From Oceanimonas aquatica (GTDB taxonomy: Bacteria; Pseudomonadota; Gammaproteobacteria; Enterobacterales; Aeromonadaceae), in contig NZ_JAVBHX010000002.1 of assembly GCF_030732065.1 (NCBI RefSeq), positions 62,001 to 126,000 on the forward strand: a stretch of 64,000 nt of DNA, written 5' to 3'. The notes under the pieces were generated by a model. It had not been told where the DNA came from. It worked only from the letters and a program-made list of their open reading frames with translations, and did not search any database. The translations under genes were made by a program, and so were the position numbers. This document shows, piece by piece, positions 1 through 64,000 of this stretch; position 1 is the first letter of the stretch, and each line of letters opens with the position of its first letter.

Positions 1-250
1 CCGCCTGCCAGTAGAGCCTGAGCAGATCGCCATAAGTCAGGATATCGTCCCGGTAATGCACTCGCACTACCTGCCGGCGCTGCAAGCGGCTTTCGCCCTG
101 CATCCAGCCCGGCTCTACCTTTTCTATGCCCGGACGGCCGTCAAACAGGGCTTCCATGACCCAGAAACTGCCGCCGGCAAACACCGCCTGGCCAGCCAGG
201 GCGGGCACCACGGGCAGCAGCAGCGCCGTCAGCATTAATAGTCGAATCAC
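1..250 (-). CDS. MsrA-like protein without the catalytic cysteine (partial, C-terminus outside window)
   Basis: The first 83 residues are visible. A hydrophobic N-terminus ending near PALAG looks like a signal peptide. It is followed by AVFAGGSFWVMEALF, which aligns with the peptide-methionine sulfoxide reductase A motif GCFWC/GxE, and VVRVHYRDDILTYGDLLRLYW matches the next conserved MsrA block in outline. The nucleophilic Cys of GCFW is Ser here, and the segment between the two blocks is shorter than in typical MsrA. The protein may therefore be catalytically dead, or a divergent relative with another role in the envelope. GTG at 250 is chosen because an AAGGGAAG stretch precedes it; an in-frame ATG lies five codons downstream. 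It is divergent from the next gene. Confidence 0.6.
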   Translation of the reverse strand, partial: MIRLLMLTALLLPVVPALAGQAVFAGGSFWVMEALFDGRPGIEKVEPGWMQGESRLQRRQVVRVHYRDDILTYGDLLRLYWQA

Positions 251-442
251 GCCGCTTCCCTTGTTCTCTGTTCGGCCCTGTTCAGGCCACTATGCTAACC
301 GATTGAAACCGAATAAAAACCCCCAGCCTGTAGGGCGATGGCCGCAAAAACACAATATTTCTGCCTGGGCCGCATAAACCCCGCAGGGCGGCTAAACTTT
401 TTTCATAAGAACCCCGACAAAAAGGGGCACAGGGGCAAGGAC

Positions 443-3400
443 ATGAGCGCAACATCGCATTCGGAACACGCTTCGGCCGGGCTGACGGAACAGCCGCCGA
501 AGCGACGCTCGTTATCAGGGCCAGCACGGCGCTGGCGCTGGCTGGCATGGTTACTGTTGTTTGTGGTGCTGGCGGCGGCACTGGCCGCTCTCGCCTATGA
601 GCTGCGCACTTCGCACCTGCAATCCCGTGAGCTGTCCCGCTATGCTGCCACCCTGACCTATCAGCTTGAAGCCGGCCCCAGCAATGCCATTCGTTTTCCC
701 GCGCATGGCCCCTTTGATCATCGCCTGGGCTATTCCCGGCTGCCGCAACTGATGGAACGGCTGCAGCGCCAGGACTTTACGGTGCAGCAACAAACCCAGT
801 TTTCCACTGCCCTGCTCAACTACAGCCAGCACGGCTTTTTTATCCCCTACGCCGAAAAGACCCGGGCCGGCCTCAGCCTGAACGACTGCCGGGCCGAGCC
901 GGTGTACGATCACCGCTATCCCCAGCGTCACTACGACCGCTTTGACGACATTGCTCCCCAGGTGCTGGCCACCCTGCTGTTTATCGAGAACCGCGCCCTG
1001 CTCAGCACCGAGCAGCCCTTGGCCAACCCGGCGGTAGACTGGCTGCGGTTTGCCCGGGCGGCCCTGTCTCAGGTGGGCCGGGCGCTGTCACTGCAGGATG
1101 ACTCTGCCGGTGGCAGTACCCTGGCCACCCAGATAGAAAAGTTTCGCCACTCGCCCGGCGGCCGGACTCACTCTCCCGCCGAAAAGATTCGCCAGATGAT
1201 CTCCGCCAGCGTGCGCGCCTATCAGCAGGGCCCGCACACCCTGGCCGCCCGCCGGCAAGTGGCGTTGTCTTACCTCAACTCGGTGCCGCTGGCCGCCGCT
1301 CCCGGCCATGGTGAGGTGCACGGCCTGGGCGATGGCCTGTGGCTGTGGTTTGGCGCCGAGCTGGAGCGGGTGAATACCCTGCTTGACCCCACCCGAAACG
1401 CCGGCCTGCCGCTGGCAGAGCAGGGCCTGGCCCTGCGCCGGGTGATGGCGCTGATGATTGCCCAGCGCCGGCCGTCCCATTACCTGTTTGCCGGACGTGA
1501 CGAGCTGGAGGCGCTCACCGACAGCTATCTGCGCGTGCAGGCCGACGCCGGCCTTATCGGCCCCGCCCTGCGGGACGCCGCCCTGGCCCAGCGGCTGAAC
1601 TTTCGTGACTTTTCCACCCACCCGGTGCAGCACAGGGTGGAGCAAAGCAAGCTGCTGTATGCCTCACGAGGCCGGCTGGCAAGCCTGCTGGGACTGAATT
1701 ATTACGAGCTCGACCGGCTGGATTTGCAGGCCGAAACCACACTCAATGGCCGGTTGCAACAAGAGGTGAGCCTCTACCTGCAGCAGCTGGCCGATCCCGA
1801 CGTGGCCCGAAGCATCGGCCTTTACGGCAAACGGCTGCTGTCTCCCGACAGCACTGCCGAGGTGCGCTACAGCTTTACCCTGTTTGAGCGCGACGAGCAT
1901 ACCTTCAAGGTGCGGGTACAGACCGACAACACCGGCCAGCCCTTTGATATTAACGAGAGCAGCAAGCTGGAGCTGGGCTCCACCGCCAAGCTCAGGGTGC
2001 TGGCCACCTACCTGGAAATGGTGGCCGAGCTGCACCAGCTGCATGCCGACAAAACCCTGCCGGCACTGCGCGAGGTTAGCCCCCACCGCAATGATGTGAT
2101 CGGCCGCTGGGCCATCGATCACCTGATGCGCAGTCCGGACCGCACCCTGAGTACCATGCTCAGCGCAGCGCTGAAACGACAATATTCCGCCAGCCCCTAT
2201 GAGCGTTTTTTTACCGGCGGTGGCCTGCATACCTTTGCCAACTTTCGCAAGGAAGACAACCGCCGCCGCCCCACCCTGATAGAGGCATTGCGTGAGTCCA
2301 TTAATCTGCCCTTTATTCGGCTGATGCGGGATCTGGTGCGCCACACCCTGTATCAGGATGAGCAGCGCGCCCGGCTGCTGACCAACGACAAGGAGCCCCA
2401 GCGCCTGGAGTATTTAAGCCGCTTTGCCGATCGGGAAGGCACGGTGTTTTTGCGCCGGTTCTGGCGCAAGTATCAGGGCAAGACCGACGAGGAGCGGCTG
2501 CAGCTGTTTTTTGACGGCCTGCGCCCTCTGCGCAGCCGGCTGGCCACGTCACACCGCTACCTGCTGCCCGAGGCCAGCCTTGAACAGTTCAACGCCTTTA
2601 TGCGCGAGCGGCTGCCCTGGGATCGCAAGCTGAGCGACAGCCACATTGAAAAGCTCTATCACCAGCACGGCCCCGGTGCATGGAGCCTGCCCGATCAGGG
2701 CTATATTGCCCGCCGGCACCCACTGGAAATGTGGCTGCTGAGTTATTTACGCACACACCCTGATGCGAGCTTCGGCGAGGTGGTGAAGGCCAGTGCCGAG
2801 CAGCGCCAGGAAGTCTATGGCTGGCTGTTTAAAACCCGCCACCGCAGCGCCCGGGACAGCCGCATGCGCACCATGCTGGAGATGGAAGCCTTTAGTGACA
2901 TTCACGAGCGCTGGCAGCAACTGGGCTTTCCCTTTGATCGACTGGTACCCTCGCTGGCCACCGCCATCGGCAGCTCGGGGGACAGACCCGCCGCCCTGGC
3001 GGAGCTGGTAGGCATTATTCTCAACGACGGCGTGCGCCTGCCGGTGGTGCGCATCAACGCCCTGCACTTTGCCGAGCACACACCTTACGAAGTGCACCTC
3101 GGGCCCGACCCGCACCGGGGTGAGCGGGTCATGGAATCGGAGGTGGCCGCCGCCCTGCGCGATGCGCTGTCTCAGGTAGTGGAAGGCGGTACTGCCCGCC
3201 GGCTGCACGGCAGCTTTACCCTGAGTGACGGCACGCCCCTGGTGTTGGGCGGCAAGACCGGCACCGGCGACAACCGCATAGAAACCGTAACCCGCTACGG
3301 CCAGGTGATAAAATCCGAGGCCCGTAACCGCACCGCCACCTTTGTGTTCTATCTGGGGGAACGCCACTTTGGCACCCTCACCGCCTATGTGCCCGGCGAG

Positions 3401-3553
3401 CAGGCCGATGACTTTCACTTCACCTCGTCGCTGCCGGTACAGGTGCTGAAAGGCATGGAGCCCATTCTGCGACCCTACCTGCAGCCCGGTGCCCAGACTC
3501 AGTGCCAGCAGCAGTTTGCCATCAGTCAGAGCCCGCCCCGCAACGAGGGGTGA
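443..3553 (+). CDS. Bifunctional glycosyltransferase-51 / transpeptidase-like peptidoglycan synthase
   Basis: A 1036-residue inner-membrane protein with one N-terminal membrane anchor (about residues 31-52) and a periplasmic body. Residues about 165-260 carry a GT51 (lipid II polymerase) signature: IENRALL with candidate catalytic Glu182, and GGSTLATQ at 223-230. A penicillin-binding domain follows with all three active-site motifs: S513-T-A-K516, S619-I-N621 and K938-T-G. This resembles class A penicillin-binding proteins but is longer than E. coli PBP1a/1b/1c, with a long helical region between the SxN and KTG motifs. The ATG at 443 is chosen because AAGG lies just upstream; an upstream extension to 338 has no ribosome site. 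Family placement is firm, but the exact paralog is not recognised. Confidence 0.85.
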   Translation: MSATSHSEHASAGLTEQPPKRRSLSGPARRWRWLAWLLLFVVLAAALAALAYELRTSHLQSRELSRYAATLTYQLEAGPSNAIRFPAHGPFDHRLGYSRLPQLMERLQRQDFTVQQQTQFSTALLNYSQHGFFIPYAEKTRAGLSLNDCRAEPVYDHRYPQRHYDRFDDIAPQVLATLLFIENRALLSTEQPLANPAVDWLRFARAALSQVGRALSLQDDSAGGSTLATQIEKFRHSPGGRTHSPAEKIRQMISASVRAYQQGPHTLAARRQVALSYLNSVPLAAAPGHGEVHGLGDGLWLWFGAELERVNTLLDPTRNAGLPLAEQGLALRRVMALMIAQRRPSHYLFAGRDELEALTDSYLRVQADAGLIGPALRDAALAQRLNFRDFSTHPVQHRVEQSKLLYASRGRLASLLGLNYYELDRLDLQAETTLNGRLQQEVSLYLQQLADPDVARSIGLYGKRLLSPDSTAEVRYSFTLFERDEHTFKVRVQTDNTGQPFDINESSKLELGSTAKLRVLATYLEMVAELHQLHADKTLPALREVSPHRNDVIGRWAIDHLMRSPDRTLSTMLSAALKRQYSASPYERFFTGGGLHTFANFRKEDNRRRPTLIEALRESINLPFIRLMRDLVRHTLYQDEQRARLLTNDKEPQRLEYLSRFADREGTVFLRRFWRKYQGKTDEERLQLFFDGLRPLRSRLATSHRYLLPEASLEQFNAFMRERLPWDRKLSDSHIEKLYHQHGPGAWSLPDQGYIARRHPLEMWLLSYLRTHPDASFGEVVKASAEQRQEVYGWLFKTRHRSARDSRMRTMLEMEAFSDIHERWQQLGFPFDRLVPSLATAIGSSGDRPAALAELVGIILNDGVRLPVVRINALHFAEHTPYEVHLGPDPHRGERVMESEVAAALRDALSQVVEGGTARRLHGSFTLSDGTPLVLGGKTGTGDNRIETVTRYGQVIKSEARNRTATFVFYLGERHFGTLTAYVPGEQADDFHFTSSLPVQVLKGMEPILRPYLQPGAQTQCQQQFAISQSPPRNEG

Positions 3554-3558
3554 GTGTA

Positions 3559-4545
3559 TCACCCCGGCGGCATCAACGGCTGGCCCAGGGCCCGGCGCCA
3601 CAACCAGTCAACGGCCGCCGCCCCGGGGCGCTCGCTGAACTGGCGCGGCATCGCAAGGGGCTGCCAGGCACCATCGGCCTGGCGCTCCGCCACCACGAAG
3701 TTGAACACATAACCCGGCTCCTGGCCCATGCGCAAATCGGTGATCACCAGCTCACTGCCTCGCTCACTCATGCTGAAAAACCCCTTGGTAAACCAGGCCA
3801 TGCGCGCCACATGGGGCTGCTCCTGCCATTCGCGATACAACTGCTGCCCACCGTCGTGCATCACAAAGGGCGTGGGTTCACGGTCCAGCAGCGAAATATG
3901 CCCTTCCGCATAACCGTCCGGGGTCATGGCCAGTACCCGCCACAACAGGGTATTGAGCGGTGCCGGGGTCACCAGCACCCGTTCCGCCGCTATGCCCTGC
4001 CGGGCCAGCAATTGCTCCGCCCTGATCTCCACCTGCCACTGGGCCACCAGGCTCCAGCCCAGGTACAGGGTGCTCAGCCACAGTCCCAGCCGGTTGGCCT
4101 TCAGGCTTTGCCGGCGCAGGGCAAACCAGAGCCCCGCCAGCAATGGCAGGGTGTAAAGCGGATCAATAATAAAGACGCTGCCCACGCCAAAGGGATAATA
4201 GGTAAAGGGCTGGCCCAGCTGGGTGCCGTACACCGTCATGACATCGATGCCCACGTGGGTCATGAAGATCAGCCAGATGGTCAGGGTCCAGCGCCGCCAC
4301 TGCGCCCGCCGGCCCAGCAGCCAGCCCAACACAGGCGCGCACAGTGTGAGGTAAAACAACGCATGGCTGGCGCCCCTGTGTTTAGTCATGTTGCTGACCG
4401 GGTCACCGTAGTCGATCACCACGTCCAGATCCGGCAGGGTGCCGAACAGAGCGCCCGCCAGCGCCGCCTTGCCAATGCCGGCGTGCCGGCCCATAACCGC
4501 CACGCCCACGACAGCCCCCAGTGCCATTTGAGAAACTGAATCCAT
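3559..4545 (-). CDS. YdjM/DUF457-type inner-membrane metal-dependent hydrolase
   Basis: A 328-residue membrane protein. The N-terminal half has several hydrophobic segments and the family motif H56-RG-x-SHA (the usual form is HRGxTHS), with acidic residues just before it (LPDLD). These are hallmarks of the YdjM family, which was named after an E. coli inner-membrane protein under LexA control. The C-terminal third is soluble and rich in Trp and Arg. The substrate is unknown. The start at 4545 (MDSVSQMAL) is the beginning of the hydrophobic homologous part; the reading frame continues upstream only as an antisense shadow of cobT. It is convergent with the GT51 gene and divergent from cobT across a 78-bp spacer. 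Confidence 0.8.
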   Translation of the reverse strand: MDSVSQMALGAVVGVAVMGRHAGIGKAALAGALFGTLPDLDVVIDYGDPVSNMTKHRGASHALFYLTLCAPVLGWLLGRRAQWRRWTLTIWLIFMTHVGIDVMTVYGTQLGQPFTYYPFGVGSVFIIDPLYTLPLLAGLWFALRRQSLKANRLGLWLSTLYLGWSLVAQWQVEIRAEQLLARQGIAAERVLVTPAPLNTLLWRVLAMTPDGYAEGHISLLDREPTPFVMHDGGQQLYREWQEQPHVARMAWFTKGFFSMSERGSELVITDLRMGQEPGYVFNFVVAERQADGAWQPLAMPRQFSERPGAAAVDWLWRRALGQPLMPPG

Positions 4546-4623
4546 TACGCCTCGCTCAAAACATTCAGCATTTACATCGAGTCTGCTAGCATGCGAGTCC
4601 TTGATTTTTAAGCATTCACCGCC

Positions 4624-5676
4624 ATGCAACCCATTGACCGTTTCATAGTGCCCGCCATTGCGCCGCAGGCCAACCCCGAACTTGAACGCCAACTGCAACA
4701 GCAGGTGGACAACAAGACCAAACCCCCCGGCGCTCTGGGTGAACTCGAATCCCTCGCCATTCGGCTGGGGCTGATCCAGCAGACCCTTCGGCCAAACATT
4801 GTACAGCCCCAGGTGCTGGTGTTTGCCGCCGATCACGGTCTGGTGGAAGAAGGGATCTCGGCCTTTCCCGCCGAGGTGACGCCCCAGATGGTGCACAACT
4901 TTTTGCAGGGCGGCGCCGCCATCAATGTGTTTGCCCGCCAGCACCAGTTGGCGCTGCGTGTGGTGGACGCGGGAGTGAACGCCGACTTTGCGCCGCACAC
5001 AAACCTGATTGACCGCAAAATCCGTAAGGGCACCCGTAATTCCCTGCACCAGCCGGCCATGACCGGTGAAGAATGCGTTCGCGCGCTGAATGCGGGCATG
5101 GCGCTGGTGCAAAACCTGCACGGCAACCTGCTGCTGGTGGGAGAAATGGGCATTGGCAACACCTCTGCCGCCAGCCTGCTGCTGGCCCGGCTGGGTGAGT
5201 TGCCGGTGGCTGAATGCACCGGCCGCGGCACCGGGCTGGATGACAAGAGCCTGAGCCATAAAACCCGCGTGCTGCAGGCGGTGCTGGCCCGCCATTCCGG
5301 TGCGAAATCTCCGCTTGAGGCCTTGGCGGCGCTGGGCGGACTGGAGATAGCCATGATGGCCGGGGCCCTTATTCAGGGAGCCCGCGAACGGCGCATTTTG
5401 CTGATGGACGGCTTTATTGCCGGGGTGGCCCTGCTGGTGGCGGAAAAACTGGCGCCGGGCACCCGCGGTTACGCCGTGTTTGGTCATGCCTCGGCCGAGC
5501 CCGGCCACCGTCACCTGCTGCGGATGCTCAATGCCACTCCCCTGCTCAATTTAAACCTGCGCCTGGGGGAAGGCAGTGGCGCGGCCCTGGCTTACCCGCT
5601 GTTGCAGTCGGCCTGTGCCTTTATGAGTGAGATGGCGAGCTTTGCCGATGCCGGCATCAGCGGAGCCGGTTCATGA
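4624..5676 (+). CDS. cobT: Nicotinate-nucleotide--dimethylbenzimidazole phosphoribosyltransferase CobT
   Basis: 350 residues, close to the usual ~356. The enzyme makes alpha-ribazole 5'-phosphate from nicotinate mononucleotide and dimethylbenzimidazole, activating the lower ligand of cobalamin. Diagnostic stretches are NKTKPPGALGELE near the N-terminus, VFAADHGLVEEGIS, GEMGIGNTSAASLL, and the C-terminal RLGEGSGAAL, whose Glu matches the family's catalytic base. It is the first gene of a cobT-cobS-cobC operon with ATGA overlaps. No cobU or corrin-ring genes are present here, so the cluster fits the late steps or cobinamide salvage. Confidence 0.97.
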   Translation: MQPIDRFIVPAIAPQANPELERQLQQQVDNKTKPPGALGELESLAIRLGLIQQTLRPNIVQPQVLVFAADHGLVEEGISAFPAEVTPQMVHNFLQGGAAINVFARQHQLALRVVDAGVNADFAPHTNLIDRKIRKGTRNSLHQPAMTGEECVRALNAGMALVQNLHGNLLLVGEMGIGNTSAASLLLARLGELPVAECTGRGTGLDDKSLSHKTRVLQAVLARHSGAKSPLEALAALGGLEIAMMAGALIQGARERRILLMDGFIAGVALLVAEKLAPGTRGYAVFGHASAEPGHRHLLRMLNATPLLNLNLRLGEGSGAALAYPLLQSACAFMSEMASFADAGISGAGS

Positions 5677-6437
5677 AACACGAACTGACCCTGCTGCTGG
5701 TGGCCACCCAGTTTCTGACCCGGTTGCCGCTGCCAGCGCTGCGCCGCTTTGATCCGGACTGGCTGCACCAGAGCAGCCGCCATTTTCCCGGTGTGGGCCT
5801 GCTGGTGGGCAGCCTGTGCGCCCTCGCCTATGGCCTGGGTGAATTCATGTTTGGGCCACTGGTGGCGGCGGTAATGGCCACCGCCCTGGGTGTTTACATC
5901 ACCGGCGCCTTTCATGAAGACGGTCTGGCCGACACCTGTGATGGCCTGGGCGGCGGCCTGACCCGAGAGCGGGCGCTGACCATCATGAAAGACTCGCGCC
6001 TGGGCACCTTTGGCACCCTGGGGCTGGTGCTGGCGCTGCTGCTGAAAATCACCCTGCTGGCCAGCCTTTCTCCTGCTGCCGCCATGGCGGCGCTGGTGCT
6101 GGCCCACGGCGGCTCGCGGCTGGCCTGCATCAGCCTGATTGCCCTGCTGCCCTACGGCGGCGACCCCGAACACGCCAAGGCCAAGCCCATGGCGCAGCAG
6201 TTAACCCATGCTCAGTGGTGGCTGGCCAGCCTCTGGCTGCTGCTGCCGCTCTGGCTGTTGTGGCCCTTGTTCAGCCCGGGCGCCTGGCTGTTGGCGGCCG
6301 TGCTGACGATGCTGACCACCCTGCACATGTACCGGCTGCTGAAGCGCCGGCTGGGCGGCTATACCGGCGACGGACTGGGGGCTACTCAGCAACTGGCAGA
6401 AATTGCAATTTACGCCGGACTAGCGGCCCAGTTATGA
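5673..6437 (+). CDS. cobS: Adenosylcobinamide-GDP ribazoletransferase (cobalamin synthase) CobS
   Basis: A 254-residue polytopic inner-membrane enzyme that joins adenosylcobinamide-GDP to alpha-ribazole(-phosphate) to give adenosylcobalamin(-phosphate). The Mg-binding signature HEDGLADTCDGLGGG is intact, and the rest consists of six or seven hydrophobic helices, as expected. The start overlaps the cobT stop (ATGA), which implies translational coupling. The next gene again overlaps its stop by four bases. Confidence 0.97.
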   Translation: MKHELTLLLVATQFLTRLPLPALRRFDPDWLHQSSRHFPGVGLLVGSLCALAYGLGEFMFGPLVAAVMATALGVYITGAFHEDGLADTCDGLGGGLTRERALTIMKDSRLGTFGTLGLVLALLLKITLLASLSPAAAMAALVLAHGGSRLACISLIALLPYGGDPEHAKAKPMAQQLTHAQWWLASLWLLLPLWLLWPLFSPGAWLLAAVLTMLTTLHMYRLLKRRLGGYTGDGLGATQQLAEIAIYAGLAAQL

Positions 6438-7003
6438 CCCTGTATATCTGGCGTCACCCCAAGCCCGAGCAGGTTGAAGGCCTCTGCCTGGGGCGCACCG
6501 ACGCGCCCGCTCACCCGCGCCGACTGCGCCGGCTAGCCAACCAGATACAAGGGTTTGCCCGCCGCCATCGCCTACCCAAAATCATTCACACCAGTCCGCT
6601 GCAACGCGCCGCTGGGGTAGGCAAAATGCTGGCACAACGAGGGTGGCAATGGCGGATGATACCGGAATTGCAGGAACTGGACTTTGGCCACTGGGACGGC
6701 CGCCTCTGGACGGACATTGATATTGGGGAAATCGACGCCTGGTGCGCCGACTTTGCCGGCTTTGCCCCGGGCGGCGGCGAAAACCTGCACCGGCTGTTTG
6801 CCCGAGTGGGTGGCTGGCTGAATACTCTGCCGGGTGAGCCGGTGCTGGCGGTGGGCCACGCCGGCTGGATGAATGCCGCTCACTTGCTGGCCTCGGGCCG
6901 GGGGGTTCCCGAGCAGGCCGCCGACTGGCCACGGGCGGTGGCCTACCGGCAGCGGGTGACTATTGCAGCAACTCCAGTTTCACCGGGGCCACACCGGCTC
7001 TGA
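6434..7003 (+). CDS. cobC: Alpha-ribazole phosphatase-like histidine phosphatase CobC
   Basis: 189 residues of the histidine phosphatase (phosphoglycerate mutase-like) superfamily. The phosphoacceptor motif reads WRHPKP near the N-terminus (RHG in most members), followed by [13 protein letters not shown] and [10 protein letters not shown] with the second catalytic His. Its position as the third gene of cobTS, with an ATGA overlap, supports removal of the 5'-phosphate of alpha-ribazole or of cobalamin-phosphate. Its 3' end overlaps by 44 bp with the convergent lipoprotein gene. Confidence 0.88.
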
Positions 7004-7361
7004 TCATGCCAATCTCTTGAGCGGCTCGCTCGGAAAGATCAATGACCCGGCGCTTGGCGTAAGGGCCGCGATCGTTGATGGTCACCACCACCGAGCGCTG
7101 GTTGCGCATATTGGTGACCCGCACCTTGGTGCCAAATGGCAGGGTTTTGTGGGCGGCGGTGAGCGCGTTTTTGTTGAAACGCTCGCCACTGGCGGTTTTG
7201 CGGCCATGATGCCGGGCACCGTAATAAGACGCCATGCCCTCGTTCAGAAAGGTCGACTGCTCAGCCGGGAGCTCGCTCACCTCCGGAACACCGGGCTGAG
7301 TAGCGCAGGCCGACACACCCAGCAACACAACAACACAGCAAGTGCGCAATAACAAACGCAT
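6960..7361 (-). CDS. Short RlpA-like lipoprotein (double-psi beta-barrel)
   Basis: A 133-residue predicted lipoprotein. A hydrophobic signal ends in the lipobox LGVSAC, and the mature protein carries the RlpA double-psi barrel ([53 protein letters not shown]). RlpA proteins act at the septum on denuded glycan strands. This one lacks the C-terminal SPOR domain of full-length RlpA. ATG at 7361 is chosen over GTG at 7367 because GAGG then sits six bases upstream. Its end overlaps the end of cobC. Confidence 0.88.
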
Positions 7362-7380
7362 AAGCACCTCAAGACGTTGA

Positions 7381-7731
7381 TTATTGCATTTCCAACCAGG
7401 CGACCAGCGCCACCGCCTCCTCGGCGGAGCGCACCGTCAGTTTGGGAATGCAGCAAATACTCAAGCCGGCGGCAAAATGGCGCAGGCTGGCGTTGAGTTC
7501 CGGCAGGCATACTAGCCCCGGCAGCGCTCGCCAGTACAGCCCACCTCCCTCGCTCTGCGACAGAAGATGCACCTGGCCGGCAACGTCAATCAGCCGGTCA
7601 CCGGCGTACCAATGGTGCTCGCCCAGCTCAGACTCCTGCGCAATATGAACAAAATCATGGGTCTCGGCGCAGTGGACCATGGCAGGATAGTGAACCGGAA
7701 CCGCCCTGGGCGGGTGAACGGTCTTCATCAT
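7381..7731 (-). CDS. DUF4144-like small protein of unknown function
   Basis: A 116-residue soluble protein without a signal peptide or membrane segment. It resembles the DUF4144 proteins of Vibrio, Shewanella and Aeromonas relatives ([19 protein letters not shown], then [15 protein letters not shown]); this is recalled resemblance, not a search. The C-terminal part has two adjacent Cys (SICCIP). It lies just upstream of the RlpA-like gene on the same strand with a 19-bp gap, so the two may be co-transcribed. GGAG five bases before the first ATG supports the start. Confidence 0.7.
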
Positions 7732-7742
7732 TTTTACTCCAC

Positions 7743-7777
7743 AAATAAAAAAGCCCCGCCGGCGTTACCGGCAGGGC
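7743..7777 (-). terminator. Rho-independent terminator after the 82-residue exported protein gene
   Basis: Read on the minus strand, a 10-bp G+C-rich stem (GCCCTGCCGG / CCGGCGGGGC) with a five-base loop is followed by a T-rich run. It lies just after the stop at 7797. Confidence 0.85.
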
Positions 7778-7796
7778 CATGATGCTAACTCCGGAC

Positions 7797-8045
7797 TCAG
7801 ATGCCCAGTATTTTCTTGGCCTCGGACAATAGCCGCACAGACTCCTTGTGATCACCAGCCTTGTGCCTGGCTTCCCCTTCGGCCCTGAGCTCCGCGACCC
7901 TGGCCGCATCTTCCTGGGACAAGGCCGGATTCTCCGCCAGTTTGGCGTCGATCTCCGACATATGGATCGGACAGCTGTTGGCCAGCACCACACCACTGAC
8001 CAGCAACAGGCTGCCGCCGAACAACGCAGACATTAAAGCACGCAT
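7797..8045 (-). CDS. Small exported protein of unknown function
   Basis: An 82-residue protein with an N-terminal signal peptide (hydrophobic to about residue 22, VLANS) and a mature, highly charged helical part containing a single CPIHM cysteine and an Ala/Glu-rich end (LSEAKKILGI). No family is recognised. The ribosome site GGAGGT directly before ATG 8045 fixes the start, which is short of the longer upstream frame. It has its own terminator and is not part of an obvious operon. Confidence 0.75.
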   Translation of the reverse strand: MRALMSALFGGSLLLVSGVVLANSCPIHMSEIDAKLAENPALSQEDAARVAELRAEGEARHKAGDHKESVRLLSEAKKILGI

Positions 8046-8150
8046 AGCTACCTCCTTCGTTGTAAGTAACGAGTTAAGGGTAGTGCAGGGATAACTGAAA
8101 CCAGGTTGCCGCTTCGCGCCAATTTGCAGGCAGGCTGCCCGCGCTCCCAT

Positions 8151-8175
8151 AAAAAAACCCCGGCAAGCCGGGGTT
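8151..8175 (-). terminator. Terminator of htpX
   Basis: AACCCCGGC / GCCGGGGTT hairpin with a two-base loop. On the minus strand it is followed by seven T, 35 bp after the htpX stop. Confidence 0.88.
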
Positions 8176-8209
8176 AAAAGAGACCAAACTACAGGGTTTT
8201 TGCAATGAA

Positions 8210-9085
8210 TTAACGGTGTTCACGCAGCATCTGAATGCGCTTTTCCAGCGGCGGGTGGCTCATAAACAGTTCGCTGTGGCGCTTGCCGTTGATGCCAAAG
8301 GCCGCGAGTGAGCCTTCCAGTTGCGATTCGGGGCCATGGCGCAGGCGCTCCAGGGCGGCGATCATTTTTTCGCGACCGGCCAGGCGGGCACCGCCTTCAT
8401 CGGCGCGGTATTCCCGCTGGCGACTGAACCACATCACGATAATGGAAGCCAGAATACCGAACACCAGCTCCAGCACCATCACGGTCACGAAGTAGGCAAT
8501 GCCGCCCATGCCGCCGCCTTCTTCCTCGTCATTGTTGCTGAGAAAGCCGCTAATCACGTTGGCCACGATGCGGGCAAAGAACATCACGAAGGTGTTCACC
8601 ACCCCCTGGATCAGGGTGAGGGTTACCATGTCGCCGTTGGCCACGTGGCTCACCTCGTGGGCCAGTACGGCCTCGGCTTCGTCCCGGTTCATGCTGTACA
8701 TCAGGCCGGTAGACACGGCCACCAGCGAGCTGTTGCGGCTGGCGCCGGTGGCAAAGGCGTTCATGTCGGGGGAGTCGTAAATACCCACTTCAGGCATGCC
8801 AATGCCGGCCTGCTGAGCCTGGCGCTGCACAGTGGTAAACAGCCAGTGCTCCATTTCGTTGCGGGGCTGTTCAATCACCTGCACGCCGTAGGCGCGCTTG
8901 GCCATCCACTTCGACATAAACAGTGAGATGATGGCACCACCAAAACCGAACACGGCGCAGAACACCAGCAGGCCGCCGGTGCTGCGGCTATCAATGCCCA
9001 GTACGGAAAACACTATGTTCAGCACCACGCCCAGCACCAGTACCACGGCCAGGTTGGTGGCAATAAACAACAGTATGCGTTTCAT
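8210..9085 (-). CDS. htpX: Membrane zinc metalloprotease HtpX
   Basis: 291 residues, the usual length. It is an M48-family inner-membrane protease that cleaves misfolded membrane proteins alongside FtsH. Two N-terminal membrane helices are followed by the zinc motif [12 protein letters not shown] (HExxH), another hydrophobic pair and EYRADEGGA supplying the third zinc ligand. It is monocistronic, with its own terminator and a promoter-like sequence upstream whose -35 is CTTGAAA, which would suit sigma-70 or a heat-shock sigma. Confidence 0.97.
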
Positions 9086-9116
9086 AACCCTTCCTTACAT
9101 TCAGGTAACTGCAGAC

Positions 9117-9145
9117 ATAATATGTCCGCTTATGGGAATTTCAAG
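9117..9145 (-). promoter_or_regulatory. Putative htpX promoter
   Basis: On the minus strand TTGAAA at 9144-9139 is separated by 16 bases from TATTAT at 9122-9117. The -35 sits within CTTGAAA, the sigma-32 -35 consensus, but the sigma-32 -10 (CCCCATNT) is not matched well. Sigma-70 is therefore the simpler reading. Confidence 0.5.
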
Positions 9146-9159
9146 ATGGGCATGATGAA

Positions 9160-9843
9160 TTATTTCAGCAGTGGCGCAAGATCGATAAAGCTTTCTGCGG
9201 TTTCTGCCTCGCCTTCGGTGAGCCTGGGCACTTCTCCCAAAAAGGGAGCAGAAATCAGTTGCTTGAGGGTAGCAGCGTTTTCTTCATAGTGGCTCATATG
9301 GGCATCTACCCGGTTGAGCACCCAGCCGGCCACCACCAGGCCGTCGTGACGAATGGCTTCCAGGCTGAGCAGGGCATGGTTAATGCAGCCCAGGCGCGCG
9401 CCCACCACCAGGATCACCGGCAGGTGCTCCTTCTTCACCCAGTCGGAGAGAAAATGCCCCTGCCCCAACGGCAGCCGCCAGCCACCCGCGCCTTCCACGA
9501 AAATCCAGTCGGCGGCGGTTTCCTTTAACCGCGCCAGCCCGTCGGCAATGCAGGGCAACGCAATGGGCTCGCCCGCCTGCTCGGCGGCAATGTGCGGCGC
9601 AATGGCCGGCGCAAAGGTGTAGGGGTTGTGCATGGCATAGGGCAGCGGAATGCTGGACTCCGCCTGCAGGGTAAGGGCATCTTCATTTTTCAGCTCGCCG
9701 TGAATAAGCTCACACCCCGAGGCCACCGGCTTGTAGCCCAGTACCTGCTTGCCCGCCTCTTTGGCGGCGCGCATCAGGGCACGGGTGACAAAGGTTTTGC
9801 CCACTTCGGTGTCGGTGCCAGTAACAAAAAATGCCTTAGCCAT
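9160..9843 (-). CDS. bioD: Dethiobiotin synthase BioD
   Basis: 227 residues. It catalyses ATP- and CO2-dependent closure of the ureido ring of 7,8-diaminopelargonate. The P-loop FVTGTDTEVGKTFVT at the N-terminus and VEGAGGWRLPL in the middle are diagnostic. The start overlaps the bioC stop by eight bases, making it the last gene of bioB-bioF-bioC-bioD. Confidence 0.97.
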   Translation of the reverse strand: MAKAFFVTGTDTEVGKTFVTRALMRAAKEAGKQVLGYKPVASGCELIHGELKNEDALTLQAESSIPLPYAMHNPYTFAPAIAPHIAAEQAGEPIALPCIADGLARLKETAADWIFVEGAGGWRLPLGQGHFLSDWVKKEHLPVILVVGARLGCINHALLSLEAIRHDGLVVAGWVLNRVDAHMSHYEENAATLKQLISAPFLGEVPRLTEGEAETAESFIDLAPLLK

Positions 9844-10591
9844 AAATTACTCCATATGCCAGCCGGTAGGTGGCCACACAGTGGCCCTGATGGTTTTTAG
9901 GATAGATGAGATTGAGCCGCTGCCAGGCGTTTTTGCCCAGCAGGCCAGTCCGGCGGCGACCATTTACCTGATTGGCGCCGATGCCTTTAAGATCGAGCAG
10001 AAGGCCTTTGAGCTCGGGGTAAAACAATTGCTCGGTGGCGGTGTACAGTTGCCACTGCCGGCCGGTGGCGGCCAGGTGCTCGCGCAGGTCCGGCTCATGA
10101 ATAAAACGGTTGATATGGGCATGATCGTCCAGGTCTCGCCAGCTTTGGGACAGCTCTGCCAGGCTGCCGTCCAGCAGGGTGGAAAACACCATGACGCCGC
10201 CGGGTTTAAGCCGCCGGCTCCAGCTGTCAAGCCAGGCGGCGGTGTCGCTGCTCCATTGCATGCACAGGTTGGCAAAGATGAAATCGAGGCTGCGCTCGGC
10301 CAGTGGCGGGGCGTCCATATCGGCACACAGAGGTACAATGTCGGCCTGAGTAGCGGCCTGTTGCAGCATGGCCGGCGAGAGATCCAGCGCCAGCAGTTGC
10401 TGCGCCCGGGCCTTGAGCGCCGGGGCAAACCAGCCACTGCCACAGCCCAGGTCCAGCCCGGTGTGAGCCCGCGCCGGCAAATGGCCGAGCAGCGCCTCGC
10501 CCGTACGCCGCTGCAGGGCGTTATGGCGGTCGTAGCTGGTGGCCGCGCGACTGAAAGCCTCGGCCACTCTGTGTTTGTCGACCTGTTGCAT
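9836..10591 (-). CDS. bioC: Malonyl-ACP O-methyltransferase BioC
   Basis: A 251-residue SAM-dependent methyltransferase that disguises malonyl-ACP as a methyl ester so that the fatty acid machinery can build the pimeloyl chain. LDLGCGSGWF is the SAM-binding motif I, and VAEAFSRAATSYD is the typical BioC N-terminus. ATG 10591 is preferred because GGAG lies six bases upstream; a start at 10612 would fall in a palindromic repeat. No bioH is found in this window, so the matching esterase must be elsewhere. Confidence 0.95.
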   Translation of the reverse strand: MQQVDKHRVAEAFSRAATSYDRHNALQRRTGEALLGHLPARAHTGLDLGCGSGWFAPALKARAQQLLALDLSPAMLQQAATQADIVPLCADMDAPPLAERSLDFIFANLCMQWSSDTAAWLDSWSRRLKPGGVMVFSTLLDGSLAELSQSWRDLDDHAHINRFIHEPDLREHLAATGRQWQLYTATEQLFYPELKGLLLDLKGIGANQVNGRRRTGLLGKNAWQRLNLIYPKNHQGHCVATYRLAYGVIYG

Positions 10592-10606
10592 GGGGTTCTC
10601 CGGTGT

Positions 10607-10708
10607 CGTCATTCCGGCCTGTGAGCCGGAATCCATTCTGAAGATAGCGGTGCACTCAAACTCATAAGGTGCACCATGCCCTGGACTCCCGCCTTCGCGG
10701 GAGTGACG
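10607..10708. repeat. Palindromic intergenic repeat, copy 1 (two hairpins)
   Basis: Two hairpins: ATTCCGGC/GCCGGAAT at 10611-10632 and ACTCCCGC/GCGGGAGT at 10685-10704, bounded by CGTCA and TGACG. It lies between bioF and bioC, so it is transcribed within the operon. The same architecture recurs at 23533-23634 and 30679-30761. Confidence 0.85.
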
Positions 10709-10717
10709 GTGTTATGC

Positions 10718-11854
10718 CTACAGGGCACTGTGCAGGGCATCAGTCAGCCGTTGCACGTCTGCCTGGGTGTGAGCGGCGCTCAGGGTGATGCGCAGCCGGG
10801 CCGAGCCCTTGGGCACGGTGGGCGGGCGAATGGCACCGGTCCACAGGCCCTGTTGTTTAAGCGCAGCGGCAAGCGTCAGGGTGGCGGCTTCTTCTCCCGC
10901 CACCAGTGGCTGAATGGCGGTGGCCGAGGGCAGCAGTTGCAACGGTAACTCCGCCACGCCGTTACGGAACTGAGCTACCAGAGCACGCAGATGGGCCCGC
11001 CTGTCGTCGGCCTTTCTTACCAGGCGCACGGCGGCCAGCACGGCGGCGGCCTGGGGCGGCGGCAAATGGGTGCTGTAAATGTAGCTGCGGCCAAAGTTGT
11101 GCAGATACTCCACCAGTTCCCGGCTGCCGCCCACAAAGGCACCGCTTACCCCCAGGGCCTTGCCAAAGGTGCCCATAAAAATATTCACGCTACTGGCTTC
11201 AAGACCCTGCTCGGCAAGGGTGCCCCTGCCTTCTTCGCCCAGCACACCCAGACCATGAGCATCGTCTATCATCAGCCAGTTGCCACTGCCGTTGGCCAGC
11301 CTTGTCAGCTCGGCCCAGGGGGCCATGTCGCCGTCCATGCTGAACACCCCTTCCGACACAATCAGCCCCGCCGACGGCTTGAGTTTTTTCTCAAGAGCCG
11401 TCATGTCGTTATGGGCAAAGCGCACCATGCGCGCCGGACTCAGCAGGCCGGCTTCCTGCAGCGAGGCATGATTGAGCCTGTCCTGCCAGAGGGTGTGCTC
11501 CTTGCTGAGCAGCGCCTTGATGACCGCCTGATTGGCGGAAAACCCCGAGCTGAACAGCATAACGCTTTCAAGGCCCAGCCAGTCACAGAGCTCGCTTTCC
11601 AGCTCCCGGTGAATGGCCTGATGGCCCACCACCAGGGGCGAGGCTACGGCACCAACGCCGTAGTCTCGTGCCGCCCGCTCGGCGGCTTCCCGCAATTCGG
11701 GTGCCCGGCTCAGGCCCAGGTAATCGTTGCCGGCAAAATTGACGAACTGCTTACCGTCGGAATACAGGCTACGGCCGTCCACCCGGTCGATGGCCGGCAG
11801 CGTACGTTTCAGTCCGGCGGCTTCGCGCTCGGCCAGGCTCAGGTTAAAAGGCAT
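10718..11854 (-). CDS. bioF: 8-amino-7-oxononanoate synthase BioF
   Basis: A 378-residue PLP enzyme of the alpha-oxoamine synthase family that condenses pimeloyl-ACP with L-alanine. Signatures are NFAGNDYLGLS, FSSGFSANQAV, DDAHGLGVLG and TFGKALGVSGA with the PLP lysine. The start at 11854 (MPFNLSL) follows a CAGGAGAG ribosome site; the frame upstream of it is intergenic repeat. About 150 bp separates it from bioB, unusually wide for this operon. Confidence 0.96.
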   Translation of the reverse strand: MPFNLSLAEREAAGLKRTLPAIDRVDGRSLYSDGKQFVNFAGNDYLGLSRAPELREAAERAARDYGVGAVASPLVVGHQAIHRELESELCDWLGLESVMLFSSGFSANQAVIKALLSKEHTLWQDRLNHASLQEAGLLSPARMVRFAHNDMTALEKKLKPSAGLIVSEGVFSMDGDMAPWAELTRLANGSGNWLMIDDAHGLGVLGEEGRGTLAEQGLEASSVNIFMGTFGKALGVSGAFVGGSRELVEYLHNFGRSYIYSTHLPPPQAAAVLAAVRLVRKADDRRAHLRALVAQFRNGVAELPLQLLPSATAIQPLVAGEEAATLTLAAALKQQGLWTGAIRPPTVPKGSARLRITLSAAHTQADVQRLTDALHSAL

Positions 11855-11913
11855 GGAGTTGCTCTCCTGGGTACCGAAATAAATCTGCTGCACACCGCAT
11901 TGCCGGCCACTGG

Positions 11914-11933
11914 ATCCCCGCCTTCGCGGGGAT
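11914..11933. repeat. Palindromic intergenic repeat, copy 2 (single hairpin)
   Basis: Perfect hairpin ATCCCCGC-cttc-GCGGGGAT followed by GACAG, between bioB and bioF. It is a half-copy of the element at 10607-10708 and shares the cttc loop. Confidence 0.8.
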
Positions 11934-12005
11934 GACAGAAAGGTGCGGGAATGGCGGAAAGCTGCGGGGGGTGACGGCAAGGGAATACCGGCTTCCAGCT
12001 CTGTT

Positions 12006-13037
12006 TTAAGCTTCGTAATAAAGCGGTTTGGGGGCGTTTTGCTCGGCAATTTGCTCGTGCAGCTCGATTTCCGCCATTTCATCCGGCTTCTGGCTGACGC
12101 CGCTGGGACGAATGCCCAGGCGCTTGAACAGCTGCATGTCGCTGTTTTCATCCGGGTTCGGGGTAGTGAGCAGTTTACAGCCGTAAAAAATGGAGTTGGC
12201 GCCGGCCATAAAGCACATGGCCTGCATTTGCTCGTTCATTTTTTCACGGCCAGCCGACAGCCGCACATGGCTTTGAGGCATCAGAATACGGGCCACGGCA
12301 ATGGTGCGGATAAAGTCGAAATCGTCGAGATCTTCCTGATCCTCCATCGGCGTGCCTTTTACCTTCACCAGCATGTTGATGGGCACACTCTCGGGCTGAC
12401 GGGGCAGGTTGGCCAGGGCCAGCAACAGGCCGGCGCGATCTTCCGGGCTTTCTCCCAGGCCCACAATGCCGCCGGAGCACACCTTCATGCCCGCCTCGCG
12501 CACGTTTTCCAGGGTGTTGAGCCGGTCGGCATAGGTACGGGTGGTAATGATGTCACCGTAGAACTCGGGGCTGGTGTCGAGGTTATGGTTGTAATAATCG
12601 AGCCCGGCGTCGGCGAGACGGCTTGCCTGTTCGGCGTCCAGCATGCCCAGTGTCATGCAGGTTTCCAGCCCCATGGCCTTGACTTCCTGCACCATTTTCA
12701 CCAGATAAGGCATGTCGCGCTCTTTGGGGTTGCGCCAGGCCGCGCCCATGCAGAAGCGGCTGGAGCCGTTTACCTTGGCCTCGCGGGCGCGCTCCAGCAC
12801 CTTTTCCACTTCCATCAGCCGCTCGGTTTCCAGCCCGGTGTTGTAGCGGGCACTCTGGGGGCAGTATTTGCAGTCTTCCGGGCAGGCGCCGGTTTTGATG
12901 GAAAGCAGGGTGCTGACCTGCACTTCGTTGGGGTCGAAGTTGGCCCTGTGCACCTGCTGAGCTTCAAACAACAAATCGAAAAACGGGCGGTTAAACAGTT
13001 CGAGCACCTGCTCGCGGGTCCAGAGTGTACGGCTCAT
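12006..13037 (-). CDS. bioB: Biotin synthase BioB
   Basis: A 343-residue radical-SAM enzyme that inserts sulfur into dethiobiotin. The [4Fe-4S]-SAM motif is [13 protein letters not shown] (CxxxCxxC), and [13 protein letters not shown] plus further conserved Cys and Arg provide the [2Fe-2S] surroundings. It is the first gene of bioBFCD, divergent from bioA, with a promoter and BirA-like operator in the shared 111-bp region. Confidence 0.98.
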
Positions 13038-13083
13038 GCTGCGGCCTTTTCATTAAGTTTTAATAGGGGTGTTTTGCTTGGCT

Positions 13084-13111
13084 AGTGTAAGGGCCGATGT
13101 TAGCCTGTCAA
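13084..13111 (-). promoter_or_regulatory. bioB promoter
   Basis: On the minus strand a perfect -35 TTGACA (13111-13106) is separated by 16 bases from TACACT (13089-13084). Transcription would begin about 40 bases before the bioB start codon. Confidence 0.6.
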
Positions 13112-13137
13112 TCACAACCGAATCACAAAGTTGACAT
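13105..13137. promoter_or_regulatory. Putative BirA operator between bioA and bioB
   Basis: The inverted nonamers CTGTCAATC and AGTTGACAT are separated by 15 bases, the 9-15-9 layout of gammaproteobacterial BirA sites (consensus half TTGTAAACC). The match in each half is partial. The site overlaps the bioB -35, so bound BirA-biotinyl-AMP would block transcription of bioB and probably bioA. Confidence 0.55.
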
Positions 13138-13148
13138 TCGATTAATTT

Positions 13149-14417
13149 ATGAGCAACCAAAACTTTGACCTGCACCACCTGTGGCACCCGTATACTTCTC
13201 TTACGCGTCCCCTGCCCTGCTATGAAGTCGACAGCGCCGAGGGCGTGTATTTGCAGCTGAAAGACGGCCGCCGGCTGGTGGATGGCATGTCGTCCTGGTG
13301 GGCCTGCCTGCACGGTTATAATGTGCCCGAGCTGAACGCCGCCGCCACGGCCCAGCTGGGCAAAATGTCTCATGTGATGTTTGGCGGCCTGACCCACGAT
13401 CCGGCCATTGAGCTGTGCCGAGCACTGACCAAGGTGCTGCCCTCAGCGCTGGACCGCTTCTTTCTGGCCGACTCGGGCTCGGTGTCGGTGGAAGTGGCAC
13501 TGAAAATGGCCATTCAGTACTGGCACGGCCGGGGCACCCCCAAAACCCGCTTTGCCTCACTCAGCCGTGGCTACCACGGCGATACCTTTGGCGCCATGAG
13601 TGTGTGCGACCCCAACGGCGGCATGCACAGTCTGTACAAGGGCTTTTTGCCCGAGCATATTTTTGTGTCCAGGCCCGAAAGTTGCTTTGGTGAAGAGTTT
13701 GATCAGAGCGACCTGCAGGCACTTGAGGCGGTATTTGAACAGCATCATCACGAGCTGGCGGCACTGATCCTCGAGCCCGTGGTACAGGGCGCCGGTGGCA
13801 TGCGCTTTTATCATCCGAATTACCTGAAAGGTGCCCGTGAATTGTGCGAGCGCTACGATGTGTTGCTGATTGCCGACGAGATCGCCACCGGCTTTGGCCG
13901 CACCGGCAAGCTGTTTGCCTGCGAGTGGGCCGGTATTTCGCCGGACATTATCTGCATCGGCAAGGCACTCACCGGCGGTTACATGACCATGGCCGCCACC
14001 ATCACCACAAAGCATGTCGCCGAGACCATCTGCAACGGCCCGGCCGGAGTGCTGATGCACGGCCCCACCTTTATGGCCAATCCCCTGGCCTGTGCCGTGG
14101 CGCTGGCCAGCCTGAAATTGCTGCTGGAATCTCCCTGGCAACAGCGCATTCAGTCCATAGAGGAACAGATGCGGCGCGAGCTGGCCCCGGCGCTGGAATT
14201 GCCTTCAGTGGCCGATGTGAGGGTACTGGGTGGCATTGGCGTGGTGGAACTGCATGAGCCGCTAAATGTGGCCGAGGTGCAAAAGCAGCTGGTGGAGCTG
14301 GGCGTGTGGATACGGCCCTTTGGCAAACTGTTTTACATTATGCCGCCCTACGTTATTCAGCCCGACGAGCTGAGCAAGCTTACTTCTGCCATGGTGGCGG
14401 TGTGTGAGGGCGTGTAG
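13149..14417 (+). CDS. bioA: Adenosylmethionine-8-amino-7-oxononanoate aminotransferase BioA
   Basis: A 422-residue class III aminotransferase that uses SAM as the amino donor to make 7,8-diaminopelargonate. [14 protein letters not shown] at the N-terminus and [12 protein letters not shown] are BioA-specific, [11 protein letters not shown] holds the PLP lysine, and [12 protein letters not shown] follows. No clear ribosome site precedes ATG 13149, but homology starts within a few residues of it. Transcribed away from bioB. Confidence 0.97.
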
Positions 14418-14482
14418 TACTGCGTGATCATCCTCGCAGTATAAGAAGGGGGTTCAGACTGCTGACAAACCATCGTCTTTCT

Positions 14483-14555
14483 CTATCGTCACTCCGCGAA
14501 GGCAGGAGCATAGTGCAATATGTCATGGTTCTTCACTTCGCGGAGATGACGATAG
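14483..14555. repeat. 73-bp long-armed inverted repeat
   Basis: The ends are CTATCGTCA...TGACGATAG. Extended arms CTATCGTCACTCCGCGAAG and CTTCGCGGAGATGACGATAG differ by a small insertion and enclose about 34 bp. It lies between the convergent bioA and hemH genes. The TCACTCCGCGAAG core relates it to the other palindromes in this window. Confidence 0.75.
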
Positions 14556-14578
14556 TTAATTAAATATAGAGCTAACCG

Positions 14579-15547
14579 TTACACCAGCTCGCGACAGACC
14601 AGGTCGACCAGCATGCGAATGTGAGCTGGGTTGTCGTTCAGGGCAGGAATGTAACGATACTGCTCGCCCCCGGCCTTGATAAAGATCTCCTGGTTTTGCT
14701 CGGCGATCTCTTCCAGGGTTTCCAGACAGTCGGCAGAAAAGGCCGGGCAGATCACATCCAGCTTTTTAATGCCTTCTTTGGGCAATTTTTCCATGGTTTT
14801 GTCGGTGTAGGGCTGAAGCCATTCTTCCCGGCCAAAACGTGACTGAAAGGTGGTGCGCCACTGATGCGGCTCCAGTCCCAGCTCTTCCGCCAGCAGTTCG
14901 GAAGTGCGATGGCACTGTTTTCCGTAAGGGTCGCCTTCATTTTCAAAGCGCTTGGGAATGCCGTGGTAAGAGAGCAGCAGCAAATCACCCTGGCCGTGCT
15001 CCTGCCAGTGCGCCCGCACCGAATCCGCCAGCGCCGTGATATAGCCGCTGAAGTCGTGGTAGTCGTGCACAAAGCGCAGGGCCGGCACCAGCCGCTCCTG
15101 TTTCATCAGTTTGGCCCAGGCATCAAACACCGAGGCGGTGGTACTCACCGAGTACTGCGGATACAACGGCAGCACAATGACCCGATCCACCCCCTGCTCT
15201 TTGAGCTGTTGCCAGGCCGAGTTGATGGACGGCTCGCCATAGCTCATACCCAGTGCCACGGGTACGTCTATGCCTTCGTCCTGCAGCGCCTGTTGCAAGG
15301 CCGCCTGCTGGCGACGACTCACCACCATTAATGGCGAGCCTTCCGGCCACCAGATGGATTGGTAGAGTTTGGCCACCTTGGGCGAACGGAACGGCAAAAT
15401 AATGCCATGAAGCAACGGACACCACAGCGAGCGGGGCAAATCCACTACCCGGTGGTCGTGCAGAAACTGACTGAGAAAGGCCTTTACCGCCGCCGAGGTG
15501 GGAGCGGAAGGCGTACCCAGGTTGACCAGTATAACGCCTGTTTTCAC
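14579..15547 (-). CDS. hemH: Ferrochelatase HemH
   Basis: A 322-residue enzyme that inserts Fe2+ into protoporphyrin IX in the last step of haem synthesis. GVILVNLGTPSAP opens the protein, LSYHGIPKRF contains the catalytic His, and FSADCLETLEEI with its Glu residues matches the conserved metal-path region. It is downstream of adk on the same strand, but a terminator lies between. Confidence 0.97.
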   Translation of the reverse strand: MKTGVILVNLGTPSAPTSAAVKAFLSQFLHDHRVVDLPRSLWCPLLHGIILPFRSPKVAKLYQSIWWPEGSPLMVVSRRQQAALQQALQDEGIDVPVALGMSYGEPSINSAWQQLKEQGVDRVIVLPLYPQYSVSTTASVFDAWAKLMKQERLVPALRFVHDYHDFSGYITALADSVRAHWQEHGQGDLLLLSYHGIPKRFENEGDPYGKQCHRTSELLAEELGLEPHQWRTTFQSRFGREEWLQPYTDKTMEKLPKEGIKKLDVICPAFSADCLETLEEIAEQNQEIFIKAGGEQYRYIPALNDNPAHIRMLVDLVCRELV

Positions 15548-15573
15548 CTTGTTACCTGCCTTTTACAAACAAC

Positions 15574-15600
15574 AAAAAGCCGGACCCTTGCAGGCCCGGC
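15574..15600 (-). terminator. Terminator of adk
   Basis: On the minus strand GCCGGGCC-tgcaag-GGTCCGGC followed by five T, shortly after the adk stop and before hemH. Confidence 0.75.
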
Positions 15601-15615
15601 TCGAACAATACCGGC

Positions 15616-16287
<672 letters not shown>

Positions 16288-16398
16288 TCACAAATTGGGC
16301 CTGATTGTGTCATGACACCGCCATGGGGACAAGTAACAGCACGGCCAGTTAGACCTATTGATTATATATGCGCCGTTTTTACAGCGGCGGCCAGCCAT

Positions 16399-16423
16399 AA
16401 AAAACCCGGCTCCAGGCCGGGTT
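16399..16423 (-). terminator. Terminator of htpG
   Basis: AACCCGGC-ctgga-GCCGGGTT type hairpin (minus strand) followed by a T run, just after the htpG stop at 16447. Confidence 0.85.
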
Positions 16424-16446
16424 TTGTGTTTCTAGCGTTATGTTGA

Positions 16447-18363
16447 TCAGTCCAGCAGCAGGCGGTTAACCCGGGCCACAAAGGCGGCGGGATCCTTCAG
16501 GCCGCCCTGCTCGGCAAGCTGGGCCTGCTCCAGCAGCAGCTGGGACCATTCGTTGAACTGCTCGCCCTCGCCCAGGCTTTCCAGCTTTTTCACCAGGCTG
16601 TGCTCGGGGTTCAGCTCCAGAATGTATTTCTGCTCCGGCACCGGCTGGCCAGCGGCACGCATCAGCTTGATCATCTGGGTGCTCATGTCGTGCTCGCCGG
16701 CCACCACGCAAGACGGGGTGCTGGTCAGACGATGAGTCAGACGTACTTCCTTCACCTCATCGCCCAAGGCAGTCTGCACCCGCTCCAGCAGCGGCTTGAG
16801 GGCTTCCTTGGCTTCTTCCCGGGCCTTCTTGGTTTCCTCGTCGTCCAGCTCGCCCAGATCCAGCTCGCCCTTGGTCACGGACACAAACTGCTTGTCCTTG
16901 AAGTCGTTCAGGTGGTTCATCAGCCACTCATCTACCCGCTCCCACATCAGCAGCACTTCAATGCCCTTCTTGCGGAAGATTTCCAGGTGCGGGCTGTGGC
17001 TGGCAGCGGCGTAGCTGTCGGCGGTGATGTAGTAGATCTTGTCCTGGCCTTCCTTCATGCGCTCAAGGTAATCAGCCAGCGACACGGTCTGAGCGTCGGA
17101 GTCGTTATGGGTGCTAGCAAAACGCAGCAGGCCGGCAATTTGCTCGCGGTTGGCGAAGTCTTCCGCCGGGCCTTCTTTCAGCACGTTACCGAACTCTTCC
17201 CAGAAGCCCTGGTATTTTTCGGTTTCGTTCTTGGCCATCTGCTCCAGCATGGACAGCACCCGCTTGGTGCAGGCCTTACGCAGCTGGGCGGTGACCTTGT
17301 TGTCCTGCAGAATTTCGCGGGACACGTTCAGGGGCAGATCGTTGGAGTCGAGCACACCTTTTACAAAGCGCAGGTAGGTGGGCATGAACTGCTCGGCGTC
17401 GTCCATAATGAACACCCGCTGCACATAAAGCTTGAGGCCGTGGCTCTGGTCGCGGTTATACAGATCAAAGGGCGCCTTGGCGGGCACATACAGCAGGCTG
17501 GTGTATTCCTGGTTCCCTTCCACCTTGTTGTGGCTCCAGGCCAGGGCATCCTGCCAATCGTGGGAAATGTGCTTGTAGAATTCCTGGTATTCCTCATCGG
17601 TCACGTCGCTCTTGGAGCGGGTCCACAGCGCGGTGGCCTTGTTCACCTGCTCCCACTGGCCGTCGGTGGCGGGTGAGGTAACATTGCCGTCTTCGTCGGT
17701 CTGCTCGGGAGAGCCGTCTTTCCACATTTCCACGGCAATGCTGATGTGATCGGAATACTTGCCAACGATGCTGCGCAGGCGCCAGTCGTCGAGGAACTCC
17801 TGCTCTTCCTCACGCAGGTGCAGGATCACGTCGGTGCCACGGCCGGCTTTTTCGATGTCGGCCACGGTAAAGCTGCCGTCGCCGTCGGATTCCCAGCGCA
17901 CGCCGCGATCGGTGCTTTCACCGGCGGCCCGGGTCAGCACGGTCACCTTGTCGGCCACGATAAAGGCGGAGTAAAAGCCCACGCCGAACTGGCCGATCAG
18001 CTGAGAGTCCTTGGCCTGGTCACCAGAGAGCTGGCTGAAGAAGGCCTTGGTACCCGACTTGGCAATGGTGCCCAGGTGCTCGATCACCTCGTCGCGGGTC
18101 ATGCCAATGCCGTTGTCGGAAATGGTCAGGGTCTTGTTGTCCTTGTCGATGACCAGGCGCACCCGCAGGTTGCCATCGCTCTCGAACAGATCACTGTTGG
18201 ACAGCGCCTTGAAGCGCAGTTTGTCGGCGGCATCGGCGGCGTTGGACACCAGTTCCCGCAAAAACACTTCTTTGTTGGAGTACAGGCTGTGGGCCATCAG
18301 GCTGAGCAGCTGTTTGACTTCGGTTTGAAAACCATGGGTTTCGGTATGCACGGCTTCGGTCAT
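16447..18363 (-). CDS. htpG: Chaperone HtpG (Hsp90)
   Basis: 638 residues. The N-terminal GHKL ATPase domain shows [20 protein letters not shown] and [11 protein letters not shown]; middle and C-terminal dimerisation domains follow. HtpG remodels client proteins together with DnaK. It is monocistronic between its own heat-shock promoter and terminator. Confidence 0.98.
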
Positions 18364-18400
18364 CTTGATGTTCCTTGCTTGGTTTAACCTACAGCCAGAA

Positions 18401-18428
18401 AGATGGGGACGGTGACGCGGTTTTCAAG
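18401..18428 (-). promoter_or_regulatory. Sigma-32 heat-shock promoter of htpG
   Basis: On the minus strand CTTGAAA (18428-18422), 13 bases, then CCCCATCT (18408-18401): an exact match to the RpoH consensus CTTGAAA-N12-15-CCCCATNT, about 38 bases before the htpG start codon. Confidence 0.88.
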
Positions 18429-18445
18429 AGGGGAAAAATAAAAAA

Positions 18446-18590
18446 CCCCTCCCAACCTTCACCCTTGATAAGGGGGAGGAGCAAAGGTGGTTCCCCTTAA
18501 AAAGGAAGAGGCGTTGGTTGATCCCCTCCCCTTACCAAGGGGAGGGGTTAAACTCCCCTTACCAAGGTCAAGGGTCAGGGTGGGGTTACC
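18446..18590. repeat. G/C-skewed palindrome cluster between fadJ and htpG
   Basis: Contains CCCCTCCCCTT-acc-AAGGGGAGGGG (18523-18547, perfect 11-bp arms), a third CCCCTTACCAAGG copy at 18554-18566, and degenerate relatives at 18447-18480. No poly-T follows, so it is not a standard terminator. It looks like a small repeat element unlike the CGTCATTCC family. Confidence 0.65.
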
Positions 18591-18591
18591 C

Positions 18592-20700
18592 TCAGTAATA
18601 ACTCTCCCCCCGCTCGGCCATTTGCCGCAATGGCTCGCAGGGGGTGAAGCGTTCGCCGTATTTGCGGGCGTACTCTTCCATTTTGGCGACGATGTTTTCA
18701 ATGCCCTGCTGATGCATGTAATGAAAGGGGCCACCGGTAAAGGGCGGAAAACCGATGCCAAATACGGCGCCAATGTCACCGTCCCGGCTTGATGCCACCA
18801 CGCCTTCATTCAGGGCCAGCGCCGCTTCGTTGAACATCAGGAGCACACAGCGCTCGGCCATGTCCTGAGCCGGCAGCCGGGCCTGGGGGACAATGCCCAG
18901 CAAACGATACATGGCGGGATCGGCGGGTTTGCCCTTTTTATTAAAGGCGTAAAAGCCCCGGCCATTTTTCTTGCCCAGACGCTTGTCATCGAGCAGCTTG
19001 TTAAAGGCGGCCGGCGCCTTAAAGCGGCTGCCCAGCTCCCGCTCCAGCACCGGGGCGATTTTGGCGGCCACGTCGATGCCCACTTCATCCAGCAGGGTAA
19101 TGGGCCCCACCGGAAAGCCGTAATCCACCAGCGCCCGGTCAATGGCTTCAACGGGTTCGCCTTCCAGCAGCAATCGGGCTGCCTCGTTGATGTAGGGCGC
19201 CAGAATACGGTTAACGTAAAAGCCGGCACTGTCTTTGACCACTATGGGGGTTTTGCCCTGAGCCCGGGCCAGTTTCAGTGCCGTGGCCACCGTGGATGGG
19301 CTGGTGCCGGCGTGGGGAATGATTTCGGCCAGGGGCATTTTTTCCACCGGGCTGAAATAGTGCAACCCCACCACCCGTTCCGGGTGTGTGGCCCCTTCCG
19401 CAATTCGGTGAATGGGCAATGACGAGGTATTGCTGGCAAACAGGGTGTGCTCGGGGCAATGGCGTTGCACCTCCCTTACCATACGCCGCTTGATATCCAG
19501 ATCTTCAAACACCGCTTCCACCACCACATCGGCCCGCTCAAAGCCGCGGTAGTCCAGGGTGCCGGTGAGCCGTGCCAGCTGCTGGTTCATCTCGGCACGG
19601 CCAAAATGCTTTTTTTTGACCTTGTCGTTCAGCAAGCGGTGTGCCGTGGCCATGGCCTGATTAATGCCGTCATGCTTAATGTCCTTGATGCGCACCGGCA
19701 GGCCAGCTTTGGTGGCGGTCACAAAGGCAATGCCGCCGCCCATCAGGCCGCCTCCCAGCACGCCCACCCGCGTTACCGGGCCGGGCTCGGCGCCCTGATA
19801 ATGCGTTTCCTTTTTCATCTCGGTGGTAGCAAAAAACAGGTGTCGCAGGGCCGCCGACTCCGGCGTCATCACCAGCTCGCCAAAGGCGGCCGCTTCGGCC
19901 TTTAATCCTTCGGCAATGCCTTGCTGGTAACCGGTGCGCACTACCTCCAACAGCCGCTCCGGCGCCGGGTAGTTACCCCGGGTTTTGCGGCAAAGGGTGC
20001 TCAGGGCCTTGTCAAACACCAGCTTGCGCCCCAAGGGGTTGCCTTCCAGCATAAGGGATTTTAAATCCCTCGCGCCGGGGCTGGCCGGCTTGCCCTGTTT
20101 CGCCAGGGCCATGGCGGTGTTGAGCAAAATACACTGCGGCACCATGTCGTTCACCAGCCCGGCCTTCAGCGCCTGTTTGGGGCGCAGCTGTTTGCCGGTG
20201 AGCATTATGTCGAGTGCGAGCACCAGCCCCACTTGATGAGGCAGCCGCTGGGTACCGCCGGAACCGGGGATCAGCCCCAGTTGCACCTCGGGCAGGCCCA
20301 GCCGAGTAATGTCGTCGTCGCTGCACACCCGGCCATGGCAGGCCAGCGCCAGCTCCAGCCCACCGCCCAGGCAGGGGCCGTGAATGGCGGCAATCAGCGG
20401 CAGTTCAAGCTGCTCGAGTTCACTGAACAATTCCTGCCCGGCCCGGGACAGGGCCTTGGCCTGCTCAGCGGTCTGACAGTCATCCAGCATGTGCACATCG
20501 GCGCCGGCAATAAAGGAGTCGGGTTTGCCGGAGCACAACACCAGACCGGTGATGGCAGGGTTGGCGTGGACCTCTGCCAGCAGGGTGCGCAGCTCGCCGG
20601 CAACGCTCTCGCGCAAGGTATTCATGCGTTCACCGGGCACGTCCATGGTAATAATGCCAATGCCGTCGTCGATGCGCAGACTAAAGATGTGTTCACTCAT
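18592..20700 (-). CDS. fadJ: Fatty acid oxidation complex alpha subunit FadJ
   Basis: A 702-residue bifunctional protein. The N-terminal crotonase domain (enoyl-CoA hydratase; [33 protein letters not shown]) is followed by an L-3-hydroxyacyl-CoA dehydrogenase domain ([16 protein letters not shown] nucleotide fold, [11 protein letters not shown]). Length and pairing with a FadI-type thiolase point to FadJ rather than FadB, which is paired with FadA. The start overlaps the fadI stop (ATGA). Confidence 0.95.
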
Positions 20701-22010
20701 TGGGCTGCCTCCAGGACCATGGCCACGCCCAGGCCGCCGGCGGCGCAGGCGGTGGTAAGGGCCAGACCGCCTCCCCGGCGGTTCAGCTCGTTCAGGGTTT
20801 GGGTGATCATGCGCGCACCGGTAGCCGCAAAGGGATGGCCATAGGCCAACGAGCCGCCCAGCACGTTGAATTTGGTCATGTCCACACTGCCGATGGGCCC
20901 ACCTTGCCTCAGCTCGTTGTCGGCAAAGGCGCGGCTTTCAAAGCACTGCAGATTGGCCAGGGCCTGGGCGGCAAAGGCTTCGTGCATGTCGATGAGATCC
21001 ATATCGGCCAGGGTGCAGCCGGCCTGAGCCAGTGCCTTGGGCGTGGCATAACTCGGCCCCAGCAGCATGTTGTGGCGCACCTCAATGGCGGCGTAGGCAT
21101 GGCTTCGCAAATAGCCCAGGGGCTTTAAGCCCAGGTCCCTGGCCCGGCTTTCGGTCATCAACAGCACGGCGGCGGCGCCGTCGGTCAGCGCCGTGCTGTT
21201 GCCGGCGGTCACGGTGCCATGGCGCTTGTCGAACACCGGCTTCAGCCGTTGATAGTTACTCAGACAGGAGTCGGCGCGAAGGGTGTTGTCATGCTCAACG
21301 GGTGCTTTGAACGGCGGCACATAGGCGGTCATCACCTCGTCATTCAGCCAGCCCTGCTGCCAGGCGCTGGCGGCAAGCGTATGGGAGCGATGGGCAAATT
21401 CATCCTGCGCCTGGCGGGAAATGCCAAAGCTCTTGGCCATCTGCTCGGCGGTCTGGCCCATGGTCAGGCCGGTAGAGTATTCCGCAATGGCCGGCGGCAC
21501 CGGCGCCAGATCCTTCAATTTAAGCCTTCGCATGATGGCCAGCTTTTGTTTCCAGCTTTTGGCCTTGCTCAGCGCCAGCAGGGCATCGGCCAGGGCGCGG
21601 GAGACACCGATGGGCAACACCGACGCCGAATCGGCGCCGCCGGCCAGGCCCACCTCCACTCGGCCCGCCAGCATGGACTCCGCCAGGCTGGAGACCGCCT
21701 GAAAACTGGTGGCACAGGCCCGGGTCACGCTGTAGGCATCGGTACTCACCGGCAACTCGGTGCCCAGCACTATCTCGCGAGCAATATTGGGGGCACTGGG
21801 CATCTGAATCACCTGGCCAAACACCAGTTGCTCAATCTCGCTGGCCGACACCGGGGTTCGGGCCAGCAGCTCGGCCACCACCATGCGACCGAGATCCAGC
21901 GCCGGTATGCCGTTAAAGGCACTGGCCTGGCGGACAAAGGGCGTACGCAGCCCGGTCACGATGGCAATGCGATCTCCCCGAGGAGTGACAAGAGGGGACG
22001 TCGACGACAT
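20697..22010 (-). CDS. fadI: Acetyl-CoA acyltransferase FadI (3-ketoacyl-CoA thiolase)
   Basis: 437 residues, the size of FadI (FadA is about 390). It performs thiolytic cleavage in beta-oxidation and forms a complex with Fad[12 protein letters not shown] contains the acyl-accepting Cys, [11 protein letters not shown] and [14 protein letters not shown] the C-terminal active-site His and Cys. ATG 22010 follows AGGAGC; the longer upstream frame has no homology. Its promoter region carries FadR-like and PsrA-like sites. Confidence 0.96.
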
Positions 22011-22030
22011 AAACGCTCCTTGTTGCGACA

Positions 22031-22043
22031 GAGGTCTGACCTC
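22031..22043. promoter_or_regulatory. FadR-like operator of fadIJ
   Basis: GAGGTC-T-GACCTC, a perfect 13-bp palindrome with the FadR core GGTCNGACC. It lies just downstream of the predicted -10, where a bound repressor would block transcription. The flanks differ from the classical TGGTCNGACCA. Confidence 0.55.
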
Positions 22044-22048
22044 ACTGC

Positions 22049-22076
22049 ATAGTAGCAATGGCAAAACCGGTTTCAA
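22049..22076 (-). promoter_or_regulatory. fadIJ promoter with PsrA-like palindrome
   Basis: On the minus strand TTGAAA (22076-22071), 16 bases, TACTAT (22054-22049). The palindrome GAAAC-CG-GTTTT at 22074-22063 overlaps the -35 and spacer and resembles PsrA half-sites (GAAAC/GTTTC). Confidence 0.5.
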
Positions 22077-22178
22077 ACAGGTTCCTGCGCCTTTGCCAGT
22101 CAAAGACCATGCACGCCATGGTCGCACCGGGCGTGAACAGTGGTTAGACTGAAAGCAGGCTCCCACACGGGGTAAGTG

Positions 22179-22748
22179 ATGATTTCCATATTTAAGCGAA
22201 AGCAACAGGGGCAGCACTCGGTCTCTAAAGACATGATGATAAAACAAAAGCGTTACGAGGCTCTGGTGTATGCATTGCATGGCGATTTGTTCCGCTATGC
22301 CTTCTGGCTGTGCCATGACCGGCAAGTGGCTGAAGATCTGGTGCAGGAAACCTTTCTGCGGGCCTGGAAGGCGCTCGACAGCCTGAAGGAAGAAAAGGCC
22401 GCCAAGGCCTGGCTTATCACCATATTGCGTCGGGAAAATGCCCGCCGGTTTGAGCGCAAGCAGTTCGATCTGGTCGACATTGAAACCACGGCGGTGCCGG
22501 ACCGTAAAACCCCGGGCCTTGAACAGGACATGGAAAACGAGTGGCTGCGCCGACATATTGCCGAGCTCGCCCCCGAATATCGTGAGCCGCTGTTGCTACA
22601 GGTAATAGGCGGCTTTAGTGGAGAAGATATTGCCGGAATACTGGATTTGAACAAGAACACAGTGATGACCCGCCTCTTTCGTGCCCGCAACCAGCTGAGA
22701 GAGGCCATTGAGCAAGACAAAACAGCAAGAGGTCGAAGCAATGGATGA
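22179..22748 (+). CDS. ECF-type sigma-70 family RNA polymerase sigma factor
   Basis: 189 residues. Sigma region 2 ([26 protein letters not shown]) and region 4 ([23 protein letters not shown] followed by an HTH with [17 protein letters not shown]) are present; regions 1 and 3 are absent, as in group 4 sigma factors. The next gene overlaps its stop by eight bases and encodes a membrane-anchored partner, probably its regulator. An alternative start is the MMIKQKR methionine at 22234. It diverges from fadI across 168 bp. The signal it answers is unknown. Confidence 0.9.
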
Positions 22749-23469
22749 TCTGGAATTCCGCCGCAGGGCCTACGCGGATCCCGATGACAAAAGCCCCGAG
22801 TTTTTAGCCGCTTCTTCCGCCAACCCCGGAAACCGACAGTTTCTGGATGACATGAAAGCGTTTAACCGCAAGCTCTCCCGTGCCCTGGAAGAGCCGGTTC
22901 CCACGGCCCTGCCCGACAAACTGATGCTGTCACACCTGATGCGCCAGCCCGATAACCGCACGCTCCCCGGCTGGCGACATCTGGCCGTGGCCGCGTCGGT
23001 GGCCTTTGCCCTGGGCTTTGCCACCCGCTTTGTGACCTTCTCACCCCAGGCCGTGGCCGAGCCACCCTCGGTGGCCCAGGTGGCCATGCATCATGTGCTG
23101 CGGGAAATGCCCTTCACTCACTACATTGACGAAGAAGTCAGTCTGGACACGGTGAACGCCAAACTGCGCCCCTATGGCACCCAACTGCACGACATGGCAG
23201 ATGTGGGCAGAGTGTATTACGCCAATCACTGCATGTTTGGGGGCGGTCCCGCCGCTCACTTGGTGATCCAGGGGGAGCACGACAGAGTGCATGTGTTCCT
23301 GGTGCCCATGGAGCGTGCCCTGCAACTGCAAGACAGCTTCAGTGAAGACAATCTGCACGGTGAAGTCATGCCCATGAGCTATAACCGCCTGGTGGTGGTA
23401 AGTAATCGGGGCGAAAACATTCACCGCATTGCCGAAAAGGTCAAGGCGTCTCTGGAGCGGTCGATTTAA
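22741..23469 (+). CDS. DUF3379 single-pass membrane protein, putative anti-sigma factor
   Basis: 242 residues. A cytoplasmic N-terminal region (about 1-78) rich in charged residues, one hydrophobic helix (about 80-100, LAVAASVAFALGFATRF) and a periplasmic C-terminal domain with a single Cys (NHCMFGGG). It resembles DUF3379 proteins encoded next to ECF sigma factors in Vibrio and Shewanella, and the topology matches a transmembrane anti-sigma factor. Overlap with the sigma gene implies coupled translation. The anti-sigma role is inferred from position and topology. Confidence 0.8.
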   Translation: MDDLEFRRRAYADPDDKSPEFLAASSANPGNRQFLDDMKAFNRKLSRALEEPVPTALPDKLMLSHLMRQPDNRTLPGWRHLAVAASVAFALGFATRFVTFSPQAVAEPPSVAQVAMHHVLREMPFTHYIDEEVSLDTVNAKLRPYGTQLHDMADVGRVYYANHCMFGGGPAAHLVIQGEHDRVHVFLVPMERALQLQDSFSEDNLHGEVMPMSYNRLVVVSNRGENIHRIAEKVKASLERSI

Positions 23470-23783
23470 TTGGGTAGTATCTCGCTCCCACGCTCAGGCA
23501 TAGGCAGGAATTCAGCTTCAGCTGGAACACTCGGTGACTCCGGGCTCGACCCGGAGTCTTATTGCATAAAGCACCATTCTCACGAAACCCACTGCTGTAT
23601 GCAGGCAAGATTCCGGCTCAAGGCCGGAATGACGGTTGCTGGTTTCGCCGTTCTTCACAATTTTCAACGCTCGTTCCGTTCGGCACCATACTACTATAAG
23701 AGTTGAGCCCGCTTTTGGTGTACCATTCGGGCCCTTGCTTACACGGACGCCATCAATGCTGTTTGCAACAACAGGAACGCGCT
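23470..23783. other. Intergenic region between the DUF3379 gene and putP
   Basis: A 314-bp stretch without a supported gene. It holds a two-hairpin palindromic repeat (23533-23634) and then about 150 bp that must contain the putP promoter; no convincing -35/-10 pair stands out. Confidence 0.6.
23533..23634. repeat. Palindromic intergenic repeat, copy 3 (two hairpins)
   Basis: GACTCCGGG-ctcga-CCCGGAGTC (23536-23558) and ATTCCGGC-tcaag-GCCGGAAT (23610-23630), 51 bp apart. Same architecture as copy 1 with the hairpin order reversed; it ends in ATGACGG. Confidence 0.85.
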
Positions 23784-25247
23784 ATGACCATTGAACTCCC
23801 TATTCTTATTACCTTTGTCGGCTACCTGGTGCTGACCATGCTGATCGGCGTGGTAGCCTATAAGGCCACCAGCTCGCTGAGTGATTATATTCTGGGCGGC
23901 CGCCGCCTGGGACCGGGCGTGGCAGCTCTCAGTGTGGGCGCCTCGGACATGAGTGGCTGGCTGCTGCTGGGTCTGCCCGGCGCCGTTTATCTCCATGGTC
24001 TTAATCAGGCCTGGATTGGCATTGGCCTGGTGATTGGTGCCTGGCTCAACTGGCTGTTTGTGGCCAAGCGGCTGCGGGTGTATACCGAGCAGGCCAACGA
24101 CTCCCTCACCCTGCCCGACTTTCTGGAAAACCGGCTGGATGACAAAAGCGGCCTTATTCGCGTGATCTCGGCCCTGACCATACTGGTGTTTTTCGTGTTC
24201 TACACCTCATCGGGCCTGGTGGGCGGCGCCATTTTGTTTGAAAAGGTCTTTGGCCTGCCCTACCTCACCGCCCTGTTTGTGGGCGGCGCGGTGATCGTGG
24301 CCTACACCTTTATGGGTGGTTTTCTGGCGGTGTCCTGGACCGACTTTTTCCAGGGCATTCTGATGCTGCTGGCGCTAGTGATCATGCCCTGGGCGGTAAT
24401 GAACGAACTTGGCGGCATAGAGCAGACCATGGCTACCCTGGACGGCATGGGCGAGCACAAGCTCGATCTGTTCCACGAGTTCTCGCTGCTGAGCGGTCTC
24501 AGCCTGATGGCCTGGGGCCTGGGTTATTTCGGTCAGCCCCATATTCTGGCGCGCTTCATGGCCATTGATTCACCCCGCTCGGTGCCGCTGTCGCGACGCA
24601 TTGCCATGAGCTGGATGATTTTGTCGCTGATCGGCGCCCTGGGTGTGGGCCTGGCCGGTGCCGTGTATTTCACCAGTACGCCGCTGGAAAACCCGGAAAC
24701 CGTGTTTCTGGCCCTGGCCAACGCCGTGTTCAACCCCTGGGTGGCCGGCTTCCTGATTGCCGCTATCATGTCGGCCATCATGAGTACTATCGACTCCCAG
24801 CTGCTGGTGTGCTCTTCGGCCCTGACCGAAGACTTTTACAAACGCTGGCTGCGTCCCAAGGCCAGCGACTACGAGCTGGTGTGGGTCGGTCGCTTTGCGG
24901 TGCTGGCGGTGGCCATTCTTGCCCTGATTATCGCCATGGATCCGCAAACCACGGTGCTGGGGCTGGTGAGCTACGCCTGGGCCGGCTTTGGCGCCGCCTT
25001 TGGTCCGGTGATCATTCTGTCGGTGTTCTGGCCCCGTCTCACCCGCAATGGCACCCTGGCCGGTATTATTCTGGGAGCACTGACCGTTATCGGCTGGAAG
25101 CAACTAGAAGGTGGCCTGTTCGACCTTTACGAAATTGTACCCGGCTTTGTGGTGTGTGGCCTGGCCTGCATTCTGGTCAGCCGCGCCGACAAGGAGCCAT
25201 CCAAAAACGTCATGCTGGGTTTCCGGCGGATGGAATCCGACCTTTAA
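23784..25247 (+). CDS. putP: Sodium/proline symporter PutP
   Basis: 487 residues with about 13 membrane helices, of the solute:sodium symporter family. GVGLAGAVYF, SVGASDMSGWLLLGLPGAVY and the late IMSAIMSTIDSQLLVCSSALTEDFY (Na+-site helix 8) are PutP-like. It imports proline with Na+, for use as a nutrient or osmoprotectant. ATG 23784 follows AGGA; residues of the frame upstream are not hydrophobic and lack homology. No putA is adjacent. Confidence 0.93.
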   Translation: MTIELPILITFVGYLVLTMLIGVVAYKATSSLSDYILGGRRLGPGVAALSVGASDMSGWLLLGLPGAVYLHGLNQAWIGIGLVIGAWLNWLFVAKRLRVYTEQANDSLTLPDFLENRLDDKSGLIRVISALTILVFFVFYTSSGLVGGAILFEKVFGLPYLTALFVGGAVIVAYTFMGGFLAVSWTDFFQGILMLLALVIMPWAVMNELGGIEQTMATLDGMGEHKLDLFHEFSLLSGLSLMAWGLGYFGQPHILARFMAIDSPRSVPLSRRIAMSWMILSLIGALGVGLAGAVYFTSTPLENPETVFLALANAVFNPWVAGFLIAAIMSAIMSTIDSQLLVCSSALTEDFYKRWLRPKASDYELVWVGRFAVLAVAILALIIAMDPQTTVLGLVSYAWAGFGAAFGPVIILSVFWPRLTRNGTLAGIILGALTVIGWKQLEGGLFDLYEIVPGFVVCGLACILVSRADKEPSKNVMLGFRRMESDL

Positions 25248-25265
25248 GGTCTGATTTTTCTCACC

Positions 25266-25291
25266 AAAGAGGCCGCAAGGCCTCTTTTTTT
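25266..25291 (+). terminator. Terminator of putP
   Basis: AAAGAGGCC-gcaa-GGCCTCTTT followed by a T run, 19 bp after the putP stop. Confidence 0.9.
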
Positions 25292-25518
25292 ATAAACGCC
25301 TGTTTTACTTTTTATGACTTATTTCTACTCTGGCCACAGAACAGATCTGTTTGAACACACCAATCATGTCCGTGTTGTGGCAAATGCCGTTCAATTTTCC
25401 TCACATGGCGTTGCCTGGCTAATAAGCGGCGAATCAGCCACCGGCTGTAAACGCCCCTGTCTGCTGTTTATAAAAGCGCCATATGACGCTTTTCTTGTCT
25501 GATGTCTCGGTGTGGAAC

Positions 25519-25548
25519 TTGGTCTGGTCCAATGGCTTCCTGTATATT
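25519..25548 (+). promoter_or_regulatory. Putative promoter of the EAL-HDOD gene
   Basis: TTGGTC (25519-25524), 18 bases, TATATT (25543-25548), about 30 bases before the start codon. Confidence 0.4.
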
Positions 25549-25577
25549 ACGACGTTCGGTTTTATTGTGGTGTTTTC

Positions 25578-26804
25578 ATGGACAATTACAGTTTTGTCGC
25601 GCGCCAGGCCATCCTCGATGTGAATGGCAACCCGCTGGGCTATGAACTGCTGTTTCGGCTTGGCCTTGAAAATCGTTTTCCTGATATTTGCGCCGAGCAG
25701 GCCACCCGTCGGCTGATTGCCGAGCAATTTCTCAGCGAGAAAATCGATGATCTGGTCGGCTCTGCCATGTGCTTTGTCAATTTTCCCGAGACCTTGCTGG
25801 AAGAAGGCCTGGTGGAAGGACTGAAACAGCACAACATGGTGATTGAAATCCTCGAAGACGCCAAACCCACCGAGGGTTTGCTGAGCCGGGTCAAACAGCT
25901 CAGTGCCATGGGCATCAAAGTGGCGCTGGATGATCATGTTCCCGGAGACGACTGGAGCGAGTTCCTGCCCTACCTCGATTTTATCAAGCTGGATCTGCGT
26001 CAGTTGCCGCTGGAACAATGCCGTCACCTGATTGAAGCATATTCCCATCTTGACGAACTGCGTTTTATCGCGGAAAAAGTGGAAACCCGGGAAGAATTTG
26101 AAGCGGCCCGACAGGCCGGTTTTCATTATTTTCAGGGTTATTACTTTCAGCAGCCCCAGGTTATCAAGCGTCGCCTGCTGACAACGGACGAAGCCACCGC
26201 CTTTGAATTGCTGGCCGCCGTCAGCGAACAAAACATCGACTACGATCGCCTGACCGAACTGTTCAGCCGGGATCTGCCGCTTACCTACAATTTGCTTCGC
26301 TACGTCAACAGTCTGCACCTGGGCTACAAAAGCCGCAGCATCGACAAGCTGCGCAATGCCATCGTTTACCTGGGCCAGGAGCAGCTCAAGCGGTTTACCG
26401 CCATGGTGATGACCGCCTACATCAGTAAAAAGAAAAACCGCGAGCTGTATCGCCTGTCCATTGTGCGCGCCCGCTGGTGCGAGCTGCTGGCCGGCCACAT
26501 CAACGAGGACATGGCCGACGACGCCTTTATGTGCGGCCTGTTTTCCCTGCTGGATGTACTGCTGGAGCAACCTCAGGCCGACATTCTGCCTCAGTTGCCG
26601 GTCTCGGACGCGGTGCGCCAGGCACTGGAAAGCGGCAAGGGCCAGCTGGGCTTTTTGCTGGCCATGGTGCGCGAGCATGAGCAGGCCGACTGGGCCCGGC
26701 TGCAAAAGCGGCTCGACTTTATGGGCATGCAGCCCGAGATCAATGCCCAGTGCTACGAAGAGGCCGTGCGCTGGAGCAACAAAATCGACGCGCCACACAC
26801 CTGA
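25578..26804 (+). CDS. EAL-HDOD (YuxH-type) signalling protein
   Basis: 408 residues. The N-terminal half is an EAL c-di-GMP phosphodiesterase fold with variant motifs: YELLFR in place of EAL, FVNF, EILED, ALDDH, IKLDLR, AEKVE and FQGYYF. The metal and catalytic acids (E, N, E, DD, K, E, Q) appear to be kept, although the DDFG loop has become DDHVPGDD. The C-terminal half is an HDOD domain (AFELLAAVSEQ, LLRYVNS, AIVYLGQEQLKRF). Such proteins can hydrolyse or only bind c-di-GMP. The ribosome site is weak. It is a single-gene unit with a bidirectional terminator behind it. Confidence 0.88.
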   Translation: MDNYSFVARQAILDVNGNPLGYELLFRLGLENRFPDICAEQATRRLIAEQFLSEKIDDLVGSAMCFVNFPETLLEEGLVEGLKQHNMVIEILEDAKPTEGLLSRVKQLSAMGIKVALDDHVPGDDWSEFLPYLDFIKLDLRQLPLEQCRHLIEAYSHLDELRFIAEKVETREEFEAARQAGFHYFQGYYFQQPQVIKRRLLTTDEATAFELLAAVSEQNIDYDRLTELFSRDLPLTYNLLRYVNSLHLGYKSRSIDKLRNAIVYLGQEQLKRFTAMVMTAYISKKKNRELYRLSIVRARWCELLAGHINEDMADDAFMCGLFSLLDVLLEQPQADILPQLPVSDAVRQALESGKGQLGFLLAMVREHEQADWARLQKRLDFMGMQPEINAQCYEEAVRWSNKIDAPHT

Positions 26805-26822
26805 CCGGGCACCACGCAAACT

Positions 26823-26853
26823 CAAAGGGGCCGCTCAATGAGCGGCCCCTTTG
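26823..26853. terminator. Bidirectional terminator between the EAL-HDOD and nhaC-like genes
   Basis: CAAAGGGGCCGCTC-aat-GAGCGGCCCCTTTG, a perfect 14-bp stem between two convergent genes. Confidence 0.88.
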
Positions 26854-26871
26854 TATTGTACCGGCTGATGA

Positions 26872-28422
26872 TCAGCGCCGCCGCAACGCCCAGAACCCCA
26901 GCACCAGAGCAAAGGCCACGGCCGCCGCCAGAAAGCCCGCCAGCAGGCTGGCAGTCACGCCCAGGGCCAGAAAACCGGCAATGCTCACCAGTGCCATCGA
27001 CAGCGCATAGGGCAGCTGGGTCATGACATGATCGATGTGATGACAGGACGCCCCGGTGGAAGAAAGAATAGTGGTGTCGGAGATCGGCGAGCAATGGTCA
27101 CCAAAGACGGCACCGGCCATCACGGCCGCCATGCCGGGCAACAGCATCTGGGCGTCGATGGCCATGGTCATGTCGGCCGCAATGGGCAGCATCACGCCAA
27201 AGGTACCCCAACTGGTGCCGGTGGCAAAGGCCATGATCCCCGCCAGCACGAACAGAATGGTCGGCAGCAGATAAAGCGGCAGGTTCTGCTGCACCAGCGA
27301 AGCCAGGTACTTGCCGGTTTCCAGCTCGCTGATAAGGCCGGCAATGGTCCAGGCAAACAACAAAATGTAAATGGCCGGCAGCATGCCCTTGAGGCCCACC
27401 TTGAGGGTGTGCAGCCAGTCGCGGCCAGAGGTACGCTCACGCACCAGCGCCATGGCACAGATCACCAGCCCCGCCAGGCCACCGGCGACCAGGGCCCGAC
27501 CCACATTGGTATTTTCCAGTGCACCCAGCAGGCTGAACGCCTGCCCCGCGTCACTCAGGGCCCGAGCGCCGGTCCATAACAGGCCGGCCACGGTCACCAG
27601 GGTCAGGCCACCAATGGCAAGGATCAGATCCGACATGCGGCCGCCGGAGACCTCATGATCATGCACGCCGGGCGGCGTGCCCCTGGCTTTATCGAACAAC
27701 TCGCCGTTCAGCGCCTGCATCTCGTGATGCCGCATCGGCCCCAGATCCCACTTTCCCCGAATAACCAGCACCACCATCAGCAGGGTAAAAATGGCATAGA
27801 AATTCATGGCGCCCATGGCCATAAAGGCCGCCAGCGGACTTTGACCGGTCAGCCCATAGCTGGCCAGAATGCCGCCCACCAGCGCAATAATATAGGCGCC
27901 CCAGGAAGACACCGGCATCAATACACAAATGGGCGCGGCGGTAGAGTCGAGCAAATAAGCCAGCTTGGCGCGGGAAATGCCAAAACGGTCGGTTACCGGC
28001 CGGCAAATGGTACCCACCGATAGACTGTGGAAATAATCATCAATAAAAAACACAAACACCAGCAGGCCAGTCATGGCTTTGGCCTGACGGCGGCTTTTAA
28101 TGCGCGCCTGGGCCCATTCGGCAAAGGCATGAGTGGCACCGGCCCGGCTCAGCATACTGATAATGCAGCCGAGCAGTAACAGGAACAGTAATATATTGAC
28201 GTTCCATTCGTTCAGCTCACCATCACTCCAGAACAGGGAAGCAACCTTGTTCAGCACATGGGAACCCGTTGCCAACGGATTGAATTGCTGTACCAGCAAC
28301 GCGGCCAGCACAATTCCCAGCCCCAGCGATAACAGCACACGACGGGTAATAATGGCCAGCACAATGGCCAGCACGGGAGGTAACAAGGACCAGATACTTT
28401 GAATAAACGGATGAGCTTCCAT
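26872..28422 (-). CDS. NhaC-family Na+/H+ antiporter
   Basis: 516 residues with about 12 membrane helices. FVFFIDDYFHSLSVG carries a charged pair inside a helix, and DSTAAPICVLMPVSSWGAY and GTSWGTFGVMLPIAADM are typical of the NhaC/YqkI superfamily. GDHCSPISDTTILSSTGA is the signature near the C-terminus. Expected role: Na+ export and pH homeostasis, or exchange of an organic acid, since the family is broad. The start at MEAHPF follows AGGT; the frame upstream is non-coding. Confidence 0.88.
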   Translation of the reverse strand: MEAHPFIQSIWSLLPPVLAIVLAIITRRVLLSLGLGIVLAALLVQQFNPLATGSHVLNKVASLFWSDGELNEWNVNILLFLLLLGCIISMLSRAGATHAFAEWAQARIKSRRQAKAMTGLLVFVFFIDDYFHSLSVGTICRPVTDRFGISRAKLAYLLDSTAAPICVLMPVSSWGAYIIALVGGILASYGLTGQSPLAAFMAMGAMNFYAIFTLLMVVLVIRGKWDLGPMRHHEMQALNGELFDKARGTPPGVHDHEVSGGRMSDLILAIGGLTLVTVAGLLWTGARALSDAGQAFSLLGALENTNVGRALVAGGLAGLVICAMALVRERTSGRDWLHTLKVGLKGMLPAIYILLFAWTIAGLISELETGKYLASLVQQNLPLYLLPTILFVLAGIMAFATGTSWGTFGVMLPIAADMTMAIDAQMLLPGMAAVMAGAVFGDHCSPISDTTILSSTGASCHHIDHVMTQLPYALSMALVSIAGFLALGVTASLLAGFLAAAVAFALVLGFWALRRR

Positions 28423-29026
28423 AGCGGCACCTGAATGTTGAGTAACAAAAAACCACCAGGAGCAGGAAAGCGAGTTGTCTCGTCCCATCTTCCCCAGCAG
28501 TAGCGCATCACAACCATAGATTGTGACAGTATCAGCCCTTTCGGTACTGATCCCAGCAGCCGGCTTTGGATAAAAGCGGCCACTTCGGCAACGCGTCCTT
28601 TCAACCGGGGTTAACGGCATCACCCTGTTCCGGCCTACTGATAAGCGCTGCACCTCTACGCAGGTAAGTTGGCGGATTTTACTGGCTAAACAGGAAAGAT
28701 CAACAGATTTGGCTGGTTTGTTAGCCAGTTGTTAGCACAGGCGACGGAATTTTCTCAACTGATGAGAAAGGAGGCTTTCAAACCGCCATGGTGCAAAGAT
28801 CATCTGCTGGCCATGCCCTTGTGCTTTCCCGATGAAGAAGATTTAATATGACTCTCAAGCGGAGAATACACTTGCAAATTGCAACAGATATAAACCCCAT
28901 TTTGAAAGATCCAAAGGCAATATTGATTTAAATGGGAATGGAAAAATCAATTTACTTGCAACAATGCAATTCTGACTGTAAATTTAAAACATTAAAACGA
29001 TTACAAAGATACTACAGGTGAACAAG
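28423..29026. other. 604-bp intergenic region upstream of hns
   Basis: The longest gene-free stretch. The left half is the leader side of the nhaC-like gene. A small hairpin TTTCTC...GAGAAA lies at 28752-28770. From about 28850 the sequence becomes strikingly A+T-rich, with runs of A and T and repeated TTGCAA units before hns. No open frame with a ribosome site was found. Confidence 0.7.
28956..28984 (+). promoter_or_regulatory. Putative hns promoter
   Basis: TTGCAA (28956-28961), 17 bases, TAAATT (28979-28984), inside the A+T-rich region; about 35 bases before the start. Confidence 0.4.
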
Positions 29027-29434
29027 ATGACCGATTTTCTGAAAACCATCCTCAATATTCGCAGCCTGCGTGCCGCCGCTCGTGATCTCACCATGGAGCA
29101 ACTGGAAGAAGCCCTGAGCAAACTGACCGCCGTGGTAGAAGAGCGCCGCGAATCAGAAGCAGAAGAACGCGCCAAGGCACAAGAGAAAGAGCGCAAGCTC
29201 AAGGAATACGCCGAAATGCTGGCTGCCGACGGCATTGATATCAATGAGCTGGCCGGAGTGGTTGAACCCGCCAAGAAAGCCACTGCTCCGCGCAGCAAGC
29301 GTCCAGCCAAATATGCCTATACCGATGATAACGGTGAATACAAAACCTGGACCGGTCAGGGCCGTCAGCCTGCCGTGATCAAGAAAGCCATTGAAAATGG
29401 CGGCACCCTCGAGCAATTCCTGATCAATCAGTAA
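29027..29434 (+). CDS. hns: H-NS family nucleoid-structuring protein
   Basis: 135 residues (E. coli H-NS has 137). The N-terminal helices include a long charged coiled coil (about 45-75), a linker rich in Lys, Pro and Arg follows, and the C-terminal domain holds TWTGQGRQPAVIKKAI, nearly identical to the AT-hook-like loop of H-NS (TWTGQGRTPAVIKKAM). It silences A+T-rich DNA. ATG 29027 is preferred to GTG 29018 because AGGT then stands seven bases upstream. The A+T-rich upstream region would allow autorepression. Confidence 0.95.
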   Translation: MTDFLKTILNIRSLRAAARDLTMEQLEEALSKLTAVVEERRESEAEERAKAQEKERKLKEYAEMLAADGIDINELAGVVEPAKKATAPRSKRPAKYAYTDDNGEYKTWTGQGRQPAVIKKAIENGGTLEQFLINQ

Positions 29435-29449
29435 TCATTGCTGAATATA

Positions 29450-29478
29450 AAAATGGGGCCTCAGGGCCCCATTTTTTT
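29450..29478 (+). terminator. Terminator of hns
   Basis: AATGGGGCC-tca-GGGCCCCATT stem followed by a T run, shortly after the hns stop. Confidence 0.9.
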
Positions 29479-29610
29479 GTCATTAATAATATAACCATAC
29501 CAGTTTTAATACTCTGGGCTTATATTGCGCCAGTATATGTCGCAATGCATCCTTTCATTATCCTGATATTTTCCCTGCCAAACCGGTGACACCAGGGGTA
29601 AACGACACCT

Positions 29611-29871
29611 TCATCTGTCGCCATGCTCATTCACTCGGGATGGCAGCACGCCATAAAGTGCCTGATCCAGACCATTATGCTTAAGCTCATACACCAGCGC
29701 CAGCTCGCGTCCCAGAGTACCCTCGGGCCAGCCCTTGCGCTCCATCCAGCACAGGTAGGCCAGAGGCAGGCGCAGCAATGGCTGGCCGCGGTATTTACCA
29801 AAGGGCATGGGTTTGCGAATAATGTGAAGCAGCCCGGCCTGATCCAGACCGGGCGAAAAGGGCTCAGCCAT
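29611..29871 (-). CDS. DUF3820 family protein
   Basis: 86 residues. [22 protein letters not shown] is the DUF3820 core seen in small stand-alone proteins and at the C-terminus of some exonuclease X-like proteins. The function is not established. It overlaps the pyrF stop by eight bases, so it is co-translated with pyrF. Confidence 0.85.
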
Positions 29872-30577
29872 GCAGGCTGGCGTTGATGGCGGTCAGGGCG
29901 GCGGCGGGATCGGCGGCCTGAGTAATGGGACGGCCAATGACCAGGTAATCGCTGCCGGCCTTCAGGGCCAGTTCGGGGGTCATGATGCGGCGCTGATCGC
30001 CGGCGTCACTGCCCGCCGGACGAATGCCCGGGGTGACCAGTTTAAAGTCGGGGCCGAGTTCGCTTTTCAGCAGGCTGGCTTCCTGGGCCGAGCACACCAC
30101 GCCGTCGAGGCCGGCCTGCTGGGTCAGCCGGGCCAGTGCCAGCACTTGCTCGGCGGGCGAACGCAGTACGCCGGTCTGGTTCAGCTCGTCGGCGGTCATG
30201 CTGGTCAGCACGGTGACCGCAATCAGCAGCGGCGCCTTGTCGCCATAGGGCGCCAGTGCGGATTTTGCCGCCTCCATCATGCGGCTGCCGCCACTGGCAT
30301 GCACATTGACCATCCACACGCCCAGCTCGGCGGCAGCGGCCACGGCCTTGGCCACGGTATTGGGAATGTCGTGAAATTTGAGATCCAGGAACACATCAAA
30401 GCCCAGGGCCACCAGGTGGCGCACGAAATCCGGGCCAAACAGGGTGAACATTTCCTTGCCCACCTTGAGCCGGCACTGGGCCGGATCCAGTTGCGCCACC
30501 AGGGCCCTGGCCTGCTGCTCACCGGCAAAGTCGAGGGCGATCAGTACCTTGGGATCGCCATTGTGTGTTGTTTGCAT
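29864..30577 (-). CDS. pyrF: Orotidine 5'-phosphate decarboxylase PyrF
   Basis: A 237-residue TIM barrel making UMP from [24 protein letters not shown] and [13 protein letters not shown] (catalytic Lys-Asp array D-x-K-xx-D) are conserved, with [12 protein letters not shown] near the end binding phosphate. Same order as E. coli lapA-lapB-pyrF, but a palindromic repeat sits between lapB and pyrF here. Confidence 0.97.
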
Positions 30578-30678
30578 GAGTTAATACCTTCGGTTTTTTT
30601 ATAACGTATACCACTGCCTGCATGCGCCTGAATGTTGGGATTCGCTACGCTCATCACCAAGCTACATTAACAGATTTG

Positions 30679-30761
30679 GTCATTCCGGCCCCCGAGCCGG
30701 AATCCATTCTTCAGACAAGGGTGCAATTCGCCCTGGACTCCGGCCTTCGCCGGAGTGACGA
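30679..30761. repeat. Palindromic intergenic repeat, copy 4 (two hairpins)
   Basis: ATTCCGGC-ccccga-GCCGGAAT (30683-30704) and ACTCCGGC-cttc-GCCGGAGT (30738-30757). The sequences between the hairpins (ccattct ... ccctgg) are shared with the copy at 10607-10708. Confidence 0.88.
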
Positions 30762-30792
30762 TATGTTGTAGTCCCTATTCCCTGTTTTTAAG

Positions 30793-31962
30793 TCATTCGC
30801 CGTCCAGGCCGCGCACCGGTTTGATGGTGCCCCACTGCTTGCAGGACGGGCACTGCCAGAACAGACTGCGGGCCGAAAACCCGCACTGACCACAACGATG
30901 ACTGGGCTTGGCCTTGATTTGCTCGGCCACCAGCGCTTTCAGCATTTCCAGGCTGGCTCGTGCCCTGCCCTGCTCGGCATTGGCGGCATGGTAGGACATC
31001 AGGCGGTAAAAGCCCTTCATGGTGGGATAGCGCTGCAGGTGAGAGAGTACCAGCTGTTCGGCGCTGACCTGCCCTTCCCGCTCGGCCACCCGGTCCGCCA
31101 GCATCAGCACCGCGCTGGCGCCGCTGTCTGCCGCCACCCACTGCTCCAGCAGGGCGGTAAAGGCCTCGTCCTGCCCCAGTTGATGATAGCAGTGCTGCAG
31201 ATCGGCCAGTACTTCGCTGACAAAGCCCGTATCCTGCTCAATCACCTGTTGCAGGCAGTCGGCGGCCTGACGCCACTGCCCGGCCGACATGTGAATGGCG
31301 CCCAGCCGCATGTTGGCACGAACACAGCCGTGGTCTGCCTTGAGCGCCTTTTTTAAATCGCTGAGCGCTCCTTTAATGTCCTGGCGTTGCCATTTCTGCT
31401 CGGCCAGCTCACAGTAAAAGTGCCCCATGGGAACCAGCGCCTTGCTGCCCTGACGCTTCTTGAGCCGTGCCGCTACCGTGATGGCCTGCTCCCAGTCGCG
31501 CAGTTGCTGATAGAGGGTCATCAGCAGTTCCAGCGCGTCCTGCTCGTAATCGGGATCGTCTTTCAGCTCGTTCAGGATTTGTTCGGCACGGTCCAGCAAA
31601 CCGGCGGCAAAGAAGTCCCGGGCCAGCTCCAGCATGGCCAGGTGGCGTTGTTCCAGCGACAGGTTGGGTCGGGCGATGAGATTCTGATGAATGCGAATGG
31701 CTCTGTCTACCTCACCGCGGGTGCGGAACAGATTGCCCAGTGCCAGGTGGGTTTCTATGGTTTCGCTGTCAACCTGCAACAGCTCGATAAAGAGATCGAC
31801 CGCCTTGTCGGGCTCGTCGGAAAGCAAAAAATTCAACCCGGCAACATATTGCCGGGAGAATTGACTGGATTGTTTCTGCGCGTCCTGGCGAACACCTCGG
31901 CGACCCATATACCAGCCATAGGCCGCTGCCACCGGAAGCAGCAGAAACAACAATTCCAGCAT
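30793..31962 (-). CDS. lapB: Lipopolysaccharide assembly protein LapB (YciM)
   Basis: 389 residues. One N-terminal membrane helix (LELLFLLLPVAAAYGWYMG) is followed by TPR repeats and a C-terminal rubredoxin-like zinc domain (CGQCGF ... CPSCKQW). LapB controls LpxC turnover by FtsH and so balances LPS synthesis. Eight bases after lapA, as in E. coli. Confidence 0.96.
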   Translation of the reverse strand: MLELLFLLLPVAAAYGWYMGRRGVRQDAQKQSSQFSRQYVAGLNFLLSDEPDKAVDLFIELLQVDSETIETHLALGNLFRTRGEVDRAIRIHQNLIARPNLSLEQRHLAMLELARDFFAAGLLDRAEQILNELKDDPDYEQDALELLMTLYQQLRDWEQAITVAARLKKRQGSKALVPMGHFYCELAEQKWQRQDIKGALSDLKKALKADHGCVRANMRLGAIHMSAGQWRQAADCLQQVIEQDTGFVSEVLADLQHCYHQLGQDEAFTALLEQWVAADSGASAVLMLADRVAEREGQVSAEQLVLSHLQRYPTMKGFYRLMSYHAANAEQGRARASLEMLKALVAEQIKAKPSHRCGQCGFSARSLFWQCPSCKQWGTIKPVRGLDGE

Positions 31963-31970
31963 GAAGTTCG

Positions 31971-32258
31971 TCAGTCCTTAACCGGCAGTGCCCTGAGCTC
32001 TTCCAGTTCTCTTTGCTGACGCTCCACCTTTTTATTCAGTCCCTTGTTGGTCATTTTAAGGCGCAGCATGACCAGGCCGAATACCAGCCAGCCAATCAGA
32101 AAACCGGCCACGAATATGACTGCCAGCAGAGACGAAAGACGATAGTCTCCCTGGGCCAGCAAATAATTCACGTGAACCAGCTGGTCGTTCTGGGAGCCCA
32201 GCGTCAGGCCCACCGCAAAAAGGATCGCCAGAATTATCAGGCCAAAAACAATTTTCAC
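31971..32258 (-). CDS. lapA: Lipopolysaccharide assembly protein LapA (YciS)
   Basis: 95 residues with two membrane helices (residues about 2-20 and 42-65) and a C-terminal cytoplasmic coiled region (KKVERQQRELEELRAL). Operon partner of lapB. It starts 90 bp after ihfB, as in other gammaproteobacteria (rpsA-ihfB-lapA-lapB). Confidence 0.94.
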   Translation of the reverse strand: MKIVFGLIILAILFAVGLTLGSQNDQLVHVNYLLAQGDYRLSSLLAVIFVAGFLIGWLVFGLVMLRLKMTNKGLNKKVERQQRELEELRALPVKD

Positions 32259-32348
32259 CTTACCCTCTCAACATCCTGATTTTAGAGTGATTGGCATTAT
32301 CCCGAAAAAGCCGAAGCTTCGCCAGTGAAGGCACCGGGAAAAGTGAAC

Positions 32349-32630
32349 TCACGCCGGGTTTACCCGTTCACGCAGTTCCTTGCCCGGTTTGAAGTGGGGA
32401 ACGTATTTGCCGTTGAGTTCCACCTTTTCGCCGGTCTTGGGATTACGGCCCAGGCGAGGCGCCCGGTAATGAAGCGAGAAACTGCCGAAACCGCGAATTT
32501 CAATACGGTCACCCGATTGCAGGGTTGAAGCCATTTGCTCCAGAATTTCCTTGATGGCATTTTCCACCTCCTTGGCAGAGAGGTGAGCATACTGCTCGGC
32601 CATACGTTCAATCAGGTCGGATTTTGTCAT
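32349..32630 (-). CDS. ihfB: Integration host factor beta subunit
   Basis: 93 residues. HU-family fold with the IHF-beta features [25 protein letters not shown] and [11 protein letters not shown], where the DNA-intercalating Pro lies. It forms IhfA/IhfB heterodimers that bend DNA. It follows rpsA, separated by a terminator. Confidence 0.97.
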
Positions 32631-32654
32631 GATTCAGTCTCCGGAACACAAAAC

Positions 32655-32678
32655 AAAAAGGGGCCACGAAGGCCCCTT
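32655..32678 (-). terminator. Terminator between rpsA and ihfB
   Basis: On the minus strand AAGGGGCC-ttcgt-GGCCCCTT followed by T residues. It probably attenuates rpsA transcripts before ihfB. Confidence 0.8.
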
Positions 32679-32696
32679 GTTTCAATACGGTCAGGC

Positions 32697-34367
32697 TTAT
32701 TCGCCTTTTGCCGCCTTGAATGCTTCTGCCATGGCACTCAGACCAACAACGTCTTCTTGCTGGTTCAGGGTGTCGATGGCGGCCTTCTCTTCAGCTTCGT
32801 CCTTCGCGCGGATGGACAGGCTGACGGTGCGGTTCTTGCGATCGATGCCCATGAAGCGAGCTTCAACTTCTTCACCGGCGTTCAGCACGGTGGAGGCGTC
32901 TTCGATACGGTCGCGAGAGATGTCGGCAACGCGGATGTAACCTTCCACGCCTTCTTCCAGCTCAACCACGGCGCCCTTGGCGTCAACGGCGGTGATGGTA
33001 CCCTTAACGATAGCACCTTTCTTGTTGTCAGACAGGTACTTATTGAAAGGATCTTCATCGATTTGCTTCACGCCCAGGCTGATGCGCTCACGCTCCGGAT
33101 CGACCTGCAGAACAACGGCTTCGATTTCGTCGCCTTTCTTGAACTCACGAACGGCGTCGTCACCGTTGGCGTTCCAGGAGATGTCGGACAGGTGAACCAG
33201 ACCGTCGATGCCGCCTTCCAGACCAATGAAGATACCGAAGTCGGTGATGGACTTGATCTTGCCGGAAACGCGATCACCCTTGTTGTGGGTTTCTGCAAAC
33301 AGCTGCCAGGGGTTGGACTTGCACTGCTTGAGGCCCAGGGAGATACGACGACGCTCTTCGTCGATGTCCAGAACCATCACTTCCACGTTGTCGCCAACGG
33401 AAACAACCTTGGACGGGTGGATGTTCTTGTTGGTCCAGTCCATTTCGGACACGTGTACCAGGCCTTCAACGCCTTCTTCGATTTCAACGAAGCAGCCGTA
33501 GTCGGTCAGGTTGGTCACACGGCCGGCCAGACGGGTGCCTTCCGGATAACGGTTGGCGATATCTACCCACGGATCTTCGCCCAGCTGCTTCAGACCCAGA
33601 GATACACGGGTACGCTCGCGGTCGAACTTCAGAACCTTAACGTTGATTTCGTCGCCAACATTCACGATCTCGGACGGATGCTTAACGCGCTTCCAGGCCA
33701 TGTCGGTGATGTGCAGCAGGCCGTCTACGCCGCCCAGGTCTACGAAAGCACCGTAGTCGGTCAGGTTCTTGACGATACCCTTGACTTCCTGGCCTTCCTG
33801 CAGGTTTTCGAGCAGCTGCTCGCGCTCGGCGCTGTTTTCGGTTTCGATCACGGCACGACGGGAAACCACAACGTTGTTGCGCTTCTGGTCCAGCTTGATG
33901 ACCTTGAACTCAAGCTCTTTGCCTTCCAGGTGAGTGGTGTCGCGAACCGGACGCACGTCTACCAGAGAGCCGGGCAGGAAGGCGCGGATGCTGTTCACTT
34001 CTACGGTGAAACCACCTTTAACCTTGCCGTTGATCACACCGGTCACGGTTTCTTCGTCTTCGTAGGCTTTTTCCAGCTGCAGCCAGGCTTCGTGACGCTT
34101 GGCTTTTTCACGGGACAGCTGAGTCTCACCGAAGCCGTCTTCCACGGCGTCCAGCGCTACGTCTACTTCGTCGCCAACGCTGATTTCCAGCTCGCCCTGA
34201 GCGTTCTTGAACTGCTCGGCGGGAATGGCAGACTCGGACTTCAGACCGGCGTCAACCAGTACGATGCCGTTTTCAATGGCAACAACGGTACCTTTAACGA
34301 TGGAGCCCGGACGGGTTTCGAGTTCTTTCAGAGACTCTTCAAAGAGTTGAGCAAAAGATTCAGTCAT
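32697..34367 (-). CDS. rpsA: 30S ribosomal protein S1
   Basis: 556 residues with six S1 RNA-binding repeats (recurrent blocks such as [20 protein letters not shown] and VSLGLKQ). S1 recruits mRNAs to the 30S subunit. The start at 34367 ([13 protein letters not shown]) is set by homology, yet no Shine-Dalgarno sequence precedes it. That agrees with E. coli rpsA, which uses a structured leader for autogenous control. Preceded by cmk, the usual partner. Confidence 0.98.
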
Positions 34368-34479
34368 ATGATTAATGAATACACACTGTTTGAGTTGAAC
34401 ATCCACGGGGCATTCCGGCACACGTGGGGTGACTAACACATTCCGCCCTTCTTCCCTGAGGGCGGCATTGCCAAATGGC
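34368..34479 (-). promoter_or_regulatory. Structured rpsA leader, putative S1 autoregulatory region
   Basis: On the minus strand: a hairpin CCGCCCT / AGGGCGG (34465-34443) with GGA in its loop, a second weaker hairpin CCACG / CGTGG (34427-34403) whose loop also contains GGA, and then an A+T-rich single-stranded stretch up to the start codon, with no Shine-Dalgarno. This layout matches what is known of the E. coli rpsA translation initiation region. Confidence 0.55.
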
Positions 34480-35160
34480 TTAACGACCAAGTTTAACCTT
34501 AGTATGACTCAGCACCCTGTCCAGCACTTCTGTGATGGTCAGTTCGGTGGAGTCGATAACCAGGGCGTCATTGGCCGCCTTGAGAGGCGCCACGGCCCGG
34601 TTACGATCCCGGTCGTCACGCTCCTGTATTTCGCTTAAAAGGCGGTCAAAGCTAACATCAAAGCCCTTGTCTTGCAACTGCTTAAGGCGCCGGGTGGCGC
34701 GCTCTTCGGCACTGGCATCGAGAAAGATTTTGACCTCGGCATCGGGAAACACCACAGTGCCCATGTCGCGACCGTCGGCAATCAGACCCGGCTTGGCGCG
34801 AAAGGCTCGCTGGCGACGCAGCAGCGCCTCGCGCACACGAGGAAAGGCCGCCACCTTGCTGGCCGCGTCGGCCACTTCCTGAGTACGTATATCGCGGGAG
34901 ACGTCTTCGCCTTCCAGGATCACACGGATTTCACCGCTTGCTGTCGGAAACTGCACGTCCAGGTGCGCTGCCAGGGGCATCAGGCCCGCTTCGTCATTCA
35001 GATCCACGTTGTGGTGCAGGGCCGCCAGCGCCAGCACCCGGTAAATAGCACCCGAGTCGAGCAGGTGCCATTCCAGTTGCTCGGCCAACAGCTGGCAGAG
35101 GGTGCCCTTGCCGGCACCGCCCGGGCCATCAACGGTGATGACGGGAGCTTGTTCAGACAT
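34480..35160 (-). CDS. cmk: Cytidylate kinase
   Basis: 226 residues, phosphorylating CMP and dCMP. P-loop [23 protein letters not shown], and [12 protein letters not shown] are the family's conserved blocks. Upstream of rpsA as in most gammaproteobacteria. Confidence 0.97.
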
Positions 35161-35365
35161 ACATCCTCCAGTTAATCATGAGTTCGGGCACGCTGCCCGG
35201 GAGCAGGCGCCGCGCGGGCGGCATTATAACCAAGTTGTTTCACAAAGACAGGGGTTTACAACCAATTAACAATCCGTTCGCGGCGATTGAGCCTATACCT
35301 GCCGGCTCATCCGCTTTACAATAACCGCCATTTTTTATTGATAAATTTACTCTAAGAGGAACGCC

Positions 35366-35965
35366 ATGAGCAGTGTTACCCGAATGGCAAACTCCAAACT
35401 GCCTACTCCCTGGGGCACTTTTACCCTGGTCGGGTTTGAAGAAAAGGGTACAGGCAAGGATCATGCCGCCCTGGTAATGGGGGATGTCGACAGCGGTGAA
35501 CCGGTACTGGCGCGCATTCATTCCGAATGCCTGACCGGTGATGCCCTGTTCAGCCTGCGTTGCGACTGCGGTTTTCAGTTGCAGGCGGCGCTGGAGCGCA
35601 TTGCCAAGGAAGGCCGGGGCGTGCTGCTGTATGTGCGCCAGGAAGGCCGGGGTATTGGCCTGCTAAACAAGATCCACGCCTATCACCTGCAGGATCAGGG
35701 CAAGGACACGGTAGAAGCCAACGTTGAGCTGGGCTTTGCCGCCGACATGCGTGACTACACCATCTGTGCCGACATGCTGCACAGCTTGGGCGTGACCGAG
35801 CTGAAGCTGATGACCAATAACCCGCGCAAGGTCAAGGCGATGGAGAACTTTGGCATCAAGGTGAGTGAGCGCCTGCCGCTGCAGGAAGGTCGCAATCCCT
35901 TCAACGAGCATTACCTCGATACCAAGGCCGGCAAGCTGGGCCATATGCTGAAAGAGCAGGATTAA
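35366..35965 (+). CDS. ribA: GTP cyclohydrolase II RibA
   Basis: A 199-residue stand-alone enzyme making the first riboflavin intermediate from GTP. Zinc ligands occur in [18 protein letters not shown], and [12 protein letters not shown] and TNNPRK are active-site loops. AGAGGAA precedes ATG 35366. Monocistronic, with a terminator; no FMN-type leader was noticed. Confidence 0.97.
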
Positions 35966-35970
35966 TCGTT

Positions 35971-35998
35971 AATACCGGCCACGAGCCGGTATTTTTTT
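35971..35998 (+). terminator. Terminator of ribA
   Basis: AATACCGGC-cacga-GCCGGTAT followed by seven T. It also separates ribA from the convergent hydrogenase operon. Confidence 0.9.
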
Positions 35999-36057
35999 AC
36001 TGATGCGGCAGGGTTCGCCGCAAGTCACTTTGCCGGTGTCACGAAAGCCTGCCACCA

Positions 36058-36312
36058 TTACTTTTCGGCCAGACGCTGGCTCAGGTAATCCACCATTTTG
36101 GACAATTCGGTAATACCGGCAAAGTCGGTCTCGGGAATATGTATGCCCAGCTCCCGGCTCAGTGCCTCGATCAGCCGCAGAAAGTCTATCGAGTCCAGGT
36201 CCAGCTCATCGCGCATATCTTCATTCGGGTTTAGCTGGTCGGTATCCGCGTCCGGTGCTATGTCCTCAATATGACGATAAATCAGGGCTCTCAGCGCCTG
36301 TTTGTCTTTCAT
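36058..36312 (-). CDS. Acyl carrier protein, last gene of the hydrogenase-PDH operon
   Basis: 84 acidic residues with the 4'-phosphopantetheine site DELDLDSIDFL (Ser41). Shorter helices and LGIHIPE resemble stand-alone ACPs used by specialised pathways rather than the housekeeping AcpP. It overlaps the E2 stop by four bases, so it is made together with the dehydrogenase. Whether it takes acyl groups from the E2 or from the neighbouring acyl-CoA synthetase is unknown; no ketosynthase or phosphopantetheinyl transferase is nearby. Confidence 0.88.
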   Translation of the reverse strand: MKDKQALRALIYRHIEDIAPDADTDQLNPNEDMRDELDLDSIDFLRLIEALSRELGIHIPETDFAGITELSKMVDYLSQRLAEK

Positions 36313-37478
36313 TCCAGTTGCTCCGGTTGTTGCAGCAGCCGGTCAATCCGGTTGAGTAAACGGGCCCCCTCGTGGCCATCACTCACCCTGTGGTCAGCCG
36401 CCAGACTGAAACTGGCCTGGGTCATGGGGATGATGCTTTGCTCCTGCACCCAGGGCGCACTGCGCACCCGCCCGATGCCCAGCAGGGCAACCTGCGGCGG
36501 GAATATCACTCCCTGCATGCGATCCACTCCCCGCTCTCCCAGGCTGGACACGGTGACCGTCGCCTCCTGAAGCTCAGCACTGCGCAGTCCTCCTTCCCGG
36601 GCCCGGATCACCTGATCCCTGAGGGCCGTCATCATTCGCTCCACCCCCAACGAGTGCGCGTCATGAATGGCCGCCACCACCAGGCCGCCCCCTCGCAGGT
36701 GAATGACATTGCCCAGATGCACCCGGGCTTGGCTCTGATAGTGACCATCCCGGTAAAAGCCGTTGAACCGCGGAGACTCGGCCAGGGCTCTGGCCAGGGC
36801 ACAGAAAATCAGGGCATTGACCAGCACCAGTTGCCCGGTGGGCTTACCCTGATTAAAAGCCGTGCACCAGGCCTGGGCCCGCGCCAGCGGGATGTCCTGT
36901 TCCAGGTAATAATGAGGGATCTCCCGCTTGGAGCGAATCACCACGGCGGCAATGGCCTGGCGCATTTGCTGATCGCTATCCTGCTGCTTCAAAGAGGGCG
37001 CCAGGCCCTCGATATCTGCCAGCACCAGGGCGCCATCGGGCCCGCTGCCAGGCCCCAGAGTACGCCAGTCGATGCCCAGTTGCCCGGCCCGCTGGCGGGC
37101 TGCCGGGGAGATCCGGACCGAAGACGCCGCAGCGTCGGCCTGGGGGCGGACAATACTCGAGCTGGCCTGTATCGCCTCGGGCACAACCGACGCTTCGGGC
37201 TCTGCGCTGCCTGCCGCCCCTTCACTTTGCTCGGCGTCACCGGCCAGCCGCAAGCGTGCAATGGGTTCACCCACCGGCAACTGCTCTCCTGTTGGTACCA
37301 GCAGGGTGTCCACCACCCCCTCGTCGAAGACCTCCAGATCGATCAGTCCCTTCATGGTATCGATGGTAGCGATCACATCGCCTCTGTGCACCGTATCCCC
37401 GGGCTTCACCAGCCATTCGGCCACCGTGCCTTTGGCCATATCACTGCCGAAGGATGGCATTCTGATGATTTTGTTCAT
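36309..37478 (-). CDS. 2-oxoacid dehydrogenase E2 component (dihydrolipoyl acyltransferase)
   Basis: 389 residues. One lipoyl domain (about 1-80) with candidate lipoyl-Lys43 in IDTMKGLID, an Ala/Glu-rich linker, a peripheral subunit-binding domain (about 121-160, [17 protein letters not shown]) and a catalytic domain ending in the active-site motif DHRVSDG. A single lipoyl domain and the [16 protein letters not shown] start recall the acetoin/pyruvate-type E2s of split-E1 systems rather than E. coli AceF, which has three. Four-base overlaps link it to E1-beta and the ACP. No E3 gene is in the operon, so the housekeeping dihydrolipoamide dehydrogenase would be needed. Confidence 0.9.
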
Positions 37479-38458
37479 TGACCCACCATCCCTTGTGCTG
37501 CGGCCACTATGCCTTCAACCTGGGGCGTGGCGGCCAGCTCCAGGTGCCGGGGATAGGGAATGGGCACTTCGGCGCTGCACACACGTTGCGGCGGGGCATC
37601 CAGCGACCAGAAACAGTACTCCGCCACCTGAGCGCAGATTTCGCCGGCCAGGCTGCCGGTGCGCCAGCCTTCATCCACCACCAGAAGACGGTGGGTCTTG
37701 TTGACCGAAGCAAACAGGGTGTCGGTATCAAGCGGTCGCAGACAGCGCAAGTCCACCACCTCGGCGCTGATGCCCCGACCTTGCAGCACCTCGGCAGCCT
37801 CCAGCGCCTTGGGCAGGGAGCCGCCGTAGCTGAGCAGGCTGAGATCCGTGCCTTGCCGGCGTACCAGCGCCCGGTGCATGTCCGGGCATTCATCTGGCGT
37901 GGGGAGCGGCCCCGTGTTGTTGTAGAGCAGCACATGCTCAAACAGCAACACAGGGTCGGGATCTGCCAGCGCCATGGCCAGCATATAGCGGGCATCGGCC
38001 AGGGTAGCCGGTGCCAGTACCTTGAGACCGGGCACATGGGCGTACCAGTTTTCCAGGCTGTGGGAATGCTGGGCCGCCAGCTGCCGGCCGGCCCCGCAGG
38101 CCATGCGGATTACCAGCGGTACACCAATTTGTCCGCCGGACATATGGCGCAGGGTGGCGGCATTGTTGACGATCTGATCCAGTGCCAGCAGGCTGAAATT
38201 GACCGTCATCACCTCGACAATGGGTCGCATGCCCCCGAGCGCGGCCCCGATGCCCGCCCCGACGAAACCGGACTCGGACAAGGGCGTATCCCGCACACGC
38301 TGCTCGCCAAACTCCTGCAGCAGGCCCTTGGTCACCGCATAGCAGCCACCGTAATGACCCACATCCTCGCCCATCAAAAAGACCCGGGGATCCTCCCGAA
38401 TGGCTTCCCGTATGGCTTCCCGCACCGCTTCCCGGTAGCTGATGGTGGACTCATTCAT
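37475..38458 (-). CDS. Pyruvate (2-oxoacid) dehydrogenase E1 beta subunit
   Basis: 327 residues of the transketolase C-terminal type. [38 protein letters not shown] and [11 protein letters not shown] are the E1-beta signature blocks. With E1-alpha it forms the thiamine-diphosphate heterotetramer that decarboxylates the oxoacid. ATG 38458 overlaps the E1-alpha stop. Split E1 is unusual beside the homodimeric AceE normally found in Gammaproteobacteria. Confidence 0.92.
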
Positions 38459-39442
38459 GACGCAGGCTCCTGGTAGACGCCCCGGCACAACTCCGACTCG
38501 GGCTCAAACGCCGACTGCTCGGCAAAGGCGACGGCGGCGTTAATCTCCCGCCTGACGGCCTGCTCCAGTTGTTGCCACTGGTTTTCATCCAGCGCACCGT
38601 TGTGCTCCAACCGTTGTCTGAGCTGCAGTATGGGCCCCTTTTGCTGCCATTGCTCCACCTCGCCGGAGGTACGATAAAGCTGGGTATCGAACATGGAGTG
38701 ACCACGAAAGCGGTAGGTCAGGCATTCCAGAAAGCGGGGCCCTCCCCCCTGATGAATGGCTTCACAACACTCCCGCGCCGCCGCTTCCACCGCCATCACC
38801 TGCATGCCGTCCACTTCCTGCGCGGCCAGGCCGTAGCTTTCGGCTTTTCTGAAAATACGCTGCTCCGATTCGGAAAGGGCCAGGGCCGTGCCCATGGCGT
38901 AGCGATTGTTTTCACACACAAACAGCAAGGGTAATTGCCACAGCTGGGCCAGATTAAGGCTTTCGTGAAATTCCCCTTCGGCCGCCGCACCTTCACCGAA
39001 AAAACAGCAGGTCACTCGAGCGCGCCCCTGCAACTTGTCGGCCAATGCCAGCCCCACCGCCATGGGCAGGGCACCGGCGACGATGGCATTACCGCCATAG
39101 AACCGCTTTTCCTCGTCAAAAATATGCATGGAGCCGCCCCGCCCCCGGCTGCTGCCGCCAATTTTGCCGAACATTTCCGCCATTACCGCCTTCATGTCCA
39201 GCCCCCGGGCCAGGGCATGGCCGTGCTCCCGGTAGGTGGCAACCACCGCATCCTCCGCCGTCAGTGCCTGCATCACGCCTACCGCCACCGCTTCCTCGCC
39301 GATATAGAGATGCAGAAAACCACGGATTTTCTCTTCCATATACAGCTCGGCGCAGCGTTCCTCAAAGCGGCGAATACGCAGCATTTCCTGCAGCAACCGC
39401 AGCAAATGACGAGTCTCCGGCTCGTTGCCGGCCGGTTCGGGG

Positions 39443-39453
<11 letters not shown>
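38455..39453 (-). CDS. Pyruvate (2-oxoacid) dehydrogenase E1 alpha subunit
   Basis: 332 residues. The thiamine-diphosphate fold includes [24 protein letters not shown] and the Mg-ThDP motif [20 protein letters not shown]...ENN. The usual GDG is GEG here, an Asp-to-Glu change at a metal ligand that may be a family variant. [12 protein letters not shown] and TYRFRGHSM fit pyruvate E1-alpha. The start is at MNVNPEP, 11 bp inside the end of the synthetase gene; a longer frame upstream is antisense-like and rejected. Confidence 0.9.
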
Positions 39454-41215
<1,762 letters not shown>

Positions 41216-41290
41216 TGGGGGGCCTCCTGCTTGCCAGTGGCTTTACCAGCAGAATTGAGGGTTATTCAACGAAGTTTAGCCATAATCCGG

Positions 41291-42595
41291 CTATTCGCGC
41301 CGCAGTCTGAACTGCAAAAAATGGGTGGAGCAGGAAATACAGGGATCGTAGTTTCGAATCAGCCGCTCGCAGAACAGCTTGAGCTCCTGATCGCTGTGGT
41401 CCAGACCAAAGCGGGTAACCGACGCCCTGAGGTCCTGCTCAATACGGGCCTGATTCTGGCTGGTGGGCGGAATAATGGAGCAGGACAGCACTCTGCCCCG
41501 CTCGTCCAGCCGGTAATGGTGATAAATCATGCCCCTGGGTGCCTCGGTACAACAACAGCACTCACCCGCCCTGGACGTAACCGGCAGGCTGGCCTCACCT
41601 GTCGGGCACTCCTCAGCCAGCAGCCGGGAAGCCTCGAACAAGGCCCAATAAATCTCCAGTGCCCGGGCCTGAATACTGGTAAACATGTTGCGACTGGGGA
41701 ACTCAAGGCCGCAGTCCCGTGCCAGGGCACGCACCTCGGCGGACAACCGCTCAAAACCGTTATTCATTCGCGCCAGGGGGCCCACCAGATAATCCTCGCC
41801 ATCAAGCAGGGAATACAGCGCCGTGGAATGGGGCTCCTGATGCTCGGCAAAATGGTGAGCGTACTCGGAATAATCCAGGCTCAGGCCGGTACTACAGGTA
41901 ATGCGGCCGCCATTAATAGCATAGGCGTCGGGCTCGGTGAGGCTGACCCAGGTAAAGTCATGACCGTAATCGGGCAACGCCAGTTCGGCGGTCCAGCGCA
42001 CCAGCGCTTCGGCGGCGGGCAGGGCCTGTTGTACCTGACCGCGAACTTCATGCCAGCGTGCGTCATCGGGCAGGCGGCCAAAGCCGCCCACCTGCAATCC
42101 TACCGGGTGCACGGAGCGTCCGCCCAGCAGCGCCATCAGGGCATTGCCGGCCTCCTGCAACTGCATGCCCCGCTGCAGCACCTCCGGATACTCTTTGGCC
42201 ATGGCCAGAGCATGATCGAACCCCAGAAAATCGGGAGCGGCGAGAAAATGAATATGCAACGCATGACTCTGCACCCACTCCCCCAGGTTCATCAGCTTTC
42301 TTAACTGCACCAGCGGGACGGGCAGCCTGATGCCAAACAACTGCTCCATGGCCTGAATGGAGGTGAGCTGGTAGGCCATGGGACAGATGCCGCAGATGCG
42401 GGCGTTGAGATCCGGCACTTCCTGATAGCCGCGCCCTTCGAGAAACTTTTCAAACAGCCGGGGCGGCTCGAAAATGGCCAGATGCAGCTTGTCGATGCGA
42501 TTCCCTTTGGCGCTGAGCTCCAGGCTGCCTTCCCCTTCCAGCCGGGTGACGAAAGGCACCTTGAGGGCGATACGACGCCTGGCTTTTTTCGTCAC
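41291..42595 (-). CDS. hydA: Group 3b [NiFe] hydrogenase large (alpha) subunit
   Basis: 434 residues. The nickel site has both cysteine pairs: L1 RICGIC (C68, C71) and L2 DPCISCSTH (C419, C422, H425). Internal TEAPRGMIYHHY and a length near that of Pyrococcus furiosus sulfhydrogenase alpha place it in group 3b. The nine residues after His425 are expected to be removed by a maturation protease. It has a GTG start overlapping the small-subunit stop (GTGA) with GGAGGT upstream. Cytoplasmic, H2-evolving or H2-oxidising with NAD(P)(H). Confidence 0.94.
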   Translation of the reverse strand: MTKKARRRIALKVPFVTRLEGEGSLELSAKGNRIDKLHLAIFEPPRLFEKFLEGRGYQEVPDLNARICGICPMAYQLTSIQAMEQLFGIRLPVPLVQLRKLMNLGEWVQSHALHIHFLAAPDFLGFDHALAMAKEYPEVLQRGMQLQEAGNALMALLGGRSVHPVGLQVGGFGRLPDDARWHEVRGQVQQALPAAEALVRWTAELALPDYGHDFTWVSLTEPDAYAINGGRITCSTGLSLDYSEYAHHFAEHQEPHSTALYSLLDGEDYLVGPLARMNNGFERLSAEVRALARDCGLEFPSRNMFTSIQARALEIYWALFEASRLLAEECPTGEASLPVTSRAGECCCCTEAPRGMIYHHYRLDERGRVLSCSIIPPTSQNQARIEQDLRASVTRFGLDHSDQELKLFCERLIRNYDPCISCSTHFLQFRLRRE

Positions 42596-43392
42596 TCGTC
42601 CACCTCCCGCACATCAATGGGTTGCCAGCGCAGGACCTGCTCGCGAAAGGGGGCGCTGTGGCTGTGAATGGCAGCAAAACGCCGGGCAATGTCGTCGGGG
42701 AGCAGGCCCAGACCGGTAAAACGGTTGGCCAGACTGTCGCAATTGGGCAGCTCGGAAGGCCCGAAGCAGCCATAGCAGGCCCGACCAAAGGCGGGACAGA
42801 GGGCGCCACAACCGGTGCGCACCACGGGCCCCAAACAGGGCGCGCCCTTGGTGACCATGACGCACACCTGCTGGCGGCGCTTGCATTCCATGCACAGCTT
42901 TTCGGCCTCGGGGCGAGGCTGCACGCCCAGGCGCAACTGGCGCAGAAAATGGCGCATCTGCTCGAGCGTAATGGGGCACCCCCACAACTCGAAGTCCACC
43001 CTGATGTGTTCGGCCACCCCGGTGGAGGTATCCAGGGTAGCGATAAAGTCCGGGTGAGCATAAATGGCCGCTTTCCAGCCCGGGCCATCCGCCATATTGC
43101 GCAGGGCCTGAATGCCGCCGCTGGTGGCACAGGCGCCCATGGTCACCACCAGCCTGCTGTTGCGGCGAAGGGCTTTGGCCCGTGCCAGATCTTCCGGGGT
43201 GGAGATACTGCCCTCGACCAGAGCCAGATCCACCTTTTTGTCCGGCCCCTCAATGCCCGCCTCGATAAAATGCACAAACTCCACTTCTTCGAGCAGTGCC
43301 AGCAGCGCCGGCCCCTGATTGAGCAAGGCCAGCTGGCAGCCGGAGCAAGAAGTCAGCTTGTGTACCGCCAGGGTAAGCCTTGGCCTGCTCAT
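42592..43392 (-). CDS. hydD: Group 3b [NiFe] hydrogenase small (delta) subunit
   Basis: 266 residues without a Tat signal, so cytoplasmic. TSCSGCQLALL (C16, C19) begins the proximal iron-sulfur site, GACATSGG and WGCPIT give further ligands, and CxxC clusters in CMECKRRQQVC and TGCGALCPAFGRACYGCFG bind additional [4Fe-4S] centres. One-base overlap (TGATG) with the gamma-subunit stop. Confidence 0.92.
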   Translation of the reverse strand: MSRPRLTLAVHKLTSCSGCQLALLNQGPALLALLEEVEFVHFIEAGIEGPDKKVDLALVEGSISTPEDLARAKALRRNSRLVVTMGACATSGGIQALRNMADGPGWKAAIYAHPDFIATLDTSTGVAEHIRVDFELWGCPITLEQMRHFLRQLRLGVQPRPEAEKLCMECKRRQQVCVMVTKGAPCLGPVVRTGCGALCPAFGRACYGCFGPSELPNCDSLANRFTGLGLLPDDIARRFAAIHSHSAPFREQVLRWQPIDVREVDE

Positions 43393-44210
43393 CAGACACC
43401 CTCCCTGCCCAGCCAGGACCTGATCTCGGGGTAATGAAACACCGGGCCGTCCTTGCAAACAAAATACGGACCCAGCTGGCAGTGACCACACAACCCCCGG
43501 CCACACTGAAAGTTGCGCTCCAGACTCAGATACACGGCCTCATCCGCCACCTGCAGCCGCGCCAGTTGTTTCAGGGCCGCCATCATCATGATCTCGGGGC
43601 CACACATCAGCACCGCGCAATGGCCGGGATCAAACTCCGCCAGCTCCAGCAACTCGGTCACCAGCCCGAGGCGCCAGCGGTGTCGGTGACGGTGCTCTTC
43701 GCTGGCGGCCAACAGTACCTGACACTTGCCCAGGGTTTGCCAGCGCCGGTACTGGGCCTGCCATAGCAAGTCGGCATGGTGCTTGACCCCTTGCAGGATC
43801 ACGATGCGGCCATACTGATCCCGGTTGATCAGCGCATGGTGAATGGCCGCCACCACGGGGGCACAGCCCAGCCCGGCGGTGATAAACACCAGATCCCGAC
43901 CTTGCAGTTGCGCCAGCGGCCAGCCCTGGCCAAAGGGGCCGCGCAGGCCCAGCTGCTGGCCAACGTCCAGCGCCACCAGGGGCCGCGTGACCCGGCCCAC
44001 AGCGCGAATGGTGTGCTGCAACAGGCCCTGATGCCAACCCATGATGGAAATGGCCACCTCACCGGCACCAAACAGATAAAGCATGTTGAACTGGCCGTAG
44101 TCGAAGTCGAACGGGGAGCGGGTTTCCAGCGCCAGACTCAGGGTATGTACCCCCGGCACCTCCATGGTTTTGGCCGCCAGGGTGGCGACCATGGGCACAC
44201 CATCAGCCAT
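43392..44210 (-). CDS. hydG: Hydrogenase gamma subunit, FAD/NAD(P)-binding diaphorase
   Basis: 272 residues of the ferredoxin-NADP reductase fold. GQFNMLYLFGAGEVAISI binds flavin, GLRGPFGQGWP and ITAGLGCAP bind the pyridine nucleotide, MCGPEIMM closes the NAD(P) site, and CGRGLCGHCQLG...C is a [2Fe-2S] cluster motif. It connects the hydrogenase to NAD(P)H. The start at MADGVPMV follows an AGGAGG-rich site and overlaps the beta-subunit stop by eight bases. Confidence 0.92.
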   Translation of the reverse strand: MADGVPMVATLAAKTMEVPGVHTLSLALETRSPFDFDYGQFNMLYLFGAGEVAISIMGWHQGLLQHTIRAVGRVTRPLVALDVGQQLGLRGPFGQGWPLAQLQGRDLVFITAGLGCAPVVAAIHHALINRDQYGRIVILQGVKHHADLLWQAQYRRWQTLGKCQVLLAASEEHRHRHRWRLGLVTELLELAEFDPGHCAVLMCGPEIMMMAALKQLARLQVADEAVYLSLERNFQCGRGLCGHCQLGPYFVCKDGPVFHYPEIRSWLGREGV

Positions 44211-45312
44211 GCTCCCCCTCCTTCGGTGTTTCCAGCAGGGCGTGGGCCTCTTCCACCAGATCGATGGCCACCGGACACCAGGCAATGCAACGACCGCAAC
44301 CCACGCAGCCACTGCGGCCAAATTGCTGCTGCCAGGTGGCCAGCTTGTGCACCAGCCATTGCCGGTAGCGGTGTTGAATTTTATGGCGGACCACCTTGCC
44401 GGTGATGTAGCTGTGCTGCTCACTGAAACAGGAGTCCCAGCGCTGCACCTGCTCGGCCTGCCGGTTACGAATGTCGCCTTCGGAGTCCTGTTTCGAGCAG
44501 AAACAGGTGGGGCAAACCGAGGTGCAGTTGCCGCAGGCCAGGCAACGCTCGGCCACCTGCTGCCAGCGAGGGTGATCGAGCCGGTCTACCAGTTGCGCCA
44601 GCTCGGCGGTAGCGGGCATGGTTCGCTGTTGTCGGCGGGCCCCTGCCAGCGCGGTTTTCGCCTCGTTCAGTTGCTGAACGCTGGCCTTGTTCAGGGGTAA
44701 GTGCGCCGCGATGGCGTCGCCTTCAGCGCTGCCGGTTTGCAGCAGGTAGCCGTCATCCAGCTCATCCAGCAATAGATCAAAGCCGAAACGGGCCTCGGGG
44801 CCATCGCCGGTCGAGACGCAAAAGCAGGTGTCGGCGCTGCGGCCGCAATTGACCGCCACCATAAAGAGTTGCTCGCGCTGGGCCCGGTAAAAGGGATCGG
44901 CATAAGGGCCGTCGAGAAAGTGTTGATCCTGGATTTTCAGCGCCGCCAGATCACAGCCCCGCAGACCGATAAACGCGAGCCGCTCAGGGCTCGGCTCAAC
45001 GGCGCGAAAATTCAGGCCGGTTTCGGTGTGCTCGGCCCGCCACAGTACTTGTTCCGGCTGAAACAGCCAGGGCTTCAGGCCCTGGGGGCCGGTGTTCCAG
45101 GCAAAGGCGCGGCGACCGGCGGTGTGCTGCAGGCGGTAGCGGCCAGCATCGGCCTGCTCCTGCCAGCCCCAGGGCAGGTCGTCAACCTGTTCAAGAGGCG
45201 CAAACACAATGGTATCGTCTTTCACGCGAGGGCCAATCACCTCATAACCGGCCTGCACCAGGGCCTGATGCAGCCGGTTCAGGTGCCTTCGCGGCAGAAA
45301 ACGCCGGCTCAT
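44203..45312 (-). CDS. hydB: Hydrogenase beta subunit, 4Fe-4S electron carrier
   Basis: 369 residues. The N-terminal part has conserved Cys-containing blocks (GLRGCDLAAL, NCGRSADTCFC), and the C-terminal part two [4Fe-4S] motifs: CLACGNCTSVCPTCFC and CVGCGRCIAWCP. It is of the anaerobic sulfite reductase A / sulfhydrogenase beta family and carries electrons between the flavin subunit and the NiFe dimer. ATGA overlap with hypB. Confidence 0.92.
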   Translation of the reverse strand: MSRRFLPRRHLNRLHQALVQAGYEVIGPRVKDDTIVFAPLEQVDDLPWGWQEQADAGRYRLQHTAGRRAFAWNTGPQGLKPWLFQPEQVLWRAEHTETGLNFRAVEPSPERLAFIGLRGCDLAALKIQDQHFLDGPYADPFYRAQREQLFMVAVNCGRSADTCFCVSTGDGPEARFGFDLLLDELDDGYLLQTGSAEGDAIAAHLPLNKASVQQLNEAKTALAGARRQQRTMPATAELAQLVDRLDHPRWQQVAERCLACGNCTSVCPTCFCSKQDSEGDIRNRQAEQVQRWDSCFSEQHSYITGKVVRHKIQHRYRQWLVHKLATWQQQFGRSGCVGCGRCIAWCPVAIDLVEEAHALLETPKEGEHG

Positions 45313-46049
45313 ACGCGCGCGCTCAGCAGCCAGTCATACCAGGCATTCATCCCTCCGCCGGTACTGGCCGACAGCACCAGAATGTCGACATTGGGGTTCA
45401 GGCGGCGCAGGGAGGTCTTTATCTTTTCCAGATCGATATCCAGGTAAGGCAGCAGATCGGCCTTGTTGATAATGGCCAGCTCGCAGCCGGCAAACAGATG
45501 GGGGTATTTTTCCGGTTTGTCGTCGCCGTCGGTCACCGCCATCATGGCGACACGGTGCTGTTCGCCCAGATCGAACAGCGCCGGGCATACAAGGTTGCCG
45601 ACGTTTTCGACCAGCACCAGAGAGCCGGGCGATGGTGCCAGACTGGCCAGGCCCGCCTGTATCATTTGTGCATCCAGGTGGCAGCCGGTGCCGGTGTTGA
45701 TCTGCACCGCCCGGCCGCCGCTGGCCTGAATGCGCCTGGCATCATTCCGGGTTTGTTGATCCCCTTCCAGCACCGCCATCGACGGCCAGCCTGCCTGCGT
45801 TTGGGCATAAGCAAAGCTGGCTTCCAGCAACCGGGTCTTGCCGGCACCCGGGGTGCCCATCAGATTGATGCAGCTGATGTGGTTTTCAGTCAGCCAGTCG
45901 CGATTTTGCCGGGCCAGTTCATCATTGCCGGCCAGCAGCGCCTGCTGCAACTGCAGGCTGTCACCGTCATGATGCAAATGACGATGTGACCCGGTTCCCG
46001 GCTCCGACAGCCGGGCCTTGTCGCCGGAACATCCACAATGACCACACAT
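45309..46049 (-). CDS. hypB: Hydrogenase nickel-insertion GTPase HypB
   Basis: 246 residues. An N-terminal CGHCGC nickel site is followed by a short His cluster (HRHLHHDG) that may store metal. The GTPase domain has GTPGAGKTRLLE (Walker A), VENVGNLVCPA and NKADLLPY (G4). It delivers Ni together with HypA. One-base overlap with the hypA stop. Confidence 0.94.
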   Translation of the reverse strand: MCGHCGCSGDKARLSEPGTGSHRHLHHDGDSLQLQQALLAGNDELARQNRDWLTENHISCINLMGTPGAGKTRLLEASFAYAQTQAGWPSMAVLEGDQQTRNDARRIQASGGRAVQINTGTGCHLDAQMIQAGLASLAPSPGSLVLVENVGNLVCPALFDLGEQHRVAMMAVTDGDDKPEKYPHLFAGCELAIINKADLLPYLDIDLEKIKTSLRRLNPNVDILVLSASTGGGMNAWYDWLLSARV

Positions 46050-46375
46050 CAGCCGAATCCTATTTCCGTTAACAGCAGTTGTCGTCCAGAAATCAAAGTA
46101 TAGTCATAGCCGCCACAGGGGCAGTTCTCTCCCGGGCCGGTCGGGGCAAAGTGCCGGCCGCAGTCCCGGCATTCGGCCTGAGCCGGCACCGCCTCGATGA
46201 TAAGCTCAGCGCCGCCCAGGCCGGCGTCTTGTTTCACCATGTCAAAACAAAACTGCAGCCGTTCACCATCCACGCAGCTCATGGCGCCCACCTCGACGGT
46301 GATGCGGCTGATCACCCTGTGCTGATAGGGCTTGAGCTCGGTCAGCAGGGCCCGCACCACCGAAAGTTCATGCAT
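46049..46375 (-). CDS. hypA: Hydrogenase nickel metallochaperone HypA
   Basis: 108 residues starting MHELSVVRAL; the N-terminal Met-His-Glu is the nickel site. The zinc domain reads CRDC ... CPCGG, so the second pair is CxC where E. coli HypA has CxxC, which is odd. ATG 46375 is fixed by the conserved MHE start and lies two bases after the hypE stop; in-frame codons upstream belong to hypE in another frame. Confidence 0.92.
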   Translation of the reverse strand: MHELSVVRALLTELKPYQHRVISRITVEVGAMSCVDGERLQFCFDMVKQDAGLGGAELIIEAVPAQAECRDCGRHFAPTGPGENCPCGGYDYTLISGRQLLLTEIGFG

Positions 46376-46377
46376 AA

Positions 46378-47412
46378 TCAGCAGATCCGTGGCAATTGCA
46401 GGCCATGGGGCACCTCCAGCAGCCGCGCGCCGCCATAAGGACCGAGCAGGCTGAGCCGCCCCGGGGACGCCGACGCCAATACCTCGCCGATAATGCGGGC
46501 ATGCCGGCCCAGGGGATGAGCACGCCACAACGCCAGTGCCTGTTCCGCCTGCTCGGGGGCAATCACCATGGCGGCCAGCCCTTCATTGGCCAGCAGCAGC
46601 GGCTCCAGCCCCAGCAGTTCGCACAATGCCTGGGTCTGCGGGCGAAGGGGCAGTTCCTGTTCGGTCAGCCGAATCTCCACCGATGATGCCTCGGCCATTT
46701 CGTTCAGCACACCGCCCAGACCGCCGCGGGTGGCATCGCGCAGACAGCGTACGCCAGCACATTGCGCCAGCACTGGCTGGATCAGCGTGTGCAGGGCGGC
46801 ACAGTCGCTGGCAAGCTCCCCCACCAGCCCCAGCTCTTCCCGGGCCAGCATGACGGCGGCGCCGTGATCCCCCACATGGCCGTTGATCAGCACTCTGTCG
46901 CCGGGCCGCGCCGCGCCGATGGACAGGTTCAGCTCCGCCGGGATCACGCCCACACCTGTGGTGTTGATAAAGAGTTTGTCGGCCATGCCCCGCTCCACCA
47001 CCTTGGTATCGCCGGTAACGATGGTGACACCGGCCTGGCGCGCGGCTGCGGCCATGGAGCCGACCAGGCGCGCAAGCAAGGTCAGGGGCAGCCCTTCCTC
47101 GATAATGAAGGCGGCACTTAAATAAAGCGGCATGGCGCCGCCCACGGCCAGATCGTTAATGGTGCCACACACCGCCAGCTTGCCGATGTCGCCCCCGGGA
47201 AATTCCAGCGGGCTGACCACAAAGCTGTCGGTGGTCAGGGCCAAGCGATCTCCCTGAGCCAGCAGACCGGCCAATGGCAACCGGGCCTGATCCTCCTTTT
47301 GCAGCAAGGGAGTGTCGCCAAAGGCGGTGAGAAAGAGGGAGTCAATCAGCTGATGCATGGCCCCGCCCCCGGCCCCGTGGGCCAGGGTGATGGTGGCGTG
47401 TTCATTGCTCAC
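46378..47412 (-). CDS. hypE: Hydrogenase maturation factor HypE
   Basis: 344 residues of the PurM/ThiL fold. It turns the carbamoyl group passed by HypF into a cyanide ligand on its C-terminal cysteine; the chain indeed ends in PRIC. LAHGAGGGAMHQLI at the start and VTGDTKVVERGMAD are typical. Overlaps hypD by 11 bp. Confidence 0.96.
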   Translation of the reverse strand: MSNEHATITLAHGAGGGAMHQLIDSLFLTAFGDTPLLQKEDQARLPLAGLLAQGDRLALTTDSFVVSPLEFPGGDIGKLAVCGTINDLAVGGAMPLYLSAAFIIEEGLPLTLLARLVGSMAAAARQAGVTIVTGDTKVVERGMADKLFINTTGVGVIPAELNLSIGAARPGDRVLINGHVGDHGAAVMLAREELGLVGELASDCAALHTLIQPVLAQCAGVRCLRDATRGGLGGVLNEMAEASSVEIRLTEQELPLRPQTQALCELLGLEPLLLANEGLAAMVIAPEQAEQALALWRAHPLGRHARIIGEVLASASPGRLSLLGPYGGARLLEVPHGLQLPRIC

Positions 47413-48529
47413 TGCCGACCTCCTCGGGGCGATATTGATGGTAGGCGGCGCAGGCCCCCTCGCTCGACACCATCAGGGCGCCCACCGGGTGCTCGGGGGT
47501 GCACTGGCGGCGAAACAGGGGGCACTGATGGGGCTTGATCCGGCCGGTGAGTACTCCATTGCACCAGACGGGTTCATCGGCGGCCCTGACCGGCTCAAGT
47601 GTGGCCAGCAGCTCGGTCGCATCCAGATGCTGGTATTGCGTCCGTATTCGCACGCCCGAGCCCAGCACCCGGCCAAGGCCGCGCCAGTGGCCGTCAATGC
47701 CCGACTCAAACGCCTGTTTCATCGCCTTCAGGGCGGCCGGGTTGCCTGCATCCGCCACTACCCGGGCATAGGCGTTTTCAATCTCGCAGCGGCCCTGATC
47801 CAGTTGCTGCACCAGCTGATACAGGGCCTGCAAAAAGTCCACCGGCTCAAAACCGGCGATCACCAGAGGTTTATGATAGTGGTGGGCAATGGGGGCATAC
47901 ACTCGGCGTCCGATCACCATGCTGACGTGCCCTGGCCCGATAAAACCATCGAGCTGCACCTCACCGGCTTCAAGCAGACCCGTCAGGGTCGGCATCAGCC
48001 GAATATGATGGCAGATAAAGCGCAGGTTGCCGATGCCCGCCCGGTCGGCGGCCAGCAGGGAACAGGCGGTACCGGGCATGGTGGTATCAAAGCCGATGGC
48101 AAAAAACACCACCTGCTTGTGGGGGTTGGCATTGGCCAGGGCCAGGGCGTCATAGGGAGAATAAAGCACTTTCACCTCGGCCCCCTCGGCTTTGGCCTGC
48201 AGCAAGCTGCCCCGGCTGCCGGGTACCCGCAGCGGATCGCCAAAGCTTGCAAGGATCACGTTCTGCTGCCGGGCCAGGCTGACGGCCTGATCCACCGCGT
48301 CCACCGGCAGCACGCATACCGGGCAGCCGGGGCCGTGAATAAACTCGATGGACTCAGGCAACAGCTGGTGCAGGCCAAAACGAAAGATGGCATGGGTATG
48401 GCCACCGCACACTTCCATGATCTGCAGGGGCCGGCCCAGGCGTGCCGCCACCCGCTCAGCCACGGGGGTAATGGCCGCCAGCTGCGCCTTCACTCGGGTT
48501 GCATCACGAAAGTCTGTGTTAGGGCTCAT
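47402..48529 (-). CDS. hypD: Hydrogenase maturation factor HypD
   Basis: 375 residues. An iron-sulfur scaffold for Fe(CN)2CO assembly with HypC. MEVCGGHTHAIFRFG, HGPGCPVCVLP, FAIGFDTTMPGTA and the C-terminal cysteines of the [4Fe-4S] cluster are all present. It starts at MSPNTDF, 11 bp before the hypC stop. Confidence 0.96.
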   Translation of the reverse strand: MSPNTDFRDATRVKAQLAAITPVAERVAARLGRPLQIMEVCGGHTHAIFRFGLHQLLPESIEFIHGPGCPVCVLPVDAVDQAVSLARQQNVILASFGDPLRVPGSRGSLLQAKAEGAEVKVLYSPYDALALANANPHKQVVFFAIGFDTTMPGTACSLLAADRAGIGNLRFICHHIRLMPTLTGLLEAGEVQLDGFIGPGHVSMVIGRRVYAPIAHHYHKPLVIAGFEPVDFLQALYQLVQQLDQGRCEIENAYARVVADAGNPAALKAMKQAFESGIDGHWRGLGRVLGSGVRIRTQYQHLDATELLATLEPVRAADEPVWCNGVLTGRIKPHQCPLFRRQCTPEHPVGALMVSSEGACAAYHQYRPEEVGSEQ

Positions 48530-48770
48530 GGCTTGCTTCCATTTGCGCCAGCAGGGCCAGGGTGCGCTCGGCTTCCTGCTGATCAATCCGCGCCATGGCA
48601 AAGCCCACATGCAGCAGCACCCACTCTCCCACCAGGGCCGACAGCGCCCGGTCGTCGGCGGCAAGCAGGGCAAGATTGATTTGCCGGCGCACCCCGGCGG
48701 TTTCCGCCAGCGCCAGCCCGGCGTCGGCATCCACAATGGCCACCACCTGAGCCGGTATTCCCAGACACAT
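48519..48770 (-). CDS. hypC: Hydrogenase assembly chaperone HypC
   Basis: 83 residues beginning MCLGIPAQVV, with the iron-carrying Cys2 of the MCxGIP motif. It binds HypD and then the large-subunit precursor. 14-bp gap after hypF. Confidence 0.95.
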   Translation of the reverse strand: MCLGIPAQVVAIVDADAGLALAETAGVRRQINLALLAADDRALSALVGEWVLLHVGFAMARIDQQEAERTLALLAQMEASHEP

Positions 48771-48784
48771 AAGCGACTCCTTTC

Positions 48785-51595
48785 TCAGTGCGGGTTAACC
48801 CGATCGGGCCGCCATTGCGCCAGGGCGATGGCGGCCTGGCCCAGGGCAATGCCGCCATCGTTGCAGGGCGCCTGACGTTGGGTCAGCACCGTCAGGCCCA
48901 TGGCTTCCAGCGTCTCAGTCAGGGCCGTCAGCAGCCGGCGATTTTGCATCACCCCCCCGCTCAGGGCGACGACGCCAAAGCCCCCTTGCTGTTGCAGCTG
49001 CTGCACCATTCGGCACAGGCCTTTCACTAAACTTAGGTGAAAATTGGCCGCCAGCACCGCTTCGCTCTCGCCGCTCAGCAGGGATTGGATCATCAGGGGC
49101 CACATGGGGCTCGGATCCAGTTGCCAGAGCTCGCCTTCGCGGCTTAGCGTGACGTCATAGCAGGTGTTGGCCTGCGCCCCCTGGGCCAGGCTTTCCAGCT
49201 TCATCGCCGCTTCCCCTTCAAAGCTCTGTTCGACAGGCGCCACGCCCAGCAGCGCCGCCACCGCATCGAACAATCGCCCCGCCGAGGACGTGAGCGGAAA
49301 ACGCGGCGCCATGGCCAGCAAGGCCCCGGCGTTATTGCTGAACAGTAACGGACAGCGTGGTTGCAGTTCCGGCCAGGCAGAAAAGGACACCGGCTGGGCC
49401 AGCAGGTTGCGCCAGGGCTGGCGGCTGGCCTGATCCCCCCCCAGCAGAGGAAAAGGCCGCAGCCGCCCCAGCCGGCGGTAACCGGCGTAATCCGCCAGCA
49501 GGAACTCCCCGCCCCACAGACTGCCATCATCACCCAGGCCCAGGCCGTCGAGTACCATGCCCAGCACCGGCTCATGGGGCTCATGACCGTTTTCCACCAG
49601 ACAGGACACCAGATGGGCGTGATGATGCTGCACCCGGTACAACGGCAGCCCGCCCTCCTTTGCCAGGCAAACGCCCAGGCGGGTGGCGGCATAATCGGCA
49701 TGCAAATCGACGGCAATGGCTCTGGGACTCATACCCAGCAACACCGACAGGTGCTTCGCTTCCTGCCGCAGCGCATCCAGGCAGGCCGGACTGCTCAGAC
49801 TGCCAATATGGGCAGACAGCACCGCCCGGCCTGAGCCGGCCAGGCAGCAACTGTTTTTCAAATCCGCCCCCAGCGCCAGCACGGTGCCGTTCAGCCCGGC
49901 GGGCAGAGGGATGGGATCCGGTACAAAGCCCCGGGCCCGGCGAACCAGCCTTGGCCGACCGGCCACCACGGACAGCACCGAATCGTCACAGCGGTTAACA
50001 ATGGGCCTGTTGTGCAGCAAAAAGCCGTCGGCCAGAGGGGCCAGCGCCGACAGCGCCTGCCGGTTACCGGTACATATGGGCTCTCCACCGGCATTGCCCG
50101 AGGTCATCACCAGCGGGCTGCCCATCCCGGTCAGTAACAGCCAGTGCAGCGGCGAGCTCGCCACCATGACGCCAAGGTGTGCCAGCCCCGGCGCCAGGGC
50201 CTCGACCGCCATGCCCGGTGCCGGCGTTCTAAGCCGTGCCCTGGGCAACAGCACAATGGGGGCCGCCGGGCTGCTCAGCTGTGCCCGCTCGGCGTCATTC
50301 AGTTCAAAACAGGCCTCCACCTGGGCCAAATCCCGCATCATGATCGCAAAGGGCTTGGCGGGTCTATGCTTGCGCTCGCGCAGTATCGCAATGGCCGCTG
50401 CCGAGCCGGCATCACAGGCCAGCTGAAACCCGCCAATGCCCTTGAGCGCCAGCACTCTGTCCTGTTTCAGCCAGGTGGCACATTGCGCCAGCAGGCTTGC
50501 CGCGGTTCCCTGCCTGTTCTGCCCATCGGCGGTTTGCAGCCAGAGATGCGGCCCGCAAACGGCACAGGCCACGGGCTCGGCATGAAAACGCCGGTTGGCG
50601 GGATGGGTATATTCCTCAAGGCAGGCGGCGCACAGGGGAAAGTCCGCCATGGCGGTATGGGCCCTGTCCCAGGGCAGCGCCCGCACAATGGAATAGCGGG
50701 GGCCACAGTTCGTACAGTTGATAAAGGGGTAGCCCTGGCGCCGGTCGGTTGGGTCGTTCAGCTCCGCCAGACACTGCGGACAAACGGCCAGATCCGGCGG
50801 GATCCGGGCGCCCTGCCCCTTCGTCCGGCTGTTGACCACCACAAACTCACGGGGAGCGGACACCCAGTCAAAGGGCTCGGTATCTATACGCTCAATGTGA
50901 GCATGAGGCGGACACTCGGCCCGCAGCCGCCGGCAAAATGCCGCCACGGTTGGCGCATCGGCGGCCAGCCGAATCTCTACCCCGGCGCCGATATTGCCGA
51001 CCTCCCCCGCCAGACCGAGCCCGGTGGCCAGCCGGTAGACGAAGGGACGAAAGCCCACCCCCTGTACGCACCCGGCAAGTTGCAGGCGGTAGCCCTGCCG
51101 CGCTTCGTTCACCGGGGCGGGCGGCATCAGCTCTTTGGTCACGTAGTCATGCAGACGCCGGCACAATGCCGGCAGCGCCTCGGCAACCTCGTCGCTGAGC
51201 TCGAGCGTACAGGGCGTAAAATGCTGTGCGCCAATCACCATCAGATCGACAACCGGGGCCGGTGATACCAGTGGCGGCACCAGCGCCAGCAGCCCCTTGA
51301 TGCCGCCGCCATGCTCAGGCGCGTCGCTGCCCGCCAGCGTCTGTGCCGACACATTACACAACAGGCTAATTCCGCCGGCGCGCTTCGCCGTTAAAAAAGC
51401 ATCCACCAGTATGACGCGCCGGCAATGGCGAAACAGCGGCAGCAGGCTCACGCCCCCCGTGCCGCCGTCCACCAGCTCGACCTCATCGGGCCAGGAAAAG
51501 GTCCGGCACAGGGCCAGCGCGCCCATGCCGGCGGCATCGTCCCCCCGCAGAGGATTTCCCAGAAACACAATCCGCACTTCGGCGTCCGCTGTCAT
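48785..51595 (-). CDS. hypF: Fusion of HycI-type maturation protease with carbamoyltransferase HypF
   Basis: 936 residues, against about 750 for ordinary HypF. Residues 1-155 form a hydrogenase maturation endopeptidase: GNPLRGDDAAG with D20, VILVDAF with D65 and PEHGGG with H95, matching the nickel-sensing Asp/Glu, Asp and His of the HybD/HycI family. HypF follows: acylphosphatase (about 168-255, GCVQGVGFRPF), two zinc fingers (CPQC...CTNC, CAAC...CAVC), a YrdC domain (KHRPAKPFAIM) and a Kae1-like domain with VQHHHAHLVS. One chain may therefore supply the carbamoyl group and later clip the large subunit. GGAGG before ATG 51595 decides the start. It is the first gene of the 15-gene operon. Confidence 0.92.
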   Translation of the reverse strand: MTADAEVRIVFLGNPLRGDDAAGMGALALCRTFSWPDEVELVDGGTGGVSLLPLFRHCRRVILVDAFLTAKRAGGISLLCNVSAQTLAGSDAPEHGGGIKGLLALVPPLVSPAPVVDLMVIGAQHFTPCTLELSDEVAEALPALCRRLHDYVTKELMPPAPVNEARQGYRLQLAGCVQGVGFRPFVYRLATGLGLAGEVGNIGAGVEIRLAADAPTVAAFCRRLRAECPPHAHIERIDTEPFDWVSAPREFVVVNSRTKGQGARIPPDLAVCPQCLAELNDPTDRRQGYPFINCTNCGPRYSIVRALPWDRAHTAMADFPLCAACLEEYTHPANRRFHAEPVACAVCGPHLWLQTADGQNRQGTAASLLAQCATWLKQDRVLALKGIGGFQLACDAGSAAAIAILRERKHRPAKPFAIMMRDLAQVEACFELNDAERAQLSSPAAPIVLLPRARLRTPAPGMAVEALAPGLAHLGVMVASSPLHWLLLTGMGSPLVMTSGNAGGEPICTGNRQALSALAPLADGFLLHNRPIVNRCDDSVLSVVAGRPRLVRRARGFVPDPIPLPAGLNGTVLALGADLKNSCCLAGSGRAVLSAHIGSLSSPACLDALRQEAKHLSVLLGMSPRAIAVDLHADYAATRLGVCLAKEGGLPLYRVQHHHAHLVSCLVENGHEPHEPVLGMVLDGLGLGDDGSLWGGEFLLADYAGYRRLGRLRPFPLLGGDQASRQPWRNLLAQPVSFSAWPELQPRCPLLFSNNAGALLAMAPRFPLTSSAGRLFDAVAALLGVAPVEQSFEGEAAMKLESLAQGAQANTCYDVTLSREGELWQLDPSPMWPLMIQSLLSGESEAVLAANFHLSLVKGLCRMVQQLQQQGGFGVVALSGGVMQNRRLLTALTETLEAMGLTVLTQRQAPCNDGGIALGQAAIALAQWRPDRVNPH

Positions 51596-51673
51596 TCTGC
51601 CTCCCGTCCTGTGGCCGGCATGCTTTCCCGATACGCCCATGCTTCAACTATGGCTCAGAATCCTTCACCAATG

Positions 51674-51700
51674 AAAACGGGCGCCGCAGCGCCCGTTTTT
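51674..51700. terminator. Bidirectional terminator between the symporter gene and the hydrogenase operon
   Basis: AAAACGGGCGC-cgca-GCGCCCGTTTT, 20 bp after the symporter stop. The hydrogenase promoter must lie in the 78 bp between this hairpin and 51595, or transcription reads through. Confidence 0.88.
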
Positions 51701-51719
51701 ATGACACAGGGGTGACCCC

Positions 51720-53021
51720 TTACTCCTTGCCAAAGTGCACGTCTTCTTCCTTTTCACCGGCATGAGGGTCGTGGAAGCGGATCAGGTTCATGGCCCCTTC
51801 GCTTTTGCCGACAATACAGGTGACCACGGCGTCACCGGTAATGTTGACGGCGGTGCGGATCATGTCGAGCAGGCGGTCCACGCCGATGATCAGCGCAATG
51901 CCTTCCACCGGCAGCCCCACCTGGTTCAGCACCATGGCCAGCATCACCATGCCCACCCCGGGCACACCGGCGGTACCCACCGATGCCAGGGTCGCGGTCA
52001 GGATCACCATCAGGTAATCATTGAAGGTAAGATCAATGTTAAAGGCCTGGGCGATAAAGGCGGTGGCCACCCCCTGCATGATGGCGGTACCGTCCATATT
52101 AATGGTGGCGCCCAGGGGCACGGTAAAGGACGCCACCCGGTTTTCCACGCCCATGCGACGGGTAGTGGTCTCGAGGGTGACGGGAATGGTGGCGTTGGAC
52201 GAGGCGGTAGAAAAGGCAAACATCACCGCGTCTTCCATCTTTTTGAGAAACACCAGCGGATTAAGACCGGTAAGCACCCGGAACAGGCTGGTATAGGTCA
52301 CCAGGGCGTGCAGCAGCAGGGTACCCGCCAGCACCAGGAAGTAACCGATGAGGTTGAGAATGGCGTCCAGCCCCAGGCTGGTGAACAGCTGGGCCATCAG
52401 GCAGAACACCCCAAAGGGAGCCAGGTTCATCAGCAGCGCCACCAGCTTCATGATCACTTCGTTAAGATCGACAAACAGCGCCGCAATCCGCTCTCCCGCC
52501 CTGCCCGCCAGACTGATGGCAATGCCGAACAACACCGCAAACACGATAATCTGTAGGGTATTGCCCTGGGCCATGGCGTTAATGGGGTTGGTGGGGAACA
52601 TGTTGATGATCACCTCGGCCAGGGATGGCGCTTCCCGGGCGGCAAAGGTGCTCGATGAGACCAGATCGGCACCGTCGCCGGGCCGGAACAACTCGCCCAT
52701 CACCAGTGCCAGGGTAATGGCCACGGCGGTGGTAAACAGGTAAAGCGCCAGGGTTTTGCCCCCCAGCCGCCCCAGGGTGGAGATGTCTTTCAGGGAGCTG
52801 GTGCCACACACCAGAGAAACGAAGATCAGCGGCACCACCAGCATGTTGAGGCTGGCAATGAAAATCTTGCCCCCCACCAGCAGCAGACCATTGACCAGAA
52901 CGTCCTGTACCAGGTCGCTATCGGCAAAGAAGCTGCGAATAATAAACCCGGTCAGCACACCCAAACCCATGCCCAGCAACACGCGCGTGGTAAGCGACCA
53001 TTTTTTCTCGCTCGCATTCAT
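51720..53021 (-). CDS. Dicarboxylate/amino acid:cation symporter (DAACS family)
   Basis: 433 residues with about eight membrane helices and two re-entrant loops. STASSNATIPVT and ATINMDGTAIMQG are the substrate-binding HP1 and TM7 motifs of the GltP/DctA/GltT family, and NITGDAVVTCIV lies in TM8. The substrate (glutamate/aspartate or C4-dicarboxylate) cannot be read from the sequence. Start at MNASEKKW after AGGAGT. A CRP-like site lies about 150 bp upstream. Confidence 0.93.
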   Translation of the reverse strand: MNASEKKWSLTTRVLLGMGLGVLTGFIIRSFFADSDLVQDVLVNGLLLVGGKIFIASLNMLVVPLIFVSLVCGTSSLKDISTLGRLGGKTLALYLFTTAVAITLALVMGELFRPGDGADLVSSSTFAAREAPSLAEVIINMFPTNPINAMAQGNTLQIIVFAVLFGIAISLAGRAGERIAALFVDLNEVIMKLVALLMNLAPFGVFCLMAQLFTSLGLDAILNLIGYFLVLAGTLLLHALVTYTSLFRVLTGLNPLVFLKKMEDAVMFAFSTASSNATIPVTLETTTRRMGVENRVASFTVPLGATINMDGTAIMQGVATAFIAQAFNIDLTFNDYLMVILTATLASVGTAGVPGVGMVMLAMVLNQVGLPVEGIALIIGVDRLLDMIRTAVNITGDAVVTCIVGKSEGAMNLIRFHDPHAGEKEEDVHFGKE

Positions 53022-53170
53022 GGCTGAATACTCCTTATTCAAGATCCCTTTCGGGGTTGCAATGAAGGGGCGCAAGGGTAACAGCACACACCGCAAAACA
53101 CCTCAATAAATTCCAAAAAACAAGAATATTCGACTACTTTTTAGCTAAAAACCAAATCTACATTTTACTT

Positions 53171-53190
53171 TAAGTGACTTTTATCACATT
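53171..53190. promoter_or_regulatory. CRP-like site upstream of the symporter gene
   Basis: AGTGA-CTTTTA-TCACA (53173-53188) matches the CRP consensus TGTGA-N6-TCACA at nine of ten positions, in an A+T-rich 167-bp region after the fruA stop. Confidence 0.55.
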
Positions 53191-54928
53191 AAGTTTCATT
53201 GGTGACGACATCGGTACCGGCCGTCAGCATCTGCGCATCGCTGCGTTTGAACACGGAATAGGCCAGGCCGGTAAGCACAGCGCCAGCGGTAATGGCCAGC
53301 ACATACCAGCCCAGTTGCTGAATGGCATTGGGAATAAACAACACAAACACACCGCCATGGGGCGCCAGCAGTTTGGCGCCAAACAGCATCGACAGGGCGC
53401 CGGTCAGGGCTCCGCCGGCCATGCAGCACGGAATCACCCTGAGGGGATCCCGGGCCGCAAAGGGAATGGCCCCTTCGGAAATAAAGCATAGCCCCAGTAC
53501 AAACGAGGCCTTGCCCGCTTCCTGCTCATTGGGGTTGAATTTGCGCCGGGCCAACATGGTGGCAAGACCCATGCCCAGCGCCGGCACCATGCCCGCGGCC
53601 ATGGCCGCCGCCATGGGACCATAGGTTTGCGACGCCAGCAGCCCCACGGAAAAGGCATAAGCGGCCTTGTTCACCGGCCCCCCCATGTCAAAACACATCA
53701 TGGCGCCGATGATGATGCCCAGCAGCACCGCATTGGCCGAACCCATGTTATTTAGAAACTCGGTCATCACCGCCATAATGCCGGCCACAGGTCCGCCCAC
53801 CACATAGATCATCACCAGGCCGGTAAACAGACTGCCAAACAGCGGAATGATCAGAATCGGCTTGAGCGACTCCAGACTGGTGGGCATGGGGATGCGACGA
53901 GCCAGCAGGCGTGCACTGTAACCGGCGAGAAAACCGGAGATGATGCCACCGATAAAACCGGCCCCCAGAGTGCTGGCCAGCATGCCGCCGATCATGCCCG
54001 GCGCTATGCCCGGCCGATCGGCAATGGAGTAGGCAATGTAGCCCGACAGCACTGGAATCATCAGGGCAAAGGCGGAATCGCCGCCAATGTGCATCAGCGC
54101 CGCGGCCAGGGTGCCTTCCTCCTTGAAGGCTTCAATGCCGAAAATAAACGACAGCGCAATAATCAGGCCCCCGGCCACCACCATGGGCAACATGAAGGAC
54201 ACCCCGGTCAGCAGATGCTGGTAGGGGCCGGGGGCTTTTTTGTCGGTCTCATCGCTGCCGGTGGCGGCGCTGCCTTCATAGTGCCAGGGCTTTGCCTCGG
54301 CAAGGGCCGTTTCAATGGTGTGCTGCGGCTTTTTCAAGGCCTGACCGGTGCTGGTACGGTACAGCCGTTTGCCGTTAAAACGGCTCAGGTTGACCTCAAT
54401 GTCGGCAGCCACAATCACACAGTCGGCAGCGGCGATGTCCTCGGCGGTGAGGGCATTCTGGGCGCCCACCGATCCTTGCGTTTCCACCTTGATGTGATGG
54501 CCCAGCCTGGTGGCGGTCTCGGTAAGGGCCTCGGCCGACATAAAGGTGTGTGCCACCCCGGTGGGACAGGCGGTGACCGCCACCAGCCGCACCGGCCTGG
54601 CCGCGGACGGTTCGGACTCAAGGGGCACGGCCCGCGCCGCCGCCTGCTGCAACCAGTCTTGCGGATGATTCAGCGCCGGCTGAATGTCATCCACCACGCC
54701 GGGCTTGCCGGCAAAACGGGACAGATCCAGCGGGCGGCTGGCCGCCACCACCACCAGCTCCGCCTGTGCGATTTGCTGTTCGCTGAACGGGGTCACCGGC
54801 GCCAGCTCACTATGACACTCCACCGCCACGGTCCAGCCCAGTGTTTGCGCCGCCCGCTCCAGCACCCGTGCCGCCAGATAGCTGCTGGCCATGCCGCTGG
54901 GGCAGGCGGTGATGATCAGTACATTCAT
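53189..54928 (-). CDS. fruA: PTS fructose transporter subunit EIIBC FruA
   Basis: 579 residues. A degenerate EIIB-prime domain (about 1-100, TACPSGMASSY with Cys9), a functional EIIB domain with the phosphocysteine Cys121 in TACPTGVAHTF, and an EIIC membrane domain of eight or more helices. It imports fructose as fructose 1-phosphate. The start at MNVLIITACP is four bases after fruK. Nothing recognisable as a terminator follows the stop. Confidence 0.95.
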   Translation of the reverse strand: MNVLIITACPSGMASSYLAARVLERAAQTLGWTVAVECHSELAPVTPFSEQQIAQAELVVVAASRPLDLSRFAGKPGVVDDIQPALNHPQDWLQQAAARAVPLESEPSAARPVRLVAVTACPTGVAHTFMSAEALTETATRLGHHIKVETQGSVGAQNALTAEDIAAADCVIVAADIEVNLSRFNGKRLYRTSTGQALKKPQHTIETALAEAKPWHYEGSAATGSDETDKKAPGPYQHLLTGVSFMLPMVVAGGLIIALSFIFGIEAFKEEGTLAAALMHIGGDSAFALMIPVLSGYIAYSIADRPGIAPGMIGGMLASTLGAGFIGGIISGFLAGYSARLLARRIPMPTSLESLKPILIIPLFGSLFTGLVMIYVVGGPVAGIMAVMTEFLNNMGSANAVLLGIIIGAMMCFDMGGPVNKAAYAFSVGLLASQTYGPMAAAMAAGMVPALGMGLATMLARRKFNPNEQEAGKASFVLGLCFISEGAIPFAARDPLRVIPCCMAGGALTGALSMLFGAKLLAPHGGVFVLFIPNAIQQLGWYVLAITAGAVLTGLAYSVFKRSDAQMLTAGTDVVTNET

Positions 54929-54932
54929 GGGC

Positions 54933-55874
54933 TCACTCCCCACTCGAAAAGGGTTCAATATGAATATCGCGCTGAAAGGCGGCAAAGGTGGCCTGATCGT
55001 AAATGCCCACGCCGACCTGAGTGACCGCCATCAGCGACAGCGCCACCGCCCGGCGCAGGGTGTCGGGCGCGTTCAACCCGTCCAGCAGGCCGGCACACAG
55101 GCCCGCCACCAGGGAGTCGCCGGCGCCCACCGTGCTGATCACCCTGACCTCAGGAACGCGGGCACGCCAGTGGCCATGAGGGCCAAACCAGACCACGCCG
55201 TCGGCACCAGCCGACACCATCACCTGCGCGATGCCGCTGGCCATCAGCTGCTCGGCACAGGTGACCAGCGCCTCGTCGTTGGTAATGGGCCGGCCCATCA
55301 GGTTTTCCAGCTCTTGCAGATTGGGCTTGATAAGATGAGGCCGGCCGCGAACGCCGGCCTTGAGCGCCTCGCCGCTGGCATCCAGCCACAGGGTTTTGCC
55401 CCGCTCCCGCCAGGTGGTGATCAGGTTTTCCAGCCAGACCGGGCTTACCCCGGGTGGCAGGCTGCCCGCCACCACCAGCACATCAAAGCCATCGGAGAGG
55501 GACTCCAGCCGGGCCTGCAGCCGGGTCCAGTCGCCCTCGCTCACCCGCAGGCCGGGCAGGTTGATGTCGGTGACCCGGCCACCGTCCTCGCTGACCTTGA
55601 CGTTAATCCGGGTATCGCCGGGCAGGCGCACGAAATCGTCATGAATGCCGAGGCCCTCAAACAGGGCACAAAACGGAGCCTCGTTGTTCGCGCCGAGAAA
55701 CCCACTGGCACGCGGGGCATGGCCAAGCTCCGCCAGCACCCGGGCCACGTTAATGCCCTTGCCCGCCGCTCCCAGATGGCCGGCATCGGCCAGGTTGACC
55801 TGACCGGGAGAGAGGCTGGCCAGGGACACGGTCAGATCCAGCGCCGGGTTCAGGGTCAGGGTCAGTACCTTCAT
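54933..55874 (-). CDS. fruK: 1-phosphofructokinase FruK
   Basis: A 313-residue PfkB/ribokinase-family enzyme converting fructose 1-phosphate to fructose 1,6-bisphosphate. MKVLTLTLNPALDLT, GAAGKGINVARVL and GAGDSLVAGL with the catalytic Asp are conserved. ATGA overlap with fruB. Confidence 0.96.
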   Translation of the reverse strand: MKVLTLTLNPALDLTVSLASLSPGQVNLADAGHLGAAGKGINVARVLAELGHAPRASGFLGANNEAPFCALFEGLGIHDDFVRLPGDTRINVKVSEDGGRVTDINLPGLRVSEGDWTRLQARLESLSDGFDVLVVAGSLPPGVSPVWLENLITTWRERGKTLWLDASGEALKAGVRGRPHLIKPNLQELENLMGRPITNDEALVTCAEQLMASGIAQVMVSAGADGVVWFGPHGHWRARVPEVRVISTVGAGDSLVAGLCAGLLDGLNAPDTLRRAVALSLMAVTQVGVGIYDQATFAAFQRDIHIEPFSSGE

Positions 55875-58717
55875 GGCTGCTCTCCGATCAGGGCCCGTAC
55901 CGCTTGGGCGTCCCGCGCCTCAAGGGCACGTTCGGCCAGGGTTTTGCAGTAGGCCAGGTTGCATTCCCGTACTCTGGCCTTTACCAGTGGAACCCGTTTG
56001 GGGCTGACCGACACTTCATCCACCCCCAGTCCCAGCAGCAGCGGCAACGCCTGGGGATCCGAGCCCAACTCGCCACAGACCCCTACCCATTTGCCATGGG
56101 CATGAGCGGCGGCCACCGTCATGGCCATCAGCTTCAGTACCGCCGGATGCAGGCCATCGGACAGGGCCGCCAGCTCGCCGTTGCCCCGGTCGGCGGCCAG
56201 GGTGTACTGGGTCAGGTCGTTGGTGCCGATGCTGAAAAAGTCGGCTTCAGTGGCAAACAAGGAGGCATTGAGCGCCGCGGACGGCACTTCCACCATAATG
56301 CCCACCTGCACATTGGCGGCATTCACCTCGGCCTGCACCCGATCAAACATCTTCCTGGCAAAGCGCCACTCGGACCAGTCCGCCACCATGGGAAACATGA
56401 TGCGCAGGGGCCGGTCTTCGGCGGCGGTAAGCAGGGCCCTGAGCTGGGTTTCGAGCAGCTCGGGCTGCTGCCGGCAAAGACGAATGCCGCGCACGCCCAG
56501 AAAAGGGTTGTCTTCTTTGGGGACCGGCCAGTAAGGCAGCGGCTTGTCGCCCCCCACGTCCAGGGTCCGGGCCACCAGGGGCCGTCCATCGAGGGCCGAG
56601 AATGCCGCCCGGTATTCCGTTACCTGCTGTGCCAGATCCGGCGCCCGGCTGCGCCCCATAAACACAAACTCGGTACGCAGCAAGCCCACCCCTTCGGCCC
56701 CCGCCTCCACCGCGGCGGCGGTGTTGGCGGTATTCCCCAGGTTGGCGCCCACCTCCAGACGATGGCCGTCGGTGGTGACGGCAGGCTGCTCGCGGTGGGC
56801 CCAGGCCACCTCGGCCAGCTGCCGTTCCTGTTGTTGCTGCGCAGTCGCCTGCGCCAGCACGGCGGCCTCGGGATCCACATGCAGGGTGCCGGCATCGCCG
56901 TTGAGAATCACCTTAGTGCCGGTTTTCAGCCCCATCACGGCGCCGCCCATGGCCACCAGCGCGGGAATGCCCAGGGTGCGGGCCAGAATGGCGCTGTGAG
57001 ACGAAGGTCCACCGCCGGCGGTAACCAGCCCCAGCACCCGTTCGGCATTCATGTTCACCACCTCGGACGGGCCTACGTCTTCTGCCACCCACACATAAGG
57101 CGTATCGGGCGGGCTGGGCAAGGGCGTATCACACAGAATGGCCATCACCCGGCGGCCGATGTCGCGAATGTCGGCGGCCCGCTCCGCCAGCATGGCATTG
57201 GGACTGGCCGCCTGGGCGGTAGCGGCGTCGTCGATTTCCGCCCACCAGGCGGCAGGCGCCGAGGCGCCCCGATGCAGCCGCGCAACGGCGCCTTCCAGCA
57301 GGGCCGGGTCGCTTAACAGCTCCCGGTGCATGGTGAGTATGTCCCGGGCCTGAGGCTCGGTGGCGGCAGCGGCGGTATCGGCCAGCTCCTCGTCGGCCCG
57401 CGCCAGAGCGGCGTTGAGCCGCCCCTCCTCGGCCCCGGCGTCGCAGGCGGTATCCGGGTAGTCAAAGCGCAGCGGCGTTTCCACATATACGGGGCCGATG
57501 GCAATGCCGGGAGCCGCCCCCACCCCACGTACTTCGGAGTTGGCCGCAATATCATGCACCGCGTGCAGGCTGCCGGACTCACAGGCCAATGGCGCCATGT
57601 CTTCTCCCAGCCCCTGGTGAACGGCCGTTTCCAGTTGCTCCAGTGCCCGGCCGGCATCGCTGCCGTCGGCGGTAAACAGTAGCTGGTGGCCCGGGCGAAC
57701 GCCCAGGCCGATGAGTTTCATCAGGCTCTTGGCGTTGACCTCATGGCCGTCACCGTCCAGATTACGCACGCGAATATCGGCCTCAAACTGCTTGGCAATC
57801 TGCACCAGCATGGCCCCCGGCCGGGCATGCAGGCCCTGATGGTTGCGCACCGTCACCACCCGCTGATTGGCGGCAAGGGTGCTATCCGCATCGGGCCCCC
57901 GGCTCAATGCCCGCTGCAGTTCACCGGCATCACTCAGCCCGGCCAGGTATTCGCCTTTTCCCGCCACCAGCCAGTCGGCCAGTTGCGCCAGCAGCTGTTT
58001 ATGGGCGTTGCCGTTTACCGCCAGCGCCAGCAGGGCACGCACCGGCTGACCATCATGGTCAAGGCCCGGCGTGGTGATCAGGGCTGCACTGGGCGCCTCG
58101 CCGGTTGGCGTCTGGCTCAGCCACCAGCCCTGCCCCAGGTGCAGGCAGCTGTGCTGCAGGCCCGCCAGCTGTTCATCACCGGCGTGCAGCACATCGGCGG
58201 CGGCACGCTGCAACTCGTCCAGATTACCGGCCGTTACGCCGGTGCGCATGGCCACGGCGCGCCATGCCAGCAGCGGCGCGGTTTCGTCCTCATCCACTTG
58301 CAACAGGCGCAGAATGTCGTCCTTGTGTTGCGCCTGCCGTACGCGCTCGGCCAGATCGTCCCGGGACAGGGCCCTGGCCAGCCGGCGCAGTAATTCCAGG
58401 TGCTCATCGGAGCCGGCGGCGATACCCAGCACCAGATAGGCCTTTTCGCCCTCGCCCCAGTCCACGCCCTCGGGCAGATGCAAGGCCTTGATGCCGGTTT
58501 TTTTCACCAGGTGACGGCACGCCTGCGTGCCGTGAGGAATGGCAATGCCCTGGCCCAGGTAGGTGGCGGTCTGGGCTTCCCGCTCCAGCATGCCGGCACC
58601 GTAACCGGCATCGACATTACCGTCCTGCTCCAGCCAGTCGGCCAGGGCTGAAATGACCTCGCCCTTGTCGGTCAGGGCCTGGCCCATTTTTATGTCCTGT
58701 GGGGTCAGAGAAAGCAT
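55871..58717 (-). CDS. fruB: Multiphosphoryl transfer protein FruB (EIIA-Fru, HPr, Enzyme I fusion)
   Basis: 948 residues. EIIA(Fru) (about 1-145) has its phosphohistidine His62 in GIAIPHG; a linker region, an HPr domain with His297 in QGLHARPGAM and a complete Enzyme I follow with His574 in GGGPSSHSAIL, LRTEFVFMGR, and the PEP-site CGELGSDPQALP near the end. One protein thus carries the phosphate from PEP to FruA. E. coli FruB lacks Enzyme I; Pseudomonas and many marine species have this long form. ATG 58717 is preferred over GTG 58720 for ribosome-site spacing. Confidence 0.95.
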   Translation of the reverse strand: MLSLTPQDIKMGQALTDKGEVISALADWLEQDGNVDAGYGAGMLEREAQTATYLGQGIAIPHGTQACRHLVKKTGIKALHLPEGVDWGEGEKAYLVLGIAAGSDEHLELLRRLARALSRDDLAERVRQAQHKDDILRLLQVDEDETAPLLAWRAVAMRTGVTAGNLDELQRAAADVLHAGDEQLAGLQHSCLHLGQGWWLSQTPTGEAPSAALITTPGLDHDGQPVRALLALAVNGNAHKQLLAQLADWLVAGKGEYLAGLSDAGELQRALSRGPDADSTLAANQRVVTVRNHQGLHARPGAMLVQIAKQFEADIRVRNLDGDGHEVNAKSLMKLIGLGVRPGHQLLFTADGSDAGRALEQLETAVHQGLGEDMAPLACESGSLHAVHDIAANSEVRGVGAAPGIAIGPVYVETPLRFDYPDTACDAGAEEGRLNAALARADEELADTAAAATEPQARDILTMHRELLSDPALLEGAVARLHRGASAPAAWWAEIDDAATAQAASPNAMLAERAADIRDIGRRVMAILCDTPLPSPPDTPYVWVAEDVGPSEVVNMNAERVLGLVTAGGGPSSHSAILARTLGIPALVAMGGAVMGLKTGTKVILNGDAGTLHVDPEAAVLAQATAQQQQERQLAEVAWAHREQPAVTTDGHRLEVGANLGNTANTAAAVEAGAEGVGLLRTEFVFMGRSRAPDLAQQVTEYRAAFSALDGRPLVARTLDVGGDKPLPYWPVPKEDNPFLGVRGIRLCRQQPELLETQLRALLTAAEDRPLRIMFPMVADWSEWRFARKMFDRVQAEVNAANVQVGIMVEVPSAALNASLFATEADFFSIGTNDLTQYTLAADRGNGELAALSDGLHPAVLKLMAMTVAAAHAHGKWVGVCGELGSDPQALPLLLGLGVDEVSVSPKRVPLVKARVRECNLAYCKTLAERALEARDAQAVRALIGEQP

Positions 58718-58762
58718 CACATCACCTGTTTGAATGGAATACCGGCACGTCGAAGTATGTTC

Positions 58763-58768
58763 ATTATA
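58763..58768 (-). promoter_or_regulatory. Putative -10 element of fruBKA
   Basis: A perfect TATAAT on the minus strand 45 bases before fruB; no good -35 stands at the usual distance, so an activator may be used. Confidence 0.4.
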
Positions 58769-58825
58769 GGAGCCACGTCGGGAACATCTGCTTGATTACA
58801 GGCCGGATTTTGCTTGTGAATGAAT

Positions 58826-58839
58826 GCTGTATCGTTTTG
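58826..58839. promoter_or_regulatory. Possible Cra (FruR) site upstream of fruB
   Basis: GCTGTATCGTTTTG matches the Cra consensus GCTGAAWCGNTTCA at 11 of 14 positions. It is about 60 bp upstream of the TATAAT. Confidence 0.35.
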
Positions 58840-58938
58840 ACAGAGTGAGCAAGAAGGAAAGCCCGGCAGCGTGATGAGTGCAGACCCTGTTGAGTACAGG
58901 GTGCAGCTCATGGATCACAATGCGGGTTGACGATAACG

Positions 58939-59628
58939 TCAGGGCTGAATTTCCTGGCCGTCCCAGGCGAACAGCCGGCCCGACTGCTCGGGAGTTACCC
59001 CATCAAGGACCGCCAGCAGATGTTGTGCCGCGGCTTCGGGGGACTGTAGCTGCCCCGTGGGCAAACCGGCACGAAAGGGCGCCGAGAGGTTGGTGGCCAC
59101 CGTGCCCGGATGCAGGCCCACCACGCAGGCGGCGGGAAAACGCCGGGCCCATTCCACCCCCAGGTTTTTAATGGCCATGTTAAGCGCCGCCTTGCTGATG
59201 CGATAGCTGTACCAGCCACCGCCGCGATTGTCGCTGATGCTGCCCACCCGGGCGGAGAGCGCCGCCAACAGCAGCGGCTGACGTCGCTCCATGCGCGCCG
59301 ACAACAGCCGCGCCAGCGCCAGAGTGGGCCAGGTATTGACCCGCATATGATCGAGCAGGGCTTCCTGAGTAAATTGCTCAATGCGTTTTTCCGGCTGCCA
59401 CTGCTCGCTGTGCAACATGCCCACGGTATTGATCACCCGCTCCGGCAGGGGCAGTCCGGCGCAGACGGTGTTCATGGCGTCTTCGTCGGTGATGTCGAGG
59501 GCATGCCACCGCACGTCCGCCAGCTCGGGGTTGGAGCGGCTGAATACATTCACCTCGTCGCCCCGCTCAACACAGGCCGCCGCCAGCGCCCGGCCAATGC
59601 CGCCGCCCCCCATGATCCAGTAACGCAT
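58939..59628 (-). CDS. Short-chain dehydrogenase/reductase
   Basis: 229 residues. A Rossmann start MGGGGIGRALA, INTVGML in place of NNAG, and the catalytic YSYRISKAAL (YxxxK) with a Ser in LLAALSARVGSIS. It resembles CsgA/SDR-a proteins of unknown substrate. ATG 59628 is chosen for GGAGG upstream. Not linked to its neighbours. Confidence 0.85.
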   Translation of the reverse strand: MRYWIMGGGGIGRALAAACVERGDEVNVFSRSNPELADVRWHALDITDEDAMNTVCAGLPLPERVINTVGMLHSEQWQPEKRIEQFTQEALLDHMRVNTWPTLALARLLSARMERRQPLLLAALSARVGSISDNRGGGWYSYRISKAALNMAIKNLGVEWARRFPAACVVGLHPGTVATNLSAPFRAGLPTGQLQSPEAAAQHLLAVLDGVTPEQSGRLFAWDGQEIQP

Positions 59629-59810
59629 AAACACCTCCGGTTAATAACAGTCGCTATTGAGACCGTAAGAAGCGAAGTTTGGTTGCAGCCGGGTGGGAGG
59701 TGAGAGGTTTTCCGGTACCGTGCACTTTCGTCGGACAAAGCGCACTGCTGCTTCGCGTGGCGCTCCTTCCCAGCGATTTGTGACCAAAAGACAGTGTGAG
59801 GGCTGTTCGT

Positions 59811-60458
59811 TTATGGCTTTGAACTCTGTGCCCATTCACTCAAAGGCTGATACCACTGGGTAAAGAGTTCGCCCTCGGTGGCGGGGGCCGTGACCTCAAT
59901 ACGCTCGCCTTGCCAGTCAAAGGCCAGTTGCCAGGCGTGCAGGTAGCCCCGATCGGCCGCAGTGCCGCCGTAGCGGGCGTCGCCCAGTATGGGGCAACCC
60001 AAACTCTTCAGCGCCACTCGCAGCTGATGCGTGCGCCCGGTGTGAGGATGCAGCACAAAGCCTCTCAGGCCCGGGGTCAGCGAGGTGCTGTAAAACTGAG
60101 TGATGGCGAGGTTGTTCTGGTTGCGGGTCAGCTTCCAGCTGCCGTTACGGGCCTTTTCCATGCCGCCCTTGACCCAGCCCTGCTTTTTGGCGGGTTTGCG
60201 ATCACTGAGCGCCAGGTAACACTTGCCGGTGGTGCGCTCGGCAAACTGGCCGCTGAGCATTCGGTTGGCCTCGGGGTGGCGGGCCAGCAACAGGGCGCCC
60301 GTGGTCATTTTGTCGAGCCGGTGCACCGGATAAAGCGGCTGGTTCAGTTGCTCACTGAGCAGGCGCACCAGACCGGGTTCATCCCCTTGCTGATGCATGC
60401 CAATGCCGGCGGGCTTGTTGATGACAACAAAGTCGGGGTGGTCGAGCACAATGTTCAT
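59811..60458 (-). CDS. RluA-family RNA pseudouridine synthase
   Basis: 215 residues without an S4 domain. VVINKPAGIGMH, VHRLDKMTTGALLL with the catalytic Asp, and LHPHTGRTHQLRVAL are RluA-type motifs. It is close to the small TIGR01621-type synthases whose target RNA is not established. Start MNIVLDHP after GGAG. Confidence 0.9.
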   Translation of the reverse strand: MNIVLDHPDFVVINKPAGIGMHQQGDEPGLVRLLSEQLNQPLYPVHRLDKMTTGALLLARHPEANRMLSGQFAERTTGKCYLALSDRKPAKKQGWVKGGMEKARNGSWKLTRNQNNLAITQFYSTSLTPGLRGFVLHPHTGRTHQLRVALKSLGCPILGDARYGGTAADRGYLHAWQLAFDWQGERIEVTAPATEGELFTQWYQPLSEWAQSSKP

Positions 60459-60498
60459 GGCGAACTCCGGCGTGAGCGTGAGCGAAAGAATCCAATGC

Positions 60499-60530
60499 AA
60501 AAAGCCCGCTGCAAATGCAGCGGGCTTTTT
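60499..60530 (-). terminator. Terminator of the tRNA-Ser gene
   Basis: AAAAAGCCCGCTGCA-aa-TGCAGCGGGCTTTTT, a perfect 15-bp stem just past the tRNA 3' end on the minus strand. Confidence 0.92.
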
Positions 60531-60536
60531 GGTGTC

Positions 60537-60627
60537 TGGCGGAGGAGGTGGGATTTGAACCCACGGTAGGCTATTAACCTACGCCGGTTTTCAAGACCGG
60601 TGCATTCAACCACTCTGCCACCCCTCC
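60537..60627 (-). tRNA. tRNA-Ser (anticodon UGA)
   Basis: 91 nt including encoded CCA. Acceptor GGAGGGG pairs with CTCCTCC followed by discriminator G; the anticodon loop CTTGAAA sits between CCGGT and ACCGG; a long variable arm (GTAGGTTAATAGCCTAC) and the T-loop GGTTCAAATCC are as expected for a class II serine tRNA. Confidence 0.97.
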
Positions 60628-60822
60628 TGACGGGCGCCAATACTACTGAGGCCGGCAAACCTTGTAAACCGTTAAATGCCGTCTACGGTTCAAATGAACA
60701 AGAAACCGCCACCCCGGCACACAAGCGCGAAACACAATACTCGACAACCGGGTCATATTATGTCCAGAATAGAGTAAATTCATTCGAGTCAATTTGAGTC
60801 AGATACGTAAGGAGTCTGGATC

Positions 60823-61482
60823 ATGCGTTACAACAACACCCTTTCACGTACTCAGAGCGGTGCGCTGGAAACCAACAAGGTACTGCGCAATACCTATATG
60901 CTGCTGGGCATGACCTTGGTGGTGGCCGCCCTGTCTGCCGGGGTGAGTGCCATGCTGAACCTGCCCCACCCGGGCCTGATTATTACCCTGGTCGGCTTTT
61001 ACGGCCTGATGTTTCTGACCGAGCGTAACCGCAACAGCGGCCTGGGCCTGCTGTTTATTTTCGCCTTTACCGCCTTTACCGGCTACACCATAGGGCCCAT
61101 TCTCAACTATTACCTGAGCACCAGCTCCGGTACCGAGACCGTGATGCTCGCCCTGGGAGGCACCGCCCTCACCTTCCTGTCGCTGTCTGCCTATGTGCTG
61201 ACCACCAAGAAGGACATGTCTTTCCTGGGCGGCATGATGATGGCCGGTTTCGTGGTGATCCTGGTGGGCTTTGTGGCCAATATCTTCCTGGCCCTGCCGG
61301 CCCTGAGCCTGGCCCTGAGCGCCCTGTTCATTCTGTTCTCGTCCGGTGCCATCCTGATGCAGACCAGCGCCATCATTCACGGCGGCGAGCAAAATTACAT
61401 CTCCGCCACCGTGACCCTGTATGTGTCCATCTTCAATATCTTCCTGAGCCTGCTGCAGCTGCTGGGCATGAGCCGCGACTAA
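60823..61482 (+). CDS. yccA: YccA, Bax inhibitor-1 family membrane protein
   Basis: 219 residues with seven membrane helices; the tail LYVSIFNIFLSLLQLLG is typical of BI-1/YccA proteins. E. coli YccA binds and modulates the FtsH protease. AAGGAG precedes the start. Grouped with yccS and tusE, as near the E. coli yccA-tusE locus. Confidence 0.94.
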   Translation: MRYNNTLSRTQSGALETNKVLRNTYMLLGMTLVVAALSAGVSAMLNLPHPGLIITLVGFYGLMFLTERNRNSGLGLLFIFAFTAFTGYTIGPILNYYLSTSSGTETVMLALGGTALTFLSLSAYVLTTKKDMSFLGGMMMAGFVVILVGFVANIFLALPALSLALSALFILFSSGAILMQTSAIIHGGEQNYISATVTLYVSIFNIFLSLLQLLGMSRD

Positions 61483-61499
61483 GCTGGCAAAACACCATA

Positions 61500-61525
61500 G
61501 GGGCGGCCTTGAGCCGCCCTTTTTT
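61500..61525 (+). terminator. Terminator of yccA
   Basis: GGGCGGC-cttga-GCCGCCC followed by a T run, 18 bp after the stop. Confidence 0.88.
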
Positions 61526-61587
61526 GTGCCCGCGGTAGCGGTGTTTCGGTATCATGGCAGCAAGCCCCCGATTTAACGAGACACACC

Positions 61588-63720
61588 ATGCCCCCTGCCA
61601 GCCAGTGGCTGAGACGCATTTTTACCGACAGCCATTTTTTCTTCGCCCTCAAGGTGCTGCTTGCCATGGCCAGCTTGCTGCTGGCCGGCTGGTGGCTGGA
61701 GCAAGTGCCGGCAGCGGTCACCCTCTGCCTGGGTGCCATGGCCGGTGCCCTGAGCGAAACCGATCAACCCCCGGCCCGGCGGCTGGGCCAGATGCTGCTG
61801 GGACTGGTGTGCTTTTTTGTGGCCATTACCGGGGTCACCGCCCTGATCGATAGCCCCTGGCTGTTTGGCCCGGTACTGGTGATCACTACCTTCGGGTTGA
61901 TCCTGGCCGGGGCCTGGGGCCAGGCCGCCGGCAAACTCGGTTTTGGTACCCTGCTGGTGTCCATTTACGCCATGCAGGGCCACGCCGACAGCCCCGGGTT
62001 CTGGTATCAGCCCCTGTTGCTCACCGCCGGCGCTGCCTGGTACGGACTCTGTTCATGGCTGGTGCTGCTGGCCTGGCCCTACAAACCGGTACACGAGCAG
62101 CTGGCCCAGTGTTATTTTGCGCTGTCCCGCTACCTGCTGGCCAAATCCCGCTTCTTTGACAGCCCGGAAGAGCTGCACCGGGGCCTGCGCCATGAGCTGG
62201 CTCAGCTCAATATTCAGCTGGTCAACAGTCTGGAGCTGAGCAAGCAGATACTGAACCGCCGCCTGAGCGGCAATACCAAAGACCCCGAGCTCGCCCGGTT
62301 GCTGGAACTGCATTTACTGGTGCAGAGCATGCATGAACGGGCCGCCTCCAGCCACTATTCCTACCGCCAGCTCAATCATGCCCTGGATAAGGCCGAGGTA
62401 CTGGCCGGCTACCAGGTGCTGCTGGAAGAGCTGGGCGAGGCCTGTTACCGGCTGGGTCTGGCCATTCTCACTCACCATCCCTACCGCCCCGGCAGACGCA
62501 TTGCCTGGGAGTTGTCGGCGCTCAGGGATCAGCTCGACTACAGCCATCTGCGCCGTCACTACTCCCCCGAGCTGATGAGCCCGCTGCGTTTTCTCACCCG
62601 CAACATGGAACACGTACATCGGGCGCTGTTGCAGGCAGAGCGGCTGACTGCGGACGACGGCCATCAGGCAGCGGTATCGCAGGCCGAGCTGGCCCGCCCG
62701 GCACCCCAGGGCGTAGGCGAGCGACTGCGCGCCCTGCTGACGCCCAACGCCATTCTGTTTCGCCACGGCGTGCGACTGAGTGTCTGCTTTGCCCTGGGCT
62801 ACGGACTGATCACGGCCCTGGAGCTGGAGCGGGGCTACTGGATATTGCTGACCATACTGTTTGTATGCCAGCCCAGCTTTAGCGCCACCCGCCAGCGCCT
62901 GACCGAGCGGACCATCGGTACCCTGGCCGGCATCGCCGCCGGCGCCCCCCTGCTGTGGCTGTTTCCGTCGGTGGAAAGCCAGCTGGTGATCCTGCTGCTC
63001 TGCGCCTTTGTATTTTTTACTCAGGTCAGGGTGCACTACAGCTGGGCGGTCTGCTTCATTACCCTGTTTGTATTACTGGCTTTTAACCTGCACGGCGCCG
63101 GGCAGGCGCCCGTTTTGCTGCCGCGCCTGCTCGACACTCTGGCCGGCTGTGCACTGGCGTTTGTTACCGTATGGTGTATCTGGCCCGACTGGCAGCGCCG
63201 CCACCTGCCCCGGCTGCTGGCGGATGCCATGGAAGCCAATGCCGCCTACCTGAATGCCATCAGCCACCAGGACGGTCTTCAGGATCATGAAACCCTGCCC
63301 TACCGCATTGCCCGCAAGCGTGCCCACCTGGCCGACAACCAGCTGGCCCAGGCCTGGCAGAATATTCGGGTAGAGCCGGTATCGACTCACTGGCTCAACC
63401 TGTGCTTTGAAATCGCCTACCGCAATCATGCGCTCTTGTCTTACCTGTCCGCCCTGGGCGTGCACCGTCGGCAGGGACTGACACTGCCCGCCTCCTTTGT
63501 GACCGGTCTGAACGAGCGACTGTGCGCCGCCGCCGACGCCCTGCGCCGGGAGCAGCCCCTGACGGAGCAGCCGCCGCTGCCGGCCATGACCACCGATGGC
63601 GAGGACGAGTGGCAAATTCTCACTCGCCAGCTGCACAACAACATGGCCTTGCTGGTCAATGATCTTTACCAGCTGGCCGGGGGCGTGGGCCGGGATGCAC
63701 AAGGAGCGCAGCTTGGGTAA
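61588..63720 (+). CDS. yccS: YccS, FUSC-family inner-membrane protein
   Basis: 710 residues. Two sets of about five membrane helices (near 15-165 and 395-530) separated by a large cytoplasmic helical region, with [22 protein letters not shown] at the second set as in aromatic acid/efflux (FUSC) proteins. YccS of E. coli has no proven role. 26 bp before tusE, so probably co-transcribed with it. Confidence 0.93.
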
Positions 63721-63746
63721 AATATGCGGGCAACCGAGGAGAGCCC

Positions 63747-64000
63747 ATGTTTGAATTTGAAGGCCGCCCCATCGACACCGATGCCCAGGGCTATCTGAAA
63801 AACCATCTGGACTGGCAGCCGGCCATGGCCGAGCGGCTGGCCGAAGAAGAAGGTATTACGCTGACGGCCGAGCACCGGGAGGTGATCCAGTTTGTGCGGG
63901 CGTTTTATCTGAAATACAACACCTCGCCGGCCATTCGGGCCCTGGTCAAGGCCATGGCCAAGGAGCTGGGGGAAGACAAGGGAAACAGCCGTTATCTTTA
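63747..64000 (+). CDS. tusE: TusE sulfur relay protein (partial, C-terminus outside window)
   Basis: 84 residues visible of about 110. DsrC family: [42 protein letters not shown] and GNSRYL. TusE takes sulfur from TusBCD to MnmA for 2-thiouridine in tRNA. The C-terminal cysteine lies beyond the window. CGAGGAGA precedes the start. Confidence 0.95.

What the first reader, a model, noticed from the sequence alone, without database searches (positions are those of the whole stretch)
36058..51595. A 15-gene operon joins a group 3b hydrogenase with its full maturation set, acetyl-CoA synthetase, a split pyruvate dehydrogenase and an ACP
All genes lie on one strand, with 11 of 14 junctions overlapping by 1-11 bp and the widest gap being 75 bp. 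Group 3b hydrogenases move electrons between H2 and NAD(P)H. Tying one to acs, E1/E2 and ACP in a single unit suggests that acetyl-CoA formation and NADH made by the E1/E2 complex (with a shared E3) are balanced by H2 release, or the reverse under H2 uptake. The combined order hypF-C-D-E-A-B-hydBGDA-acs-pdhA-pdhB-pdhC-acp is not a standard textbook cluster.
Basis: partly seen in the sequence, partly recalled or inferred. Interest (0 to 1): 0.85.

Follow-up and report, generated by a model that had tools for sequence, protein, structure and literature searches.

The report
Low-oxygen hydrogenase and pyruvate-dehydrogenase tandem
A bacterium related to marine species carries, side by side, a hydrogen-handling enzyme and a second pyruvate-to-acetyl-CoA enzyme set; a few distant bacteria keep both in islands that look made for low oxygen, which suggests, but does not prove, a shared way of disposing of electrons.

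Summary
The array is real: 15 co-directional genes, 11 of 14 junctions overlapping, widest gap 75 bp. "hypF" is a fusion of the M52 maturation protease with HypF. It is best read as two modules in tandem. Module 1 (hycI-hypF, hypCDEAB, hydBGDA) is a group 3b-type hydrogenase. Module 2 (acs-pdhA-pdhB-E2-acp) is a widespread cassette; none of 17 stretches fetched around its acs in other Gammaproteobacteria held hydA. It is cleanly absent after hydA in Oceanimonas marisflavi. In two closely related loci a divergent ppsA separates it from hydA. A 24-bp element upstream of acs is partly kept in the window's gap, suggesting an internal promoter. Still, the association recurs: Burkholderia and Rhodococcus plasmid islands carry both modules 19-28 kb apart, with ppsA. 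Elsewhere acs often has an FNR/Anr-type box (11 of 26 upstream regions, 0.2 expected; 0 of 7 here). Most likely role: hypoxic pyruvate oxidation with electrons vented as H2. Direction, co-transcription and ACP function are untested.

The parts
48785..51595 (-). hycI-hypF fusion: M52 hydrogenase maturation protease joined to carbamoyltransferase HypF
   Evidence: HycI 37.9 bits; TIGR00072 65.1 bits and TIGR00143 757 bits, both above cut-off; start at 51595 or 51640
48519..48770 (-). hypC
   Evidence: TIGR00074
47402..48529 (-). hypD
   Evidence: TIGR00075
46378..47412 (-). hypE (GTG start)
   Evidence: TIGR02124
46049..46375 (-). hypA
   Evidence: TIGR00100, 71.9 bits, below its cut-off of 88.1
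45309..46049 (-). hypB
   Evidence: TIGR00073
44203..45312 (-). hydB, iron-sulfur subunit of group 3b-type hydrogenase
   Evidence: NF040833/NF040829, below equivalog cut-offs
43392..44210 (-). hydG, FAD/NAD(P)-binding diaphorase subunit
   Evidence: NCBIfam below cut-offs
42592..43392 (-). hydD, small subunit
   Evidence: NF040836/NF040831, below cut-offs
41291..42595 (-). hydA, NiFe large subunit with both CxxC motifs and C-terminal DPCISCSTH
41265..41288 (-). conserved element GGATTATGGCTAAACTTCGTTGAA upstream of acs: candidate internal promoter
   Evidence: 19 of 24 identical to L028/L030; 0 of 200 shuffles each
39443..41215 (-). acs, AMP-forming acetate-CoA ligase (PRK04319 type)
38455..39453 (-). 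pdhA, E1-alpha
   Evidence: TIGR03182
37475..38458 (-). pdhB, E1-beta
   Evidence: NF006667
36309..37478 (-). E2 dihydrolipoamide acyltransferase with one lipoyl domain
36058..36312 (-). acyl carrier protein of the cassette, DSID motif (DSMD in most relatives)
51641..51719 (-). spacer before hycI-hypF: strong hairpin followed by CCATAGTTGA, candidate main promoter

Best explanation
Two co-directional modules of a low-oxygen metabolism set in tandem, probably two overlapping transcription units: a promoter before hycI-hypF and an internal one before acs, with read-through possible. Under oxygen limitation the second, non-housekeeping E1/E2 (borrowing an E3 such as the one encoded near aceE) would oxidise pyruvate to acetyl-CoA and NADH. 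The soluble hydrogenase would reoxidise NAD(P)H by releasing H2. Acs would interconvert acetyl-CoA and acetate, possibly in reverse to gain ATP from AMP and PPi. The dedicated ACP would serve as an acyl partner of Acs and/or E2. Shown: gene content, order, separability, co-occurrence and conserved upstream sequence. Inferred: promoter function, direction of the reactions, low-oxygen induction in this organism, and the ACP's role.
For: Cassette and hydrogenase share islands in B. savannae and two Rhodococcus lineages, with ppsA, universal stress proteins and, in DK17, a GAF sensor kinase plus response regulator. Of 13 plasmid records with HydA at 40% identity or more over at least 97% of the query, 6 hold a cassette-type E2, against 30 of 72,556 records overall; collapsed to 3 lineages with both close by, hypergeometric p about 1e-8 (ignores plasmid size). 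FNR-type boxes (at most 1 mismatch) upstream of acs in 11 of 26 other regions against 0.20 expected. M. smegmatis Hyd3 genes rise 7.6- to 67-fold at 0.6% oxygen saturation, and the up-regulated cluster near DevR/DevS includes phosphoenolpyruvate synthase (23-fold, p = 0.08) (PMC2799521, passages). Divergent ppsA between hydA and acs in L028 and L030 (L028 copy above both ppsA cut-offs). Conserved acs-upstream element. Window proteins keep the HydA cysteines, E2 lipoyl Lys and catalytic His/Asp, ACP Ser, and the Acs Trp and Lys (roles of the last two recalled). The genome has one aceE match over cut-off, an lpd about 2 kb from it, and no second NiFe hydrogenase.
Against: No FNR-type box upstream of acs in 7 of 7 Aeromonadaceae. 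Outside this family no adjacent cassette was found in the other 70 of 79 HydA loci, many cut by contig ends. In the class sample, of 9 genomes with both, 2 have them on one contig, 127 and 388 kb apart, and 7 on different contigs. On plasmids, 24 of 30 records with the cassette-type E2 lack such a HydA, and 7 of 13 with the HydA lack such an E2. In M. smegmatis a putative pyruvate dehydrogenase is down-regulated under hypoxia (PMC2799521). The genome has pta, so acetate formation need not depend on Acs. The element before acs marks no wider regulon: exact hits only at G000 and G009, and inexact hits no commoner than the reversed control.
Confidence: 0.55

Rival explanations
1. Chance neighbours: the array arose when the ppsA between two independent units was lost, and the two modules are regulated and used separately.
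For: ppsA between the modules in L028 and L030, which are close relatives of each other; cassette absent in O. marisflavi at the same site; no hydA in any of 17 stretches of up to 20 kb around acs in other Gammaproteobacteria; conserved element before acs.
Against: Recurrent co-location in Rhodococcus and Burkholderia islands; enrichment on plasmids and in genomes; in 13 same-genus genomes the 4 with the cassette's acs all have the hydrogenase, which 6 have in all.
Confidence: 0.22
2. H2-uptake mode: the hydrogenase makes NAD(P)H from H2 while Acs activates acetate; the tandem supports mixotrophic assimilation.
For: AMP-forming Acs normally runs toward acetyl-CoA, and group 3b enzymes are reversible (both general knowledge, not from a call).
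Against: A pyruvate-oxidising E1/E2 in the same overlapping cassette is not needed for acetate assimilation (inference); low-oxygen setting of relatives.
Confidence: 0.13
3. ACP-centred biosynthesis: acs, E1/E2 and ACP deliver acetyl units to an ACP-bound product such as a lipid or storage compound, and the hydrogenase balances the NAD(P)H.
For: A dedicated ACP with the attachment Ser in 29 of 29 aligned copies; acs-acp pairs without PDH in 3 stretches, L136, L138, L139; wax-ester/TAG synthases in the Rhodococcus islands.
Against: No ketosynthase or other ACP-dependent enzyme among the 15 genes; no ACP chemistry tested.
Confidence: 0.1

Closest known systems
Mycobacterium smegmatis Hyd3 (msmeg_3931-3927) in a hypoxia-induced cluster near DevR/DevS
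   Same: beta-gamma-delta-alpha subunits plus an M52 peptidase; phosphoenolpyruvate synthase among the up-regulated genes (PMC2799521, passages)
   Different: No acs-PDH-ACP cassette is mentioned in the passages read (acetyl-CoA synthetase occurs 0 times in that text); here the protease is fused to HypF and a full hyp set precedes the hydrogenase
Burkholderia cenocepacia low-oxygen-activated (lxa) locus
   Same: An island with USPs, heat-shock protein, BON protein, cytochrome c, phosphate acetyl/butyryltransferase and phosphofructokinase (PMC6127331, passages and section 7); similar genes stand near the cassette on plasmids
   Different: Neither hydrogenase nor acs-PDH-ACP is among the lxa proteins of that table, which lists only proteins of changed abundance; the paper with the full gene list was not held
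Group 3b NAD(P)-linked sulfhydrogenase
   Same: The four best PDB matches of HydA are a cytosolic NiFe-hydrogenase alpha subunit and sulfhydrogenase 1 alpha (5yxy, 9nez, 9e15, 9e1j); four subunits
   Different: NCBIfam sulfhydrogenase equivalog scores far below cut-off (246.5 of 700 bits)
acsA-pdhA-pdhB-E2-acp cassette on plasmids of alpha- and betaproteobacteria and Rhodococcus
   Same: Same five genes in the same order
   Different: Not directly adjacent to a hydrogenase in the stretches read; a single longer pdhA gene and no separate beta gene in the three roseobacters read

Membership tests
Group 3b [NiFe]-hydrogenase | Large subunit with N- and C-terminal CxxC nickel ligands and a conserved C-terminal site | tested here: met
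   C,C,C,C,H in 9 of 9 aligned HydA including the window (11 loci given; L145 and L146 were not in the indexed set and dropped out)
Group 3b [NiFe]-hydrogenase | Closest solved relatives are cytosolic sulfhydrogenases | tested here: met
   best four chains
Group 3b [NiFe]-hydrogenase | Score above the NCBIfam sulfhydrogenase equivalog cut-offs | tested here: not met
   246.5 of 700 and 219.8 of 880 bits; I take these equivalogs to be narrower than the 3b group (not tested), hence the wording 3b-type
Group 3b [NiFe]-hydrogenase | NAD(P)-linked H2 turnover | not testable with these tools
   NAD-binding domain in hydG; no activity data
Pyruvate dehydrogenase complex (alpha-beta E1 type) | E1-alpha, E1-beta and E2 with lipoyl, E3-binding and catalytic domains; an E3 in the genome | tested here: met
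   E3 candidate over cut-off at G000:C19:169591-170952
Pyruvate dehydrogenase complex (alpha-beta E1 type) | Substrate is pyruvate | not testable with these tools
   family match only (TIGR03182)
FNR/Anr-controlled low-oxygen gene set | TTGAT-N4-ATCAA box before the cassette | tested here: not met
   0 of 7 Aeromonadaceae; 11 of 26 elsewhere
Single operon of hydrogenase plus acs-PDH-ACP | Unbroken linkage conserved among relatives | tested here: not met
   ppsA between in L028 and L030; absent in L022 and L024
Single operon of hydrogenase plus acs-PDH-ACP | One promoter and co-transcription | not testable with these tools
   conserved element before acs hints at a second promoter

The most novel reading that the evidence does not exclude
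Bacteria as far apart as Actinomycetota and Proteobacteria share a transferable anoxia module: hydrogenase 3b, ppsA and a dedicated ACP-linked acs-PDH. It lets aerobes ferment pyruvate to acetate and H2 while making ATP from AMP through reversed Acs and PpsA, with ACP carrying the acetyl group between E2 and Acs.
Probability: 0.15. Interest if true: 0.85.

Novelty: new variant of a known kind. Interest (0 to 1): 0.52.

Why it matters
How aerobes dispose of electrons when oxygen vanishes is only partly understood. A recurrent pairing of a hydrogenase with its own pyruvate dehydrogenase, Acs and ACP would name a likely electron source for that hydrogenase, and the marine Aeromonadaceae include isolates in which each half could be deleted. 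Relatives with the hydrogenase but without the cassette, such as Oceanimonas marisflavi, offer a ready comparison.

Tried and rejected
A conserved single operon was rejected as the general case. FNR regulation here was sought and not found. A sigma-70 promoter scan of 35900-51800 found none, with 2.9 expected by chance. A wider regulon of the acs-upstream element was sought and not found. A first test of that element missed it in L028 (13 of 24, and 16 of 24 for L068 against L028) because the L028 stretch had been cut at an over-long ppsA start; one search repeated it with the stretch upstream of acs. The acs hit in Zobellella maritima (L024, 121 bits) looked like a remnant at first; it is a FadD, so that idea was dropped. 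A resemblance of the element to a sigma-S extended -10 is recalled, not tested.

Literature. No paper held all terms for group 3b, hydrogenase, PDH, ACP and gene cluster, for acs, PDH, ACP, ppsA, USP and hydrogenase, or for six Rhodococcus/DosR hypoxia terms, and none held five of six DosR/Rhodococcus metabolic terms. Thirteen papers and six held related terms; I saw their listings only and opened none, so they may bear on this. In one search five papers named three of Oceanimonas, Oceanisphaera, Zobellella and hydrogenase; hydrogenase occurred in none (listing). Papers opened: PMC6127331 (passages and section 7) and PMC2799521 (passages). Absence in print is not shown.

Rows dropped: the 7 Aeromonadaceae leave out L030 and L013, which are cut at contig ends; one search printed no row for the small loci L001-L008 and L014-L021; one search found no ACP of at least 35 bits in 3 of 32 loci (L135, L140, L141).
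Full report
Check of the observation. The 15 genes are intact, co-directional and tightly packed; 11 of 14 junctions overlap by 1-11 bp and the widest gap, hydA-acs, is 75 bp. Of 9 Aeromonadaceae loci that show both parts, 6 have this fusion (window, L010 of G002, L022, L026, L027, L068) and 3 have separate genes (L023, L024, L028).

Identity. HydA is closest in the PDB to a cytosolic NiFe-hydrogenase and sulfhydrogenase 1 and keeps the nickel ligands and the C-terminal site. NCBIfam equivalog cut-offs are not reached, so "3b-type" is the safe wording. Acs is the PRK04319 type (863 bits; best PDB chain 9g79); the Trp and Lys that I recall as acetate-pocket and acylation residues are kept in 32 of 32 aligned copies. 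E2 keeps the lipoyl Lys in 25 of 26 copies and the catalytic His in 26 of 26; the catalytic Asp column reads otherwise in L120 and L121, and L068, whose E2 is split over two frames, has a gap at the Lys. ACP keeps the attachment Ser in 29 of 29. The genome has an aceE on contig C19 with an lpd about 2 kb further on, pta, one ppsA over the cut-off at C12:173100-175448, and no second NiFe hydrogenase. The cassette is thus a second PDH without its own E3.

Local evolution. Among 13 same-genus genomes (own included), hydA is in 6 and the cassette's acs in 4, all within the 6. O. marisflavi (L022; G003 by matching coordinates) has the same neighbours, the transporter before and ribA-cmk-rpsA after, but goes from hydA straight to ribA (ribA and cmk confirmed in L022, rpsA in the window). 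Z. maritima (L024) has no cassette in the 10 kb after hydA. O. litoralis (L023) ends about 690 bases past hydA, but G007, which seems to be the same genome, has no acs orthologue (best 39% identity). In L028 and L030 a ppsA on the opposite strand stands between hydA and acs; L030 lies on a contig of G009, a near relative of L028. Trees of hyd, hyp and cassette proteins all join the window with the Zobellella group, and hyd and cassette both join L068 with L025. But L028 moves between trees, and several nodes are weak (support 0.15 to 0.68). I infer early co-residence of the modules, loss of the cassette in some species, and loss of the second ppsA in the window's line. Joint transfer is not excluded: the G012, L028 and L024 copies have other neighbours.

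Promoter evidence. A 24-base stretch 2 bases after hydA's stop in the window matches 19 of 24 bases upstream of acs in L028, L030, L068 and L025, with 0 of 200 base shuffles reaching it each time. These are two pairs of near relatives, so two independent comparisons. In L009 the match to L028 is weaker (17 of 24, 1 of 200), and its best match to L068 lies elsewhere, near the ribosome-binding site. Upstream of hycI-hypF, CCATA[GT]TTGA is readable in 8 of the 9 printed regions, all but L024 (no test made). No terminator-like site is listed in the hydA-acs gap. One or two transcripts are both possible.

Wider distribution. The cassette acsA-pdhA-pdhB-E2-acp lies on plasmids of Methylocystis, Sinorhizobium, Cupriavidus, Burkholderia and Rhodococcus; Tropicibacter, Leisingera and Sulfitobacter have one long pdhA and no separate beta gene. 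In 369 sampled Gammaproteobacteria, 18 have an acs match at E up to 1e-130, the window's genome included. Of the other 17, 11 show E1, E2 and acp beside acs, 3 acs-acp only, 2 acs only, and 1 ends at a contig end; none of the 17 stretches holds hydA. HydA at E up to 1e-80 is in 90 of 369, own included. Overlap is 9 of 17 against 80 of 351 (Fisher p 0.008; by genus 7 of 13 against 63 of 258, p 0.026). Of the 9, two have both on one contig, 127 and 388 kb apart; seven have them on different contigs.

Islands with both. B. savannae pMSMB0266 has ppsA, the hydrogenase with hyp genes, then the cassette, about 19 kb from hydA to E2. Rhodococcus DK17 and R. qingshengii have hydA and E2 about 22 and 28 kb apart, with ppsA, a PfkB-type kinase, USPs and wax-ester synthases. 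Of 13 plasmid records with HydA at 40% identity or more (and at least 97% coverage; 60 of 91 records listed), 6 hold a cassette-type E2 (30 records of 37% or more among the 60 listed of 632). Three of the 6 are DK17 relatives, and the Streptomyces pair lies over 1 Mb apart. The hypergeometric values ignore plasmid size and relatedness. Against: the Pandoraea and Paraburkholderia islands have the hydrogenase without the cassette in the stretches read.

Oxygen link. Within 250 bp upstream of acs, 11 of 26 non-Aeromonadaceae regions hold TTGAT-N4-ATCAA with at most one mismatch against 0.20 expected from dinucleotide shuffles; some rows are close relatives (L134 and L137), and the 26 include six that do not show a full cassette. 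None of 7 Aeromonadaceae does. In M. smegmatis, Hyd3 and ppsA belong to a cluster up-regulated at low oxygen near DevR/DevS, while a putative pyruvate dehydrogenase goes down (PMC2799521, passages). The B. cenocepacia lxa locus shares the island style, not this cassette, in the table read (PMC6127331, section 7).

Mechanism. I favour hypoxic pyruvate oxidation with H2 as electron sink. ATP formation by reversed Acs is reported for Syntrophus aciditrophicus (PMC4992975, title and start of abstract in a listing) and is only a possibility here. Function, direction and ACP chemistry are inference.

Verdict. The "one operon" claim is weaker than stated.

Noticed in passing
window 48785-51595: M52 maturation protease fused to HypF; 6 of 9 Aeromonadaceae loci fused, 3 separate.
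   Followed up: partly
L068 14895-16411: The E2 gene of Oceanisphaera psychrotolerans is spread over two overlapping frames, so it may be broken there.
   Followed up: no
window 55871-58720: 949-aa protein joining fructose IIA-HPr with PTS enzyme I, beside fruK and fruA.
   Followed up: no
window 28493-28666: Lysine riboswitch on the minus strand.
   Followed up: no
L136, L138, L139: acs followed by the cassette-type ACP without PDH genes in the stretch, which hints that ACP works with Acs.
   Followed up: no
L056, L062, L064, L076, L099: Weak ATPase beta-subunit matches (62-78 bits), two per locus, downstream of hydA in Neptuniibacter loci.
   Followed up: no
L044, L061, L069, L075, L078: A ppsA match (851-910 bits) lies within a few kilobases of the 3b-type hydrogenase genes in further lineages without the cassette nearby.
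   Followed up: partly
L124 (Photobacterium sp. DA100): Cassette followed by ppsA, then hydG- and hydB-like matches of about 120 bits on the other strand without hydA or hydD; nature unresolved.
   Followed up: no
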